DNA from: Eubacterium sp.
Lineage (GTDB): Bacteria; Bacillota; Clostridia; Lachnospirales; Lachnospiraceae
Reading direction: 5' to 3'
DNA: 64,000 nt
Assembly (NCBI GenBank): GCA_021769425.1
Contig: JAETSX010000005.1
Coordinates: 1-64,000, forward strand
Under the pieces are notes generated by a model. That model was not told the origin of the DNA. It worked only from the letters and a program-made list of their open reading frames with translations, and searched no databases. The translations under genes were made by a program, and so were the position numbers. Positions within the stretch are counted from its first letter, which is position 1; every line of letters begins with the position of its first letter. Shown here one piece after another: positions 1-64,000 of this stretch.

Positions 1-153
1 GAAAAAATGGACTACAAATTAGGAGACGGCAGATACCGTTCATCCATGATGTGGTACTGCCGCCTGTTTGCCATCATGATGTGTCAACATCTTGATGCAT
101 GGGGTTTGCCAAAGTCATCCCTGCTAAAAGATCTCTTTGAGCAAACCGCTTAA
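1..153 (+). pseudogene. 3' end of a transposase, truncated by window edge; related to the 2916-4400 transposase
   Basis: Frame 1 reads EKMDYKLGDGRYRSSMMWYCRLFAIMMCQHLDAWGLPKSSLLKDLFEQTA*, resembling EKEDYKLEDGRHRSTKMWYCRLYGIMMLQHLDAWEMP of the downstream transposase. May be intact outside the window. Confidence 0.75.
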
Positions 154-415
154 CTTCATAAGCAATACCATTATAAACCATGTCGGGCACAAGGTCTATG
201 AAAGTGCGCCATTTTTTCATCATTTTTCATCATTTATTACTTATCATATCTCTTCTGGATAATATTTACTTTTCGAGGTTCATCCGACTGGTGAAGCCTA
301 GTCGGCAGGCTCAAAATTCCGAGAGCCTATCCCTTATTACATGGTTCTAGCACCATGTTTTTTATACAACTAAGGGAAAATATGATAAGAACCCTATTCA
401 CATAAATCGAACTTG

Positions 416-1033
416 TCAGTTTATTCTTCTAGCAACAATTTTATTTGATGCGTGCAAATGTTTCGGTACGTTTGGATGCTCATCTTCAAATACATAAGAT
501 TTAAACTGCAATATCTCCCAATCTGTATACAATTCTTTAATTTCTTCATCTTTTGCCAAGCCAATCGCAAACGGAGCAATATCCTCAGATGCAGGTACAG
601 TATCTGTAAATATTTGAATTATATGAATGCCACCTATATTGGTATACTTTTTCGCATTATTTATAAATCTTTTCCACTCATTCTTAGCCACAAAATGCAA
701 TGTTCCAAAACAGACAATCATATCATAATTCTGTTCAAACTGATATGTAGTTAAATCTGCTACAAATGCGTTTACTTGTGCATTTGATATTTCACATCTA
801 TGTTTTAGTTTTGCAATCCCATGTTCAGATAAATCAAATGCATCAACAAAATGTCCTTGTTGGGCTAAATATATGGCATTTTGTCCTTCTCCACACCCTA
901 CATCTAATACTTTTGACTGGTTGTTAATCAAATGCTCAAATTCAGTCACAGTTGCATTAGGTTCAATGGAAAATGTAACAGTATCATATTCCTGATATGC
1001 CTTCTCCCAAAATGGGACTATATCTTTACCCAT
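416..1033 (-). CDS. class I SAM-dependent methyltransferase (TehB-like)
   Basis: 205 aa ORF with motif I VLDVGCGEGQNAIYLAQQG and a downstream Rossmann pattern. Confidence 0.85.
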   Translation of the reverse strand: MGKDIVPFWEKAYQEYDTVTFSIEPNATVTEFEHLINNQSKVLDVGCGEGQNAIYLAQQGHFVDAFDLSEHGIAKLKHRCEISNAQVNAFVADLTTYQFEQNYDMIVCFGTLHFVAKNEWKRFINNAKKYTNIGGIHIIQIFTDTVPASEDIAPFAIGLAKDEEIKELYTDWEILQFKSYVFEDEHPNVPKHLHASNKIVARRIN

Positions 1034-1314
1034 ACTATTTCTCCTCCAAATAGTAATTTTATCAATTATACCACTTTCTTTCCTCTCTTACCACCATAAA
1101 ATTTAGGGCATAGCGATTGCCATACCCCACATTTTCGACAGGCTATGCTCTATAAAAAGTGCCTTTGCGCCCTGCCGGGGGCAAGCTGTCCGTTGGACAG
1201 CATACCCTCCTGCGGACAGTGGGCGGCTTTTCGCCACTTTAATACTGCCGCTTTCCGCTTTTCTTACAACAGCGCAACATTGCAATGTCTATAATCTTTG
1301 CACCCTTGCAATCT

Positions 1315-2152
1315 TCAAGACTGCAAAATTCTAATAGCCTGCATTGTTGCGCTGTTGCCTTGCCTGTCCGTCAGATTGAAAATCTCATTGCTCTGCATGG
1401 CATTATTTGTTTCTGCCAGTTCCCGAAGCAGACGCTTTGCCTGTTCCATTTTATTTGCTTTTGGGGCAATACCGCCTAACACTTCATCAGCCGTAATCTC
1501 ATAATCTCCTAGCCATTGAAAACCGTCCTCCGACAGTGCAAATGCTTTCGGGTGTCCGAACACCGCAAGGTTGTTTTTAATCTGTACCACAGCCCTTATA
1601 TTTTCTTCTCCCTCTACTCTACCGACCAACAGAACACTTCTTGTGACTGCAAAGAAATCAATCGAACCCATGCCCCGGTATGCCGCCTTATTTCCCACAG
1701 CCTTGTTCATGTTACCGGCAAGGACAATCGCACACTGGTATCTCTCTGCCAGTGCCGCTAATTTCTTTGTCATATCCCTTGCTTCGTTTGCACGGTTCAT
1801 ATCCCTGCCGCCGCCCAAATAGGCTTGTATCAGGTCTAAAATCAACAGCTTTGCGCCTGTCTTTATAACAGCTTCTTCCAAGCGTTCATCTATCATGGAA
1901 AGGGATTTTATCTTTTCATCAATAACCGAGATTTTCTCACAGTCTGCCCCCGCCTGTTCCAACCGGGGCTTTACCGTATCGGCAAGACCGTCCTCCGCAC
2001 TCTGATAGATGACATTCAAAGGCTCTGTAAAATTCATTCCACCGTCTAAACTTTCTCCCTTAGACAGCTTCGCCGCTATATTGAGTATAAATGTTGTCTT
2101 TCCGTCACCCGGATCGCCTTGTACGATCGTCAGCTTGCCATACGGGATAAAC
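1315..2152 (-). pseudogene. RepA-like AAA ATPase of an integrative/mobilizable element, 5'-truncated
   Basis: The listed ORF starts at 2037, but the same frame continues upstream with PFIPYGKLTIVQGDPGDGKTTFILNIAAKLSKGESLDGG (Walker A GDPGDGKTT), then homology stops at ~2152 where integrase-like sequence begins. Confidence 0.7.
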
Positions 2153-2512
2153 GGAAACCACAGTCAGAGGTTTTCCAGTTATCACAGCCCTAACAGTAGC
2201 CGCTGTCGGGGCTATTTCCTTTTTCAAAAACTCCGAGATTTCAACGGTTCTTACCGACTGCTTTGTTTTCGGTTCGGTAATAACATCCTGCCAGTGGGAT
2301 AATACGTTTTGGTAATGCTGATTTGATTATTTTCAAAACTAGTATCGCCCTTTGTCAAAGCCAATAATTCGCCAATCCTACAGCCCGTTCAAAAGAGGAT
2401 TTCAAAGATTAGTTTCAAATCCCCTCTTTCTCCGCTTTTTCTTCTCTCCTTTTGCCGTTGTTTCAAACCATTGCGCTGACCACTTTTTTGTGTCTTTCTC
2501 CTTATAAGCCAT
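2153..2512 (-). pseudogene. decayed tyrosine recombinase/integrase (Tn916-type family)
   Basis: Minus strand: MAYKEKDTKKWSAQWFETTAKGEKKKRRKRGFETN(stop), then EILF*TGCRIGELLALTKGDTSFENNQISITKTY, then in another frame DVITEPKTKQSVRTVEISEFLKKEIA; internal deletion, in-frame stop and frameshift. Confidence 0.75.
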
Positions 2513-2532
2513 ACTGCCACACTCCTTTCCCT

Positions 2533-2735
2533 AGCTTATTGATAACTCATAACCGTACATTTTCTTTGCCCAAAACGCCCTCGGAATACGTCCTGCCATT
2601 GTAATATACCCCTTGTCCTACAAGTTTCCTGTTCAGTTCTTTTACAATCTTGTAAGAATGAGATTTTGAACAATTTAACTCTTTGGCTATATCTTCCGCA
2701 CTCATCATATAACGGTAGTTTGCCACACGTTTTTC
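2533..2735 (-). pseudogene. small HTH/excisionase-like protein, frameshifted
   Basis: Minus strand ANYRYMMSAEDIAKELNCSKSHSYKIVKELNRKLV, continuing in a different frame as KGYITMAGRIPRAFWAKKMYGYELSIS*. Confidence 0.6.
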
Positions 2736-2845
2736 CTCCTTTCCCCTTTTATAACTTCTCGGAATCTTCAGCCCTTATTTTATAAGGCTTCCAGACACCC
2801 TTTTTCAAAAAATCACCCACTTTTTTCTCAAAAATGCTTGACAAA

Positions 2846-2903
2846 CCAATCAAAAAATGCGGCGCTCCGCGCCCTTGATCAATAAGTACATTTTTTTGAT
2901 TGG
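2846..2903 (+). promoter_or_regulatory. stem-loop immediately upstream of the transposase start, abutting its Shine-Dalgarno
   Basis: ccaatcaaaaaatg (2846-2859) pairs with catttttttgattgg (2889-2903); inner GGCGC-tcc-GCGCC; GGAGG follows at 2902-2906. Confidence 0.5.
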
Positions 2904-2915
2904 AGGCGATTTTTG

Positions 2916-4400
2916 ATGTTACCTTGTAACCCTGGCGGTCATTCCGCCTATCAGGATACTTTCGTATCCGAGTTCCTTAAGTTTTATCCTGATCCCTTTG
3001 TGCTTCCCAAAAGCACATGGGACTATATCGTGCAGTTCTTCTATCTTGATCTTTCACTGGCCGATTCCATTATGCAGGACTGTTACTCTGTTTTCGGCCC
3101 TGAGCCCCGGCTCCCTTCCTGCATGCTGCGTTCCTACCTGCTTGCTTTGAAACTGAAGGTGACTTCCATCACGGCCTGGTGCCGTATGCTTAAGGAAACT
3201 CCCCTTTATGCCCTCCTCAGCGGTTTCCCTTTCGGCGATACCCCTGGTATCGGGACTTTTTATGATTTCTTTTCCCGTATCTGGAAAGATGATTCCAATA
3301 ACCTCTCCCCGAAAGACCGTTTCCCTAAATTAAAACCACCCAAAGGGAAAAAGAAAGGTGAAAAAACTCCCTGTGATTCTTCCAGTGTCGCTTCCAGGCT
3401 TCTTCCTTTGCTGGAACGCTGGAACTTAAAACCTCAAAATCCTTTTTCCCTCATTTTCAGGCTTTATAAACAGCAGTTCCTGGAACCCTCCATCCACAAA
3501 GGCCTTATTAATCCGGAGCATCTGGCTCTTGCCGGGGACGGCACACCTGTCCGCACTGCCGCACAGCAGCGCAAAAAGCGGTTCTGTAAATGTAAGGAAA
3601 ACGGATCCCCTTCCTGTAACTGCAAACGCCTTTATTCCCAGCCCGACTGCAACTGGGGCTGGGACTCCCACCGGGAATGTTATTTCTTCGGTTACCACCT
3701 CTACATCTATGTGGCTTCCGATTCTTACAGCGACCTGCCTGTTTTTCCTCTTTTAGAGCGCGCTTCCCGCCATGACATGCTTTCTTTTCTCCATTCCTTT
3801 TTCACCATGAAAGCATATCTCCCGGAATTCCACATGGAAAAACTCCTTCTGGATTCTGCCCACGATGCTTACGCTGTCTATGAATACTGCAGACGGGAAA
3901 ATATCGCTCCTTTTATTGACCTGAACCCTGGGCATACCGGATATTTCACTTATAAGGATGATTTCACTATTGATGATGATGGTGTCCCTGTCTGTAAAAT
4001 GGGCTTACGCATGCATAAAGATGGATATGAGACTGCCAAGCACCGCGCCAAATACCGGTGCCCGAAATCAGACCGGAAACGCGGCTGCTTCTGTGAACAC
4101 CCTTGTTCTCCGGCGAAATATGGCAGAACCGTACACATCTTTACCGATGATAATCCAAGGTTGTTTAACATACCTCCAAGGGACAGCAAAGCATGGGAAA
4201 GGGAATATGATGCAAGGACTTCCGTGGAACGCTCCAACAAGCGTGAGAAAGAGGACTATAAATTAGAAGACGGCAGGCACCGCTCTACAAAGATGTGGTA
4301 CTGCCGCCTCTACGGCATCATGATGCTGCAACACCTTGACGCCTGGGAAATGCCATCAGCTGAGGCATTTCAAAAATCATTATTAGGGTTCGCCGCCTAA
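2916..4400 (+). mobile_element. IS transposase with internal Cys-rich insertion (CKCKENGSPSCNC)
   Basis: ~494 aa ORF; listed start 2913 is TTG, ATG at 2916 sits 9 nt after GGAGG; C-terminal similarity to the truncated transposase at 1-153. IS ends not delimited. Confidence 0.8.
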
Positions 4401-4591
4401 TAATGATATCTTAGGCGATTTAATAAGATTTTTCAAGGCATAGTACCCACTATGTCCAATGTTTATGTCCTTTTTTCGCATATTTCTTTTCCTGAACGAT
4501 ATTCAGTTGTCAATTTTCGCTTAGAATCTCATTCATTGAGATTCCGAGAAGTTATTTTTAGAAATTCATTACAATATTTGCATTCTGTTGT

Positions 4592-4608
4592 TGTACGAAT
4601 TTCGTACA
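4592..4608. promoter_or_regulatory. perfect palindrome TGTACGAATTTCGTACA, possible operator
   Basis: 8-1-8 palindrome; further TTCGTA half-sites at about 4645, 4667, 4703 and 4743 upstream of the XRE gene. Confidence 0.45.
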
Positions 4609-4781
4609 TTCATATTGGCACCTCTTACAATCAATGTCAATACTTCGTAAAAATATTTTTACAAACTTCGTATTTACATTTTTTCTATTTTTCTCTTTTA
4701 TGTTTTTCGTATTTGTGGTATGATGATAAATAGGATTTATGTTTTTCGTAATTATTCAACATATGAAAATAGGAGGTCACT

Positions 4782-5264
4782 ATGGGCGATGGAAAGAAGC
4801 TGAAAGAAATACTTGATAGTAAGAATACAAATGTCCGTCAGATTGCAAAGGCTACGGGAATTAGTGCTACAACACTATATTCTATTATACAAAAGGATTC
4901 CAATATCCGATTTGATTTTGCCTTGCGGTTGGCAAACGAATTAGAAATTGATGTGAATGAGATATGCGCCGCCAGTCCGTTCTCCGGCGCTATTACCGAA
5001 GAAGAAATATATCCCACACTTCCCAATGGATTAAATGGCGCACTTGACGGAAACCGGGTAAAAACTTATCTGAAAAATTCCTTATATCCGCTTATGTATC
5101 TGTTTGGGAAAAATAGTATGCCCGATGTGGATAATCTGTTGACTTCATTTTATCAGCTAGACGATGAAGCAAGAAAGGAAGTAGTGGAAACAATACAGTT
5201 CAAATTACAATATCACAAGGACAAAGAACGGGCAGAACAGGTAAAGCAAATAAAGGGTTGGTAA
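4782..5264 (+). CDS. XRE-family helix-turn-helix transcriptional regulator
   Basis: N-terminal HTH: KLKEILDSKNTNVRQIAKATGISATTLYSIIQKDSNIRFDFALRLANELEI; RBS aggagg upstream. Confidence 0.85.
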   Translation: MGDGKKLKEILDSKNTNVRQIAKATGISATTLYSIIQKDSNIRFDFALRLANELEIDVNEICAASPFSGAITEEEIYPTLPNGLNGALDGNRVKTYLKNSLYPLMYLFGKNSMPDVDNLLTSFYQLDDEARKEVVETIQFKLQYHKDKERAEQVKQIKGW

Positions 5265-5294
5265 AATTTTTCATAAAATAATATAATAAACCCT

Positions 5295-5322
5295 TTGTCA
5301 ATTGACGAATATATATTATAAT
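5295..5322 (+). promoter_or_regulatory. sigma-A-type promoter for the toxin-antitoxin pair
   Basis: TTGTCA (5295-5300), 16 nt spacer, TATAAT (5317-5322). Confidence 0.6.
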
Positions 5323-5380
5323 GATATTATATATAATATTGAGTTTTTTGGGTTTTGATATTTTAGAAAGGAGATTTCGT

Positions 5381-5872
5381 ATGGATAAAATTATTGATGT
5401 AGCTGCATATATTGTTACAAAATATAAAGAAATGACGCATGAAACTTTAGATGAAATGAAGCTCCATAAACTCCTTTATTTTACTCAACGAGAATCGTTT
5501 GCTATTCTAGGTCAGCCTGCTTTTGATGGAGATTTTGAAGGTTGGAAATATGGTCCTGTATCTCGTGAAGTTCGACAAGATTACGAACAAGGTGAATTTC
5601 TTGTAGAAACAAAAAAAATTTCTGATGAGATTAAGTACATTGTAAATAATGTTTTACTTGAATATGGTGCACTTGCTTCCTGGCGATTGAGCGATTTATC
5701 TCATCAAGAACTTTCATGGCGTAATTCTCGAAAAGGTCTTAAGAATGGTGAAAATGGCAATAATACAATTCAATTAGCTGACATAAAAAAAGATTCTGAA
5801 AAAGTGCGTCCATATGATCATGTATGGGATATGTATTATGATGAATTTGAAGATTTTGACTCTGCAAAATAG
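5381..5872 (+). CDS. Panacea-domain (DUF4065/SocA-like) protein, putative antitoxin
   Basis: MDKIIDVAAYIVTKYKEMTHETLDEMKLHKLLYFTQRESFAILGQPAFDGDFEGWKYGPVSREVR; RBS aaaggag before ATG 5381 (listed ORF over-extended upstream). Confidence 0.8.
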   Translation: MDKIIDVAAYIVTKYKEMTHETLDEMKLHKLLYFTQRESFAILGQPAFDGDFEGWKYGPVSREVRQDYEQGEFLVETKKISDEIKYIVNNVLLEYGALASWRLSDLSHQELSWRNSRKGLKNGENGNNTIQLADIKKDSEKVRPYDHVWDMYYDEFEDFDSAK

Positions 5873-5883
5873 GGGGACATCAT

Positions 5884-6258
5884 ATGATCGGAAAAATTTG
5901 CAAAGCGATTACCCCCTTTTATGATATTAAAAGCCATCAAATGAAAACTAAGAGTCGCCCAGCATTAGTACTTGCACAAGCAGATTGCGAGGATTATGTT
6001 GTTATTCCGATTTCAAAAATTTCCCGTAGTGAAAATATTAATTTAGAATATGATATAAAGATAGACCCTCAAGTATATCCAAAGACTAACTTAACACAAT
6101 TATCATACGCAAGAACTCACAAGCAGACAATAATTCACAGTTCACAACTAATAGATCCCTTTTGTGATTTAAAAAGGGAATACAATAATTTATACAATAA
6201 GATATTAACTCAGAGAACCACATTTAGTAATGAAATCAACAGACAGGCCACAGAATAA
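5884..6258 (+). CDS. PemK/MazF-like toxin
   Basis: GKICKAITPFYD...KSRPALVLAQADCEDYVVIPISK pattern of the PemK/MazF fold; starts 11 nt after the Panacea ORF. Confidence 0.65.
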   Translation: MIGKICKAITPFYDIKSHQMKTKSRPALVLAQADCEDYVVIPISKISRSENINLEYDIKIDPQVYPKTNLTQLSYARTHKQTIIHSSQLIDPFCDLKREYNNLYNKILTQRTTFSNEINRQATE

Positions 6259-6305
6259 TTTATGTAAAACAGCTTGATTTCTTAATTTTACTGAATAGAT
6301 TATGA

Positions 6306-7493
6306 TTACTCAATAATCGTAGCCACACGGCCTGATCCAACAGTTCTACCACCCTCACGGATAGCAAATGTAAGACCCTGCTCCATAGCGATTGGATGAA
6401 TCAGTTCAATGGTCATCTCTACGTTATCACCAGGCATGCACATTTCTGTGCCTTCCGGCAGGTTGCAAACGCCTGTTACGTCAGTTGTTCTGAAATAAAA
6501 CTGAGGTCTGTAGTTGTTGAAGAACGGAGTATGACGTCCACCTTCATCTTTTGTCAAAACATAAACCTGAGCGGTAAATTTGGTATGGCATGTTACTGTG
6601 CCGGGTTTTGCAAGAACCTGTCCTCTTTCGATTTCAGTTCTCTGGATACCACGAAGCAGCGCACCGATGTTGTCACCAGCCTGAGCTTCGTCTAACAGTT
6701 TACGGAACATTTCGATACCAGTTACAACAGTTTTCTTAGTCTCTTCTTTGATACCAACGATTTCAACTTCTTCGTTTACATGAAGAACACCACGCTCTAC
6801 TCTACCAGTAGCAACAGTTCCACGACCGGTAATAGTAAAGATATCCTCGATAGGCATCAGGAACGGCTGGTCAGTTGCACGCTGTGGATCCGGAATATGC
6901 TCGTCAACTGCTGCCATCAGTTCCATAACTTTGTCGCCCCACTCTCCGCTTGGATCTTCCAGAGCTTTCAAAGCGGAACCTTTGATGATCGGGCAATCTG
7001 TAAATTCATACTCTTCCAGAATTTCAGTGATTTCCATTTCTACTAATTCAAGCAGCTCCTCATCGTCAACCATGTCGCATTTGTTCATGAATACAACGAT
7101 GTAAGGCACGCCTACCTGACGGGACAGAAGGATGTGCTCTTTGGTCTGAGCCATAACACCGTCAGTAGCGGCTACTACAAGGATAGCTCCGTCCATCTGA
7201 GCAGCGCCGGTGATCATGTTCTTTACATAGTCAGCATGGCCCGGGCAGTCAACGTGTGCATAATGTCTGTTCTCTGTCTCATACTCAACGTGAGCAGTAG
7301 AGATAGTGATACCTCTTTCTCTTTCTTCCGGAGCTTTGTCGATGTTCTCGAAATCAGTAGCTTCGTTTCCTGCAACTCTTTCAGATAATACTTTGGTAAT
7401 TGCTGCTGTTAATGTGGTCTTGCCATGGTCAACGTGACCAATGGTTCCGATATTGCAATGCGGTTTTGTTCTCTCAAATTTAGCTTTAGCCAT
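6306..7493 (-). CDS. tuf: elongation factor Tu
   Basis: [36 protein letters not shown]... Confidence 0.99.
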
Positions 7494-7683
7494 TTTGTAA
7501 CGTCCTCCTTCATTTTCCGCCCTCCTGGGGCTGTCTTATTAGATGCAGCCATTCCCGCGCTGATACGGAAATGATTGTTGGATACGGCCATTTCCGCCCA
7601 ACTGCAGAAATGGTTGCTTTAGAATCAGCTACCTATGATTATATTCGATAATCATTGGATTTTCAAGTGTTTTCTGCACTTTC

Positions 7684-9798
7684 CTAGCCTTTCGCAGTAA
7701 TAACTTTTTCTTGAACATTTTTTGGAACCTGCTCATACTTTTCAAAGAACATAGAGTAGTTTCCGCGTCCCTGTGTTCTGGAACGCAAATCTGTGGAATA
7801 TCCGAACATTTCTGCAAGAGGCACGAACGCACGCACAATCTTGCCGCCGCCCAAATCATCCATACCTTCAATACGTCCGCGGCGAGAATTGATATCGCCG
7901 ATAACATCTCCCATATATTCTTCCGGCATGGTTACTTCCACTTTCATAATCGGCTCTAATAATACCGGAGTTGCCTTCTTCATTGCTTCCTTAAATGCCA
8001 TGGAACCAGCAATATGGAAAGCCATTTCCGAAGAGTCTACCTCATGGTAGGAACCGTCATATACGGTAGCGTGAACGCCCACAACTGGGAAACCTGCCAG
8101 AATGCCGGCTTTGGTTGCTTCCTCAATACCTTCGCCCACTGCAGGGATGTATTCCTTAGGAATCGCACCGCCCACAACTTCAGAATCAAACTTGAACAGT
8201 TCTTCGCCGTTGGCGTCCATCGGCTCAAATCTGACTTTACAATGCCCATACTGTCCGCGTCCGCCGGACTGTTTTGCATATTTGTATTCCTGATCGATTG
8301 GCTTGGTAAATGTTTCTTTGTATGCAACCTGAGGCGCGCCTACATTTGCCTCTACTTTGAATTCGCGAAGCAGACGATCTACAATAATTTCCAGATGGAG
8401 CTCGCCCATGCCGGCAATGATTGTCTGTCCGGTCTCTGTATTGGTGTGTGCGCGGAAGGTGGGGTCTTCTTCTGCAAGCTTTGCAAGCGCTTCACCCATC
8501 TTGCCCTGTCCTGCTTTTGTCTTAGGTTCGATTGCCAGCTCAATTACCGGTTCTGGGAACTCCATGGATTCCAGAATTACCGGGTGCTGTTCATCACAAA
8601 TGGTATCTCCTGTGGTGGTGAACTTAAATCCAACGGCTGCCGCAATGTCACCGGAATAAACTTTATCAAGCTCTGCCCGCTTATTTGCATGCATCTGAAG
8701 GATACGTCCCACACGCTCTTTTTTATCTTTCGTTGCATTCAGCACATAAGAACCGGAGTTCATAGTGCCGGAATACACACGGAAAAATGCCAGTTTTCCC
8801 ACAAAGGGGTCTGTCATAATTTTAAATGCCAGTGCAGAGAAAGGCTCGTCATCCGAAGAATGTCTCTCTGTCTCGTTTCCCTCCAGATCAACTCCCTTAA
8901 TTGCAGGAATGTCTGTAGGAGCCGGCATATAAGCTAAAATAGCATCCAATAATTTCTGAACGCCCTTGTTGCGGTATGCAGAACCGCAGCAAACCGGAAC
9001 TGCCGTACATTCGCAGGTTCCTTTTCTCAATGCCTGTTTCAGGGCTTCCACAGAAGGTTCTTCTCCTTCTAAGTATTCCATCATCAGGTCATCGTCCAGT
9101 TCACATATTTTTTCCACTAATTCAGAACGATACAGTTCTGCATCATCCTTCATATCCTCCGGAATATCTGTAATGGAGATGTCATCGCCCTTATCATCAT
9201 TGTAGATATAAGCTTTCATCTCAAACAAATCAATAATTCCCTGAAAATCATCTTCTTTGCCGATAGGCAGCTGAAGAATAATTGCATTTTTGCCCAAACG
9301 TGTTTTAATCTGCTCCACCGCACCGTAAAAGTCGGCTCCCAGAATGTCCATCTTGTTAATAAATGCCATTCTCGGTACGTTATAGGTATCGGCCTGACGC
9401 CATACGTTTTCAGACTGAGGCTCTACCCCGCCTTTTGCACAGAAAACGCCTACGGCGCCATCCAATACACGGAGTGAACGCTCCACTTCAACGGTAAAGT
9501 CAACGTGTCCCGGAGTATCAATAATATTGATACGATGCTCCAAGGCGTCTGCCTTAGGCTTGCAGTTCTCCTGCTCTGTCCAGTGACAGGTTGTAGCGGC
9601 TGAAGTAATGGTAATGCCTCTTTCCTGCTCCTGTTCCATCCAGTCCATGGTTGCAGTGCCTTCGTGAGTATCACCAATCTTATAGTTAACACCGGTATAA
9701 TAAAGAATACGCTCTGTCAATGTTGTCTTACCCGCATCGATATGAGCCATAATACCAATGTTCCTGGTTCTCTCTAATGGATATTCTCTTCCAGCCAA
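7684..9798 (-). CDS. fusA: elongation factor G
   Basis: [36 protein letters not shown]...; 704 aa. Confidence 0.99.
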
Positions 9799-9819
9799 GG
9801 TTTTTTCCTCCTAAAAATC

Positions 9820-10332
<513 letters not shown>

Positions 10333-10474
10333 TCAACGGTACTCACTGTTTCTGTGTTCGTGCGGAAAATCTTCATCTATAGAAAGCATGATGCTTTCTG
10401 CACTATGCGTCAAAAAGAATGTACGCTGTCGCGCTTTCCAACACTAACCATTTCGTGATACTATTGTCTGCTAA

Positions 10475-10897
10475 TTATTTCTTAGCGTCTTTCGGCCTTT
10501 TTGCACCATATTTGGAACGTGCCTGCCGTCTGTTTGCAACGCCTGCGGTATCCAATGTTCCGCGGATGATATGATATCTGGTACCAGGCAAGTCTTTTAC
10601 CCTTCCGCCTCTGATCAGAACAACGCTGTGCTCCTGCAGATTGTGTCCTTCTCCCGGAATATAGCTTGTTACCTCGATTCCGTTGGAGAGACGTACTCTG
10701 GCGATTTTACGAAGAGCAGAGTTAGGTTTTTTAGGAGTTGCAGTCTTTACTGCGGTACAAACACCTCTCTTCTGGGGTGCAGAAGTATTGGTCGGGCGTT
10801 TCCTCAAGGAATTATATCCTTTCTGCAAAGCCGGCGCTGTAGATTTCTTTTCAGATGTCTGTCTTCCCTTTCTTACTAACTGGTTAAATGTTGGCAT
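10475..10897 (-). CDS. rpsL: 30S ribosomal protein S12
   Basis: [12 protein letters not shown]...[19 protein letters not shown]; start at 10897 after GGAGG. Confidence 0.98.
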
Positions 10898-11090
10898 TCT
10901 TTTCACCTCCTGTAAAAATTCAAAATATAAGTGCATGATCCCATGCACACTATGACATTATATAAAGATAAAATCGCCGTGTCAAGGACTTTTTCTAATT
11001 TTCCCCAAATTTTAGCTTCTTATTCACAATCCCCGTTCATTCTTCCAATATATTCCTTTTCCCACGGCCCGGTTCATGCTGCTTTCTACT

Positions 11091-12350
11091 TTACAGTTCC
11101 TCTTGAATCTTTCGGTAGACCCCAGGCATCGTCAACCCCTGAATGATCGTTGTGAAAAATACAATAGCATAGGTTCCGCCCAAAATAATATGGAAAAAAC
11201 CATCATCCAACATGCTCTGAGCGCTCATGGCAAGGGCAACTGAAAGTCCTCCCCGAAGTCCGCCCCAAGTCAGTAATTTGATAAACGCCGGCCTGTGGTA
11301 CCCATCCGGCAAAGGCCCCACGAACAGGGATGAAACCCCAAGGCTTCCCGCCCGTCCAAGAAAATTGGCAATCACTGCGGCCACAGACAGAATCAATACA
11401 TGGGGCATCTGAAGAATGCGCACAAAAGACAGCCCCAGCATCACATACAGCACGGAATTCAGCAGCGTGTCCAAAATCTCCCAGAAACCGTCAAACTGCT
11501 CCAGTTCCAGCTCTTCTCCCTTTTCCTCCGAATAATTTCGCAGGGCAGAAAACAGCACGCCGCAGACCACGGAAGCGATGGCCCCGGAAAATCCAAAACG
11601 CTCGCACAGCAAATATGCCAATGAAACCGCAAGCAGACTGGTAAATATCTGTCTTGCCGCATCGCAGGTCCGCTTAAAAATCGGAAAACAGACAGCCGTA
11701 ACAACCATCCCCACCAGGAGGGCTCCCAGAATTTCTTTGGTCATTACCCGGAAAAATCCGCCGCTTTCCCCTTCCGTTACCATGGTGGAGAAAAACACAA
11801 ACAGTGCAACGCCTACCCCATCATTCAAAAGAGATTCTCCCTCAATAATAAAACTGATATTTGAAGGAAGCTGAAATTTCTTCAAAATACTTGTGGCTGC
11901 AATGGGATCCGTAGGTGCAGTAATGCTTCCAAACATCAGGCAAACCGGAAGCGTCAAAGACAGCCCCAACAGCCTTGCGGCGCCGTAAAACAACATTCCG
12001 TAAAAAACTGCTCCTAAAAACGTGGCTGCAATAGACAGCACAAAAATAGCACGGGCATGTTTCTTAAAATCACGAAGCCGCATGTGGCAGGAGCCTGCAA
12101 ACAGCATAAAGCACAGCACCCCTTCCATCAGAAATTCCTCCAAGTTGAAATACTGCAGATTCTGAAGGTCCTCCATCACCGTTTCTTTTCCCTGAAACAG
12201 AACGCCTGCCAGAACCAGCGCTCCGCCGATGCCCACGCTGAACAGCATCAGCGCAATTTCATGAGTCAGCTTTGTCACTTTCTCATTAAAATACCCCAGC
12301 ACAACCACAAATGCCAGCAATATTACAGTATTTGTCAAAAACATATCCAT
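11091..12350 (-). CDS. CPA1/NhaP-type cation:proton antiporter
   Basis: Polytopic membrane protein with MFGSITAPTDPIAATSILKKF and EGESLLNDGVGVALF motifs; likely start MDMFLTNTVILLAF at 12350. Confidence 0.9.
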   Translation of the reverse strand: MDMFLTNTVILLAFVVVLGYFNEKVTKLTHEIALMLFSVGIGGALVLAGVLFQGKETVMEDLQNLQYFNLEEFLMEGVLCFMLFAGSCHMRLRDFKKHARAIFVLSIAATFLGAVFYGMLFYGAARLLGLSLTLPVCLMFGSITAPTDPIAATSILKKFQLPSNISFIIEGESLLNDGVGVALFVFFSTMVTEGESGGFFRVMTKEILGALLVGMVVTAVCFPIFKRTCDAARQIFTSLLAVSLAYLLCERFGFSGAIASVVCGVLFSALRNYSEEKGEELELEQFDGFWEILDTLLNSVLYVMLGLSFVRILQMPHVLILSVAAVIANFLGRAGSLGVSSLFVGPLPDGYHRPAFIKLLTWGGLRGGLSVALAMSAQSMLDDGFFHIILGGTYAIVFFTTIIQGLTMPGVYRKIQEEL

Positions 12351-12483
12351 TTCCTGTCCTCCATCCTGTGCCATTCCTGCAGAATAACAATGGAGCTGCC
12401 ATAAACTGACAGCTCCCAAAACGCTGCCCTCCAAAACCGGCAGCAAAGGCTGATTCGTTCCGAATGGGTAAACGCTTCATATG

Positions 12484-16194
<3,711 letters not shown>

Positions 16195-16229
16195 GTGACT
16201 CTCCCTTCCTTTTCCTGCAGGATATTTGA

Positions 16230-19200
16230 CTATTCATCCAGAACATCGTCAAAATCGGCGAAATCGTCCTCTAATTCCAATGCTTCTTCCTCTTCATCTT
16301 CCTCGATATCCACCAGTTCTTCCTCTTCCGGGCTGAATTCCTGTTTGCTGAAGCCCATTGCCCCGAAAGATTCCTCCTCTTCAAAGGCAAAATTCCGATC
16401 GCCGGCAATAATGGAGTTCAAATCTGTATTGCCGTATTCACTGGTTTCCATCAATTCCACTTCTTCTCTGTTTTCATCCAGAACCTTTACATCCAGTCCC
16501 AAAGACTGCAGTTCTTTCAAAAGTACCTTAAAGGATTCCGGAATTCCCGGTTCAGGAATATTGTCACCCTTGATAATCGCTTCGTAAGTTTTCACACGTC
16601 CGATCACGTCGTCAGACTTCACCGTAAGGATCTCCTGCAAGGTGTAGGAGGCGCCGTATGCTTCCAGAGCCCAAACCTCCATCTCTCCGAAACGCTGACC
16701 GCCGAACTGAGCTTTTCCGCCCAGAGGCTGCTGCGTTACCAGAGAGTAAGGACCTGTGGAACGCGCATGAATCTTATCATCCACCAGATGATGGAGCTTC
16801 AGATAATGCATGTGGCCGATGGTGACCGGGCTGTCAAAATACTCGCCCGTTCTGCCGTCCCGAAGCCTTACCTTGCCGTCTCTGGATAAAGGCACTCCCT
16901 TCCATACTTCTCTGTGGTCCCGGTTCTCATAGAGATATTCCAAAACCTCCGGAAGAAGCTCTTCTTTATGCTTGCTTTCAAACTCTTCCCAAGACAGGTT
17001 TACATAATCATTTGCCAAATCCAGGGTATCCATAATATCATCTTCTCTTGCACCGTCAAATACCGGCGTTGCAATGTTAAATCCAAGGGCCTTTGCCGCA
17101 AGGCTTAAGTGAATCTCCAACACCTGTCCGATATTCATACGGGAAGGCACGCCCAGAGGATTCAGCACAATGTCTAAGGGGCGCCCGTTGGGAAGGAAAG
17201 GCATATCTTCCACCGGAAGCACCCGGGATACCACACCTTTATTTCCATGACGGCCTGCCATTTTATCTCCCACCGAAATCTTACGCTTCTGGGCAATGTA
17301 AATGCGCACCGCCTGATTCACGCCCGGAGAAAGCTCGTCGCCGTTTTCTCTGGTAAACACCTTGGCATCTACTACGATACCGTATTCTCCATGAGGCACT
17401 TTCAGGGAAGTATCTCTTACCTCTCTGGCTTTTTCACCGAAAATCGCCCGAAGCAGACGCTCCTCCGCGGTAAGTTCTGTCTCTCCCTTGGGAGTTACTT
17501 TTCCCACCAGAATATCTCCGGCGCGGACTTCCGCCCCGATCCGGATAATTCCTCTTTCATCCAGATCTTTCAGCGCATCGTCCCCTACGCCGGGAACGTC
17601 TCTGGTAATTTCTTCCGGCCCCAGCTTGGTATCCCGGGCTTCCGCCTCATATTCTTCAATGTGCACGGAAGTATACACATCCTCCTGCACCAGTCTTTCA
17701 CTTAACAAAACGGCGTCCTCGTAATTGTAACCTTCCCAGGTCATAAATCCAATTAGAGGATTCTTACCTAACGCCAGTTCTCCGTTGGAAGTGGAGGGTC
17801 CGTCGGCAATTACCTGTCCTGCTTTTACTTTGTCGCCTTTGAACACAATGGGGCGCTGGTTGTAGCAGTTGGACTGATTGCTTCGGGAAAACTTGGTCAG
17901 CTTGTAGACCTCCCGCTTGCCCTCTTCCGTCTTAATGGTAATCTCATTGGAAATGGCGCGTTCCACCACGCCGGAATGCTTAGCAACCACACAAACGCCT
18001 GAGTCTACCGCAGCCTTTGTCTCCATTCCGGTTCCCACTGCCGGAGCCTCCGTAGTCAAAAGGGGAACGGCCTGACGCTGCATGTTAGATCCCATCAGCG
18101 CACGGTTGGCATCGTCATTTTCCAAAAACGGAATCAATGCCGTAGCCACGGAAAACACCATCTTCGGGGAAACGTCCATATAGTCAAACATCGTTTTTTC
18201 GTATTCCTGGGTCTCTTCCCGGTAACGGCCGGAAACGGAATTCCTCACGAAATGCCCTTCCGCATCCAATGCCTCATTCGCCTGAGCCACATGGTAATTA
18301 TCTTCTTCATCCGCCGTCATATAGACAACCTCATCCGTAACCCTGGGATTCTTGGGATCGGACTTGTCAATCTTACGGTAAGGCGCTTCCACAAATCCAT
18401 AATCATTAATTCTTGCATAAGTTGCAAGCGAGTTAATCAAACCAATGTTAGGTCCTTCAGGAGTCTCAATGGGGCACATTCTTCCATAATGGGAATAATG
18501 CACGTCACGCACCTCGAATCCGGCACGGTCTCTGGACAAACCTCCCGGTCCCAACGCAGACAAACGTCTCTTGTGGGTTAATTCTCCTAAAGGATTGTTC
18601 TGATCCATAAACTGTGACAGCTGGGAAGAACCGAAAAACTCTTTCACCGCAGCAGTCACAGGCTTAATATTAATCAGACTCTGTGGGGAAATTCCCTGTA
18701 AATCCTGGGTAGTCATACGTTCCCGGACTACCCTCTCCATTCTGGAAAGGCCGATACGGTACTGATTCTGCAGCAATTCACCTACTGCACGGATTCGGCG
18801 GTTGCCCAAATGGTCAATATCATCGTCATTTCCAAGGCCGTATTCCAGATGCATATTATAATTGATGGAAGCTAAAATATCTTCCCTTGTAATGTGCTTG
18901 GGGATCAAATCTGCAGCGTCCCGGCGCAGTGCATTTTTGAGATCCTCCAAAGATTCATTCTCCTCTAATATGGTCTCCAGAACCGGATAGTATACCAATT
19001 CCGTAATTCCTAATTTCCTGGCTTCCTGCCGGTCAATATCCACATAATTCGTAACGTCCACCATCAGGTTGGACAATACCTTGATATTGCGCTCTTCTCC
19101 CTGAATCCACACGTAAGGAACGGCTGCATTCTGGATATTGTCTGCCAGTTCCCTGGTCACTGTGGTTCCCTGTTCCGCAATAATCTCTCCGGTGGAAACA

Positions 19201-20102
19201 TCCACCACATCCTCTGCCAGAACCTGTCCGTGAATACGGTTCCGAAGAGACAGCTTTTTATTGAATTTATATCTGCCCACTTTTGCAAGGTCATAACGTC
19301 TGGGGTCAAAAAACATTGCATTAATCAGGCTTTCCGCACTTTCCACAGTCAACGGCTCACCGGGACGGATTTTCTTATACAATTCCAGAAGGCCTTCCTG
19401 ATAGTTGGTTGCAACGTCTTTGCCAAAGCTTGCGACAATCTTTGGCTCTTCTCCGAACAGATCAATGATTTCCTGATTGGTGCCGATGCCCAAAGCACGA
19501 ATCAGAACGGTCACCGGAACCTTCCTGGTTCTGTCTACACGTACATAGAAAACATCATTGGAATCTGTTTCATACTCTAACCATGCACCACGATTGGGGA
19601 TTACAGTGCAGGAATATAAAGTTTTACCCACCTTATCGTGTGCAATTCCATAATAGATACCAGGAGAACGCACCAACTGGCTTACGATAACACGTTCTGC
19701 CCCGTTGATTACAAAAGTTCCTGTTTCTGTCATAAGTGGTAAATCGCCCATGAAGATTTCATAATCCTTGACTTCTTCAACCGCCTCTTTGTTGTAGAAT
19801 CTCACTCTTACTTTTAAAGGTGCGGCATAGGTTGCGTCCCGTTCTTTACATTCTTCTATCGAATATTTCACGTCTTTTTCGCATAATGTAAAATCGACGA
19901 ATTCCAGACTTAACTGTCCGCTGTAATCCGCGATGGGAGAGATATCAGCAAATACTTCTTTCAACCCTTCATTGATGAACCAGTTGTAAGAATTCTTCTG
20001 AACCTCGATCAGGTTCGGCATTTCTAATACTTCCTTTTGTCGCGAGTAACTCATACGAACGCTTTTTCCTGCTTTAATCGGACGTATTCTGTTTTTCTCC
20101 AT
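16230..20102 (-). CDS. rpoB: DNA-directed RNA polymerase subunit beta
   Basis: [42 protein letters not shown]; start MEKN at 20102. Confidence 0.99.
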
Positions 20103-20131
20103 TGACGTTTCACCTCTCGTTTTCATATTTA

Positions 20132-20195
20132 GGAACTGTTCAGAAATAACTTTTAAATGGGGCGCAGAAATTAAAAGTTATTTCTGAACAGTTCC
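20132..20195. repeat. perfect 25-bp inverted repeat (14-nt loop) just upstream of rpoB
   Basis: ggaactgttcagaaataacttttaa (20132-20156) / ttaaaagttatttctgaacagttcc (20171-20195). Confidence 0.95.
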
Positions 20196-20397
20196 GTCCA
20201 ACATTCAATAGCTTATAAAGTACGCTTCTGCTGTCAATCTATCATTAATTATAATAAGCACACTTTATCACAATAGTGCACCCTATATGATAGCACAAGT
20301 GCGGATTTCATGTCAAGGATTATTTTGGAAAAATTTTGGGGCAGACTTTCTCTAAAAAGCAGAGTTTGGGGACGGAGTTTTAGAAAGGGATTTGGGG

Positions 20398-20610
20398 ACG
20401 GACGGCAATTCCAGGCCGGGATCCCTCACGCTGACTGGGGCAGCGCTCCGGCGAACTAATGACTAACTTCGGCTAAGGCATTCAGGAGAGCCTTCATGCC
20501 TAAGTCTTCGTAAGCCATGGATTTCACCTCCGCTAAAAACGCCCCTGAAACGTCTGCTTAGAGGAATCCCTGCCTGAAATTGCCTGTGTACTGAAAACTG
20601 AAATCACCTT
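20398..20610 (-). repeat. palindromic element, copy A (candidate structured RNA, minus strand)
   Basis: Terminal stem GGCAATTTCAGGCAGGGATTCC...GGGATCCCGGCCTGGAATTGCC on the minus strand; inverted homolog of copy B. Confidence 0.75.
20456..20518 (-). CDS. possible 20-aa small ORF inside copy A (MAYEDLGMKALLNALAEVSH)
   Basis: GGAGG-8nt-ATG and open to TAG; not in supplied ORF track because of size; copy B has ACT in place of ATG. Confidence 0.25.
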   Translation of the reverse strand: MAYEDLGMKALLNALAEVSH

Positions 20611-20640
20611 GCAAATCGCCAAAAGTTCTGTATAGAGAAA

Positions 20641-20683
20641 CAGCCCCAAATCTCTTCCATGATGTGGAAGGGTTTGGAGGCTG
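20641..20683 (-). terminator. stem-loop, possible minus-strand terminator between copies A and B
   Basis: Minus strand CAGCCtcCAAAccCTTCCA-catca-TGGAAGagaTTTGgGGCTG followed by tttctct. Confidence 0.4.
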
Positions 20684-20747
20684 AGGCAAGATTTAAAATA
20701 GTAACTGTAATTTTATCTAATCAGCGCCACAAACTATCGGTCTTTTG

Positions 20748-20950
20748 ATACACAGGAAACGCAGGATTGCCCTTTTACTAAGCAAACGGTTCATGGGCGT
20801 TCTTAGTGAAGGCGAAATCCACTGCTTACGGAGACTTGGGAAGGAAGGCCCTCCTGACTTCCCTAGCCGGAGTTAGCAGTTAGTTCGCCGGAACGCTGCC
20901 CAGTTTGCGTGTGAAAGGGCTATCCTGCGTTTCCGTCCGTTCCCAAAGTT
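20748..20950 (+). repeat. palindromic element, copy B (inverted relative to copy A)
   Basis: Plus strand ggaaacgcaggattgccctttTac...gtgaaagggctatcctgcgtttcc terminal stem; central ~115 bp alignable with copy A. Confidence 0.75.
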
Positions 20951-21042
20951 TGTCTATGTGAAAGGGCTATCCTGCGTTTCCGTCCGTTCCCAAAGTTTGT
21001 CTATGTGAAAGGGCTATCCTGCGTTTCCGTCCGCACCCAAAG
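20911..21042. repeat. three tandem copies of a 47-bp unit
   Basis: gtgaaagggctatcctgcgtttccgtccgttcccaaagtttgtctat begins at 20911, 20958 and 21005; third copy diverges after ccgtccg. Confidence 0.95.
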
Positions 21043-21066
21043 CTGATAAGCCCGATTATAAATTCT

Positions 21067-22251
21067 TTACGGCACCTGGAATCCAATATCTGCAATCTTG
21101 ATCTGGTCTTTATTCCTGGTAGTTACGCAGAAGGACAAATCCTTTTGTCCATCGTAGAGAACCATAATCTGGCCAGTACAGGCGCCGTCTTCTCTGAGAT
21201 CGGTTTTCTGATTCAGCCACTGGAGATAATTTCCTTCGCTGTCTTTGATGCCCATATCCGGATCGTTATACTTGTCATTATAAGGTTCCTGCCGGAAATC
21301 CGGAAGCTCCACTTCCAGGACAAGGCCGGCTTTGGTCTTGACGCCGCGTTTTACCAGGATACCGTTCTCTTCTTTATTAATATCAAAGGCTTCATTCTGG
21401 GAAGCGTCAACCGTTACCGGGAATCGGAGGCTCCACTCTCCTGTTGCGGTCTCTGTAGTCTGATATTCACCGTTTTCATCCCAGGCATCCCAGAGATAGC
21501 CGTCAAGCTGACGCACAGTCCAGTCTACCACCAGGGTTCCGTTTTCATCTGTTTCCAGTTCTATTGGATTGCTGCTGATGTCACACGGGTTCATCAAATC
21601 AATCTGCTGAGCCGCCACGAAGGTTCCGTCTGCCGATTTTTCAAAGGGCCGAATCACTTCTGACATTTGTGCTCCATTGATCTTAATATCATATGGTTCG
21701 CCGTCTTTTTTCTCAAGGACAATACCGTCTGCACTGTTTAAGCCCTCATGGTTTGTTTTAAGGGTGGTGGTGTAATAGAGAATATAACCGTCACAGTACA
21801 CATCTGATACGGAAATGGTAACGCCGTCATTTTCAGCAGTCAGCGCATATCCCTCTTCGCCCTGGCGTTTATCCACCTCTTCCTGGACCGCCACTGCATT
21901 TTCACCAAGGGTTTGATATCTCTCGGTATCCTCCTGTTCATATTTTTCCCCCTGAGAATTTTCAATCAGCTTACCGAACACGCTGCTGAATAATTCCTGA
22001 GCCTGTACCGGATTGACAATGCTGAAGGCCCCTACCGTAACCACACATGCTGCCGCCGCTCCGGCTGCTGTTTTCCATACTCTGGCTTTTCTACTTTCTT
22101 TTCTGCTTTCATTCCTTTTATTCATCCGTTTTACCTCCATCAAAATTCTCTGTTTATGCTTTTCTTTTTCTTTGGAGGATAATTCCGTTTCTTCATATTC
22201 ACTGAAATCTGTTTCAACTTCATTTAGTAATCTGTAAATATTATTTGCCAT
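21067..22251 (-). CDS. DUF4179-type membrane protein, putative anti-sigma factor
   Basis: Cytoplasmic N-term, single TM VWKTAAGAAAACVVTVGAFSIV, extracellular domain; overlaps the sigma gene by 11 nt. Confidence 0.75.
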   Translation of the reverse strand: MANNIYRLLNEVETDFSEYEETELSSKEKEKHKQRILMEVKRMNKRNESRKESRKARVWKTAAGAAAACVVTVGAFSIVNPVQAQELFSSVFGKLIENSQGEKYEQEDTERYQTLGENAVAVQEEVDKRQGEEGYALTAENDGVTISVSDVYCDGYILYYTTTLKTNHEGLNSADGIVLEKKDGEPYDIKINGAQMSEVIRPFEKSADGTFVAAQQIDLMNPCDISSNPIELETDENGTLVVDWTVRQLDGYLWDAWDENGEYQTTETATGEWSLRFPVTVDASQNEAFDINKEENGILVKRGVKTKAGLVLEVELPDFRQEPYNDKYNDPDMGIKDSEGNYLQWLNQKTDLREDGACTGQIMVLYDGQKDLSFCVTTRNKDQIKIADIGFQVP

Positions 22252-22804
22252 AAGAAACGCCCCTTTCTGCCTTGTACTGCCTGCGGATTTTGTTTTTTCC
22301 TCTGGATAAGCGGTTGTAAATTACTTCCTTTTTCATTCCTGTTTCTTCGCTTACCTGCTCAATTGTCTTATCTTCCACATATAATTTCATAAATAATTCC
22401 CGATCCAGAGGTTTTAAACATTCCAGCATTTTTTCCACTTCTTCTGATACTTCTTTTTCTATCATTTGGGCCAGCATGCTGTCCTCACGGGCAATGGCAG
22501 TGTCTTCAATGTCCACGGTTACCAGCTCCCGCTGATACTGGCGAAGGTAATCAATGGCACGGTATCTGGCAATGGCTGCCGCCCAGTTCTTAAATGAATT
22601 CCTGTTCTCATCGAAGTCGGAAATATTCTGCCAGATTTTAAGCAGTACATCATCAAAGCATTCTTCCTGCTTCTGCGGCTGGCTGAAAAGATGTTTGCGG
22701 ATAATCGCCATCAAAAGCCCGCCATATTCATCGATTACATACATGAGAGCTTTTTCATTATGCAATTGTAATTGCTGAATATAATTCTTTTCTCCAATCT
22801 TCAT
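22241..22804 (-). CDS. ECF-type sigma-70 family RNA polymerase sigma factor
   Basis: Sigma2 (CFDDVLLKIWQNISDFDENRNSFKNWAAAIARYRAIDYLR) and sigma4 (LDRELFMKLYVEDKTIEQVSEETGMKKEVIYNRLSRGKNKIRR) regions. Confidence 0.88.
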   Translation of the reverse strand: MKIGEKNYIQQLQLHNEKALMYVIDEYGGLLMAIIRKHLFSQPQKQEECFDDVLLKIWQNISDFDENRNSFKNWAAAIARYRAIDYLRQYQRELVTVDIEDTAIAREDSMLAQMIEKEVSEEVEKMLECLKPLDRELFMKLYVEDKTIEQVSEETGMKKEVIYNRLSRGKNKIRRQYKAERGVSYGK

Positions 22805-22954
22805 AAATTATCCTCTTTTCCAAACCTGCGCGCCGGCTTGTTTTGTCTTACACTTATTATTACGGATGGCAAAAAGAAAATCTATCAAAATCTTTTTATT
22901 TTTTCCATGACTGCAAATTCACCGTCATAAGATAGCCTGCGGAAAACGTGCAAA

Positions 22955-22998
22955 CAAAAAAACGGCAGGCTTTCCTCAACGAAAAACCCGCCGCTCTT
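22955..22998 (-). terminator. intrinsic terminator downstream of rplL
   Basis: Minus strand CGGCGGGTTTTTcgttgaggAAAGCCTGCCGTTTTTTTTG. Confidence 0.8.
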
Positions 22999-23014
22999 TT
23001 TTGCAAAACTGCAA

Positions 23015-23392
23015 TTATTTCAAAGTAACTTTTGCACCTTCTGCTTCCAGCTTAGCCTTAATATCTTCAGCTTCTGCCTTCTCAGCGCCTTCTTTTACTA
23101 CCTTCGGAGCGCCGTCAACCACTTCTTTGGCTTCTTTCAGTCCAAGACCGGTTACTTCACGGACAACCTTGATAACCTTAACCTTGTTGGGGCCTACTTC
23201 TGTCAACTCAACGTTGAAGTCAGTCTTCTCTTCTGCTGCGCCTGCGCCGTCTCCGCCTGCTGCTGCAACTACAACGCCTGCTGCTGCGGATACGCCGAAT
23301 TCTTCTTCACATGCTTTTACTAATTCATTTAACTCTAATACGCTTAACTCTTTAATCGCTTCAATAAACTCTTCTGTTGTTAACTTTGCCAT
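23015..23392 (-). CDS. rplL: 50S ribosomal protein L7/L12
   Basis: [36 protein letters not shown]... Confidence 0.98.
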
Positions 23393-23430
23393 TCTAATTT
23401 CCCTCCATTTTATATTTGTTATAATATTGA

Positions 23431-23964
23431 CTATTCTGCCGTCTCTTCTGCAGGAGCAGCTTCTGCTGCCTCACCTGCCTGGCCGCCCTGTTCTGCAATC
23501 TGATTAAGAACGCGGGCAAAGTTAGTAATGGGTGACTGAATGCTTCCAAGGAACTTGGAAAGCAATTCTTCTCTTGACGGGATGGAAGCAATGACCTTGA
23601 TTCCGTCCGTATCATAGAAAGTTCCTTCTACCACGCCTGCTTTTAACTCCAGCGCGGGAGCTGTCTTCGCAAATTTCGCAAGGATTCTTGCCGGCGCTGT
23701 TGCATCATCTTTCGAAACAGCAATAGCATTGGGTCCTTCCAGCAAAGAACTCATGCTTTCAAAATCAGTTCCCTTAAATGCAAAATTCATCAATGTATTC
23801 TTATATACTTTGTATACAACACCAGCTTCTCTCATCTGCTTACGCAGCTGTGTATCTTCCTCTACCGTCAATCCACGGTAATCCACCAGCACTACAGACT
23901 GCGCATCTTTGATGTAATCAGAAATTTCCTGTACGATGGGCTGCTTTAACTCTACTTTTGCCAC
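23431..23964 (-). CDS. rplJ: 50S ribosomal protein L10
   Basis: [45 protein letters not shown]... Confidence 0.97.
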
Positions 23965-23979
23965 GAATTGTGCACCTCC

Positions 23980-24190
23980 TTATTTTTTAGAATCGCCCAG
24001 GGAGCTTTCCCTGTGCGTGCACCGGACATCCGAGTGTCCGTGTACATAAAACAGCCTCTTTGTCCAAAAACAAAGAGGCTGAAATCATCTTTCATTCATT
24101 TACAGGCATGAATCGCCCTGTAAATTCCCTCGGCAGGCCGTATCGTTATGCCATCTGGCGCCTGCTGTCTTCGGTCATATGCTTGTTTAG
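23980..24190 (-). promoter_or_regulatory. ribosomal protein L10 leader with attenuator hairpin
   Basis: Structured leader between rplA and rplJ; 12-bp stem CAGCCTCTTTGT/ACAAAGAGGCTG (24052-24081) followed by TTTTA on the minus strand. Confidence 0.75.
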
Positions 24191-24225
24191 TATATCATTG
24201 TGTATTTCGGATGTCAACACCAAAT

Positions 24226-24918
24226 TTAAACGAATTTTGCTGTATTGAGCTTTACGCCGGGTCCCATGGTGGGAGCCAAGGTTACGCTCTTTAAATACTG
24301 TCCTTTCAATACAGACGGTCTTGCTTTTATGATGGCATCCATAAGGGTCTGGAAGTTGTCCGCTAATTGTTCTTCTGAAAAAGATGCTTTTCCAATTGGC
24401 ACATGGATAATATTAGTTCTGTCTAATCTATACTCAATTTTACCTGCTTTGATATCGTTAATTGCCTTGGTAACGTCCATGGTAACCGTTCCTGCCTTGG
24501 GATTCGGCATTAAGCCCTTGGGTCCAAGCACGCGTCCCAGACGGCCTACCACGCCCATCATGTCCGGCGTAGCAACTACAACATCAAAATCAAGCCATCC
24601 ATCATTCTGGATTTTCGGAATCAATTCTTCTCCGCCTACATGTTCTGCGCCTGCCGCCAGGGCTTCATCCAGCTTATCGCCTTTGGCAAATACTAACACT
24701 TTTACTGATTTACCAGTTCCGTGTGGCAATACAACAGCGCCGCGGATCTGCTGTTCTGCATGACGTCCATCACAACCAGTTCTGATGTGGGCTTCAATTG
24801 TTTCATCAAATTTAGCAACTGCCACTTTTTTTACAAGGCTGATTGCTTCTGCTGTATCATACTGCGCTGCTTTGTCAATTCCTTTTGCAGCTTCTGTATA
24901 TTTCTTTCCTCGTTTCAT
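24226..24918 (-). CDS. rplA: 50S ribosomal protein L1
   Basis: [30 protein letters not shown]...; 230 aa. Confidence 0.98.
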
Positions 24919-24999
24919 TCTAATAACCTCCTAGTGGTAATATCGGGAGCCTGCCCCTCCCACGTTCTGCAGGAATTAAGATCGTTACGTTCTTTAAGT

Positions 25000-25425
25000 T
25001 TATTCTTCCACAGTAACTCCCATGCTTCTAGCCGTTCCTGCAATCATGCTCATTGCCGCTTCCAAAGAACCAGCATTCAAATCCGGCATTTTCAGTTCTG
25101 CAATTTCCTGAATCTTTGCTTTGGAAATGGTCGCTACTTTTGTTTTGTTGGGTACTGCAGAGCCTGATTTAATGTTGCATGCTTTTTTAATCAATACCGG
25201 TGCAGGCGGAGTCTTTGTTACAAAGCTGAAACTCCTGTCTGAATACACGGTAATGACTACCGGAATAATCAAATCTCCCTGATCGGCAGTTCTGGCATTG
25301 AACTGTTTGGTAAATTCAACAATGTTCACGCCATGCTGTCCAAGCGCAGGTCCAACTGGTGGTGCAGGTGTAGCTTTTCCAGCAGGAATCTGTAATTTTA
25401 TATATCCTTCTACTTTCTTTGCCAT
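25000..25425 (-). CDS. rplK: 50S ribosomal protein L11
   Basis: [35 protein letters not shown]. Confidence 0.98.
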
Positions 25426-25518
25426 TTGGAAAATTCCTCCTTTAACTTATATCGCTACAGTCATTCGGAATGCCTGTAAGTGACGCATCTTTTTTCAAAA
25501 TCTCTGTCATATTGCATC

Positions 25519-26037
25519 TTATAACTTTCTGATATCTGTGAAACTTATTTCAACCGGCGTTTCACGGCCGAACAGGTCAACATTGATTGTAACCATCTGT
25601 TTCCCATGATTCATGGCCTGGATAATCCCAACCGTGTCTTTCCAGACACCGCCGGTCACCTGGATAGAATCACCTTCTTCAAAATCTACAACCACATTTT
25701 GATCAACCTGAATACCCAATGGCCTCATTTCAGCTTCAGTGAGTGGTACGGGCTTGGAACCCGGGCCAACAAATCCGGTAACACCCCTGGTATTTCTGAC
25801 CACATACCATATATCATCATTCATAACCATATTAATCAGAACATATCCTGGAAACATCTTTTTCTCGACGGTTTTTTTCACGCCGTTTTTCATTTCCACA
25901 ACACTCTGCATCGGAACCCGAACCTCCAGAATCTGATCTTCCAGATGACGGTTCTCGATGGTTTTCTCAATGTTCTCCTTAACTTTGTTTTCATAACCCG
26001 AATAGGTATGAACTACGTACCAGTTTGCCTCTGCCAT
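25519..26037 (-). CDS. nusG: transcription termination/antitermination factor NusG
   Basis: MAEANWYVVHTYSGYENKVKENIEK...; NGN + KOW domains. Confidence 0.98.
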   Translation of the reverse strand: MAEANWYVVHTYSGYENKVKENIEKTIENRHLEDQILEVRVPMQSVVEMKNGVKKTVEKKMFPGYVLINMVMNDDIWYVVRNTRGVTGFVGPGSKPVPLTEAEMRPLGIQVDQNVVVDFEEGDSIQVTGGVWKDTVGIIQAMNHGKQMVTINVDLFGRETPVEISFTDIRKL

Positions 26038-26053
26038 AAATCACCTATGCCTC

Positions 26054-26260
26054 CTATAATTTCACCAGGTTATCCACACCATACCGGATGATCACATCCA
26101 ATACGGCAATGATCAGACCTAAGACAACAGAAACAGCTACCACAGCAGCCGTCTGTCTGCTAAGTGATTTTTTGTCCGGCCAGATAATCTTGCCAAACTC
26201 AGCCTTAAGACCGGTGAACCAGCTCGTTTTTGAAGCTTTTTCTGTATTGGTTTCTCCCAT
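26054..26260 (-). CDS. secE: preprotein translocase subunit SecE
   Basis: 68 aa, single TM, adjacent to nusG. Confidence 0.95.
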   Translation of the reverse strand: MGETNTEKASKTSWFTGLKAEFGKIIWPDKKSLSRQTAAVVAVSVVLGLIIAVLDVIIRYGVDNLVKL

Positions 26261-26340
26261 TTTTACCTCCAGCGGCGCAGTAAATGCGCCATCATTCAGG
26301 GACGGTCAAAATATTTTAACCTTCACTCTGCTCCATTTTA

Positions 26341-26490
26341 TTACTTGGTTTCCTTGTGTAACGTGTGTGTCCTGCAGAATCTGCAGTATTTCTTGGTCTC
26401 CATTCTGTCCGGATGAGTTTTCTTATCCTTGGTCGTATTGTAATTACGTTGCTTACATTCTGTACATGCCAATGTAATTCTTGTGCGCAC
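26341..26490 (-). CDS. rpmG: 50S ribosomal protein L33
   Basis: [52 protein letters not shown] start at 26490 (listed ORF to 26730 over-extended). Confidence 0.95.
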
Positions 26491-26751
26491 AACTTCCACC
26501 TCCACTTGCTTTCTAATTTTAGGCATAAAAAAAAGACCTACTTCCATCGCTAGTCTAATATAGCACACTTTTCCTGTGTCCGTCAATACTTTTGCAGAAT
26601 ATAATATGAAAAAACTATGAAAAAAACTTAATAAATAGGAAAAAATATCCGATATAAATATTGAATTATAGATTGAACGCAAAAAGTACAAGGAGTTATT
26701 TTGCGCCCCCATGCTTCGGCATGATTTCACGGATGAAAGGAGGGGATTTTT

Positions 26752-28050
26752 ATGGCCGCTATTGAAACCGCTTATAATTACTATTTAAGCACTTACGGAA
26801 AACAAACGGCTTCCCGCTATGATTCGCATAAAAAAAGCGAATTACGCAGTATATACAATAACATCGTAAAAATCAATAAAGACTCCCCCCTCTATAAGAT
26901 TAAACACTCGGGGGATGTTCAGAAGTTCGCCATTGACATCAAGGAAAGCACCAGAGTTATCAAGAATGTGATTGCATCTCTTACGGATGCAGAAGAAGGG
27001 ATCGGCAACGCTTTCCAGAAAAAGATCGCCGTGTCTTCCCAGGAAGACGTTGTTTCCGCTGATTTTATCGGCGACAATAAAAAATCCGAAGAAACAGACA
27101 GTTTCCTTATCGAAGTGAAGCAGCTTGCTTCTTCCCAGATTAATCTGGGGAATTTTCTGGATAAAAACAATTTATCCTTAAAACCTGGCTCTTATTCCTT
27201 TGATTTGGAAAATACTTCGTCTACTTTTGAATTTCAGTTTACTGTTAATTCAGATGATACCAATTATACCACCCAGTTAAAGCTTTCCAATCTAATCAGC
27301 AATGCAGATATCGGATTAAAGGCATCGGTAATTGAAGATCAAGACGGCTTAAGCGCACTGCAGATCGAATCGGTTACCACCGGAATTGCACCAGAAGAAA
27401 ATTATCTGTTCTCTATCTATCCTCAGGGAACCAGGGATTCTATTTCTGCAATTGATGCTTTGGGCATTGATCATGTTGCCCAGGAAGCCGGCAATGCAGT
27501 TTTTCTGTTAGATGGCATGGAACGCTCTGCTTATTCTAATACGTTTACAATCAACCATGCTTTCGAACTGACACTTCGGGGACTCAGCGAAGAAGGAAAT
27601 CCGGCTGTAATCGGTTTCAAGACTAACGCTGACGCCATGGCAGAGAATATTCAGACATTGGTAGATTCTTACAACTCTATTCTGCATACTGCCAATAAAT
27701 ACTCCGACTCTCAGCATCAGAGCGTTAAACTGTACCGGGATATGAGCAGCACTGCTTTTACATTCCAGAACAGCCTTGAAAGCATGGGGCTCCTGGTGAA
27801 TGATAAGGGTGAAATATCTATTGATAAAGCATTGTTAACTGAATCTGTTTCGGAAGACAATGCAGAGGAGCATTTGTCCGTCTTAAATGAATTTAAGAAT
27901 TTATTAAACACCAAGGCCAATAATGCTTCATTAGATCCCATGAAATATGTAGATAAAATTATTGTCACTTATAAAAAGCCGGGAAAGAATCTGGTAACGC
28001 CTTATATTACTTCGATTTACTCGGGAATGATGATGGATCGGTATTGCTGA
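26752..28050 (+). CDS. FliD-like flagellar hook-associated/cap protein
   Basis: 432 aa; FliD-like architecture ([18 protein letters not shown]..., [48 protein letters not shown]); next to a flagellin gene. Confidence 0.65.
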
Positions 28051-28078
28051 TGAAAAATATGAATGAATATGAATAAAC

Positions 28079-28125
28079 TGCCGGAAGATGCTCTTCATAA
28101 GCCATTTTCCGGCAGTCTTTAATTT
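28079..28125 (+). terminator. intrinsic terminator after the FliD-like gene
   Basis: CTGCCGGAA...TTCCGGCAG followed by tcttt. Confidence 0.75.
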
Positions 28126-28248
28126 CTTTCTTTTAGGAAGTTAACCGCACGCCGGGCACATTTGCGAAGCAATATCTACCCCTTATGCAAGTTCGCATCT
28201 TCATTTCTGAACTGCGTAAACGTCTACAGATTTCTCTTTCTATGATAC

Positions 28249-29061
28249 TTAGAAATTCATCAGCCGGTTCACGCTTCCATATTGCTCCATCTGTTTCTTC
28301 TGCATCATGATCCGGTATTCCTGCAGTAAACTGTTCTTCTTCATATCAGAAACCGCTCCCGCATAATCCAAATCCTCAATCCTGCTGCGTGACGCCGTAA
28401 CATTGTAAGATGCATAGGAATTATAATTCATGGTGTAGTCCAAACGGTTATAAGTTGCCCCAAGTCCGCTTCTTGCCGAAGAAACTTTCTCCAATGCACT
28501 GTCAATGGCGGAAATATCAAAATCTCCCGTCACGTCATAATCGGAAAGCCCCAGAGAATCCAATACTGCATTGGGCATATTGATGTTCATGCCGCTTCCG
28601 TCGGGACCGGACGCCACATGGGAATTCTTCATGGACCCGTCCAGTACGTTCATATTGTTAAACTGGGTGTTCTTAGCTGCATCAGAAATATAATCCTTCA
28701 GCTGGTCAATTTCCTGCTGAATGGCCTCCCTGTCATCATCTCCGTAAATTGCCGTATTAGATGCCTGGATGCTTAATTCCCGCATACGCTGCAGGGAATC
28801 GGAAATCTTAGACAGTCCGCCTTCTGCCACATTCACCATATCCTGAGAAGTAGCGGCATTGCGCCTGCCTACGTCATAGCCATTGCTCTGGGTCAGCATC
28901 TTCGCAGCTATTGCAAGACCTGCCGCATCATCTGCAGCTTTATTGATCCGCTTGCCGCTGGATAACTGCTGAAAATTCTTGTGCAGATTCTGGTTCTGTT
29001 TGGTGTATAAACTGCGGTTCTGGTATAAATTCCGGCTGCCGCCAATGGATGAAATACTCAT
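28249..29061 (-). CDS. flagellin-family protein (short, 270 aa)
   Basis: LHKNFQQLSSGKRINKAADDAAGLAIAAKM...VNVAEGGLSKISDSLQRMRELSIQASN; conserved flagellin N-domain and SRIEDLDYA C-domain. Confidence 0.9.
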   Translation of the reverse strand: MSISSIGGSRNLYQNRSLYTKQNQNLHKNFQQLSSGKRINKAADDAAGLAIAAKMLTQSNGYDVGRRNAATSQDMVNVAEGGLSKISDSLQRMRELSIQASNTAIYGDDDREAIQQEIDQLKDYISDAAKNTQFNNMNVLDGSMKNSHVASGPDGSGMNINMPNAVLDSLGLSDYDVTGDFDISAIDSALEKVSSARSGLGATYNRLDYTMNYNSYASYNVTASRSRIEDLDYAGAVSDMKKNSLLQEYRIMMQKKQMEQYGSVNRLMNF

Positions 29062-29355
29062 AGAATAACCTCCTTCCTTTTCATCGCTTTATTTTTCTTA
29101 TGTCAATGCCTTCTGCTGTTACAATACCCATACTCAAACGATTCGCCGAATGCTTTCCATACCCTCCGGAAAACAGCGGATCATTTGGAAAACAAGTATG
29201 CTCTTGTGTATAATTTAATTATAGCAAAGGGAAAAATTTTTGCAATGAATTATTGGAAAATTTTTCAAAGCATGCTCCCGTAGTTTTGCAACCTGCTGCA
29301 AATTCCTGAATGAACCACCCGCTGCAAGCAACGGGGTATCCTATCCTGGTAACTA

Positions 29356-29727
29356 TTATTTCACTTCCTCCAGAACTTCCCCCGCCGCTTTCCCAAAATC
29401 CTCAAATACAGGAAGGGTTTCTTTCAGGGAAGCGGCAATCTCACCGTCGTTTTTCCCTTCCAAGGCCTTGCTGAGCTTCAAAATACTGCTGTTAATATCC
29501 TCTTTGTGAATACGTTCTTTTTGCTCATTCAGCAGCGTCATCGTGCCGTTTAAGATGCCGATTTCCCAATTAATGCCTTTGACAATCTCATCCAGAAATT
29601 TGTCTGTGTCCTCTTTCCGGTCCCCTTCTAGTTCCGGAATAATGTTCTTCATACTTTTTATGAGACGTTTGTTGTAGTCCTCCAAAACCTCCAGCGCCTC
29701 TATCTGCTGTGCCCGCATATCCTCCAT
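29356..29727 (-). CDS. hypothetical protein, helical, possibly motility-associated
   Basis: 123 aa ORF, RBS-preceded, between flagellin and glycosyltransferase genes. Confidence 0.55.
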   Translation of the reverse strand: MEDMRAQQIEALEVLEDYNKRLIKSMKNIIPELEGDRKEDTDKFLDEIVKGINWEIGILNGTMTLLNEQKERIHKEDINSSILKLSKALEGKNDGEIAASLKETLPVFEDFGKAAGEVLEEVK

Positions 29728-29760
29728 GATGCGCTTCCTCCTTTTTCTCTCGTAAATTTA

Positions 29761-30927
29761 TCAGCAAACAGTCCTAAGAATCTGCTTCACCCGCAGCTCC
29801 AGGGAATACTGTTCCTTTGCTTTCAGATAACCGTTTTTGGCAATCTCCTGCCGTTCCCTATCATGTTCCAGATAGTACCCGATTTTATCCACCAGCTCCT
29901 CTTCACTTGCATAGATGTCCAAATCTTTTCCAACCTCAAAATATTCCGGAATTTCACTCTGGAAATTCGTCAATACAAATCCCCTGGCTCCCAGAATATC
30001 CCAAAGCCTCAGAGGGATTCCCGTTCGGATGGGCTTTGAGGTAAAATTCAGATTAATCTTGGATAAATGAAAAATCTTAGGCATCTCTGTAGCGCTTTTG
30101 GCAAGCCCTCTGTAATTTGCCTTGGGCAGAGGGCTGAAATCACTTGCCGTATATAAATCCAGGCTGTATGTTTCGGACACCCGTTTCAGCAGGCGCAGCC
30201 TTTCCTGCTCGGTGACCTTATTTCCCAGATAGAGATGAGCCATAGCTGCCCGGTCATTATGGTTCGCCTTCTCCGGAAAATAATAAAAAGGCACTTTTTC
30301 CTTAAATTGCCGCAGCGCCTCATCCGTAATGCATTCTTCCAGAAAATTGTAGCCGTAAACCTTAGTCTGAGCCTCAATGACGCCGTCCAGGTATCCCTTC
30401 AGCCAGGATTCCTCCTTCAAATGGTTATAAGGGCATTTTTCCGTATACAGGGAACCAATAAAAGAAACATCAGCAGAATATTTCTTCCTGTCCTCTTCTG
30501 TAATGCTCTCAATCAGAGAATCCAAACGTTCATAATCTGTGCCCAGGGGCAGGTAAAAAATTCCCTTGGGATTCTCATTGCGGAATTCTTCATAAAGCGC
30601 ATAATCAAATAAAAAAATACGGTTCCAGTTATTTCGGATGGAATAAGAATACAGCTCCATCACCGGACTGTCCACAATCCAGCAAACATAGGGAATATGA
30701 AAAATATTGCATACTTCAGAAACCACCGGAAAAAAATTGATACTGAAAACAATCTGACTTTCCTGTTTTTTCAATTCTGCGCTGACCAGATTCATCTGCC
30801 CTCTGGCGTCCAGCTCCTTATTCCTCATTTCCTCTGTAATCTCAGTGACTGTGTGTCCCAGACGCTTCATAACTGCGATAATGTCCGGCTCGCAGATGCT
30901 GTTATAACGGTAAAATAGTATATTCAT
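29761..30927 (-). CDS. CgeB-like glycosyltransferase
   Basis: 388 aa; C-terminal GIPLRLWDILGARGFVLTNFQSEIPEYFEVGKDLDIYASEEELVDKIGYYLEHD pattern of CgeB/Glyco_trans_1_2. Confidence 0.8.
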   Translation of the reverse strand: MNILFYRYNSICEPDIIAVMKRLGHTVTEITEEMRNKELDARGQMNLVSAELKKQESQIVFSINFFPVVSEVCNIFHIPYVCWIVDSPVMELYSYSIRNNWNRIFLFDYALYEEFRNENPKGIFYLPLGTDYERLDSLIESITEEDRKKYSADVSFIGSLYTEKCPYNHLKEESWLKGYLDGVIEAQTKVYGYNFLEECITDEALRQFKEKVPFYYFPEKANHNDRAAMAHLYLGNKVTEQERLRLLKRVSETYSLDLYTASDFSPLPKANYRGLAKSATEMPKIFHLSKINLNFTSKPIRTGIPLRLWDILGARGFVLTNFQSEIPEYFEVGKDLDIYASEEELVDKIGYYLEHDRERQEIAKNGYLKAKEQYSLELRVKQILRTVC

Positions 30928-30936
30928 TTCTTTTCC

Positions 30937-32001
30937 TCAATCTATCCGAATTTCTTTTGGGCTGCAGAACTCTGCAATAACCTGGTTCCGGTAATTCTCT
31001 TCTTTCACCGGCGACAATTCCTGTTCTTCTCCGATTTCGTTATTATATTTGCCGCCTACGGGAGTTCTGCGCCCTTCTCCCCGCAAAAACCATTCGTACT
31101 CCAAATCAATATGCCCGATATCCACTGCCTGGTATCCAGCTTTGCACAGATCTGCAGCCAAAACCGTCGCCGCCGCCCCCAAAGCCAGCAAAAACAGCTT
31201 GTCTTTCGGCTGTTTCAAGCAGCAGTCCAGAATCTCCTGATATCTGGAAAATGCATTTTCCGCAGGGCCGATAATCCTCTGAATACTTCCGGCATTGTCA
31301 AATAAATCATTTCCAACTCCAAGGCCGGTATAGCATCCCTCCACAAAGATGCAATCCCTGCCCTCCCAGATCCTCTTCAAATTATCAAACCGCCGTCTGG
31401 GCTCACCGGTCTGATTGTCTGCGTACATCACATATGGCCTGGTCACATAGGCGTCATAATATTCCTTCCCGGGATCCAGAAGTTCCAGATGTTCCCTGCG
31501 CACCTGCGGATTCAGGTAACACCGTATCTCTCTCCTTGCCTGTTCGGTATACTTCTCCAGGCTGCCATAATTGTCGGCAATTCCTATCAGAAGATTTTCA
31601 TCCTCCGATTGAAGCGTCTCTTTCAGTTTCCGGCTCAGTTCTTCCTCCACCTGTGTTTGAAATCTGTGGCGGATCCGCCCTGCAATAGCTGCAAATTCCC
31701 CGTCTCCGAATCTGGCCATGGATTTTCCATGATTCACAATTTCATCCACGGCAAGCTCCCCGCTGGAAATCCTGGGGAAAGAGCCTTCTAACGGCTCTTT
31801 CATTCTGTCATACAATTCATATACGGCATTTTCCTGGAAATTCAGGTGTTCCTGATGGTTCTGCTCCGACCATTCCAGCAGTTGTTTCTGCCCCCGAATC
31901 AGCAGTTTGTTATCTTCTTCTAATTGATATACCCTGCGCTGTAAGCCTTCCACTATCCCCAAAAGGCTTAAAAACTGTTGCTCCAATTCCATTGATACCA
32001 C
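30937..32001 (-). CDS. GT-D fold (DUF1792-like) glycosyltransferase domain protein
   Basis: SMARFGDGEFAAIAG ... WEGRDCIFVEGCYTGLGVGNDLFDNAGSIQRIIGPAENAF ... LGAAATVLAADLCKAGYQAVDIGHIDLEYEWFLRG. Confidence 0.8.
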   Translation of the reverse strand: MVSMELEQQFLSLLGIVEGLQRRVYQLEEDNKLLIRGQKQLLEWSEQNHQEHLNFQENAVYELYDRMKEPLEGSFPRISSGELAVDEIVNHGKSMARFGDGEFAAIAGRIRHRFQTQVEEELSRKLKETLQSEDENLLIGIADNYGSLEKYTEQARREIRCYLNPQVRREHLELLDPGKEYYDAYVTRPYVMYADNQTGEPRRRFDNLKRIWEGRDCIFVEGCYTGLGVGNDLFDNAGSIQRIIGPAENAFSRYQEILDCCLKQPKDKLFLLALGAAATVLAADLCKAGYQAVDIGHIDLEYEWFLRGEGRRTPVGGKYNNEIGEEQELSPVKEENYRNQVIAEFCSPKEIRID

Positions 32002-32100
32002 CGTCCTTTATTCCTCATAAATATCCGTCTTATATGCACTTTACATTATAAATGTCTTCCTTGCATGCACCATACTTTTTCATGCTCCGCCCCGCAGGCG

Positions 32101-33081
32101 CTAGACATTATAAATATCCGCCTTGTATGCTTTCATATTATGCCGCATCCAGCCAATTGTTTCTGAAATTCCTTCTGCAAACGTATACTGCTGCTTCCAG
32201 TCTGTCAGCCTTTTTATTTTGTCATTGGAACCCAGAAGACGGTTCACTTCACTTTTCTCCGGCCGCAAACGCTGCTCATCACACACAATCTCCGCCTTTG
32301 GATTAATCTGGGAAATAATTTCTTCTGCCAGTTCTCCAATGGAGATCTCCTGCTGAGTTGCGATATTAATTTCTTCTCCGATTGTTTTATCTGATTCTGC
32401 AATAGCAATAAATCCCGCCGCCGTATCTTTCACATAATTAAAATCTCTGGTAGGCGTCAAAGCGCCCAGCTTAATTTCCTCTTTTCCTGCCAGAAGCTGG
32501 GAGATAATGGTGGGAATCACTGCCCTTGCCGACTGTCTGGGGCCGAAAGTATTAAAAGGCCGCACAATAGACACCGGAAGCTGAAAACTCCTGTAAAAGC
32601 TCTCCGCCAGCCGGTCCGCCCCGATCTTGGTGGCAGAATAAGGAGACTGGCCCTGGTAAGGATGCTTTTCATCTATAGGCACATACTGAGCCGTTCCATA
32701 TACTTCAGAAGTAGAAGTCACAAACACCCGCCCCGTCTCCAGCTGGCGGGCTGCCTGCAGGACATTTAATGTCCCCTTGATATTGGTATCCACGTAAGAA
32801 TCCGGAGAATGGTAGCTGAAAGGGATAGCAATCAATGCCGCCAGATGGAACACTGCATCCACCCCTTTCATGGCCTCCCGCACTCCGTTGGGGTCACGGA
32901 TATCTCCGGTAAATACCTCAATTTCCTTTAACTTTTCCTGAGGAAGGCTGTCCAGCCAGCCCCAGGTATTAAAGGAATTATAATAAGCAAATGCTTTGAC
33001 ATCATAGCCTCGTTCCAGAAGGCTTTCTGTTAAATGGCTTCCGATAAAACCGTCTGCTCCGGTTACTAATACTCTTTTCAT
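32101..33081 (-). CDS. legB: NAD-dependent nucleotide-sugar 4,6-dehydratase (LegB-like)
   Basis: SDR/epimerase: VLVTGADGFIGSHL, YSATK; in cluster with PtmE/LegG/LegI homologs. Confidence 0.8.
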   Translation of the reverse strand: MKRVLVTGADGFIGSHLTESLLERGYDVKAFAYYNSFNTWGWLDSLPQEKLKEIEVFTGDIRDPNGVREAMKGVDAVFHLAALIAIPFSYHSPDSYVDTNIKGTLNVLQAARQLETGRVFVTSTSEVYGTAQYVPIDEKHPYQGQSPYSATKIGADRLAESFYRSFQLPVSIVRPFNTFGPRQSARAVIPTIISQLLAGKEEIKLGALTPTRDFNYVKDTAAGFIAIAESDKTIGEEINIATQQEISIGELAEEIISQINPKAEIVCDEQRLRPEKSEVNRLLGSNDKIKRLTDWKQQYTFAEGISETIGWMRHNMKAYKADIYNV

Positions 33082-33111
33082 AATGGGAAATCCTTTCTCA
33101 GTTACTTTTTC

Positions 33112-34266
33112 CTACTCTGCTTTCAGATTCAGCTTCTCTTCCATACGGTGCATCTCCTCGAATTCCCCCATATCCAGAAATGACTCCTCGCTGATGGGAT
33201 ACATTCCCACACCCCGTTCCTCCTTCAATAGCTTATCCGCTAAATCCGTCATATGGAAAAAGGTTTGTTCCGGAATATCTTTCAGAAGCTCCGGATTCAG
33301 GATATACATTCCGGTATTGACGAAATAAGAAAGCCTGGGCTTTTCTTCCATGGAATGGATTCTGCCGTTCTCACTGGAATGAACCACGCCGTAGGGCACA
33401 ACAATATTCTTCAATGCAGTTACCATGGTCAGTTCATTTCCTGATTCCAGATGATATTGATAAATGTCAGCATAATTGGCATGAATCAGAATATCACAAT
33501 TTGTCACGATAAAAGGTTTATGTAATTCCTCTCCCAGCAAAGTAAGGCTTCCTGCCGTCCCAAGGGGCTTATCCTCCTCCACATAATCCAACATGTAATC
33601 TGATATATTGTCTGAAAAATAAGATTTAATCATGCTTTTTCTGTAATTTACCGTAGCATGAAAATCTTTCACCCCATATTTCCGAAATTCATTGATGATA
33701 CGTTCCATAATGGGAATGTCACCAATTGGAATCAGGGGCTTAGGAAGAATTTTGGTATAAGGGTAGAGACGGGTTCCCTTACCTCCTGCCATAATCACAA
33801 CAGGAACTTCCTGCAGCGGCATGTTCTGTTCTGCATTCTCGCTGCCGTCACTTTCTTCTTTGAAGATAATATCTTTAATCCGGTTCTCTTTAGTCACCAC
33901 CGGAAGCGCGGTAATCAGGTATTTTTCCATGTATTCTTTGGCTTTTCTGCGTTCTTTGCAGGTGATGACTTTGGGATTTCTGTTCATGATATGATATATT
34001 TCCCCCTGCAAATCTCCCGTTTTAATCAGCCAGCGGCGGATGTCTCCGTCCGTTACAACGCCGATTAATTTTTCACTTTCATCTATCACGAATAAAATTC
34101 CTTTGGCATTGGAATCTATTCTCTGCATGGCCTCCACTACTATCACAGTCCGTGGAATCAAAAACCTGCCCAGCTCTTCTCGCTTCATCCGGGGAACCTC
34201 CTGTTTGATACGCTGCCGTCCTGGCAGCTTGTATTCTATTATAGGTATATCGGCTTTATTTGGCAA
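33112..34266 (-). CDS. ptmE: CBS-domain sugar nucleotidyltransferase (PtmE-like glucosamine-1-P guanylyltransferase)
   Basis: N-terminal CBS pair then VVIMAGGKGTRLYPYTKILPKPLIPIGDIPIMERII. Confidence 0.8.
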   Translation of the reverse strand: MPNKADIPIIEYKLPGRQRIKQEVPRMKREELGRFLIPRTVIVVEAMQRIDSNAKGILFVIDESEKLIGVVTDGDIRRWLIKTGDLQGEIYHIMNRNPKVITCKERRKAKEYMEKYLITALPVVTKENRIKDIIFKEESDGSENAEQNMPLQEVPVVIMAGGKGTRLYPYTKILPKPLIPIGDIPIMERIINEFRKYGVKDFHATVNYRKSMIKSYFSDNISDYMLDYVEEDKPLGTAGSLTLLGEELHKPFIVTNCDILIHANYADIYQYHLESGNELTMVTALKNIVVPYGVVHSSENGRIHSMEEKPRLSYFVNTGMYILNPELLKDIPEQTFFHMTDLADKLLKEERGVGMYPISEESFLDMGEFEEMHRMEEKLNLKAE

Positions 34267-34271
34267 GTTCT

Positions 34272-35964
34272 TTAACCAATCAGAACTTTCTTTCCCTGGA
34301 ATGCAAAACCATAGCTGCGTATCCGTTTCTGAGAGATTCCTTTGGCCAGAAGGCCGGCGGCGTAATTCTTCTCTTCGATCTGGGCAAGGGCCGCTTTTAC
34401 GGTGTCCTTAAGCTCTTTCTCTTCTTCTGTGTCCTGCACCTTGAATTCCAGTATGATTGCATCATCTTCTTTCTCTCTCGGTTCCAGGACCACATCATAC
34501 CTGCCGAAGCCGCTTTCCCGGTTGGAGGTAAGCACATAGCGGCCTGACAATTCCACCATCAATCCCAGTACAAATCCATGGTAAAAGCGTTCCGGCTCCG
34601 CTTCCGAACCTTTCTTTCCTGTGTCAAAATAACTGAATGTGCTCAAAGCAACCTTATTCATGTAATGATTCATGGCTTTTACATCTCCCAAGAGCAACGC
34701 TTTGATAAAGTCATTGTAATCAGAATCCACGCTGGCAAACCAGTTCCGGACCATCCTGCGCAGCACCATACGCACCTCAAGATTTGTCAATTCCAATTCA
34801 TATTCGTTTTCCCACTCCCCTGTTTCATACTGACGGATATTAAGGCTTTTCACTTTCATATAACCGCTTGCCAACAGCAGACTCCAAATCGCTTTCTCAT
34901 CATGATCCAACATACCAAATACGATCTGCTCATCAATGATCGTGCAAATGGAAAAACCCTGCAGCAGATTTTCAAAAGATTCTTTCACACTCTTCGCACT
35001 TTCTTGGACAAGCTTTCCAACTAGGCTGTTGGAACTGGTATTGGCCCAGTAGGCCCCCCCAATTTTCTCTCAGCAAGATAATTAAGCACTGACCAGGGAT
35101 TGTAGATATCTGTCATGTTCCCAAAAGTAAAACCATCATACCATTTCTTCACTTCTCCTTTCCGGTCAGACAGGCCGAATTCATCCAGCGACGCAAATAC
35201 CTCTTCTTCTGTAAATCCAAAACATTTTTCATACTGTTCCGATGTGGTGGTGACCACTTTCAGATGATTCAAATCAGAGAAAATGGATTCCTTGCTGATT
35301 CTGGTAATGCCCGTCAAAATAGCCCGCTCCAGGCTGGGATTCGTCTTAAAGGTTGCGTTAAACAATGCCCTGATAAAGGAAACCATTTCTTCCCAATATC
35401 CATTCACATAGGCTTCCTGCATAGGGGTATCGTATTCATCCAGGAGAATAATCACTCTTTTCCCATAATAGCGGGTCAAAAACTCTGACAGCATCCGAAG
35501 AGATGCCGCAGCAGCATTGTCCTCCATATCTGCCGATATATTCTGAAAGCTGCGCTTTTCATTTTCATTCAGCATATCCCCTTCCAGAAGAAAATCGCAT
35601 CGATTATAAAATTCTCTGATCATTCTGCATATGCTCTTGCGCACCTGGGCAAAGGTCGTCTCTTTTACAGCCGCAAAGCTCAAAAACATCACCGGATAGG
35701 TTCCCTGCAGATTCCGGTACTCTTCCTGCCGCCAGATGGAAAGGCCTTCAAATAATTCTCCTCTTCCTGCGTACTTTACAGAGAAAAATTTCTCCAACAT
35801 ACTCATGTTCAGCGTCTTCCCAAAGCGGCGGGGCGGGTAATCAGCGTTACAATATCATTCGCTTCCCACCATTCCCGGATGAAATCTGTTTTGTCTACAT
35901 AAAAATTGTTGGTAAGTCTTACGGTTTCAAAGTCCTGATGGCCTAGGCCTGTTTTTCTTGGCAT
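34272..35964 (-). pseudogene. AAA-ATPase-like / PD-(D/E)XK nuclease family gene broken by two frameshifts
   Basis: MPRKTGLGHQDFETVRLTNNFYVDKTDFIREWWEANDIVTLITRP | RRFGKTLNMSMLEKFFS...LNYLAERKLG | AYWANTSSNSLVGKLVQESAKSVKESFENLLQG...; three frames. Confidence 0.85.
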
Positions 35965-36037
35965 GGGGGTTCACCTTCCTTTCGGATTGCAAATTGTACG
36001 AGGATCCGTTAGCAGAGCGTTCGTCTCACAAGTGCAG

Positions 36038-36598
36038 TTAAAAATTCAACAAACCTGCAATATCAGAAAAATCAATAATCAAATCGTCATAGACGCCGGC
36101 CTTTACAGAATCAGCAAAGGTATAATCTCCTGTATTCTCTGATTCAAAATCATAGACAAAAATGCGGTCTTTCTCCGGATCAACAATCCAGTATTCTCTG
36201 ACGCCGGCGGTGCGGTATTTGAACAGTTTCGTATAATAGTCCATCCGCCTGCTGGCCGGCGATACAATTTCGATAATCCAGTCAGGAGCGCCCAGGCAGC
36301 CTCTATTTGTGAGTTTGGCAGGATCACAAATCACGGAAATATCCGGTTCCACATAGTTTTTGTCATCTTTGTACAGAAAAACGGCAAACGGGGCAAAAAA
36401 CGCTTCACAAAAGCCGCCCTTTGACTTGATATAGGAATTTATGACAGAAAACAGTTCCCGGGCAATTGTTTGATGCCTACGGCTGGGAGGCGCCATATTG
36501 TAAATCTGCCCGTCTATCAGTTCGGCTCTGCTGCCTTCCGGCAGATTGTAGATGTCGTCAATGGTGTAGTGCTTTTCTTGTGCTAATGCTGGGGGCAT
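36038..36598 (-). CDS. Uma2-family (DUF820) endonuclease-like protein
   Basis: YTIDDIYNLPEGSRAELIDGQIYNMAPPSRRHQTIARELF...VEPDISVICDPAKL...GAPDWIIEIVSPAS. Confidence 0.9.
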   Translation of the reverse strand: MPPALAQEKHYTIDDIYNLPEGSRAELIDGQIYNMAPPSRRHQTIARELFSVINSYIKSKGGFCEAFFAPFAVFLYKDDKNYVEPDISVICDPAKLTNRGCLGAPDWIIEIVSPASRRMDYYTKLFKYRTAGVREYWIVDPEKDRIFVYDFESENTGDYTFADSVKAGVYDDLIIDFSDIAGLLNF

Positions 36599-37200
36599 GG
36601 TATCACTTCCTTTGTTGGTTATGTGCGTGGTTATAATTGCTATATTCCTATTTTGACAACTAATACATTTACTTTTCTCTGAGAGTAAATAGCAGCTTCT
36701 TTAATAACAGTATAATAAAATTTGAAGGATAACACAAATAATTTCGATATGTTTTGCTACAATAATTTTCAGCCGGACAGATACCCTTCTGATACGGTAT
36801 TCTGCCCGGCCGGTTTCTTTGTAATTCTTTTTTATTTTCTGCCTATGTAAATGTAATGGTGGGAACACCCGTCTTCGTCGTCTGCTGAAGACAAGCTAAA
36901 CAGTTCATAACTACCAATGTGCAATGTCTGGAAAGGCTGAAAAACTGCTTCATCATTTCTCGAAAATGTAGAAAGCTTTACCTCACACAAAAATATCTGA
37001 ACTAACTCTGATGTGTGGTACTCATCCAGGCCAGACGATTTCAGTTCCAGGTTATCCAACTCTTCCACACCATATCTCGACGCTACCTGTTCCAGTTCTC
37101 CCAGTTTCTTTTTTTCATCCAACAGTGCTTTTAAATCCTCTGTAAGAAGATTCCACGCATCTTATATATACTATACGCTTTCTGTCCATACTCTCTGCTT

Positions 37201-37495
37201 TTATTTACCACAATATCTCTTAGGCTTTTGATAATCGTTTCTTTCCACTTTCACAAAATTTATAATTGTGGAATCATGGATATCATACACACGGTAACAT
37301 TCATAACCGTCAAACACTCTTATCATATCCTCTTTCGTAAAATCCCATAAATGGTATTGATTATAGTGCGTGGTTTTTTTCCTTGGAAAAGAAATAATAA
37401 TTTCATGTATCCTGCAGCGCAGAACCATTTCCTTTAAAATCATCGGATTCTGCAGATGTTCCACCGTCTCTAAAGATACCAATACGTCAAACTAT
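37201..37495 (-). pseudogene. C-terminal fragment of a class I SAM methyltransferase
   Basis: (FDVLV)SLETVEHLQNPMILKEMVLRCRIHEIIISFPRKKTTHYNQYHLWDFT...; frame enters unrelated sequence upstream without the SAM-binding motif I. Confidence 0.65.
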
Positions 37496-37714
37496 CTTCA
37501 TGCTGCTATTTCTATCCGCTCTAAAGCTTCCTGCATATATTTGGGAAGTCGCCGAATAAAACTGGCGGTGAACTCCTCCAGCTGGGCTTCGGTGATATGG
37601 AAATATTCCATGACGGTGTCCATCAGCGCATCAATGATGATGCACATGGAACGGCTGATCTACTTCGGCTTCCTTTCCAGAACCCATAGAGCGCCCGCAG
37701 AAGCTTACATGTGA

Positions 37715-37911
37715 TCATGATCAGTAACTGTATCTTTTGGAGCAGATTTCCTGCTCTCGTTGTATAATAGCAAGGCTCCAGTTATATTCTTCTCCATGCG
37801 CCACCGCTGACCGTGCTGCCTGAAACAGCCAATAGCTCCGCCGCTTTCGTCCCCTGTGGCTGATCCTGGTCTCCCCTTTGTGCTTCCCGGAACTGCAGGA
37901 CACCAACCCAA
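37715..37911 (-). pseudogene. IS110-family transposase C-terminal fragment
   Basis: VSCSSGKHKGETRISHRGRKRRSYWLFQAARSAVAHGEEYNWSLAIIQREQE; typical IS110 Transposase_20 tail, truncated. Confidence 0.75.
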
Positions 37912-37961
37912 GTTTCTTCTGTTTACAGAAGAATAAAATACGAGAGATAATACAAATGAAT

Positions 37962-38651
37962 TCAGAATATTTTTTTCATAAGAATCTCTGCCATAGCAAA
38001 GTCAAGTTCATCGTCAATGTCTATGGAATGTTGTTTGGGCATGATGTAAGCATAGCATTTTTCTTTATAAACATTTGCTGCGGAACATAAATGCTCCACT
38101 TTCAAAATATAAACAGCCCCATTCTCCCGGTAATACACCGGCAAACTTTGCCTGGGAAGATATGCCAGTTTCTCATCCTCGAAATCTTTCATAGACAAAT
38201 CTTCCGGCAGCGTATTGCTCCACAACGGAGAATGTTCCATTTCACATACAGACGAGATCATATTCGCCTGCTTATCCCTGAAAAATCTAAAAGCGCATGC
38301 GATATCTTCTGATGTCCGAAGAGGAGATGTTGGCTGTAATACTGTAATAGTATCGAAATGTTCTTTATATTCTTCATACTTGTTCAGCACAAAGCGCATG
38401 GCGTCCCACATCAGGGCTGTATCAGAAGAAGTCTCCATATCTCTTAAAAATGGGATATCAGCTCCATAATGTATGCCGATTTCTGCATACTCTTCCGAAT
38501 CTGTGGAAACATGTATTCTGTCAAATAATTTCGTATTTTGCGCCGCTTCTATGGCATAAGCCAATAATGGCTTGCCATTCAGCAGCTTTATATTTTTATC
38601 TTTTAATCCTTTTGAACCGCTTCTTGCGGGGATGACTGCAATGTTTTTCAT
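37962..38651 (-). CDS. neuA: acylneuraminate/legionaminate cytidylyltransferase
   Basis: IAVIPARSGSKGLKDKNIKLLNGKPLLAYAIEAA...; 229 aa; could be legF. Confidence 0.9.
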   Translation of the reverse strand: MKNIAVIPARSGSKGLKDKNIKLLNGKPLLAYAIEAAQNTKLFDRIHVSTDSEEYAEIGIHYGADIPFLRDMETSSDTALMWDAMRFVLNKYEEYKEHFDTITVLQPTSPLRTSEDIACAFRFFRDKQANMISSVCEMEHSPLWSNTLPEDLSMKDFEDEKLAYLPRQSLPVYYRENGAVYILKVEHLCSAANVYKEKCYAYIMPKQHSIDIDDELDFAMAEILMKKIF

Positions 38652-38666
38652 GTTGTACTCCTGTTT

Positions 38667-40946
38667 TTAGATAGAACATAAAAATCCTAAATCCTCTGAA
38701 ACAATTAATACCGTATTTTTCATCCCATCTATCTCACATATTGAATACGCAATCTCTTCCTTCTCTAAAATCCCAAGAATCGCTCCAATTGTCTTCCTCT
38801 CTCCAGGCCTTTCAGAATCATCTACCATAATTACAAAAGAATCAGCCAAACATTCCGGAAGTATTTCCATAATATCTACTCTGGAATATTCCTCGCTTCC
38901 CTGAGGGCCATCCACAAAAATAAAATCAAATATTTTATCAGTGAGTGTTTCTGCAAATTTGTCATAATATTTTATCGGTGCAGTTGTATGAACCCATCTT
39001 CCTTTATAAATAGTTTCTTTTCTTTCTAACCATACTATTTCTGTATCCTTTTTTGCCCCATGTTTATCCAGGAAAAACTCTATCCAATCTTTATCATGCT
39101 CCACAATGTAATGCTGTGCATGAAAATATTCTGCATAAGCGCCAATCACCCTGGTGGACTGCCCCAAGCCTATTTCTAAAATACGCTTTGGCCTAAATTC
39201 ATCCAGCGAGCGATACAATACATACAATCCCTGATAGGAAATGGCAACTCTTCCAGGCGATAATGATACTTCTTTCAGCCATTCACTGCCATTTATCGTA
39301 CTATTAAATACAACTGCAAACTCATTGTCCCTGCTTCTTCTTTCTGTAACATATGCAAGATGCGTCAATTGATCCAGTTTATTCTCAAGATTCACCACCT
39401 TTTCTTTTAGTTCCGTTCCAAAATCCTCATCTTTCTTCTTTGCGAATATATTATAAAACTTAAGTTCATCTACGAACCGATCTCCCTGTTGATACTCCAC
39501 GCCAATATTTGAAAAGAGCTTCTCAAACATTCCTTTCATATCTTCTAATTCCAAACTTCTTTCCCTGCTCTTTTCTCTCATGCTGTTAAATAATTCCCCA
39601 TCTTTATAATAACTCTTTAAGCGCTCCTCCATTTCCTGATAAGAATCTACTCCAAATTCTTTTCCGCAGACATCCCATACGTCCCCATACCTTGTAGTAA
39701 TTACTGGAATCCCATGGTACATTGCCTCGAAAGCAGCTCTGCCGCCGCCTTTTCTGTTTGGCTGAATATACACATCGGCAAGCCGGATTGCCTGACTTCC
39801 ATCTTCTACATCCCCTGTAAAAGATAACTTTTCACGATTGGTAAATTTATCTGCTATCTGCTCTTCTTCAAATATCTCGCCAATTACCATAAAGTGACTA
39901 TTGGGCAGTTCACCCAATACCCGATCTACCATTTCTAAAAATTCATCATCCATTTCCTCCTGCATTCTGTTCCCTGCTGAGACAATCAGCCATTCGTCTT
40001 CCGCTACTCCAAACTCTTTTCTTGTGTAAGAACGCAATGTATTCTCATCCGGCATAATATAATTAAAGACAGATTCCACCACTTTCTGCCAAGGCTGTAA
40101 CCTTTCTATCTTCTTTTTGTCTGTATCTCTCAGCTGCCTGTTGAGCACTAAATAATCCGCCATGCTCACCGGCATAGCAGTTGTACATGCAATTGTAGCA
40201 GTCCTCACAAAATGCCGGCATAAATCAGATGTAAATGAGCTGCCGCCTATATTCAGCACAAGCCTTGGAGATAATTTTTTAATGTTATAAATAACATTCG
40301 CTATTTCCTGCAAATCCGGCATTGTTACCGGCACTTGATAAAAAGAAAACTTTTCGCCCTTATATGGAAGTTCATTTATCCTATTATAACCTTCTGCAAA
40401 ACTAACTGTCGCATTAAAATTCATATATGGAAAATTCTCCAAATGAAATCCCGAATCATTAATTATAATTACAGAAATCCCTAATCTTTTCTGAATTGTA
40501 TATGCATAATCCAAAACTCGTCTCGTCGGAGCGTGTTTTAAATCCAAAAACTGATCTGTAATAATAACAATGACATCTTGTTCTTCCTGAACTTTATCGC
40601 CTTCTATCAAAGAAGCCGGCATAGCATTCTCTATTTTAAGATATATAGCCGCATAGACTTCCTCCAATGTCTGCCCGCACTCGTCAAATAATTCTGAGAC
40701 AAAATAATTCCTCTGTAGTATCCAATATAGGGTCCATCTTTCTTTGAGCGGAAAAAAATCTTCTCTGGCAATACTGCACAGCAGTTCAAAGGCCTTAATT
40801 TTCAGTGTTTCTTTATAATCATCCCTTGCTAATACAATAATACAAAGACTCACTACATCCCTTACTTCATCTGTTGAAATTTTAAATAAACTATTTTTGT
40901 CATTATGAAAAAAATCTATCAATCCCTCTGTCCGATCCATTTCCAC
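38667..40946 (-). CDS. glycosyltransferase (GT4-like) fused to C-terminal SAM methyltransferase-like domain
   Basis: 759 aa; middle GT-B donor site region (ADVYIQPNRKGGGRAAFEAMYHGIPVITTRYGD), C-term RPKRILEIGLGQSTRVIGAYAEYFHAQHYIVEHD...FDFIFVDGPQG. Confidence 0.75.
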   Translation of the reverse strand: MEMDRTEGLIDFFHNDKNSLFKISTDEVRDVVSLCIIVLARDDYKETLKIKAFELLCSIAREDFFPLKERWTLYWILQRNYFVSELFDECGQTLEEVYAAIYLKIENAMPASLIEGDKVQEEQDVIVIITDQFLDLKHAPTRRVLDYAYTIQKRLGISVIIINDSGFHLENFPYMNFNATVSFAEGYNRINELPYKGEKFSFYQVPVTMPDLQEIANVIYNIKKLSPRLVLNIGGSSFTSDLCRHFVRTATIACTTAMPVSMADYLVLNRQLRDTDKKKIERLQPWQKVVESVFNYIMPDENTLRSYTRKEFGVAEDEWLIVSAGNRMQEEMDDEFLEMVDRVLGELPNSHFMVIGEIFEEEQIADKFTNREKLSFTGDVEDGSQAIRLADVYIQPNRKGGGRAAFEAMYHGIPVITTRYGDVWDVCGKEFGVDSYQEMEERLKSYYKDGELFNSMREKSRERSLELEDMKGMFEKLFSNIGVEYQQGDRFVDELKFYNIFAKKKDEDFGTELKEKVVNLENKLDQLTHLAYVTERRSRDNEFAVVFNSTINGSEWLKEVSLSPGRVAISYQGLYVLYRSLDEFRPKRILEIGLGQSTRVIGAYAEYFHAQHYIVEHDKDWIEFFLDKHGAKKDTEIVWLERKETIYKGRWVHTTAPIKYYDKFAETLTDKIFDFIFVDGPQGSEEYSRVDIMEILPECLADSFVIMVDDSERPGERKTIGAILGILEKEEIAYSICEIDGMKNTVLIVSEDLGFLCSI

Positions 40947-40984
40947 ATTTCCTCCAAACTCTATTTTTTCAATTTAAATTTCTT

Positions 40985-41644
40985 CTATTTCTCCGCCTGC
41001 ACCAAAAATTGTTCCACAACATTGCCCCTGTCCGTAAATCTTAAAGTATCTGCCACAATGTTCTGAAAACCGGTTTCTTTCAGCAGATTTATTAATTCAT
41101 TTTCATCATAAAAATGTGATATGCCTCTCCCTACCAAACCGCCTTCTGTAATATCACAAAACGTATTTTTTTCTAATTTCGTTCCCGTTCCAAATCCCGT
41201 AGTCCCCGTTGTGAAAGATACCGAAAATAATTTCCCGCCCTTTTTTAACATACGATATATCTGTTGATACATTTTTAAAATATTGTCTTTTCTATTTGCA
41301 TAAACAGTTGCATTATCGATGACGCAATCGAAAAAATCATCTTCGTAATCCAGTTCTATAGCATCCCTGACTCTAAGATCCGCCTGTAATTTTTCTTCTT
41401 TCAGTCTTGCTTCCACTTTATTCACTGCACTTTTAGATCCGTCAAATCCATATGTATCAAATCCCTCCCTGGCCAAATACCAGGTATGGCTTCCTCCGCC
41501 GCAGCCAAAATCCAATATTTTCACTGCTTTCCGATCCCCATTATAATAATTTCTTGCAACAAAGCGAATTACCGGCTCTGAAGGATATTTTCCCCATTCC
41601 TGCGCCGCATGGATCTTTTCCCAAGTCTCATCAAATGATTTCAT
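40985..41644 (-). CDS. class I SAM methyltransferase (paralog 1)
   Basis: KILDFGCGGGSHTWYLAREGFDTYGFDGSKSAVNKVEARL. Confidence 0.88.
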   Translation of the reverse strand: MKSFDETWEKIHAAQEWGKYPSEPVIRFVARNYYNGDRKAVKILDFGCGGGSHTWYLAREGFDTYGFDGSKSAVNKVEARLKEEKLQADLRVRDAIELDYEDDFFDCVIDNATVYANRKDNILKMYQQIYRMLKKGGKLFSVSFTTGTTGFGTGTKLEKNTFCDITEGGLVGRGISHFYDENELINLLKETGFQNIVADTLRFTDRGNVVEQFLVQAEK

Positions 41645-42813
41645 ACCAACTCTCCTTCTATATCATGAAATTTCTTTTTTAAATCTATCTTCCCGGACTG
41701 TAGAAAAGTTTTCATTGTCTTCACAATATTTTCCGATGTATCCCCATCTCCATAAGGATTTTTCGTTTCTTTGGCAATTTTCCGAAATTCTTTCGACATT
41801 GCTTTTTGTATGCTCTCTTTTATCGCCTGAGCGTCCGGCTTACAGTCAATAATGCTGCTTGCGCGCAGCCTTCCTTTCTGCCTGTTCCCAATATTGATCG
41901 TAGGAATTCCAAAACACGGAACTTCCACAATTCCGCTGGAAGAATTGCCAATTACAAACTCTGCATTTTTTATCAGGCTGAGATAACGCTGAATTCCTAA
42001 TGAAGTATAGCAAAAAATATTCTTGCATTCTTTCATACTGTTTTGGAATATTTTATTAATTATCTGCCCCTGTAAATCTGCATTGGCTAACGTAACTATA
42101 AAATTTATATCAGGAAATAATCTCAGCGCAGATATTACTTCCTCCGTTTGTCTTTGCGCCGAAGCCTTTTCCAATGTAACCGGATGGAATGTCAGACTTG
42201 CATATGGTTTTTCCAGAGAAATTCCCAAAAATTTCTCTAATTCCGTTTGCGAAAGATACTCCATCTTCCTGACATTTTCTACACCCACATCCCCATAGTT
42301 AAACACACGTTCCGGCGCCTCTCCCAACTGGATAATTCTTCTCCGGTATGTTTCACATGCCGGAAAATGCAGATAACTCATTTTCGTAATGCAATGACGC
42401 ACTGCATCATCTATGGCGCCCTCTGTTACCTCGCCACCGGAAATATGGGCAATAGGAATTCCAAATATCATTGCGCTGCTGCAGATGGGAAGCAATTCAT
42501 AGCGATCGCCCTCCACCACTATCATATCCGGCATTTGACGGGCATACATTTCCGCAAACAATTTTGCGGCATTTGCCATTGTATGGCATATATCTATTTC
42601 TGTATCATTCTTTTGCAAAATTTCAATCTGCTCCGCAATCGGAAATCCATCTTCTTTGATTTCCGCCACAGTATTCCCAAAATGTTTTGATAAATGCGTT
42701 CCAGTAACTGCAAGTATCAGCTCCATCTCATCATCTTTTATAATATTCCGAATCACCCCCCGCAAAAGACCATATTCCGCCCGTGTTGCCGTTACTACGC
42801 AAATTCTTTTCAT
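41641..42813 (-). CDS. legG: UDP-N-acetylglucosamine 2-epimerase (hydrolysing; NeuC/LegG family)
   Basis: KRICVVTATRAEYGLLRGVIRNI...VEGDRYELLPICSSAMIFGIPIAHISGGEVTEGAIDDAVRHCITKMSYLHF. Confidence 0.9.
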   Translation of the reverse strand: MKRICVVTATRAEYGLLRGVIRNIIKDDEMELILAVTGTHLSKHFGNTVAEIKEDGFPIAEQIEILQKNDTEIDICHTMANAAKLFAEMYARQMPDMIVVEGDRYELLPICSSAMIFGIPIAHISGGEVTEGAIDDAVRHCITKMSYLHFPACETYRRRIIQLGEAPERVFNYGDVGVENVRKMEYLSQTELEKFLGISLEKPYASLTFHPVTLEKASAQRQTEEVISALRLFPDINFIVTLANADLQGQIINKIFQNSMKECKNIFCYTSLGIQRYLSLIKNAEFVIGNSSSGIVEVPCFGIPTINIGNRQKGRLRASSIIDCKPDAQAIKESIQKAMSKEFRKIAKETKNPYGDGDTSENIVKTMKTFLQSGKIDLKKKFHDIEGELV

Positions 42814-42858
42814 CTTTAACCCTCTGTTATCTTATATCCATACTTATTTTTTAATTTA

Positions 42859-43518
42859 TCATTTCTCTGCCTGCACTAAAAACTGTTCGACAATATTCTC
42901 TCTATCTGTAAATCTCAGGCTGTCAATAATAATTTTTTGAAAACCAATAGTTTCTAACAAACTATTTAATTCTTCCTTTTCAAAAAAATGACATGTTCCC
43001 CTTCCTTTCAAACTCCCTTCCGTAATATCTTTAAAAGTATTCTTTTCCAATTCTATACCAGTTCCACATCCTGTTGTTCCTGTTGTAAAAGTAATAGAAT
43101 ATAATTTCCCGCCCTGCTTTAAAAGACGATAAGTTTCCTGATACATTTTCACTATATTTCCATACATATTTGAGACTATCGTTGCACTATCAATAATGCA
43201 ATCAAAAAAATCCATTTGATAATCTAATTCCAATGCGTCCCGAACCCTTACATCCGCCTGCAGTTCTTCCGCTTTTAATCTCTCTTTGACTTTCTCGACA
43301 GCGCTCTTAGAACCGTCAAATCCATATGTATCAAACCCTTCCCTGGCCAAATACCAGGTGTGGTTCCCCCCCCCCACTCCAAAATCTAACATCTTGATGG
43401 AATGCCGTTCTTTTCCGTAATAATTTCTTGCCACGAACCGTATTACTTGTTCTGAAGGATACTTTCCCCACTCTTGTGTTGCATGAATATTTTCCCATAC
43501 TTCATCAAATGATTTCAT
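42859..43518 (-). CDS. class I SAM methyltransferase (paralog 2, contains G10 tract)
   Basis: KMLDFGVGGGNHTWYLAREGFDTYGFDGSKSAVEKVKERL; strongly similar to 40985-41644. Confidence 0.88.
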   Translation of the reverse strand: MKSFDEVWENIHATQEWGKYPSEQVIRFVARNYYGKERHSIKMLDFGVGGGNHTWYLAREGFDTYGFDGSKSAVEKVKERLKAEELQADVRVRDALELDYQMDFFDCIIDSATIVSNMYGNIVKMYQETYRLLKQGGKLYSITFTTGTTGCGTGIELEKNTFKDITEGSLKGRGTCHFFEKEELNSLLETIGFQKIIIDSLRFTDRENIVEQFLVQAEK

Positions 43519-43542
43519 CTCTCTTCTCCTCTTATTTATATT

Positions 43543-44544
43543 TTATTCCGTAATTAATTCATCTTCTTTAAAGTCTTTCACAGCAGCAGTTCCAACAATC
43601 TCATACCACCGCATAGGACTGATGCCGTCTCCCGGGCGCTTCACAGAAAGATTGTCCGCTGTTAATTTTTCACCTTTCCTAATATCCCGTTTCGCTACAA
43701 TGCTTTTCCGTGCAATAGAAATATTCTTTTTTTCAGAGGGACTGGGCTTTTTCTCACCGCTTCCCATTGCCTTTTCAATATTTCGAATAGACGCCACCAT
43801 CTGTTTTAACTCTTCAGGTTCCAGGCTTGCCTTATGATCCGGCCCTTCCATATTTTTATCCAGCGTAAAATGTTTCTCTATGACAGATGCCCCTAAAGCT
43901 GCTGCGGCTATAGGAACCTCAATCCCTGCCGTATGATCTGAATATCCCACCGGAACCTGAAATACATCTTCCATTTTTCTCATTGCATGCAAATTTACGT
44001 CTTCCATTGGGGTAGGATATTCTGTATTGCAGTGGAGAAGCGTAATTTGACCCGCTCCATTTTTCCTCAGGACAGAAAGAGATCTCTCAATTTCATCCAT
44101 CGTACACATGCCTGTGGATAAAATAATGTCTTTTCCTGTACTGGCAATCTTCTCTAAATATGGAAGATTTGTAATTTCTCCTGAAGGTATTTTCCAAAAG
44201 GGGATTCCAATCTCCTCCAAAAAATCAACACTTTCCAGATCAAATGGAGTGGACAGAAACATAATTCCTTTTTCCTTACAGTACTGTTGTATAGAACGGA
44301 ACTGTTCAAAAGACAGTTCCAGTTTTTTTACCATATCAAACTGACTTTCCTCACTCCCCGTATTTTCTTTCTGATATTCTGCTTTTTGAGCAAACTTTGA
44401 AATTACATTTTCTGTCACAAACGTTTGGAATTTTACACAATCCGCCCCGGCTTCCACAGCCTTATCTACTAATTGAAGAGCCAAATTATAATCTCCGTTA
44501 TGATTATCGCCTGCTTCTGCTATGATAAATACTTTTTTTTCCAT
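43543..44544 (-). CDS. legI: N-acetylneuraminate/legionaminate synthase with C-terminal SAF domain
   Basis: FIIAEAGDNHNGDYNLALQLVDKAVEAGADCVKFQTF...; NeuB family. Confidence 0.92.
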   Translation of the reverse strand: MEKKVFIIAEAGDNHNGDYNLALQLVDKAVEAGADCVKFQTFVTENVISKFAQKAEYQKENTGSEESQFDMVKKLELSFEQFRSIQQYCKEKGIMFLSTPFDLESVDFLEEIGIPFWKIPSGEITNLPYLEKIASTGKDIILSTGMCTMDEIERSLSVLRKNGAGQITLLHCNTEYPTPMEDVNLHAMRKMEDVFQVPVGYSDHTAGIEVPIAAAALGASVIEKHFTLDKNMEGPDHKASLEPEELKQMVASIRNIEKAMGSGEKKPSPSEKKNISIARKSIVAKRDIRKGEKLTADNLSVKRPGDGISPMRWYEIVGTAAVKDFKEDELITE

Positions 44545-44577
44545 TCTCTCCTCCGCTCCATCACTTCCTTTTTTATA

Positions 44578-45630
44578 TTAAGCCCTGTATTTAATTAAAA
44601 ACTGCTTAGCGTCGTCAAAAGTCTGATCTTTTTCTCTTCTCAGGGACACTAACTCATCAAATGCCTGTGGATCAAAAATATTCCTTCCAATGCAAAAATC
44701 CAGCAATCCATTCCTGTTAAAGTGCTTCTTAAAAGTCAGGAGGCTGTCTTCGATTCCCACTCCGCCGCCCAAATGGAATTCTTTGATCCCCTGTTCTGCC
44801 GCCCAGTCAGCAGCCGCGCTCAGCAACAAATTAGCCGATGCCAGTTTCCGATATTCCGGTAATGTTCCCGACAAGTGATAATGCATATATTTTTTATTAT
44901 AAAAAAAGATAGAAGCGCTGACAGGCATTCCCTGATAAACGGCGTAAAAGTATATGATGTTCTCTTTCATGTGATGATTTATATATTCAAAATATTCCCG
45001 TTTAAAATAATAATAATCCTCTGCTTCATTATTTCTCATCGTTGCTTCATATATATTCTGAAATTCTCCTGTCCTCTCACCTTTATCTTTTACAATTTCT
45101 ACTCCATGTCTCAGGGCTTTGCGAACCATGTTTCTATTATTGGGAGTCATATTCTTGAATATAATCTCTTTGTCTGCGGTATCCATATAAACTGTCTTTT
45201 TCATGTACACAATATCGCACACATTCTCAATCGCTTTTTGATTCTGCAATAACGGATGAAAGCGGAAAAATTGAGAAATTATTTTATGATTCCTGCACCA
45301 TTCGCTCAGTTCTCTTATAAAATTTTCAACCCATTCCGTTGTTATATCACCTTCTGTCAAAGGCCCGCCATACCCGTAAGGCGTCGTCCAGTCGTAATAC
45401 ATACCCGGTCTTAAATAAGAAGACAACGGTAAAAACCTTGCAATATCCTCCTGCATCATTACATAACACAGCTTTCCCTCATTTTGCTCATGATAGATTA
45501 AAACAGGCTGTCCATCGCCATGCAGCTGTAAGGAACAGGCATATTCATTCAAATAATAAATATCCCAATTCCGAAAACTCTTTATTGTGCTGTTCCATTT
45601 TTCCTTTTTCTCTATTGGAATTATTTCCAT
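44578..45630 (-). CDS. FemAB/BioF2-like GNAT-fold acyltransferase
   Basis: 350 aa; FKNMTPNNRNMVRKALRHGVEIV...SASIFFYNKKYMHYHLSGTLPEYRKLASANLLLSAAADWAAEQGIKEFHLGGG. Confidence 0.75.
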   Translation of the reverse strand: MEIIPIEKKEKWNSTIKSFRNWDIYYLNEYACSLQLHGDGQPVLIYHEQNEGKLCYVMMQEDIARFLPLSSYLRPGMYYDWTTPYGYGGPLTEGDITTEWVENFIRELSEWCRNHKIISQFFRFHPLLQNQKAIENVCDIVYMKKTVYMDTADKEIIFKNMTPNNRNMVRKALRHGVEIVKDKGERTGEFQNIYEATMRNNEAEDYYYFKREYFEYINHHMKENIIYFYAVYQGMPVSASIFFYNKKYMHYHLSGTLPEYRKLASANLLLSAAADWAAEQGIKEFHLGGGVGIEDSLLTFKKHFNRNGLLDFCIGRNIFDPQAFDELVSLRREKDQTFDDAKQFLIKYRA

Positions 45631-45632
45631 AG

Positions 45633-46685
45633 CTATCTCCTGATTTTTACGTAATCTCTTATCAGCTCTGCTAAATACTGAATATGTTCTGCCCCATATC
45701 TTTGATCAATCGGCAGCGATAGAATTTGCTCTGACATTTCTTTTGCATCTTTATGATCCTCCAAACCGGTTCCGGCCAATGGCCAATGTACGGCGCAATA
45801 GACCCGATGCTCCGCCAGATACTGGCGAAACTCCTCCCTGCCATTCAAATAAACGGGACAGGCGAGGGGAACCATCTGCTTACTTTCCAGAGCCAATTCC
45901 ATTCCACATTCCTGCAATGCATTTCGCAGCATCCGATAATTCTCCCTTCTTTTTTCTTTCAGTTCATCAATTGAAAAATACTTTAATAAGCTTCGGGATA
46001 ATTCAGAAATCCTATATATTTCCCTCTGTTTGTCCATCTTCTCTTCCTCTTCTGTAAAAATCTTCCGGTACAATTCATTGCCGTCTGCTTTTCCTTCAAG
46101 ATACAGTTTTTTCAGAATCATAGCTTCCAAAACCGCCGACGGATTTTTGGCAAATATATCCGCGAAAGGAATATCCATCTGCTTATTTTCAGAATATAAT
46201 ACTCCGCCGTCTGAAATGGGAAACCATTTGCGCAGACTGCAGACGCAATAGTCACCTATGGTTCTTCTTTTTGTAAAAATGCTGTGGGTAGTATCTTCAA
46301 TAATAACAAATTCATACTGCCGTCTCTTTTTATTTAACCAATTTAAAAACATCTCATCCTGCTGCTGCCCAAAATAATGCATAAGATAAACAGCGGTGAC
46401 GCCCTCAGAAAGTTTACTGTCCAAATCCTCTATATCAACAGTAAAATCTCTCTTGATTTTATAAAATACGATTGAAAAATTTTCCCGATATACCTTTACC
46501 ACAGATTCGCAGATATAAGAGGGCAGCAGAATGATTCCCGAAGCTAACACTTGATTCAGGACAGCTAAAGCGCTGCGCCCGCTGTCCATGTAGTAGGTGT
46601 GATATGACTCTAAATAACGAAATATGTGGCTTTCCGTATTATGCAAACTGGAAATATCTAATTCAAAATTGCTGCCAAGCTCCAT
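45633..46685 (-). CDS. DegT/DnrJ/EryC1-like PLP-dependent aminotransferase (divergent)
   Basis: YYMDSGRSALAVLNQVL...FVIIEDTTHSIFTKRRTIGDYCVCSLRKWFPISDGGVLYS (candidate PLP-Lys in SLRKW). Confidence 0.75.
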   Translation of the reverse strand: MELGSNFELDISSLHNTESHIFRYLESYHTYYMDSGRSALAVLNQVLASGIILLPSYICESVVKVYRENFSIVFYKIKRDFTVDIEDLDSKLSEGVTAVYLMHYFGQQQDEMFLNWLNKKRRQYEFVIIEDTTHSIFTKRRTIGDYCVCSLRKWFPISDGGVLYSENKQMDIPFADIFAKNPSAVLEAMILKKLYLEGKADGNELYRKIFTEEEEKMDKQREIYRISELSRSLLKYFSIDELKEKRRENYRMLRNALQECGMELALESKQMVPLACPVYLNGREEFRQYLAEHRVYCAVHWPLAGTGLEDHKDAKEMSEQILSLPIDQRYGAEHIQYLAELIRDYVKIRR

Positions 46686-46688
46686 AAA

Positions 46689-48581
46689 TTATCCCTCGTC
46701 CCTGGGCGGATCGTTTACTTCCTCCATCCCATCTATAAAGATTTCTTCTGCAAACTCTTGAAATACCTCGGCCATATCCGCTACATTCTTCATATAAAGA
46801 ATTCCCTTTCTTGCCATTTCTTTTCCTTCTTCCCGGATGGAATCCTTTACCAAAAACTGCTCATTACTTAAAATGTACTGGGCATTATTCATAGTGATCA
46901 TCACCAATTGATAGGTACTTCTCTTCCCAATATCCTCCATCTTCCGCTCAATTTTCTTTAATAAATTCAAATATTCCTTTTGATCAATATTTCTCCTCTT
47001 ACATACTTTATCCAATTTTTGATATAATTTTACTATTTTCTGGGCAGCTGCTGATAAGTTCTGAAACTCTCTCCCCAGACCTTTCAGATACTTTACAGCC
47101 CACTCTTTTGCCTCCTCATCCAACATGCAGGGCAGCTTTCCAAGACATTTCTGAATATCCACCTCTTTAGTACATTCTTTTTGAATTGCCTCCCGCAAAG
47201 TCATAATCTCTGTATTTTGGATCTTTGCTCCGCCTTCAGTAGCATTAATTACGCGGAAACTCTTTCTATGATTCTGGCATCCTTCTATGTACATATTGTA
47301 CCAGTCAATAAACACCTTAAAATCATTTCTGGTTGGAACTTTTTCCTCATAATTTCCCTCCACCATCCTAAAATAACTGGTATTCACCTGTTCCATAACC
47401 TCATGAAAGGTTCCGTCCGCATGGGATTTATTGTCTGTATAGGCCAAATCCTGCCCCACTAAAATAACTGTATCAATTCCAATTTTATATAATAATGAAA
47501 ATACGCTGGTGGCAACCGAACCGCCGCAGGATACATCCCCTATCTTCTGGCCACTTTTCAAAAATATTCTTTCTGCAAATTGGTATCCTTCATTAAAGAA
47601 AAATTTCATGCCTTTATGGTACTCCAATATTTCCGGCGCCGCATTTAACGTAGTTAAAAGGGGAATTTCCCTTGATTCTTCTATTTTAACAAGATCCAAC
47701 GGCTTCATTGCATCAACAATTGCGTACATATCTGGTTTTATCCCCGCCTGCAGCAAAGGCTTCATTGCAGTATCCACCGCAACAATAAACGCTTTCCCTT
47801 TTGCTTTCTTTAATTCCTGAATATTTTTATTGAGGGAAGGCCCCGCTGCCACCAGAATTCCTGGAATATCCCGAGGAATTACATCAGGAAGCTGGGTGGT
47901 TTTATAGCCGTTGCATAAGTATCTCGCATTAAGGAATAAATTTTTTACCATAACAGCTGAAAAAACATTTTTAGTATTGAAATCCATCGTTTCCCTTAAC
48001 GCAATATCACGGCATGTTTTCATAAACCCGACTGTTTCTTCCGGAAATAATTTACCATAATTGGGAAGAACAATATTTTTGGAGAAATTCAGCATCTCAT
48101 AGATCAAAACACTTTGCAAAATTCCTTCCATATGTTTTTGATCCATATCCTTCAATCCGTCCACCCAAAAAACAATCAGATGCTTTTTCATCCATGACTC
48201 TAATTCTGCCATTTCCAAAAACTTCAAAAAGATCTGGATAGACGGTTCATATATAATAATTGTAATTCGATTTTCTGTGTGTTCCACTAATTCTTTTAAA
48301 TAGGACGGATTTCCGGTTCCCACCATCAAAACTGGTGCATTAGGCTGAAGTTCTCCCAAGGTTTCCACCCAAATCTGAGCCGGTTCCGCCGTATTCCGCT
48401 TACCGCATAAATAACAGATCTTATCCTCCTTTTCTATTTTTAAAATCTTCTCTCCGCTGTAAGACGCTTCCTCTATAATTTTCAATTTTGGTTCTATTGT
48501 TTTTCCCGCTTCTTCAATCATTTTGTCCATTTCCGGATAATGTTCCGCCAATACTTTCAAATTCTTTTCATAGATTGTCAT
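46689..48581 (-). CDS. motility accessory factor (Maf/DUF115) flagellin glycosyltransferase
   Basis: IPGILVAAGPSLNKNIQELKKAKGKAFIVAVDTAMKPLLQAGIKPDMYAIVDA...VSCGGSVATSVFSLLYKIGIDTVILVGQDLAYTDNKSHADGT. Confidence 0.92.
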   Translation of the reverse strand: MTIYEKNLKVLAEHYPEMDKMIEEAGKTIEPKLKIIEEASYSGEKILKIEKEDKICYLCGKRNTAEPAQIWVETLGELQPNAPVLMVGTGNPSYLKELVEHTENRITIIIYEPSIQIFLKFLEMAELESWMKKHLIVFWVDGLKDMDQKHMEGILQSVLIYEMLNFSKNIVLPNYGKLFPEETVGFMKTCRDIALRETMDFNTKNVFSAVMVKNLFLNARYLCNGYKTTQLPDVIPRDIPGILVAAGPSLNKNIQELKKAKGKAFIVAVDTAMKPLLQAGIKPDMYAIVDAMKPLDLVKIEESREIPLLTTLNAAPEILEYHKGMKFFFNEGYQFAERIFLKSGQKIGDVSCGGSVATSVFSLLYKIGIDTVILVGQDLAYTDNKSHADGTFHEVMEQVNTSYFRMVEGNYEEKVPTRNDFKVFIDWYNMYIEGCQNHRKSFRVINATEGGAKIQNTEIMTLREAIQKECTKEVDIQKCLGKLPCMLDEEAKEWAVKYLKGLGREFQNLSAAAQKIVKLYQKLDKVCKRRNIDQKEYLNLLKKIERKMEDIGKRSTYQLVMITMNNAQYILSNEQFLVKDSIREEGKEMARKGILYMKNVADMAEVFQEFAEEIFIDGMEEVNDPPRDEG

Positions 48582-48930
48582 CCGTTCCTTCCTCCTGCTC
48601 TTCTTCTACAAATAATTGAAGATACTCCATCAAACCATACGCCACCGCATCATGAAGCAATACGATATCTTCCTGTTCCATCGCCTGTAAAATATCATCT
48701 AAAATTACAATAATATTCTGGCACATTCCCTGGTATAGCTCTTCTTCTATCCCAAATCTATTTTCATCCAGAAACCATAACACAAATTCTTGTATTTCCG
48801 GTATTATTTTCTTCACTTGTTCTACGTTATTCTGCATACGATAAATCAGGTATAAAGCAGAGATATCTCTTAATTTTTGGTATAAACTTTGTATTTTCTC
48901 TTCCATGCTTTTCTCCAAGAATTTAATCAT
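48568..48930 (-). CDS. hypothetical protein, co-transcribed with maf
   Basis: 120 aa, overlaps maf start by 14 nt. Confidence 0.6.
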   Translation of the reverse strand: MIKFLEKSMEEKIQSLYQKLRDISALYLIYRMQNNVEQVKKIIPEIQEFVLWFLDENRFGIEEELYQGMCQNIIVILDDILQAMEQEDIVLLHDAVAYGLMEYLQLFVEEEQEEGTDDNL

Positions 48931-49028
48931 TAATTTATATTTTTATGAATAAAGGAGCTGGCATTGCCAACTCCTCTATATTCTTTCATATCATAATTTG
49001 AAATTAGATCGTTTCTAACTACAGCTAA

Positions 49029-50255
49029 TTACTGTAACAAGGATAATACACCCTGAGTTGACTGATTAGCCTGTGCCAACATGGACTGTCCAGCCTGAGC
49101 AAGAATATTGTTCTTGCTGTATTCAACCATCTCAGAAGCCATATCAAGGTCACGGATACGAGACTCTGCTGCCTGTGTATTCTCAGCAACATTATCCAGG
49201 TTTGCAATTGTATGCTCTAATCTGTTCTGAATTGCACCAAGTGCGGATCTCTGGGAAGATACCTTATTGATTGCATTCTGCACAGCGGTAATCGTTGCAT
49301 TTGCAACTGCATAAGAGTCTACCTTAGGCTTATCATAAGTGAAAGAAGCGCCAGAAGCTGCAACTGTAGGTCCGTTTGCAACAACATTTGTCTTGTCAAT
49401 ATAATCTGCAAAGCTGGCAACCATTGCATTGCTCATAGCTGCTTTAGCTGCACTGATATCATTCGCCATAGCCCAGCTAACTTTTGTGGAATAATTTGTT
49501 GTAAGAGAGATACCATTTGTGCTAAATTCACCGTAATATACATCTGTTCCGCTCATATACGGTGCATATTGATCTTCGGAAGCAGCATTTATAATTGCTG
49601 TTGAAAACGCCTGAGCTGCCAAAGTCTGATTGCTTGCTGCAGTTTTAGAAGCATCCCACTGATAAGTCATCCCTTTATATGTTACAGAAAGTGGTTTGCT
49701 GCCTGTCTGAGTAGCACCAGCTTCGAAGCCTTTGATTTCTCTCAATCCTAGTGTCTCAGCATTCATATTGTCAATGCTGATCTGAATCTTCTGATTTGCA
49801 TTTGCGCCAACCTGAAGATTTCTGGTTGTAAAGGTTCCATCCAACAAATTCTGCTTATTGAACTGAGTTGTAGTGGAGATTCTGTCTAATTCCTGTGTCA
49901 GCTGATCTAATTCTTCGTTGATAGCTTCACGGTCAATGTTCTCATTTGTGTCATTAGCGCCCTGAACTGCCAGTTCATTCATTCTCTGGAGAATAGAATG
50001 AGCTTCATTTAAAGCACCTTCAGCAGTCTGGATTAAGGATACACCATCCTGTGCATTTGTAGAAGCACGTGTTAAACCGCGCACCTGGCTCCTCATTTTC
50101 TCAGAAATCTTTAATCCTGCTGCATCATCGCCAGCACGGTTAATTCTGTAACCAGATGATAATTTTTCAGAAGATTTTGCCTGAGCACTTGTTGTAACAC
50201 CCAACTGACGGTTGGAATTCATTGCTGTAAGATTGTGTTGTACGACCATTGCCAT
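49029..50255 (-). CDS. hag: flagellin
   Basis: MAMVVQHNLTAMNSNRQLGVTTSAQAKSSEKLSSGYRINRAGDDAAGLKISEKMRSQVRGL...; ATG at 50255 after AGGAGG. Confidence 0.97.
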   Translation of the reverse strand: MAMVVQHNLTAMNSNRQLGVTTSAQAKSSEKLSSGYRINRAGDDAAGLKISEKMRSQVRGLTRASTNAQDGVSLIQTAEGALNEAHSILQRMNELAVQGANDTNENIDREAINEELDQLTQELDRISTTTQFNKQNLLDGTFTTRNLQVGANANQKIQISIDNMNAETLGLREIKGFEAGATQTGSKPLSVTYKGMTYQWDASKTAASNQTLAAQAFSTAIINAASEDQYAPYMSGTDVYYGEFSTNGISLTTNYSTKVSWAMANDISAAKAAMSNAMVASFADYIDKTNVVANGPTVAASGASFTYDKPKVDSYAVANATITAVQNAINKVSSQRSALGAIQNRLEHTIANLDNVAENTQAAESRIRDLDMASEMVEYSKNNILAQAGQSMLAQANQSTQGVLSLLQ

Positions 50256-50445
50256 AAGATTTTCCTCCTTGAATATACTGCAGCTTCCATGCTGCAAAAT
50301 TATTTAATATAACTACCATTCATCAAATATGACGGCATTTATATTCTGTTAAAACAGTCTTCCAAGTTTCTGATTGGCGCCTAGGATAATCACCAGAAAC
50401 CATCTTGCAACGATTACAATGTTGCATCTTTGACTTACATTATTT

Positions 50446-50472
50446 TTATCGGTTATTTTTAAAAAGACTTTA
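50446..50472 (-). promoter_or_regulatory. sigma-28 (SigD)-type flagellin promoter
   Basis: Minus strand TAAA-gtctttttaaaaataa-CCGATAA (consensus TAAA-N15-GCCGATAA). Confidence 0.75.
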
Positions 50473-50488
50473 TAGCCTTTTTAAAAAT
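50455..50488 (-). terminator. 12-bp perfect hairpin, probable terminator of the upstream sugar operon
   Basis: atttttaaaaag (50455-50466) / ctttttaaaaat (50477-50488). Confidence 0.65.
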
Positions 50489-50513
50489 ATTTTAATTAAT
50501 ACTTTTCAAACTA

Positions 50514-51422
50514 TTATTGACCTCTCTGCCAACAAATCACTCTCTCAATACCCTCTTTAAAAGACATTTGCGGTTTATATCCTATATCCCGAACAAGACT
50601 ATTGATATCCGCCTGCAAACCTATCGTACAATTATCACCTGCTTTCTTTGCAAATTCACATCGCCCATCCGCCCGACATAAATCCCTTAATTCCATAATA
50701 TATTCTTTCAATGGCCTTGACTCACCGCTAGCAATGCAATACACCTGGTTCTTATTCACAAGTTCTCCAATCAGATAAAACATCCGTCCGGCGTCATCCT
50801 CATACAGATAGTCCCACATCTGTTCCCCGGAAGAAAATTCAGCCGTTTCTCCCTTTAAAAACCTGTCCATAGCATAATTTATCATAGTTCCTTCTCTGTC
50901 ATAGCAGCCGTACACGCTGAAAATCCTCGTCCAAATATGAATCAAATCAGATTGCTCACATAACTTACCGCTCATTATTCCTGCACTGTACTTCGCCATT
51001 CCATAAGCAGTCAGCGGATTCACAGGCGTATCCGGTGTAATAACAGCGTCAACTTTTCCATATTCTGCCTGTGAACCAGCTCCGATAAATTTTCTGCACC
51101 CAAGCCTTTTGGCCAAATTTACCGCATCTAACGTATATTTAATGTTTGGCTCCTGCAGTATGGGATTGTCTCTCTCTTCTTTCGAGGTATGTCCCCAGCC
51201 CATATGATAAAACACATCATATGTATCAGAAACATCATTAATAGCATCCAGACTGCTTAAATCACATTCATAAACTTTCAATAGCTTTGATTCAGGCAGA
51301 CGATCTATATGGGGAGAATGCGCTCTAACAATTGCCAGTACCTCCGTTTCTCTCTTTATGGATTCCCGTATCAGTGCAGCGCCTATCATACTGGTGGCGC
51401 CAGTTACAATAATTTTTCTCAT
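50514..51422 (-). CDS. NAD(P)-dependent epimerase/reductase (SDR)
   Basis: KIIVTGATSMIGAALIRESIK...YGMAKYSAG active-site YxxxK; last gene of CDP-sugar cluster. Confidence 0.85.
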   Translation of the reverse strand: MRKIIVTGATSMIGAALIRESIKRETEVLAIVRAHSPHIDRLPESKLLKVYECDLSSLDAINDVSDTYDVFYHMGWGHTSKEERDNPILQEPNIKYTLDAVNLAKRLGCRKFIGAGSQAEYGKVDAVITPDTPVNPLTAYGMAKYSAGIMSGKLCEQSDLIHIWTRIFSVYGCYDREGTMINYAMDRFLKGETAEFSSGEQMWDYLYEDDAGRMFYLIGELVNKNQVYCIASGESRPLKEYIMELRDLCRADGRCEFAKKAGDNCTIGLQADINSLVRDIGYKPQMSFKEGIERVICWQRGQ

Positions 51423-51460
51423 CGTTATCCATTTCCTTTTATATATTTCTGTGATATGTC

Positions 51461-53260
51461 CTATGATTCCTCTACAGGTTTTACGATCATATGCTCCCTA
51501 AATTCATCCCTTGGCAAAAATGGATACATATCTTCAATAGGTGCAGACACCAATCTGCCATCTTCTAATTTCTTTGAACTCACTGACGGTATGACTTCCT
51601 GATCACGTATTATTTTCACTTCACATAGTACCGGTCCCCTTTTAGACATAATTTCCGGCATTTTATCCTCTATATCCTGAATCGTTTCGATCTTGAAATA
51701 ATCTATCCCATAAGCATCCGCTATCTTTTCTATCTTTGGAAATGACACACCTGATGCACTGTCTGTACCAATAAATCTCCCCTCAAAAAATTTATTTTGT
51801 GTTGCGCGGATAGATAAATATCCGTCATTATTCCATACAAACAGTTTCACCGGCAATTTATGATGCACTAACGTCTGAAGTTCCTGTATATTCATCTGAA
51901 AGCTTCCATCGCCCGTAATTCCCAACACTTCTTGACTCTTTCTTGCAAAACAGACCCCGATTGCCGCCGGCAATGTAAAGCCCATTTCTGCCTGGGCGCC
52001 GCTGGCAATATACCTTTGGCTTTTATCATACGTTTTGATTCCCTGGGCAGGAACATAGGCCACAGAACCTGCATCTGCCACTAATACAGAATCATCTTTG
52101 AAATATTTTGACAATTCCTCAACAAATAAATACATATTAATTCCCTGAGAATCATCTCTATAATATTCTTTTAAACAAACCGGATACAAATTCTTCCATT
52201 CCAGGCATTTTTTTGCCCATTCACCATAGTTGCATTCCTTACACGCTGACAGCAGTTTTTGCAATGCATCTTTCGCATCTGCCTGGATAATCTGCTCAAC
52301 ATGGACTGTATTTTTCAAATGCTCATATTTATCAATATCAATCGCAATTACTTTTGCCTCTCTCGCAAAATATTCATACTCCTGTCCTGTACTGCTTACG
52401 CTCAGCCTGCTGCCAACCGCAATCACCAAGTCAGCATTCTGCAACGCAAAATTAGCAGCCCGTGTCCCCTTATTTCCTATTCTTCCGATATTTAACTCAT
52501 CCAATGTAGGCATTACATCCGTACCAAGCCTTGAACATACAACAGGGATTTTATGTTTATGCACAAATTCTGAAAATTCTTCTATTGCACCTGCCAGCCG
52601 TATCCCATGGCCTGCAATGATAACCGGACGTTTGGCACTTTTCAGATCATCCACAAGCCCATCTACTTCTTTTGGATGGATTTTTTTCTTCACTGGCTTT
52701 AATTCTTCCGGCTCAAAATGGCGCAAGTCTGCTTCCTCTATCTCCGCTGACTGAATATCCATAGGTATATCTAGCCATACCGGGCCAGGTCTTCCATTTC
52801 TCGCCAAAAATAACGCCTTTTCCAAATGATATAATATATCTTCTGCATGTTCCACCATTACCGCATACTTTGTAATTGACCTTACAATCGATATGATATC
52901 TGCTTCCTGGACGCCAACCTGACGGATTGGGAGATTGATATACCCCAGTGTTTCCTTGCGCTTGCACTGTCCGGAAATAAACACACACGGAACATTATCC
53001 TGCCATGAGTTCAATACTCCTGTAATCGCATTGGTACCGCCGCAGCCTGTTGTCACATATGCACAGCCAATCCCTTTATACTTTGCATATGCCGCAGCAG
53101 CCATTGCCACAGCCTGCTCATGATGACAGCATATTTTATTTAATTTCTGATTACATGCAAGGCCATCCGTAAGAAACATAACCCCGCCGCCGGAAATCAT
53201 AAAAACGTCCTCTATCCCACTGCTATAAATATAATCTGCTACTAAATCACATACTCGCAT
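51461..53260 (-). CDS. thiamine diphosphate-dependent acetolactate synthase-like enzyme
   Basis: CCHHEQAVAMAAAAYAKYKG, ThDP motif GDGSFQMNIQELQTLVHHKLPVKLFVWNNDGYLSI. Confidence 0.88.
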   Translation of the reverse strand: MRVCDLVADYIYSSGIEDVFMISGGGVMFLTDGLACNQKLNKICCHHEQAVAMAAAAYAKYKGIGCAYVTTGCGGTNAITGVLNSWQDNVPCVFISGQCKRKETLGYINLPIRQVGVQEADIISIVRSITKYAVMVEHAEDILYHLEKALFLARNGRPGPVWLDIPMDIQSAEIEEADLRHFEPEELKPVKKKIHPKEVDGLVDDLKSAKRPVIIAGHGIRLAGAIEEFSEFVHKHKIPVVCSRLGTDVMPTLDELNIGRIGNKGTRAANFALQNADLVIAVGSRLSVSSTGQEYEYFAREAKVIAIDIDKYEHLKNTVHVEQIIQADAKDALQKLLSACKECNYGEWAKKCLEWKNLYPVCLKEYYRDDSQGINMYLFVEELSKYFKDDSVLVADAGSVAYVPAQGIKTYDKSQRYIASGAQAEMGFTLPAAIGVCFARKSQEVLGITGDGSFQMNIQELQTLVHHKLPVKLFVWNNDGYLSIRATQNKFFEGRFIGTDSASGVSFPKIEKIADAYGIDYFKIETIQDIEDKMPEIMSKRGPVLCEVKIIRDQEVIPSVSSKKLEDGRLVSAPIEDMYPFLPRDEFREHMIVKPVEES

Positions 53261-53291
53261 CTTTACCTCCTGATAAAAACTCTATCGACCT

Positions 53292-54656
53292 TCAAATTTG
53301 TTCTTTTACTGCTTCAACAATCACCTGTGACATGTCATCTATCATTTCATTTGTCATTCCCGGATAAACGCCAACCCAAAAAGCATCCTTCATAATCCGC
53401 TCCGTATTCTCCAGTTCACCAACCACACGATATCCTCTTTTCTCCCTCCGCATCTGGTCAAAGCATGGATGTTTAATCAAATTCCCGGCAAACAGCATAC
53501 GGGTTTGTATGCCTTTCGCCTCAAGGCAGGAAACCATTTTATTCCGCGCAATTCCCTCCCTGCAGGTAATCAAAAAACCAAACCAACTGGGAACAGAATT
53601 TGCACATGCCTCCGGGAGAATCAGCCATTCCTTCAAATCTGCAAGATTTGATTTCAGCCGCTCAAAATTTTGAACCCGTTTTTTCACAAATCCCGGAAAT
53701 TTTTTAAGCTGAGCGCATCCTATCGCCGCCTGCATATCTGTAGCTTTTAAATTATATCCAAAATGGGAATATACATATTTATGATCATATCCCATGGGAA
53801 GTTCCCCATACTGTCTGTCAAACCTGTGGCCGCACAGATTGTCTTTCCCGGAAGGGCATGTGCAGTCCCGTCCCCAATCACGGAAAGAACGAATACATTT
53901 ATGCAAGAGTGGGTTATTTGTATAAACTGCCCCGCCTTCTCCCATTGTCATATGATGGGGCGGATAAAAGGACGAAGTTCCAATATCGCCGATTGTGCCT
54001 GTAAACTTTTCCTCGCCATCTATAATATATTTACTGCCCAATGCATCACAGTTATCTTCAATCAACCATAAATTATGTTTTTCACAAAAGGATTTCACTG
54101 TATACAGGTCAAAGGGATTTCCCAGCGTATGCGCTGCCATCACAACTTTTGTCTTATCTGACAGTGCTTCTTCTAACTGGGTAACATCCAGATTATATTG
54201 AGGAATTGTAACATCAATAAACACCGGCGTCACACCATACTGTATTGCAGGCGTAACTGTGGTTGGAAAGCCTGCTGCAACGGTAATCATTTCATCTTGA
54301 GGACGTACCTGACGCTCCCCCAGCAACGGCGACGTCAGGGCCATAAAAGCATTTAAATTTGCGGATGAACCAGAATTAACCAGAGAACAATATCCCACTC
54401 CCAAATACTCTGCCAGGGAGCGTTCAAATTCATCCGTATATTTTCCTGACGTCAGCCAGAATTCCAGTGCCGAATCCACTAAACTGCACATTTCCTCCTG
54501 ATCGTACACCCGCGAGGCATATGGAATCTTATCCCCTGCCTTATATTCTTTCTGGTTGTGATATGTCTTACAGTATTCCGCAACAATATCCAAAATCTCT
54601 TTTCTTGCTTCCTGTTCCGTCATACTATTAAATTTTAACATCTGCACTTTCCTCAA
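53292..54656 (-). CDS. rfbH: CDP-4-keto-6-deoxy-D-glucose-3-dehydrase (RfbH/E1-like, DegT family)
   Basis: SGSSANLNAFMALTSP...AAGFPTTVTPAIQYGVTPVFIDV...DIGTSSFYPPHHMTMGEGGAVYTNN (His replacing PLP-Lys) ; Cys-rich CTCPSGKDNLCGHRF. Confidence 0.92.
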   Translation of the reverse strand: MRKVQMLKFNSMTEQEARKEILDIVAEYCKTYHNQKEYKAGDKIPYASRVYDQEEMCSLVDSALEFWLTSGKYTDEFERSLAEYLGVGYCSLVNSGSSANLNAFMALTSPLLGERQVRPQDEMITVAAGFPTTVTPAIQYGVTPVFIDVTIPQYNLDVTQLEEALSDKTKVVMAAHTLGNPFDLYTVKSFCEKHNLWLIEDNCDALGSKYIIDGEEKFTGTIGDIGTSSFYPPHHMTMGEGGAVYTNNPLLHKCIRSFRDWGRDCTCPSGKDNLCGHRFDRQYGELPMGYDHKYVYSHFGYNLKATDMQAAIGCAQLKKFPGFVKKRVQNFERLKSNLADLKEWLILPEACANSVPSWFGFLITCREGIARNKMVSCLEAKGIQTRMLFAGNLIKHPCFDQMRREKRGYRVVGELENTERIMKDAFWVGVYPGMTNEMIDDMSQVIVEAVKEQI

Positions 54657-54726
54657 TCTTTCTATTCATTTCAAGATACCTGTTTCCCTGCCGCCATGCC
54701 ATTCCGTTTTATCCTGTGCATCTGCC

Positions 54727-55509
54727 TTAATCTTTCCAGACTTTCCAGGGAGCCTGTCCCGTTTCCCAAAGTTTTTCCAACATATCCTTTTCTCTTTTAT
54801 GATCCATACATTGCCAAAAACCTTTATGGGTATAAGACATCAGCTGCCCTTCCGATACCAGACGTTCAAACGGTTCTCTCTCAAACACAGTCTGATCTCC
54901 AGCCAGATATTTGAATATTTCCGGCTCAAATACCATATAACCTGCATTAATCAATACTCCGTCATTTTTATTCTTTTCACGGAAAGAACGGACTGCATTA
55001 TCGCCGCCAATATCCATAATTCCTTTTTGCTGTTCTACCATTACCGCTGTCAATGTTGCAATTTTTCCATGTGACCTATGAAATTCCAACAGTTTTTGTA
55101 TATTAACATCACAGACGCCATCTCCATAAGTCAGCATAAACGGCTCATTCTCAATATAGGGCTGTATCCTTTTAATCCTGCCGCCAGTCATTGTATTTAA
55201 CCCGGTATCCACAACTGTAATTTTCCAAGGTTCACAAAAATGATTATGGATTGTAACGTCACGCTTCCCTTTTGAAAAATCAAATGTCACATCGCTGTTA
55301 TGTAAAAAATAATCCGAAAACCATTCTTTTACCATATGCTGTTTATATCCTGCGCAAATCACAAAATCATGGAAGCCATAATGAGAATATCCTTTCATTA
55401 TATGCCATAGAATAGGTTTTCCTCCAATCTCAATCATCGGCTTTGGCTTCCATTGGCTTTCTTCACTAATTCGTGTGCCATATCCGCCGGCTAAAATAAC
55501 AACTTTCAT
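54727..55509 (-). CDS. rfbF: glucose-1-phosphate cytidylyltransferase
   Basis: MKVVILAGGYGTRISEESQWKPKPMIEIGGKPILWHIMKGYSHYGFHDFVICAGYK. Confidence 0.95.
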   Translation of the reverse strand: MKVVILAGGYGTRISEESQWKPKPMIEIGGKPILWHIMKGYSHYGFHDFVICAGYKQHMVKEWFSDYFLHNSDVTFDFSKGKRDVTIHNHFCEPWKITVVDTGLNTMTGGRIKRIQPYIENEPFMLTYGDGVCDVNIQKLLEFHRSHGKIATLTAVMVEQQKGIMDIGGDNAVRSFREKNKNDGVLINAGYMVFEPEIFKYLAGDQTVFEREPFERLVSEGQLMSYTHKGFWQCMDHKREKDMLEKLWETGQAPWKVWKD

Positions 55510-55548
55510 GGATTTTTCTCCTTGTAACTCTTCTCTGCATCTCTGTTC

Positions 55549-56619
55549 TCAGCTGTCTCTTATGGATGATTCTTTCCAAAATTCCTGCAATTGCCTGTCC
55601 ATACAATCACAGACAGATTCTTTCCTCAGATAAGCTTTCGTCCATTCCACTGTTTTTTCCACAGCTTTTTCAATGTCCCATACCGGTTTCCACTGAAATC
55701 TGTTCTTTATTCTGGAACAATCCAGCTTCAAAAAGCCTGCCTCATGGGGTCCAATCATAGATTGTGTTTCCCAGGATGCTTCCGGCCCCCACTTTTCACA
55801 AAACAATTGCACCAGCTCCCCTGTAGTGATGCAATCCTTTTCTTCCGGCCCTACATTATAGCATCCTGCATATTCCGGATGTACTGCTTGCTGCCAGGCT
55901 GTCAGCATATAAGCATGCAGAGGTTCCAGCACATGCTGATATGGACGGACAGAATGTGGATTGCGGACAATTATTTTTTCCTTCCTCTGCATAGCCCTTA
56001 CACAGTCAGGTATGATACGATCTTTTGAAAAATCTCCCCCGCCGATGACATTTCCGGCACGCATAGTAGAAACAGCGATGCCTTTCTCTTTTAAAAATGA
56101 ACGGTTATAGCTATGAGTTACCAACTCTGAACAGGATTTGGAGTTTGAATAGGGATCAAATCCATCCAGCCTGTCATCTTCCCGGTATCCCCATTCCCAT
56201 TCCTGATTATCATATACCTTATCCGTTGTGATATTCACCACAGATTTTACGCTTTTCGATTGCCTTACACATTCTAAGAGGTTAACCGTCCCCTGCACAT
56301 TGATTTCGTAAGTTTCTTTCGGATTCCTATAGGATTCACGGACAATTGGCTGTGCAGCCAAATGAAACACGAGCTCTGGATTCTCATTGACAAAGATCTT
56401 TTTTAAATGATTAAAATCCCGTATATCACCAATTACGGAATGCACCCTATGTTTTAATCCTGCCGATTCAAAAAGAGACGGATGGGCTGGCTCTAACGAA
56501 TATCCAACGACTTCTGCGCCCATGTCGTATAGTATTTTACTTAGCCAGCTTCCTTTGAAACCGGTATGCCCTGTTACCAATACTCTCTTCCCCTGGAAAA
56601 ACTTTGTATCAATTGTCAT
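55549..56619 (-). CDS. rfbG: CDP-glucose 4,6-dehydratase
   Basis: FFQGKRVLVTGHTGFKGSWLSKILYDMGAEVVGYSLEP; start MTIDTKFF at 56619 (listed ORF over-extended). Confidence 0.95.
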   Translation of the reverse strand: MTIDTKFFQGKRVLVTGHTGFKGSWLSKILYDMGAEVVGYSLEPAHPSLFESAGLKHRVHSVIGDIRDFNHLKKIFVNENPELVFHLAAQPIVRESYRNPKETYEINVQGTVNLLECVRQSKSVKSVVNITTDKVYDNQEWEWGYREDDRLDGFDPYSNSKSCSELVTHSYNRSFLKEKGIAVSTMRAGNVIGGGDFSKDRIIPDCVRAMQRKEKIIVRNPHSVRPYQHVLEPLHAYMLTAWQQAVHPEYAGCYNVGPEEKDCITTGELVQLFCEKWGPEASWETQSMIGPHEAGFLKLDCSRIKNRFQWKPVWDIEKAVEKTVEWTKAYLRKESVCDCMDRQLQEFWKESSIRDS

Positions 56620-56641
56620 ACTATTGTACCTTCCAAAATGT

Positions 56642-58303
56642 TTATCTGTGCACATCCTTTTCTCTGTATTCCAAAAATAATTCAGCAATTTTTTCCCGAA
56701 GACCTGCTCTCTCTTCCAATGTTGTATCATTTTCCAATAGGCTAAGATTTTTTTCAGCTCTTCTCCTTGCGTCTTCCAAAACACTCTCCCATTTCATATT
56801 ATTTTTTTTAAAATAGTCAGCATAAAAAAACACTGAAAGATACAATAAATGAAAAAATTTCCAGCAGCGTTCTACATACAAACAGCAAAGTATATTTCCG
56901 GACATACCGCTTTCAATAAATACATTTACGGCACCCACAAATTGCTGTTCCCTTGAGTCAATGAGCATATATGACTTTAAACTTTCATCATCTTCTTCCT
57001 CCTCTGCTTTTTCCAACCACAATGGGGGCTGTCCACATTCTAATATAGCACTCACTAAAGCTAATTTAAAATTTAATATGCAATGAGGATAATAATCAAC
57101 CATTATGTTGTCTGCATGCTGCCGTAAATATTCTAATAAACCCATTTGATGGATCAGAGCCATATTATACCCAATCCCTGTCATATAAGCTCGGTTTATC
57201 CCTGTTATTATAGCTTCATACCCATGAAGCTGTACGGTTTCTTGTTCAAGCGGCGGAAAATTCTGCATCCCAAAACCACCGGTTACAAATACTCCGCATT
57301 CTCTATACTTTTTGAACAAATTAAAATAATGGGGCAACTGCTCAATCAACATTACATCTTCATCGCTGCTCAAAACAGCATATTTCCCTTTTGCCATCTC
57401 CAATCCCCTAACAACATTTTCTAAAAAGCCCATATTATATTTATTACGATTATATCTTACCCTTGTATCATGCATTTGCTGGATAGCTTCATACTCCGAA
57501 ACATATAAATCTGAACCATTGTCAGAAACAATTATCTCAATTTCACTGTCATAGTGGGAGCGGCAAATCTCTTCTACTGCAGATAATGCCCTTCTGCCAC
57601 GATTATAGCTGGGAATAATAATAGAAAGAAATACATTGTCCCTTTGTTGTGACAAATACTTAATCCGTTTTCTATGTATATGATTCAAAATAAATTCATA
57701 TTTATCACTTGACGCCAGGATTTTTTTTGGCAGATAATAATTGGAATACTCATCAAAAAATATTTTCATTATTTCTGTGTCTTCAAAAATTACTACATTC
57801 TTCATATAAAGTTCATGAAAACGCGGCAGCTTAAAAAAAGAAGCAAAACCCGCTGCCTGCTGATTCAGTAAAATATATACGGTATCCCAGGTTGTTTCTT
57901 TCATAAAAGGCAATATCTGCCGGAAATCCCAATAATCTGCAACCAAAATACTTTCAAAATCCACATCATCTGACATAATAGATGTATCATCCAATTGGAA
58001 AGAACCCGCAAATTCTTCAGAAGGACGATGGAACAGATAAAATTTTGAATCCGAAACTGGAATAAAATCTATTTCTAATTCTTCGTATGGGATATCCAGC
58101 ATCTCTTTTCTGTTCTCTTGATAATTTTTTTTAAATTCTGCTTCATTAGGTGTAATAAAACATGAATATAAATGATCCAAAATTTCTTTCCGATGTGTCC
58201 CATGTCTATACGCTTTTATAAAATTTTCAACTGCCTTGTCATATTGCTGGCTTTCAAAAAACACTACAGCTGCCTGGTAATAGGCGTCTCCTATTTCATT
58301 CAT
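56642..58303 (-). CDS. family 2 glycosyltransferase with N-terminal TPR-like segment
   Basis: NVFLSIIIPSYNRGRRALSAVEEICRSHYDSEIEIIVSDNGSD. Confidence 0.88.
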   Translation of the reverse strand: MNEIGDAYYQAAVVFFESQQYDKAVENFIKAYRHGTHRKEILDHLYSCFITPNEAEFKKNYQENRKEMLDIPYEELEIDFIPVSDSKFYLFHRPSEEFAGSFQLDDTSIMSDDVDFESILVADYWDFRQILPFMKETTWDTVYILLNQQAAGFASFFKLPRFHELYMKNVVIFEDTEIMKIFFDEYSNYYLPKKILASSDKYEFILNHIHRKRIKYLSQQRDNVFLSIIIPSYNRGRRALSAVEEICRSHYDSEIEIIVSDNGSDLYVSEYEAIQQMHDTRVRYNRNKYNMGFLENVVRGLEMAKGKYAVLSSDEDVMLIEQLPHYFNLFKKYRECGVFVTGGFGMQNFPPLEQETVQLHGYEAIITGINRAYMTGIGYNMALIHQMGLLEYLRQHADNIMVDYYPHCILNFKLALVSAILECGQPPLWLEKAEEEEDDESLKSYMLIDSREQQFVGAVNVFIESGMSGNILCCLYVERCWKFFHLLYLSVFFYADYFKKNNMKWESVLEDARRRAEKNLSLLENDTTLEERAGLREKIAELFLEYREKDVHR

Positions 58304-58340
58304 ATTATAAAACCCTCCATAATAACCTATTTGCTGCTTC

Positions 58341-59357
58341 CTATCCTTGAGATAACATTTTTGACTTCAATTTTTCCGCAACCTCTAAAATAACATCATC
58401 TTCTCCTGCTATTACATTCCGTTTCCCCAGTTCTAAAAAGATATCTCTCCCAGAAATATGGTATTCCTGCGCTATTTTCAAGACTTTATGCTTTACAGTG
58501 GAAACTACGCCTGCATAGCCGCTTACGATACTAATATCATTGACCGGAGTTTTATATTCCCACATCGGCTGTACGACTTTTTCACTTACCTCTAACATCT
58601 GATTTAAATTTATGCCGGACTTAATTCCTTCTTTCTCGAACAATGCCACCAGAGCTTCCAACTGACAGTTTCCTGCCCCTGAACCAAATCCGCGCAACGT
58701 TCCATCCATAATATCTGCCCCTGACTGATATGCTACATACGATAAAGCCACTGCCATCCCAAAATTATTATGGGAATGGAATCCTACCGTAATATTTAAT
58801 TCAGATGTTAAATACTCAACTACTTCTTTCACTTTTTCTAATGTTGATGTTCCGGCAGAGTCCATTAAAATAACGCCTTTTGCGCCATAACTCTCAATTT
58901 TTCTAGCTTCCTCTAATAATCTCTCTTTAGAAGCCATATGGTACATCATTAACACCCCATACACTTCCATTCCTTTCGAAACCAAATACGAAATATGAGG
59001 TTTTGTTGTATCTGCTTCCGTACAATGGCATGCTACGCAAAATATAGTTGCACCTGCTTCTATAGCCGGATTAATCTGATTCCTAATGGTTCCAAACCCA
59101 ACCGTAATAAAGGCTCCCAAGGACGTTTCTTTTAGTTCTTCTCTTGCAATTTTTAACATATCTATTTCATCCAATCCACTCAAACCCATTTGAATGGAAG
59201 ATGCGCCTAAACCATTTCCATGACCAACGATACATACATAATTTCCACATCCATCTATTGCCTTGCAATATTTTCTTATCTGTTCTTCTGTCAAATTCTG
59301 TTTCACAGCATGGGAACCATCCCGCAAAGTAGAATCAAAAATTAATGGCTGCCTCAA
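58341..59357 (-). CDS. mhpE: 4-hydroxy-2-oxovalerate aldolase (DmpG/MhpE family)
   Basis: IFDSTLRDGSHAVKQNLTEEQIRKYCKAIDGCG...GFHSHNNFGMAVALSYVAYQSGADIMDGTLRGFGSGAGNCQLE. Confidence 0.93.
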   Translation of the reverse strand: MRQPLIFDSTLRDGSHAVKQNLTEEQIRKYCKAIDGCGNYVCIVGHGNGLGASSIQMGLSGLDEIDMLKIAREELKETSLGAFITVGFGTIRNQINPAIEAGATIFCVACHCTEADTTKPHISYLVSKGMEVYGVLMMYHMASKERLLEEARKIESYGAKGVILMDSAGTSTLEKVKEVVEYLTSELNITVGFHSHNNFGMAVALSYVAYQSGADIMDGTLRGFGSGAGNCQLEALVALFEKEGIKSGINLNQMLEVSEKVVQPMWEYKTPVNDISIVSGYAGVVSTVKHKVLKIAQEYHISGRDIFLELGKRNVIAGEDDVILEVAEKLKSKMLSQG

Positions 59358-59359
59358 AT

Positions 59360-60238
59360 TTATCGCTCCTTAATCAAAATGTTATTGTAGTATTTTTCTG
59401 CCATTTCTATTGCTGCACAAGTTATAATGTCAAGATTCCCAGCATACTCAGGGAGAAAATCTCCATTTCCAGACACTTCAACTGTAATTGCCAATATATT
59501 ATCTATTAAAGATGGAGCAACAATAATTTTATAGCCTGGAACATATCTTTTTACTTGTAACTCTGTCCTTTCAACACCCTCACATACTCTGCTCAAATCT
59601 CCTTGTTCCACCTGAAAATATATGGTATTTCTCATATTAACCGGAGGTTCATTGGGATTAATAATCATAATAGATTTTGTATGATTAACACCTGTAAACA
59701 GCTTCATTGCTCCAGAAGTTGTCTCTATAAATTCATCTATATTTTCCCGTGTAGCTTTACCTGCTGATTTCGCTGATATCGTTGACACTGTTTCGATGTA
59801 TGACACACTACAGCCAGCTTGCACAATGGCATATGCTAAAGGAATTGTAGCTTGGCCTCCGCAAGTTATCATATTTACTTCTCTGCACCATACACATTCT
59901 TCCCCATTGATAAATGGCACACATTTTTTCCCTGTTTCTGTAGGCGTTAAATTAATAACATATTTCCCCAGGCGTTCCAGTAAATTTCTATGGGCCATAT
60001 GCGCTTTGGCACTGGTAGCATCAATTATAATATCAAGGTTATTTTGATTGTCCACCAGTGCCTTTACTCCATCAATCGAAGTAGAAATTCCCATATCTGA
60101 AACCATTTTGATGTTTGAAGAATCTGGATTATGACCAGCAAAAACTGTGCACTCCAATGACTCTGTATTCAGAATTTTCATTAATAAATCTGTGCCTATA
60201 TTGCCTGTTCCTAATATTCCTATTTTTGCCTTTTTCAC
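59360..60238 (-). CDS. mhpF: acetaldehyde dehydrogenase (acylating; DmpF/MhpF family)
   Basis: KIGILGTGNIGTDLLMKIL...EVNMITCGGQATIPLAYAIVQAGCSVSYIETVSTISAKSAGKATRENIDEFIETTSGAM. Confidence 0.93.
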   Translation of the reverse strand: MKKAKIGILGTGNIGTDLLMKILNTESLECTVFAGHNPDSSNIKMVSDMGISTSIDGVKALVDNQNNLDIIIDATSAKAHMAHRNLLERLGKYVINLTPTETGKKCVPFINGEECVWCREVNMITCGGQATIPLAYAIVQAGCSVSYIETVSTISAKSAGKATRENIDEFIETTSGAMKLFTGVNHTKSIMIINPNEPPVNMRNTIYFQVEQGDLSRVCEGVERTELQVKRYVPGYKIIVAPSLIDNILAITVEVSGNGDFLPEYAGNLDIITCAAIEMAEKYYNNILIKER

Positions 60239-60271
60239 GATTAGTACCTCAGACTATCACCAATTTTTTGA

Positions 60272-60308
60272 ATAAAAAAAGAGAAACAGACGATAATCCA
60301 TTTCTCTT
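60272..60308 (-). terminator. possible leader terminator/attenuator upstream of mhpF
   Basis: Minus strand AAGAGAAA-14nt-TTTCTCTTTTTTTATT, ~35 nt before the mhpF start. Confidence 0.45.
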
Positions 60309-60436
60309 ACTTTTATGGTATGTCGCCTCCATGCGTCTAAACGATTTCCTATCTTTATTTTATATCGGTAAAATTTAATTTATAATTTAGTTAAATTTTA
60401 AATATCTTCTATCCATTTACAGTTTTTTCACTATTA

Positions 60437-60596
60437 TATTACTCTGCGGTTAAATATCGCAGTTTTTACTTGTCTAAATTTCCATCTGCCACGTTGTGAG
60501 CAATCGTTGTAACCCTCGCTGCAACTCATTCTTCCGCCTTGCAGATGAAAATTTATCCTACGTAAAATTCTGCGATATTTAACCGCCGGAGTAATA
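60437..60596. repeat. ~160-bp palindromic MITE-like element with ~26-bp terminal inverted repeats
   Basis: tattactct-gcggttaaatatcgcag ... ctgcgatatttaaccgccggagtaata; no protein coding. Confidence 0.8.
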
Positions 60597-60616
60597 CCAT
60601 ACAATACCACTACTTC

Positions 60617-60662
60617 AAATAAAAAACACTGTAGCCCGTTCGATTGTCCGAACCACAGTGTT
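60617..60662 (-). terminator. stem-loop with U-tract on the minus strand
   Basis: Minus strand AACACTGTggTTCGgacaatCGAAcgggctACAGTGTTTTTTATTT. Confidence 0.6.
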
Positions 60663-60838
60663 CTATTTCGTTTATTTCCCCACCCCGTGAAAAGTAACAT
60701 ATTTTAGGATTCCATTTTACAATCAGAAATTTATTGTACTCCCTCTTAATCCATGTTAAAATAATTCTATAAAAAGTTTTGCCTTCTCTCATTAATATAC
60801 AACGCATCCATAGCCAAGAAATATGACAAGGAGGAAGT

Positions 60839-61354
60839 ATGAGTTCAACCAGTACACCTTATGATGACATGTTTCGGACATTGCTTAATGACTGCAGCAG
60901 CCTCATCCTTCCTGTAATTAATGAAATTTTTGGGGAACACTATACAGGGAAAGAAGAAATCATATTTGCCCCTAATGAACATTTTCTGAACCGTCAGGAC
61001 GGAGATGAAACAAAACGGATTACAGATAACAGTTTCAAGGTTTTAGGGAAGACGCCAAAGAAATACCATTGGGAATGCCAGAGCAGCGCGGACAGCAGCA
61101 TGTTGGTTCGTTTCTTTGAATATGACGTAAAGGAAGAGGTGAAATCTGTTATGGGTGGAAAGGTTCTTGATTATGAAGCAAAAACAATCAGAAATGAAGG
61201 CCGGCAAGAAGGTATTCAGGAAGGCATCCTGCTATCCGGGAAAATCTTCCGGAAAGTAAAAAGCAATTCCGGGTATACGAACGATCAGATTGCAAAAGAA
61301 CTGGGCTTCACGTTGCAAGAAGTGGAAAGCACCCGGAAAATGTTTGGCATCTGA
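60839..61354 (+). pseudogene. Rpn/PD-(D/E)XK nuclease-like family protein, apparently internally deleted
   Basis: N-term SSTSTPYDDMFRTLLNDCSSLILPVINEIFGEHYTG...SSADSSMLVRFFEYD joined directly to VKEEVKSVMGGKVLDYEAKTIRNEGRQEGIQEG tail; frame remains open. Confidence 0.6.
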
Positions 61355-61505
61355 TTATTTTCATTATCCTATATCCGGAAAATTCACACATTTTTCCCAT
61401 TTCTTCAAAATATCCCCAAAAACTGTCATAATTCGCGCCTCTTGATTGTTATTATATATGTGGCGGGTATTTATATAGGTTTTTCCGGGGAGCTGGAAAA
61501 CCACA

Positions 61506-61556
61506 GAAGAGCCAGAACAAATTCTCTCACCAGCTCTGGCTCTTCGCTCCTTTTTA
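61506..61556 (+). terminator. intrinsic terminator
   Basis: gaagagccaga...tctggctcttc then gctccttttt. Confidence 0.7.
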
Positions 61557-61570
61557 CCTCTGCCATCTAA

Positions 61571-61646
61571 GAAACTGTTAAAGAATAACTATTGTACCTG
61601 GCCTATAATAATTACCCATCTTCGCAAGTTATTTTTTAACAGTTCC
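61571..61646. repeat. inverted repeat related to the 20132-20195 hairpin
   Basis: gaaactgttaaagaataact (61571-61590) / agttattttttaacagttcc (61627-61646), 18/20 pairing; shares GAACTGTT..GAATAACT core with rpoB-upstream hairpin. Confidence 0.75.
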
Positions 61647-61657
61647 TGACGATAACT

Positions 61658-61700
61658 CCTGACAGGGATTCTCCCACCTCCTGTCAGGATTATTTTTTCC
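61658..61700 (+). terminator. intrinsic terminator
   Basis: CCTGACAGGgattctcccacctCCTGTCAGGattatttttt. Confidence 0.65.
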
Positions 61701-61733
61701 TTACAACGCATTAAGAACCTTTTCCACTATCTC

Positions 61734-61970
61734 TTCCATTCAACTCTCTGAATTTCCTCTTCCATTCAACTCTCTGAGCTTCTCCTTCCATTCAGCTCTC
61801 TGAGCTTCTCCTTCCATTCAGCTCTCTGAGCTTCTCCTTCCATTCAGCTCTCTGAGCTTCTCCTTCCATCCAGCTCTCTGAGCTTCTCCTTCCATTCAGC
61901 TCTCTGAACTTCTCCTTCCATTCAACTCTCTGAAGTTCCTGGAACTTCTTCTTCCATTCAGTTCCCCGTA
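61734..61970. repeat. 26-bp tandem repeat, ~8-9 copies
   Basis: ttccattcagctctctgagcttctcc unit starting at 61734, 61760, 61786, 61812, 61838, 61864, 61890, 61916 (and a divergent one at 61952). Confidence 0.95.
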
Positions 61971-62255
61971 TTAAGCGTTCTTTTGCATTTCACGCTGTTT
62001 CAGCAGATTATACGATTTGTTTTTTACCACAGTGTCCATATAAAACCAGACTCTGCAGGGTTCTGAATCAAGCATCTTATCTGCATTCCTGAGCAGCGAT
62101 AAAAATGTCTCCTGCACTATATTTTCCGCATCCTCTGCATTATGCAGGATCATATACGCTTTATGGTACACCTCATCCTTATGCTTCTTATACAAATTTG
62201 TGAAATACTCTCTCCCATGTTCTGTTTCTAACAACGTCAGGTATTGTAATAGCAT
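61971..62255 (-). pseudogene. ECF-like sigma factor paralog truncated after sigma2 region
   Basis: MLLQYLTLLETEHGREYFTNLYKKHKDEVYHKAYMILHNAEDAENIVQETFLSLLRNADKM...NLLKQREMQKNA*; lacks sigma4 seen in the next two paralogs. Confidence 0.7.
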
Positions 62256-62542
62256 AATTCTCTTTCCTTCTCCTTTCTCTTTTGTATGGTTTTCTGTTAC
62301 AGTTTTCATTTTACACATGATCTCCATGACATTCAATCCCATGTCAGAAAAATTCTCAAAATGCGTTTTTCACATGTGTTGCTTAACCAGATATTTCGGA
62401 TGCACTGAAGCCCGGCTCCATTTGGAATAAGTAAAACTGCCGGAAAATGTATGATTCTCCCCAAGATATACTGTGATTTTTTTATCATCGCAGCAACCTA
62501 TGACGGTGAAACTCCATTTCCCGGCACAATTATGTCGGCTTC

Positions 62543-63145
62543 TTATCTCTTATTGCTTTTCTTACCGCTTCCCTTTCCCTGACCTCCTTTTTCATTCCAT
62601 AGGCCGTTTTCTTCCAGAATAGACTGCAGCTTCTCCTTGGCGCGCTTGGATATATGCCTCACATTGTCCGCCGTGGTCTCCAATTCCACTGCAATTTCCT
62701 TCGGCTTCATCTGATAGTAGTACTGCAGAATCAGCACTTCCTTATAAGGATGCTTCAGCCTTTTTAATAAGCCGGCCAGAGCTTCCTGAACCTCGAATTC
62801 TTCCATCAATATGTCCGGGCCTTTTTCCATAATTTCTTCCTGCATCCAGGTTTCATCCAAGCCGGGCGTTTCCTGAATTTTCCGGCGTTTCAGCAGATTG
62901 AGTGAACGGTTTTTCACAATGGTTTCCATATAGAACCAGACCTTATAAGGCTTTTCGTTGATCACTTTATCTACATTCCGAATCAGCGACAAAAACGTCT
63001 CCTGTACCATATCTTCCGCATCCTCTGCATTATGTACGATATTATAGGCCTTAAAATACAGTTCCGTTTTGTGTTTCTTATAAATATCTGTGAAAAAGTC
63101 TTTTTCGCGATCTGTTTCTAACAGAGCCAGATATTGTAGCAGCAT
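62543..63145 (-). CDS. ECF-like sigma-70 family sigma factor (paralog 2, full length)
   Basis: MLLQYLALLETDREKDFFTDIYKKHKTELYFKAYNIVHNAEDAEDMVQETFLSLI...LILQYYYQMKPKEIAVELETTADNVRHISKRAKEKLQ. Confidence 0.88.
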   Translation of the reverse strand: MLLQYLALLETDREKDFFTDIYKKHKTELYFKAYNIVHNAEDAEDMVQETFLSLIRNVDKVINEKPYKVWFYMETIVKNRSLNLLKRRKIQETPGLDETWMQEEIMEKGPDILMEEFEVQEALAGLLKRLKHPYKEVLILQYYYQMKPKEIAVELETTADNVRHISKRAKEKLQSILEENGLWNEKGGQGKGSGKKSNKR

Positions 63146-63424
63146 GTTCCCCCTTCATCTTCCTTTCTCTTTTGTAAGCCATGTGATAACAGTGTAAAAC
63201 CCCACTGTTACGCAGTTTCCTGTTGCATCTTAAATTTTACACATGATTTCCATGACTTTCAATCCCATAACGAGAGAATCCTCAAAACGCGGTTTCTGTT
63301 CACGATAGAATTATTCCATCTGTATGGCTGAAACATCGTTCAGAAAACAAAGGTTTGGAGAAATAGAGCTCTACCCGCACAGGCAGGAATTTTTCTGTTC
63401 CGTACATTGGCGGCGGGGATCCTG

Positions 63425-64000
63425 CTATTTTTTATCTTTATTATCTTTATCATCTTTTTCATTCCACAATCCGTTTTCCTCCAATATGGACTGCAGCTTT
63501 TTCTTGGCTCTCATAGAAATATGCCTGACATTATCCGGCGTGGTTTCCATCTCTTCTGCAATTTCCTGAACGCTCAGCTCATGATAATACTGCAGAGCCA
63601 ATACCTGCTGATAGGGACGCTTCAACTTTTTCAGCAGCCCGGTCATTGCCTCCTGAAGTTCAAATTCCTCAATCAGGGCATCCGGTCCCTTCTCTATCAC
63701 TTCTCCCTGCATCCACTCCTCATCCAGGCCAGGATCCTCCTGAATCTTTCTGCGCTTTAAGAGGTTAAAGGATTTATTTTTTACTGTAGTATCAATGTAA
63801 TGCCAGATTTTATGGGGTTCATTGTCTATCAGCTTATCCACATGCTTGATCAATGTCAGAAATGATTCATGTACAATGTCTTCTGCATCTGAAGAATCAT
63901 GCACAATATTGTAGGATGTAAAAAACATCGCATTTCTGTGTTCCTTATATATCTTTGTGAAAAAGTCTTTTTGCTTGTCCGTTTTCAGCAGTACTAAATA
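63425..64000 (-). CDS. ECF-like sigma-70 family sigma factor (paralog 3, runs off the window)
   Basis: YLVLLKTDKQKDFFTKIYKEHRNAMFFTSYNIVHDSSDAEDIVHESFLTLIKHVDKL...EIAEEMETTPDNVRHISMRAKKKLQ; frame open to window end. Confidence 0.85.
   Translation of the reverse strand, partial: YLVLLKTDKQKDFFTKIYKEHRNAMFFTSYNIVHDSSDAEDIVHESFLTLIKHVDKLIDNEPHKIWHYIDTTVKNKSFNLLKRRKIQEDPGLDEEWMQGEVIEKGPDALIEEFELQEAMTGLLKKLKRPYQQVLALQYYHELSVQEIAEEMETTPDNVRHISMRAKKKLQSILEENGLWNEKDDKDNKDKK

Follow-up and report, generated by a model that had tools for sequence, protein, structure and literature searches.

An aromatic-degradation-type aldolase and dehydrogenase pair that appears to have been recruited for making the branch of a rare ten-carbon flagellar sugar

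Introduction

DmpG and DmpF are the textbook enzymes that close the meta-cleavage degradation of aromatics. Homologs of this pair lead a nucleotide-sugar operon in a Lachnospiraceae bacterium (Eubacterium sp., contig JAETSX010000005.1), which raises the question of what a catabolic-type aldolase and dehydrogenase might contribute to a sugar. The stretch of DNA analysed, here called the window, is 64,000 nucleotides long. An earlier reading of it (the sequence-only reading) had proposed that the pair runs in the synthetic direction and feeds a 2-oxo acid other than pyruvate to a ThDP enzyme of the same operon.

Results and Discussion

Identity of the aldolase and dehydrogenase pair

The two genes are complete ORFs on the minus strand, separated by 2 bp. 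The gene mhpE (58341..59357, minus strand, TTG start) encodes a 4-hydroxy-2-oxovalerate aldolase of 338 aa, which scored 324.5 bits against the NCBIfam equivalog TIGR03217 (curated cut-off 286) and contains the DmpG communication domain PF07836 (61 bits) as well as intact catalytic motifs (DSTLRDGSHA and HSHNN). The gene mhpF (59360..60238, minus strand) encodes an acetylating acetaldehyde dehydrogenase of 292 aa with a PF09290 domain, which scored 338.6 against the equivalog TIGR03215 (cut-off 282.25) and retains GTGNIG and the catalytic Cys126 in CGGQATIP. The closest solved structures are 4lrs for MhpE and 7z3s for MhpF. The assignment of the pair to the MhpE/DmpG and MhpF/DmpF families, made in the sequence-only reading, was thus upheld. 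The usual substrates of these families are acetyl-CoA and pyruvate.

PF07836 has one copy across the full assembly, so the pair is single-copy. Membership in an aromatic meta-cleavage pathway requires an upstream hydratase of the PF01557 family (hydratase/FAA-hydrolase, including the meta-cleavage hydratase) in the genome, and this family has zero matches in the assembly, which is 97% complete, while the operon context consists of sugar genes. Because the same search was positive in 11 of the 14 control genomes, the absence of a hydratase that had been noted earlier holds genome-wide.

Operon organization and flagellar surroundings

The genes lie on the same strand in the order mhpF-mhpE-GT2-rfbG-rfbF-rfbH-ThDP-SDR; flagellin comes next, and then a PseD/MAF-like gene. 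The family 2 glycosyltransferase (GT2; 56642..58303, minus strand, 553 aa, PF00535) has an orthologue with 94% identity at the corresponding position in Petralouisia muris (L038). It is followed by rfbG, encoding CDP-glucose 4,6-dehydratase (55549..56784, minus strand, TIGR02622 over cut-off), rfbF, encoding glucose-1-phosphate cytidylyltransferase (54727..55509, minus strand, TIGR02623 over cut-off), and rfbH, encoding CDP-6-deoxy-4-hexulose 3-dehydrase (53292..54656, minus strand, NF011936, 707.6 against a cut-off of 423). RfbH has its histidine in the context FYPPHHMTMGEGG and cysteines at positions 203, 265, 267, and 275; no RfbH-partner reductase (RfbI/E3) was seen within the operon, and an electron partner for RfbH is presumed. 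The last two genes of the sugar run encode a YerE-like ThDP C-C transferase (51461..53260, minus strand, 599 aa, PF02775/02776/00205) and an SDR-type oxidoreductase (50514..51422, minus strand, PF01370), a candidate reductase of the branch ketone, homologues of which recur next to YerE-like genes elsewhere. These assignments confirm the earlier claim that the pair leads a sugar operon holding a ThDP enzyme. From mhpE down to the SDR gene, the intergenic gaps are 31-70 bp, save for one apparent GT2/rfbG overlap. This overlap is probably an artefact of the long-ORF start, and the true start of rfbG is probably near 56600 because homology begins only at residue ~62.

Downstream lie a flagellin (49029..50297, minus strand, PF00669/PF00700), the probable glycan acceptor, and a PseD/MAF-like flagellin modification protein (46689..48581, minus strand, PF01973), the latter scoring 83.6 bits against NF050051, below its cut-off of 670. 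Further downstream of flagellin (43543-46685), genes for a NeuB-family synthase and a FemAB-like protein and a weak DegT-like match were observed, possibly a second flagellar glycan route.

A motif of the type recognized by the flagellar sigma factor SigD (TAAA-N17-CCGATAT; 60362..60389, minus strand) was found ~124 bp before mhpF; it is a motif match with a slightly long spacer, not a mapped promoter, and at this level it places the operon in the SigD regulon. The window holds three matches to the motif against 0.30 expected, a number reached in 0 of 100 shuffles, and the motif also precedes mhpF in P. muris (L038 8909-8936). The position of mhpF and mhpE first behind it argues for a flagellar and against a catabolic role. 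The other two matches are located at 26632-26655 (plus strand) and 34247-34274 (minus strand). Just upstream of the operon, at 61971-63145 and 63425-64000, three adjacent ORFs encode sigma-70 region 2 or 4 domains.

Classification of the ThDP enzyme

The window ThDP enzyme scored 396.7 against the acetolactate synthase model, below the cut-off of 538, and is therefore not a housekeeping acetolactate synthase. It has the HHEQA glutamate and a GDG...NN motif, it is split from the acetolactate synthases in the tree at 100/100, and RfbF, RfbG, and RfbH are encoded in its operon, which together place it among the YerE-like enzymes. Its best match among solved structures is 8rph (431 bits), and the next is 5ahk (296 bits), which we take to be PpYerE. 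Previous work named 8rph JanthE and showed that it accepts pyruvate through longer 2-oxo acids, including 4-hydroxy-2-oxovalerate (PMC12188165). The Pectobacterium enzyme ErwE was reported to prefer 4-hydroxy-2-oxo acids, including 4-hydroxy-2-oxopentanoate, over pyruvate as donor and not to accept pyruvate, and 200 or more YerE-like enzymes have been listed, the products of most of which are not known (PMC12247030).

Conservation of the linkage between aldolase and ThDP enzyme

Aldolases with 49% identity or more to the window MhpE (window-type MhpE) were found at 13 loci of Lachnospiraceae, Anaerovibrio, and Elusimicrobiota, gathered partly using MhpE as query, and at these loci the aldolase and a YerE-like ThDP gene stand in one operon-like run, with at least four gene arrangements. 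A GTDB genome scan with the aldolases of the window and of genome G029 returned five loci (P. muris, Anaerovibrio, two copies in Ca. Endomicrobiellum, and G029), in all five of which a ThDP gene adjoins the aldolase or lies in the same operon. The entire operon is kept in P. muris (L038, 86-97% identity). In Anaerovibrio the order is ThDP-SDR-mhpF-mhpE, and recognisable RfbF and RfbG are absent within 21 kb. Window-type MhpE (49-55%) is present in 7 of 150 Elusimicrobiota genomes; all copies adjoin a YerE-like gene or lie within 2 kb of one, in several gene orders, and RfbF/G/H are present too on contigs of sufficient length. The linkage, which could have proved a peculiarity of one genome, is thus kept in three lineages.

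About 10% of Bacillota genomes hold MhpE of another group, more distant from that of the window (35-41% identity), and none of the 20 such MhpEF loci read has RfbF/G/H or a YerE-like ThDP gene. The MhpE tree groups the sugar-linked rows with three plasmid rows (support 100/99) and separates them from the remaining Bacillota homologues. Two of the plasmid homologues (L007 11989-15254 and L008 1468-4733, from Leisingera and Phaeobacter plasmids) are DmpG/DmpF pairs with ATP-grasp and aminotransferase genes, a setting that looks biosynthetic rather than meta-cleavage. No RfbFGH or YerE-like ThDP gene was found at the plasmid loci (L007, L008, and L009, the last without annotation), which have no bearing on the sugar.

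The ThDP enzymes of the 13 MhpE-linked loci all fall inside one clade of 18 rows (SH-aLRT 94), the rest of which comprises two rows linked to an aminotransferase, one linked to NeuB, and two without these modules. Strict monophyly of the MhpE-linked ThDP enzymes, or strict co-inheritance of the module with one clade, was rejected (p-AU 1.65e-5). The two clade rows without a module, L030 and L279, have a transketolase-like gene near the YerE-like gene, and none of the 2-oxo-acid modules was found there.

Outside Petralouisia, the ThDP enzymes most similar to that of the window are those of L242 (67%) and L243 (64%). At both loci a class I/II aminotransferase gene adjoins the ThDP gene (L243 8129-9307; L242 3554-4673, on a contig of 4.7 kb) and MhpEF is absent; that of L243 sits in a flagellin-linked operon. 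Either the aminotransferase offers an alternative source of a 2-oxo acid, or the ThDP enzyme can do without the MhpEF donor. Transamination of homoserine, for instance, would yield a 4-hydroxy-2-oxo acid, so that both loci fit an exchange of modules, and their aminotransferases mean that similarity of the ThDP enzyme alone leaves the donor unfixed.

Other 2-oxo-acid modules beside YerE-like genes

Twelve Bacillota YerE-like loci without MhpEF prompted a wider census, which covered 105 YerE-like loci of Bacillota and Elusimicrobiota. A 2-oxo-acid-forming gene (MhpE, HpcH/HpaI aldolase, HMGL-like, NeuB-like synthase, DAHP-synthase-like, or class I/II aminotransferase) lies within 7 kb of the YerE-like gene at 88 of the 105 loci, several of these families being large and possibly serving other roles, with NeuB-like genes common in glycan loci. 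The matches concentrate near the ThDP gene (84 within 2 kb versus 5 at 5-9 kb), and RfbH loci without a ThDP gene, taken as background, have a module gene in none of five cases (flanks of 1.5 kb). Module type changes 25 times on the ThDP tree versus 63.9 times in shuffles (0 of 200 as low), a comparison that ignores that some rows are near-copies. The ThDP group near 5ahk is mostly without a module.

At L024 and L033, a DAHP-synthase-like gene stands with HAD phosphatase, ribulose-phosphate epimerase, and RraA-like genes beside the YerE-like gene, and such a set might produce a 3-deoxy 2-oxo acid with a longer chain. One in-frame stop codon was seen inside the YerE-like match in G106, G997, G1101, G104, G998, G1013, and G406, which may be pseudogenes or match-edge effects. 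In G029 (L010 3768-10739, G029:C18; L040), window-type MhpEF adjoins a ThDP enzyme of the two-subunit E1/transketolase-like kind, together with genes for a DegT aminotransferase and an enzyme of the GDP-mannose-dehydratase type, an architecture which suggests that the MhpEF module can serve another ThDP class.

On balance, we lean towards a broader picture in which YerE-like transferases form a plug-in core, where the acceptor route is constant (mostly RfbFGH) and interchangeable 2-oxo-acid genes determine how long the branch is and how it is decorated. Several phyla would then equip their flagella and surface glycans with many, mostly unseen, higher-carbon branched sugars, and G029 would extend the module to a second transferase class.

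Proposed pathway and alternatives

We consider it probable (roughly 0.75) that MhpEF is a donor-supply module for a ThDP-made, erwiniose-type C10 branched sugar, probably put on flagellin. MhpF would reduce acetyl-CoA to acetaldehyde, which MhpE would condense with pyruvate into 4-hydroxy-2-oxopentanoate, and RfbF, RfbG, and RfbH would provide CDP-4-keto-3,6-dideoxyglucose. The YerE/ErwE-like ThDP enzyme would decarboxylate the C5 2-oxo acid and join the remaining C4 acyl unit to the keto sugar at its C4 position. Reduction of the branch ketone, probably by the SDR, would give the C10 sugar, which GT2 and the PseD/MAF-like protein probably attach to the neighbouring flagellin. Operon co-occurrence by itself does not fix reaction direction, donor, or stereochemistry, and we infer these together with the structure of the sugar. 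Comparative sequence evidence, namely the linkage in three lineages, supports the synthetic supply of a non-pyruvate acid envisaged in the sequence-only reading.

Another 2-oxo acid could arise if MhpF acted on a different acyl-CoA or MhpE on a different aldehyde, and the branch would then be longer or differently substituted (e.g., C5 from propanal). This is unlikely, as each window protein clears the cut-off of its equivalog model, acetylating acetaldehyde dehydrogenase for MhpF and 4-hydroxy-2-oxovalerate aldolase for MhpE, and the usual substrates are acetyl-CoA and pyruvate, although at L117 and L122 an HpcH/HpaI aldolase stands between MhpE and the ThDP gene. The in vitro range of ErwE, which takes C4 to C6 hydroxy-oxo acids, likewise leaves room for such a donor (PMC12247030).

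Use of pyruvate by the ThDP enzyme, as in yersiniose A, with MhpEF doing something else such as handling acetaldehyde, has a precedent in YpYerE, which combines a pyruvate donor with the same RfbFGH acceptor pathway (PMC12247030). Many YerE-like loci also lack MhpEF, but most of these have another 2-oxo-acid-forming gene. We regard this use of pyruvate as distinctly unlikely, since the window enzyme scores far higher against JanthE, which takes long donors, than against 5ahk, its clade does not include the 5ahk-like group, and MhpEF stays beside the ThDP gene across three lineages despite shuffled gene order.

That an ordinary catabolic pair came to lie beside the sugar operon by chance, as the textbook role of DmpG/DmpF might suggest, is highly improbable given a single-copy pair in a genome without a PF01557 hydratase and a flagellar-type promoter motif ahead of mhpF, and chance adjacency was rejected by the conservation in three lineages in contrast with 0 of 20 distant loci.

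With 4-hydroxy-2-oxopentanoate from MhpEF as the predicted donor, an odd gene pair becomes a testable prediction of sugar structure, and the results suggest that the neighbouring gene may reveal which donor a YerE-like enzyme uses. Higher-carbon branched sugars would thereby be extended to the flagella of Gram-positive gut bacteria.

Comparison with known systems

The window pair shares both subunits, the two families, and the catalytic motifs with the DmpG-DmpF, BphI-BphJ, and MhpE-MhpF pairs (PDB 1nvm, 4lrs, and 4jn6), but it lies in a nucleotide-sugar rather than a meta-cleavage context and occupies a distinct part of the MhpE tree. JanthE (PDB 8rph), the closest solved relative of the ThDP enzyme, has CDG where the window enzyme has GDG. 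The YerE/yersiniose A system of Yersinia pseudotuberculosis shares the RfbFGH acceptor pathway and ThDP-dependent transfer to C4 but differs in its pyruvate donor and two-carbon branch.

Caryophyllose, the earlier analogy, is a higher-carbon branched sugar like the product predicted here, and its branch (C6) is longer than that predicted for the window. MMAR_2332 of Mycobacterium marinum, linked to caryophyllose, is likewise a YerE-like enzyme using a hydroxylated long donor (PMC12247030). Erwiniose, a ten-carbon branched sugar (PMC8657720), is the better chemical analogue: decarboxylation of 4-hydroxy-2-oxopentanoate leaves four carbons, which with the six of the sugar make ten, so the acid deduced from MhpEF is among the preferred donors of ErwE.

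The coupling had been thought undescribed. Its ThDP half is known, since ErwE uses 4-hydroxy-2-oxo acids, and the system is therefore not categorically new. Across the open literature, no description was found of the MhpEF supply module, its flagellar use, or module exchange; subscription papers, which may note part of this, lay outside the scope, and the novelty of these three points is provisional.

The ErwE/erwiniose system of Pectobacterium atrosepticum shares with the window a YerE-like ThDP enzyme, a 4-hydroxy-2-oxo acid and CDP-4-keto-3,6-dideoxyglucose as substrates, and a C10 product, substrates and product being predictions for the window (PMC12247030, PMC8657720). The operon of the window, which includes MhpEF, is a Lachnospiraceae flagellin operon, and the difference lies in the setting of the sugar, which in Pectobacterium belongs to an O-antigen or exopolysaccharide.
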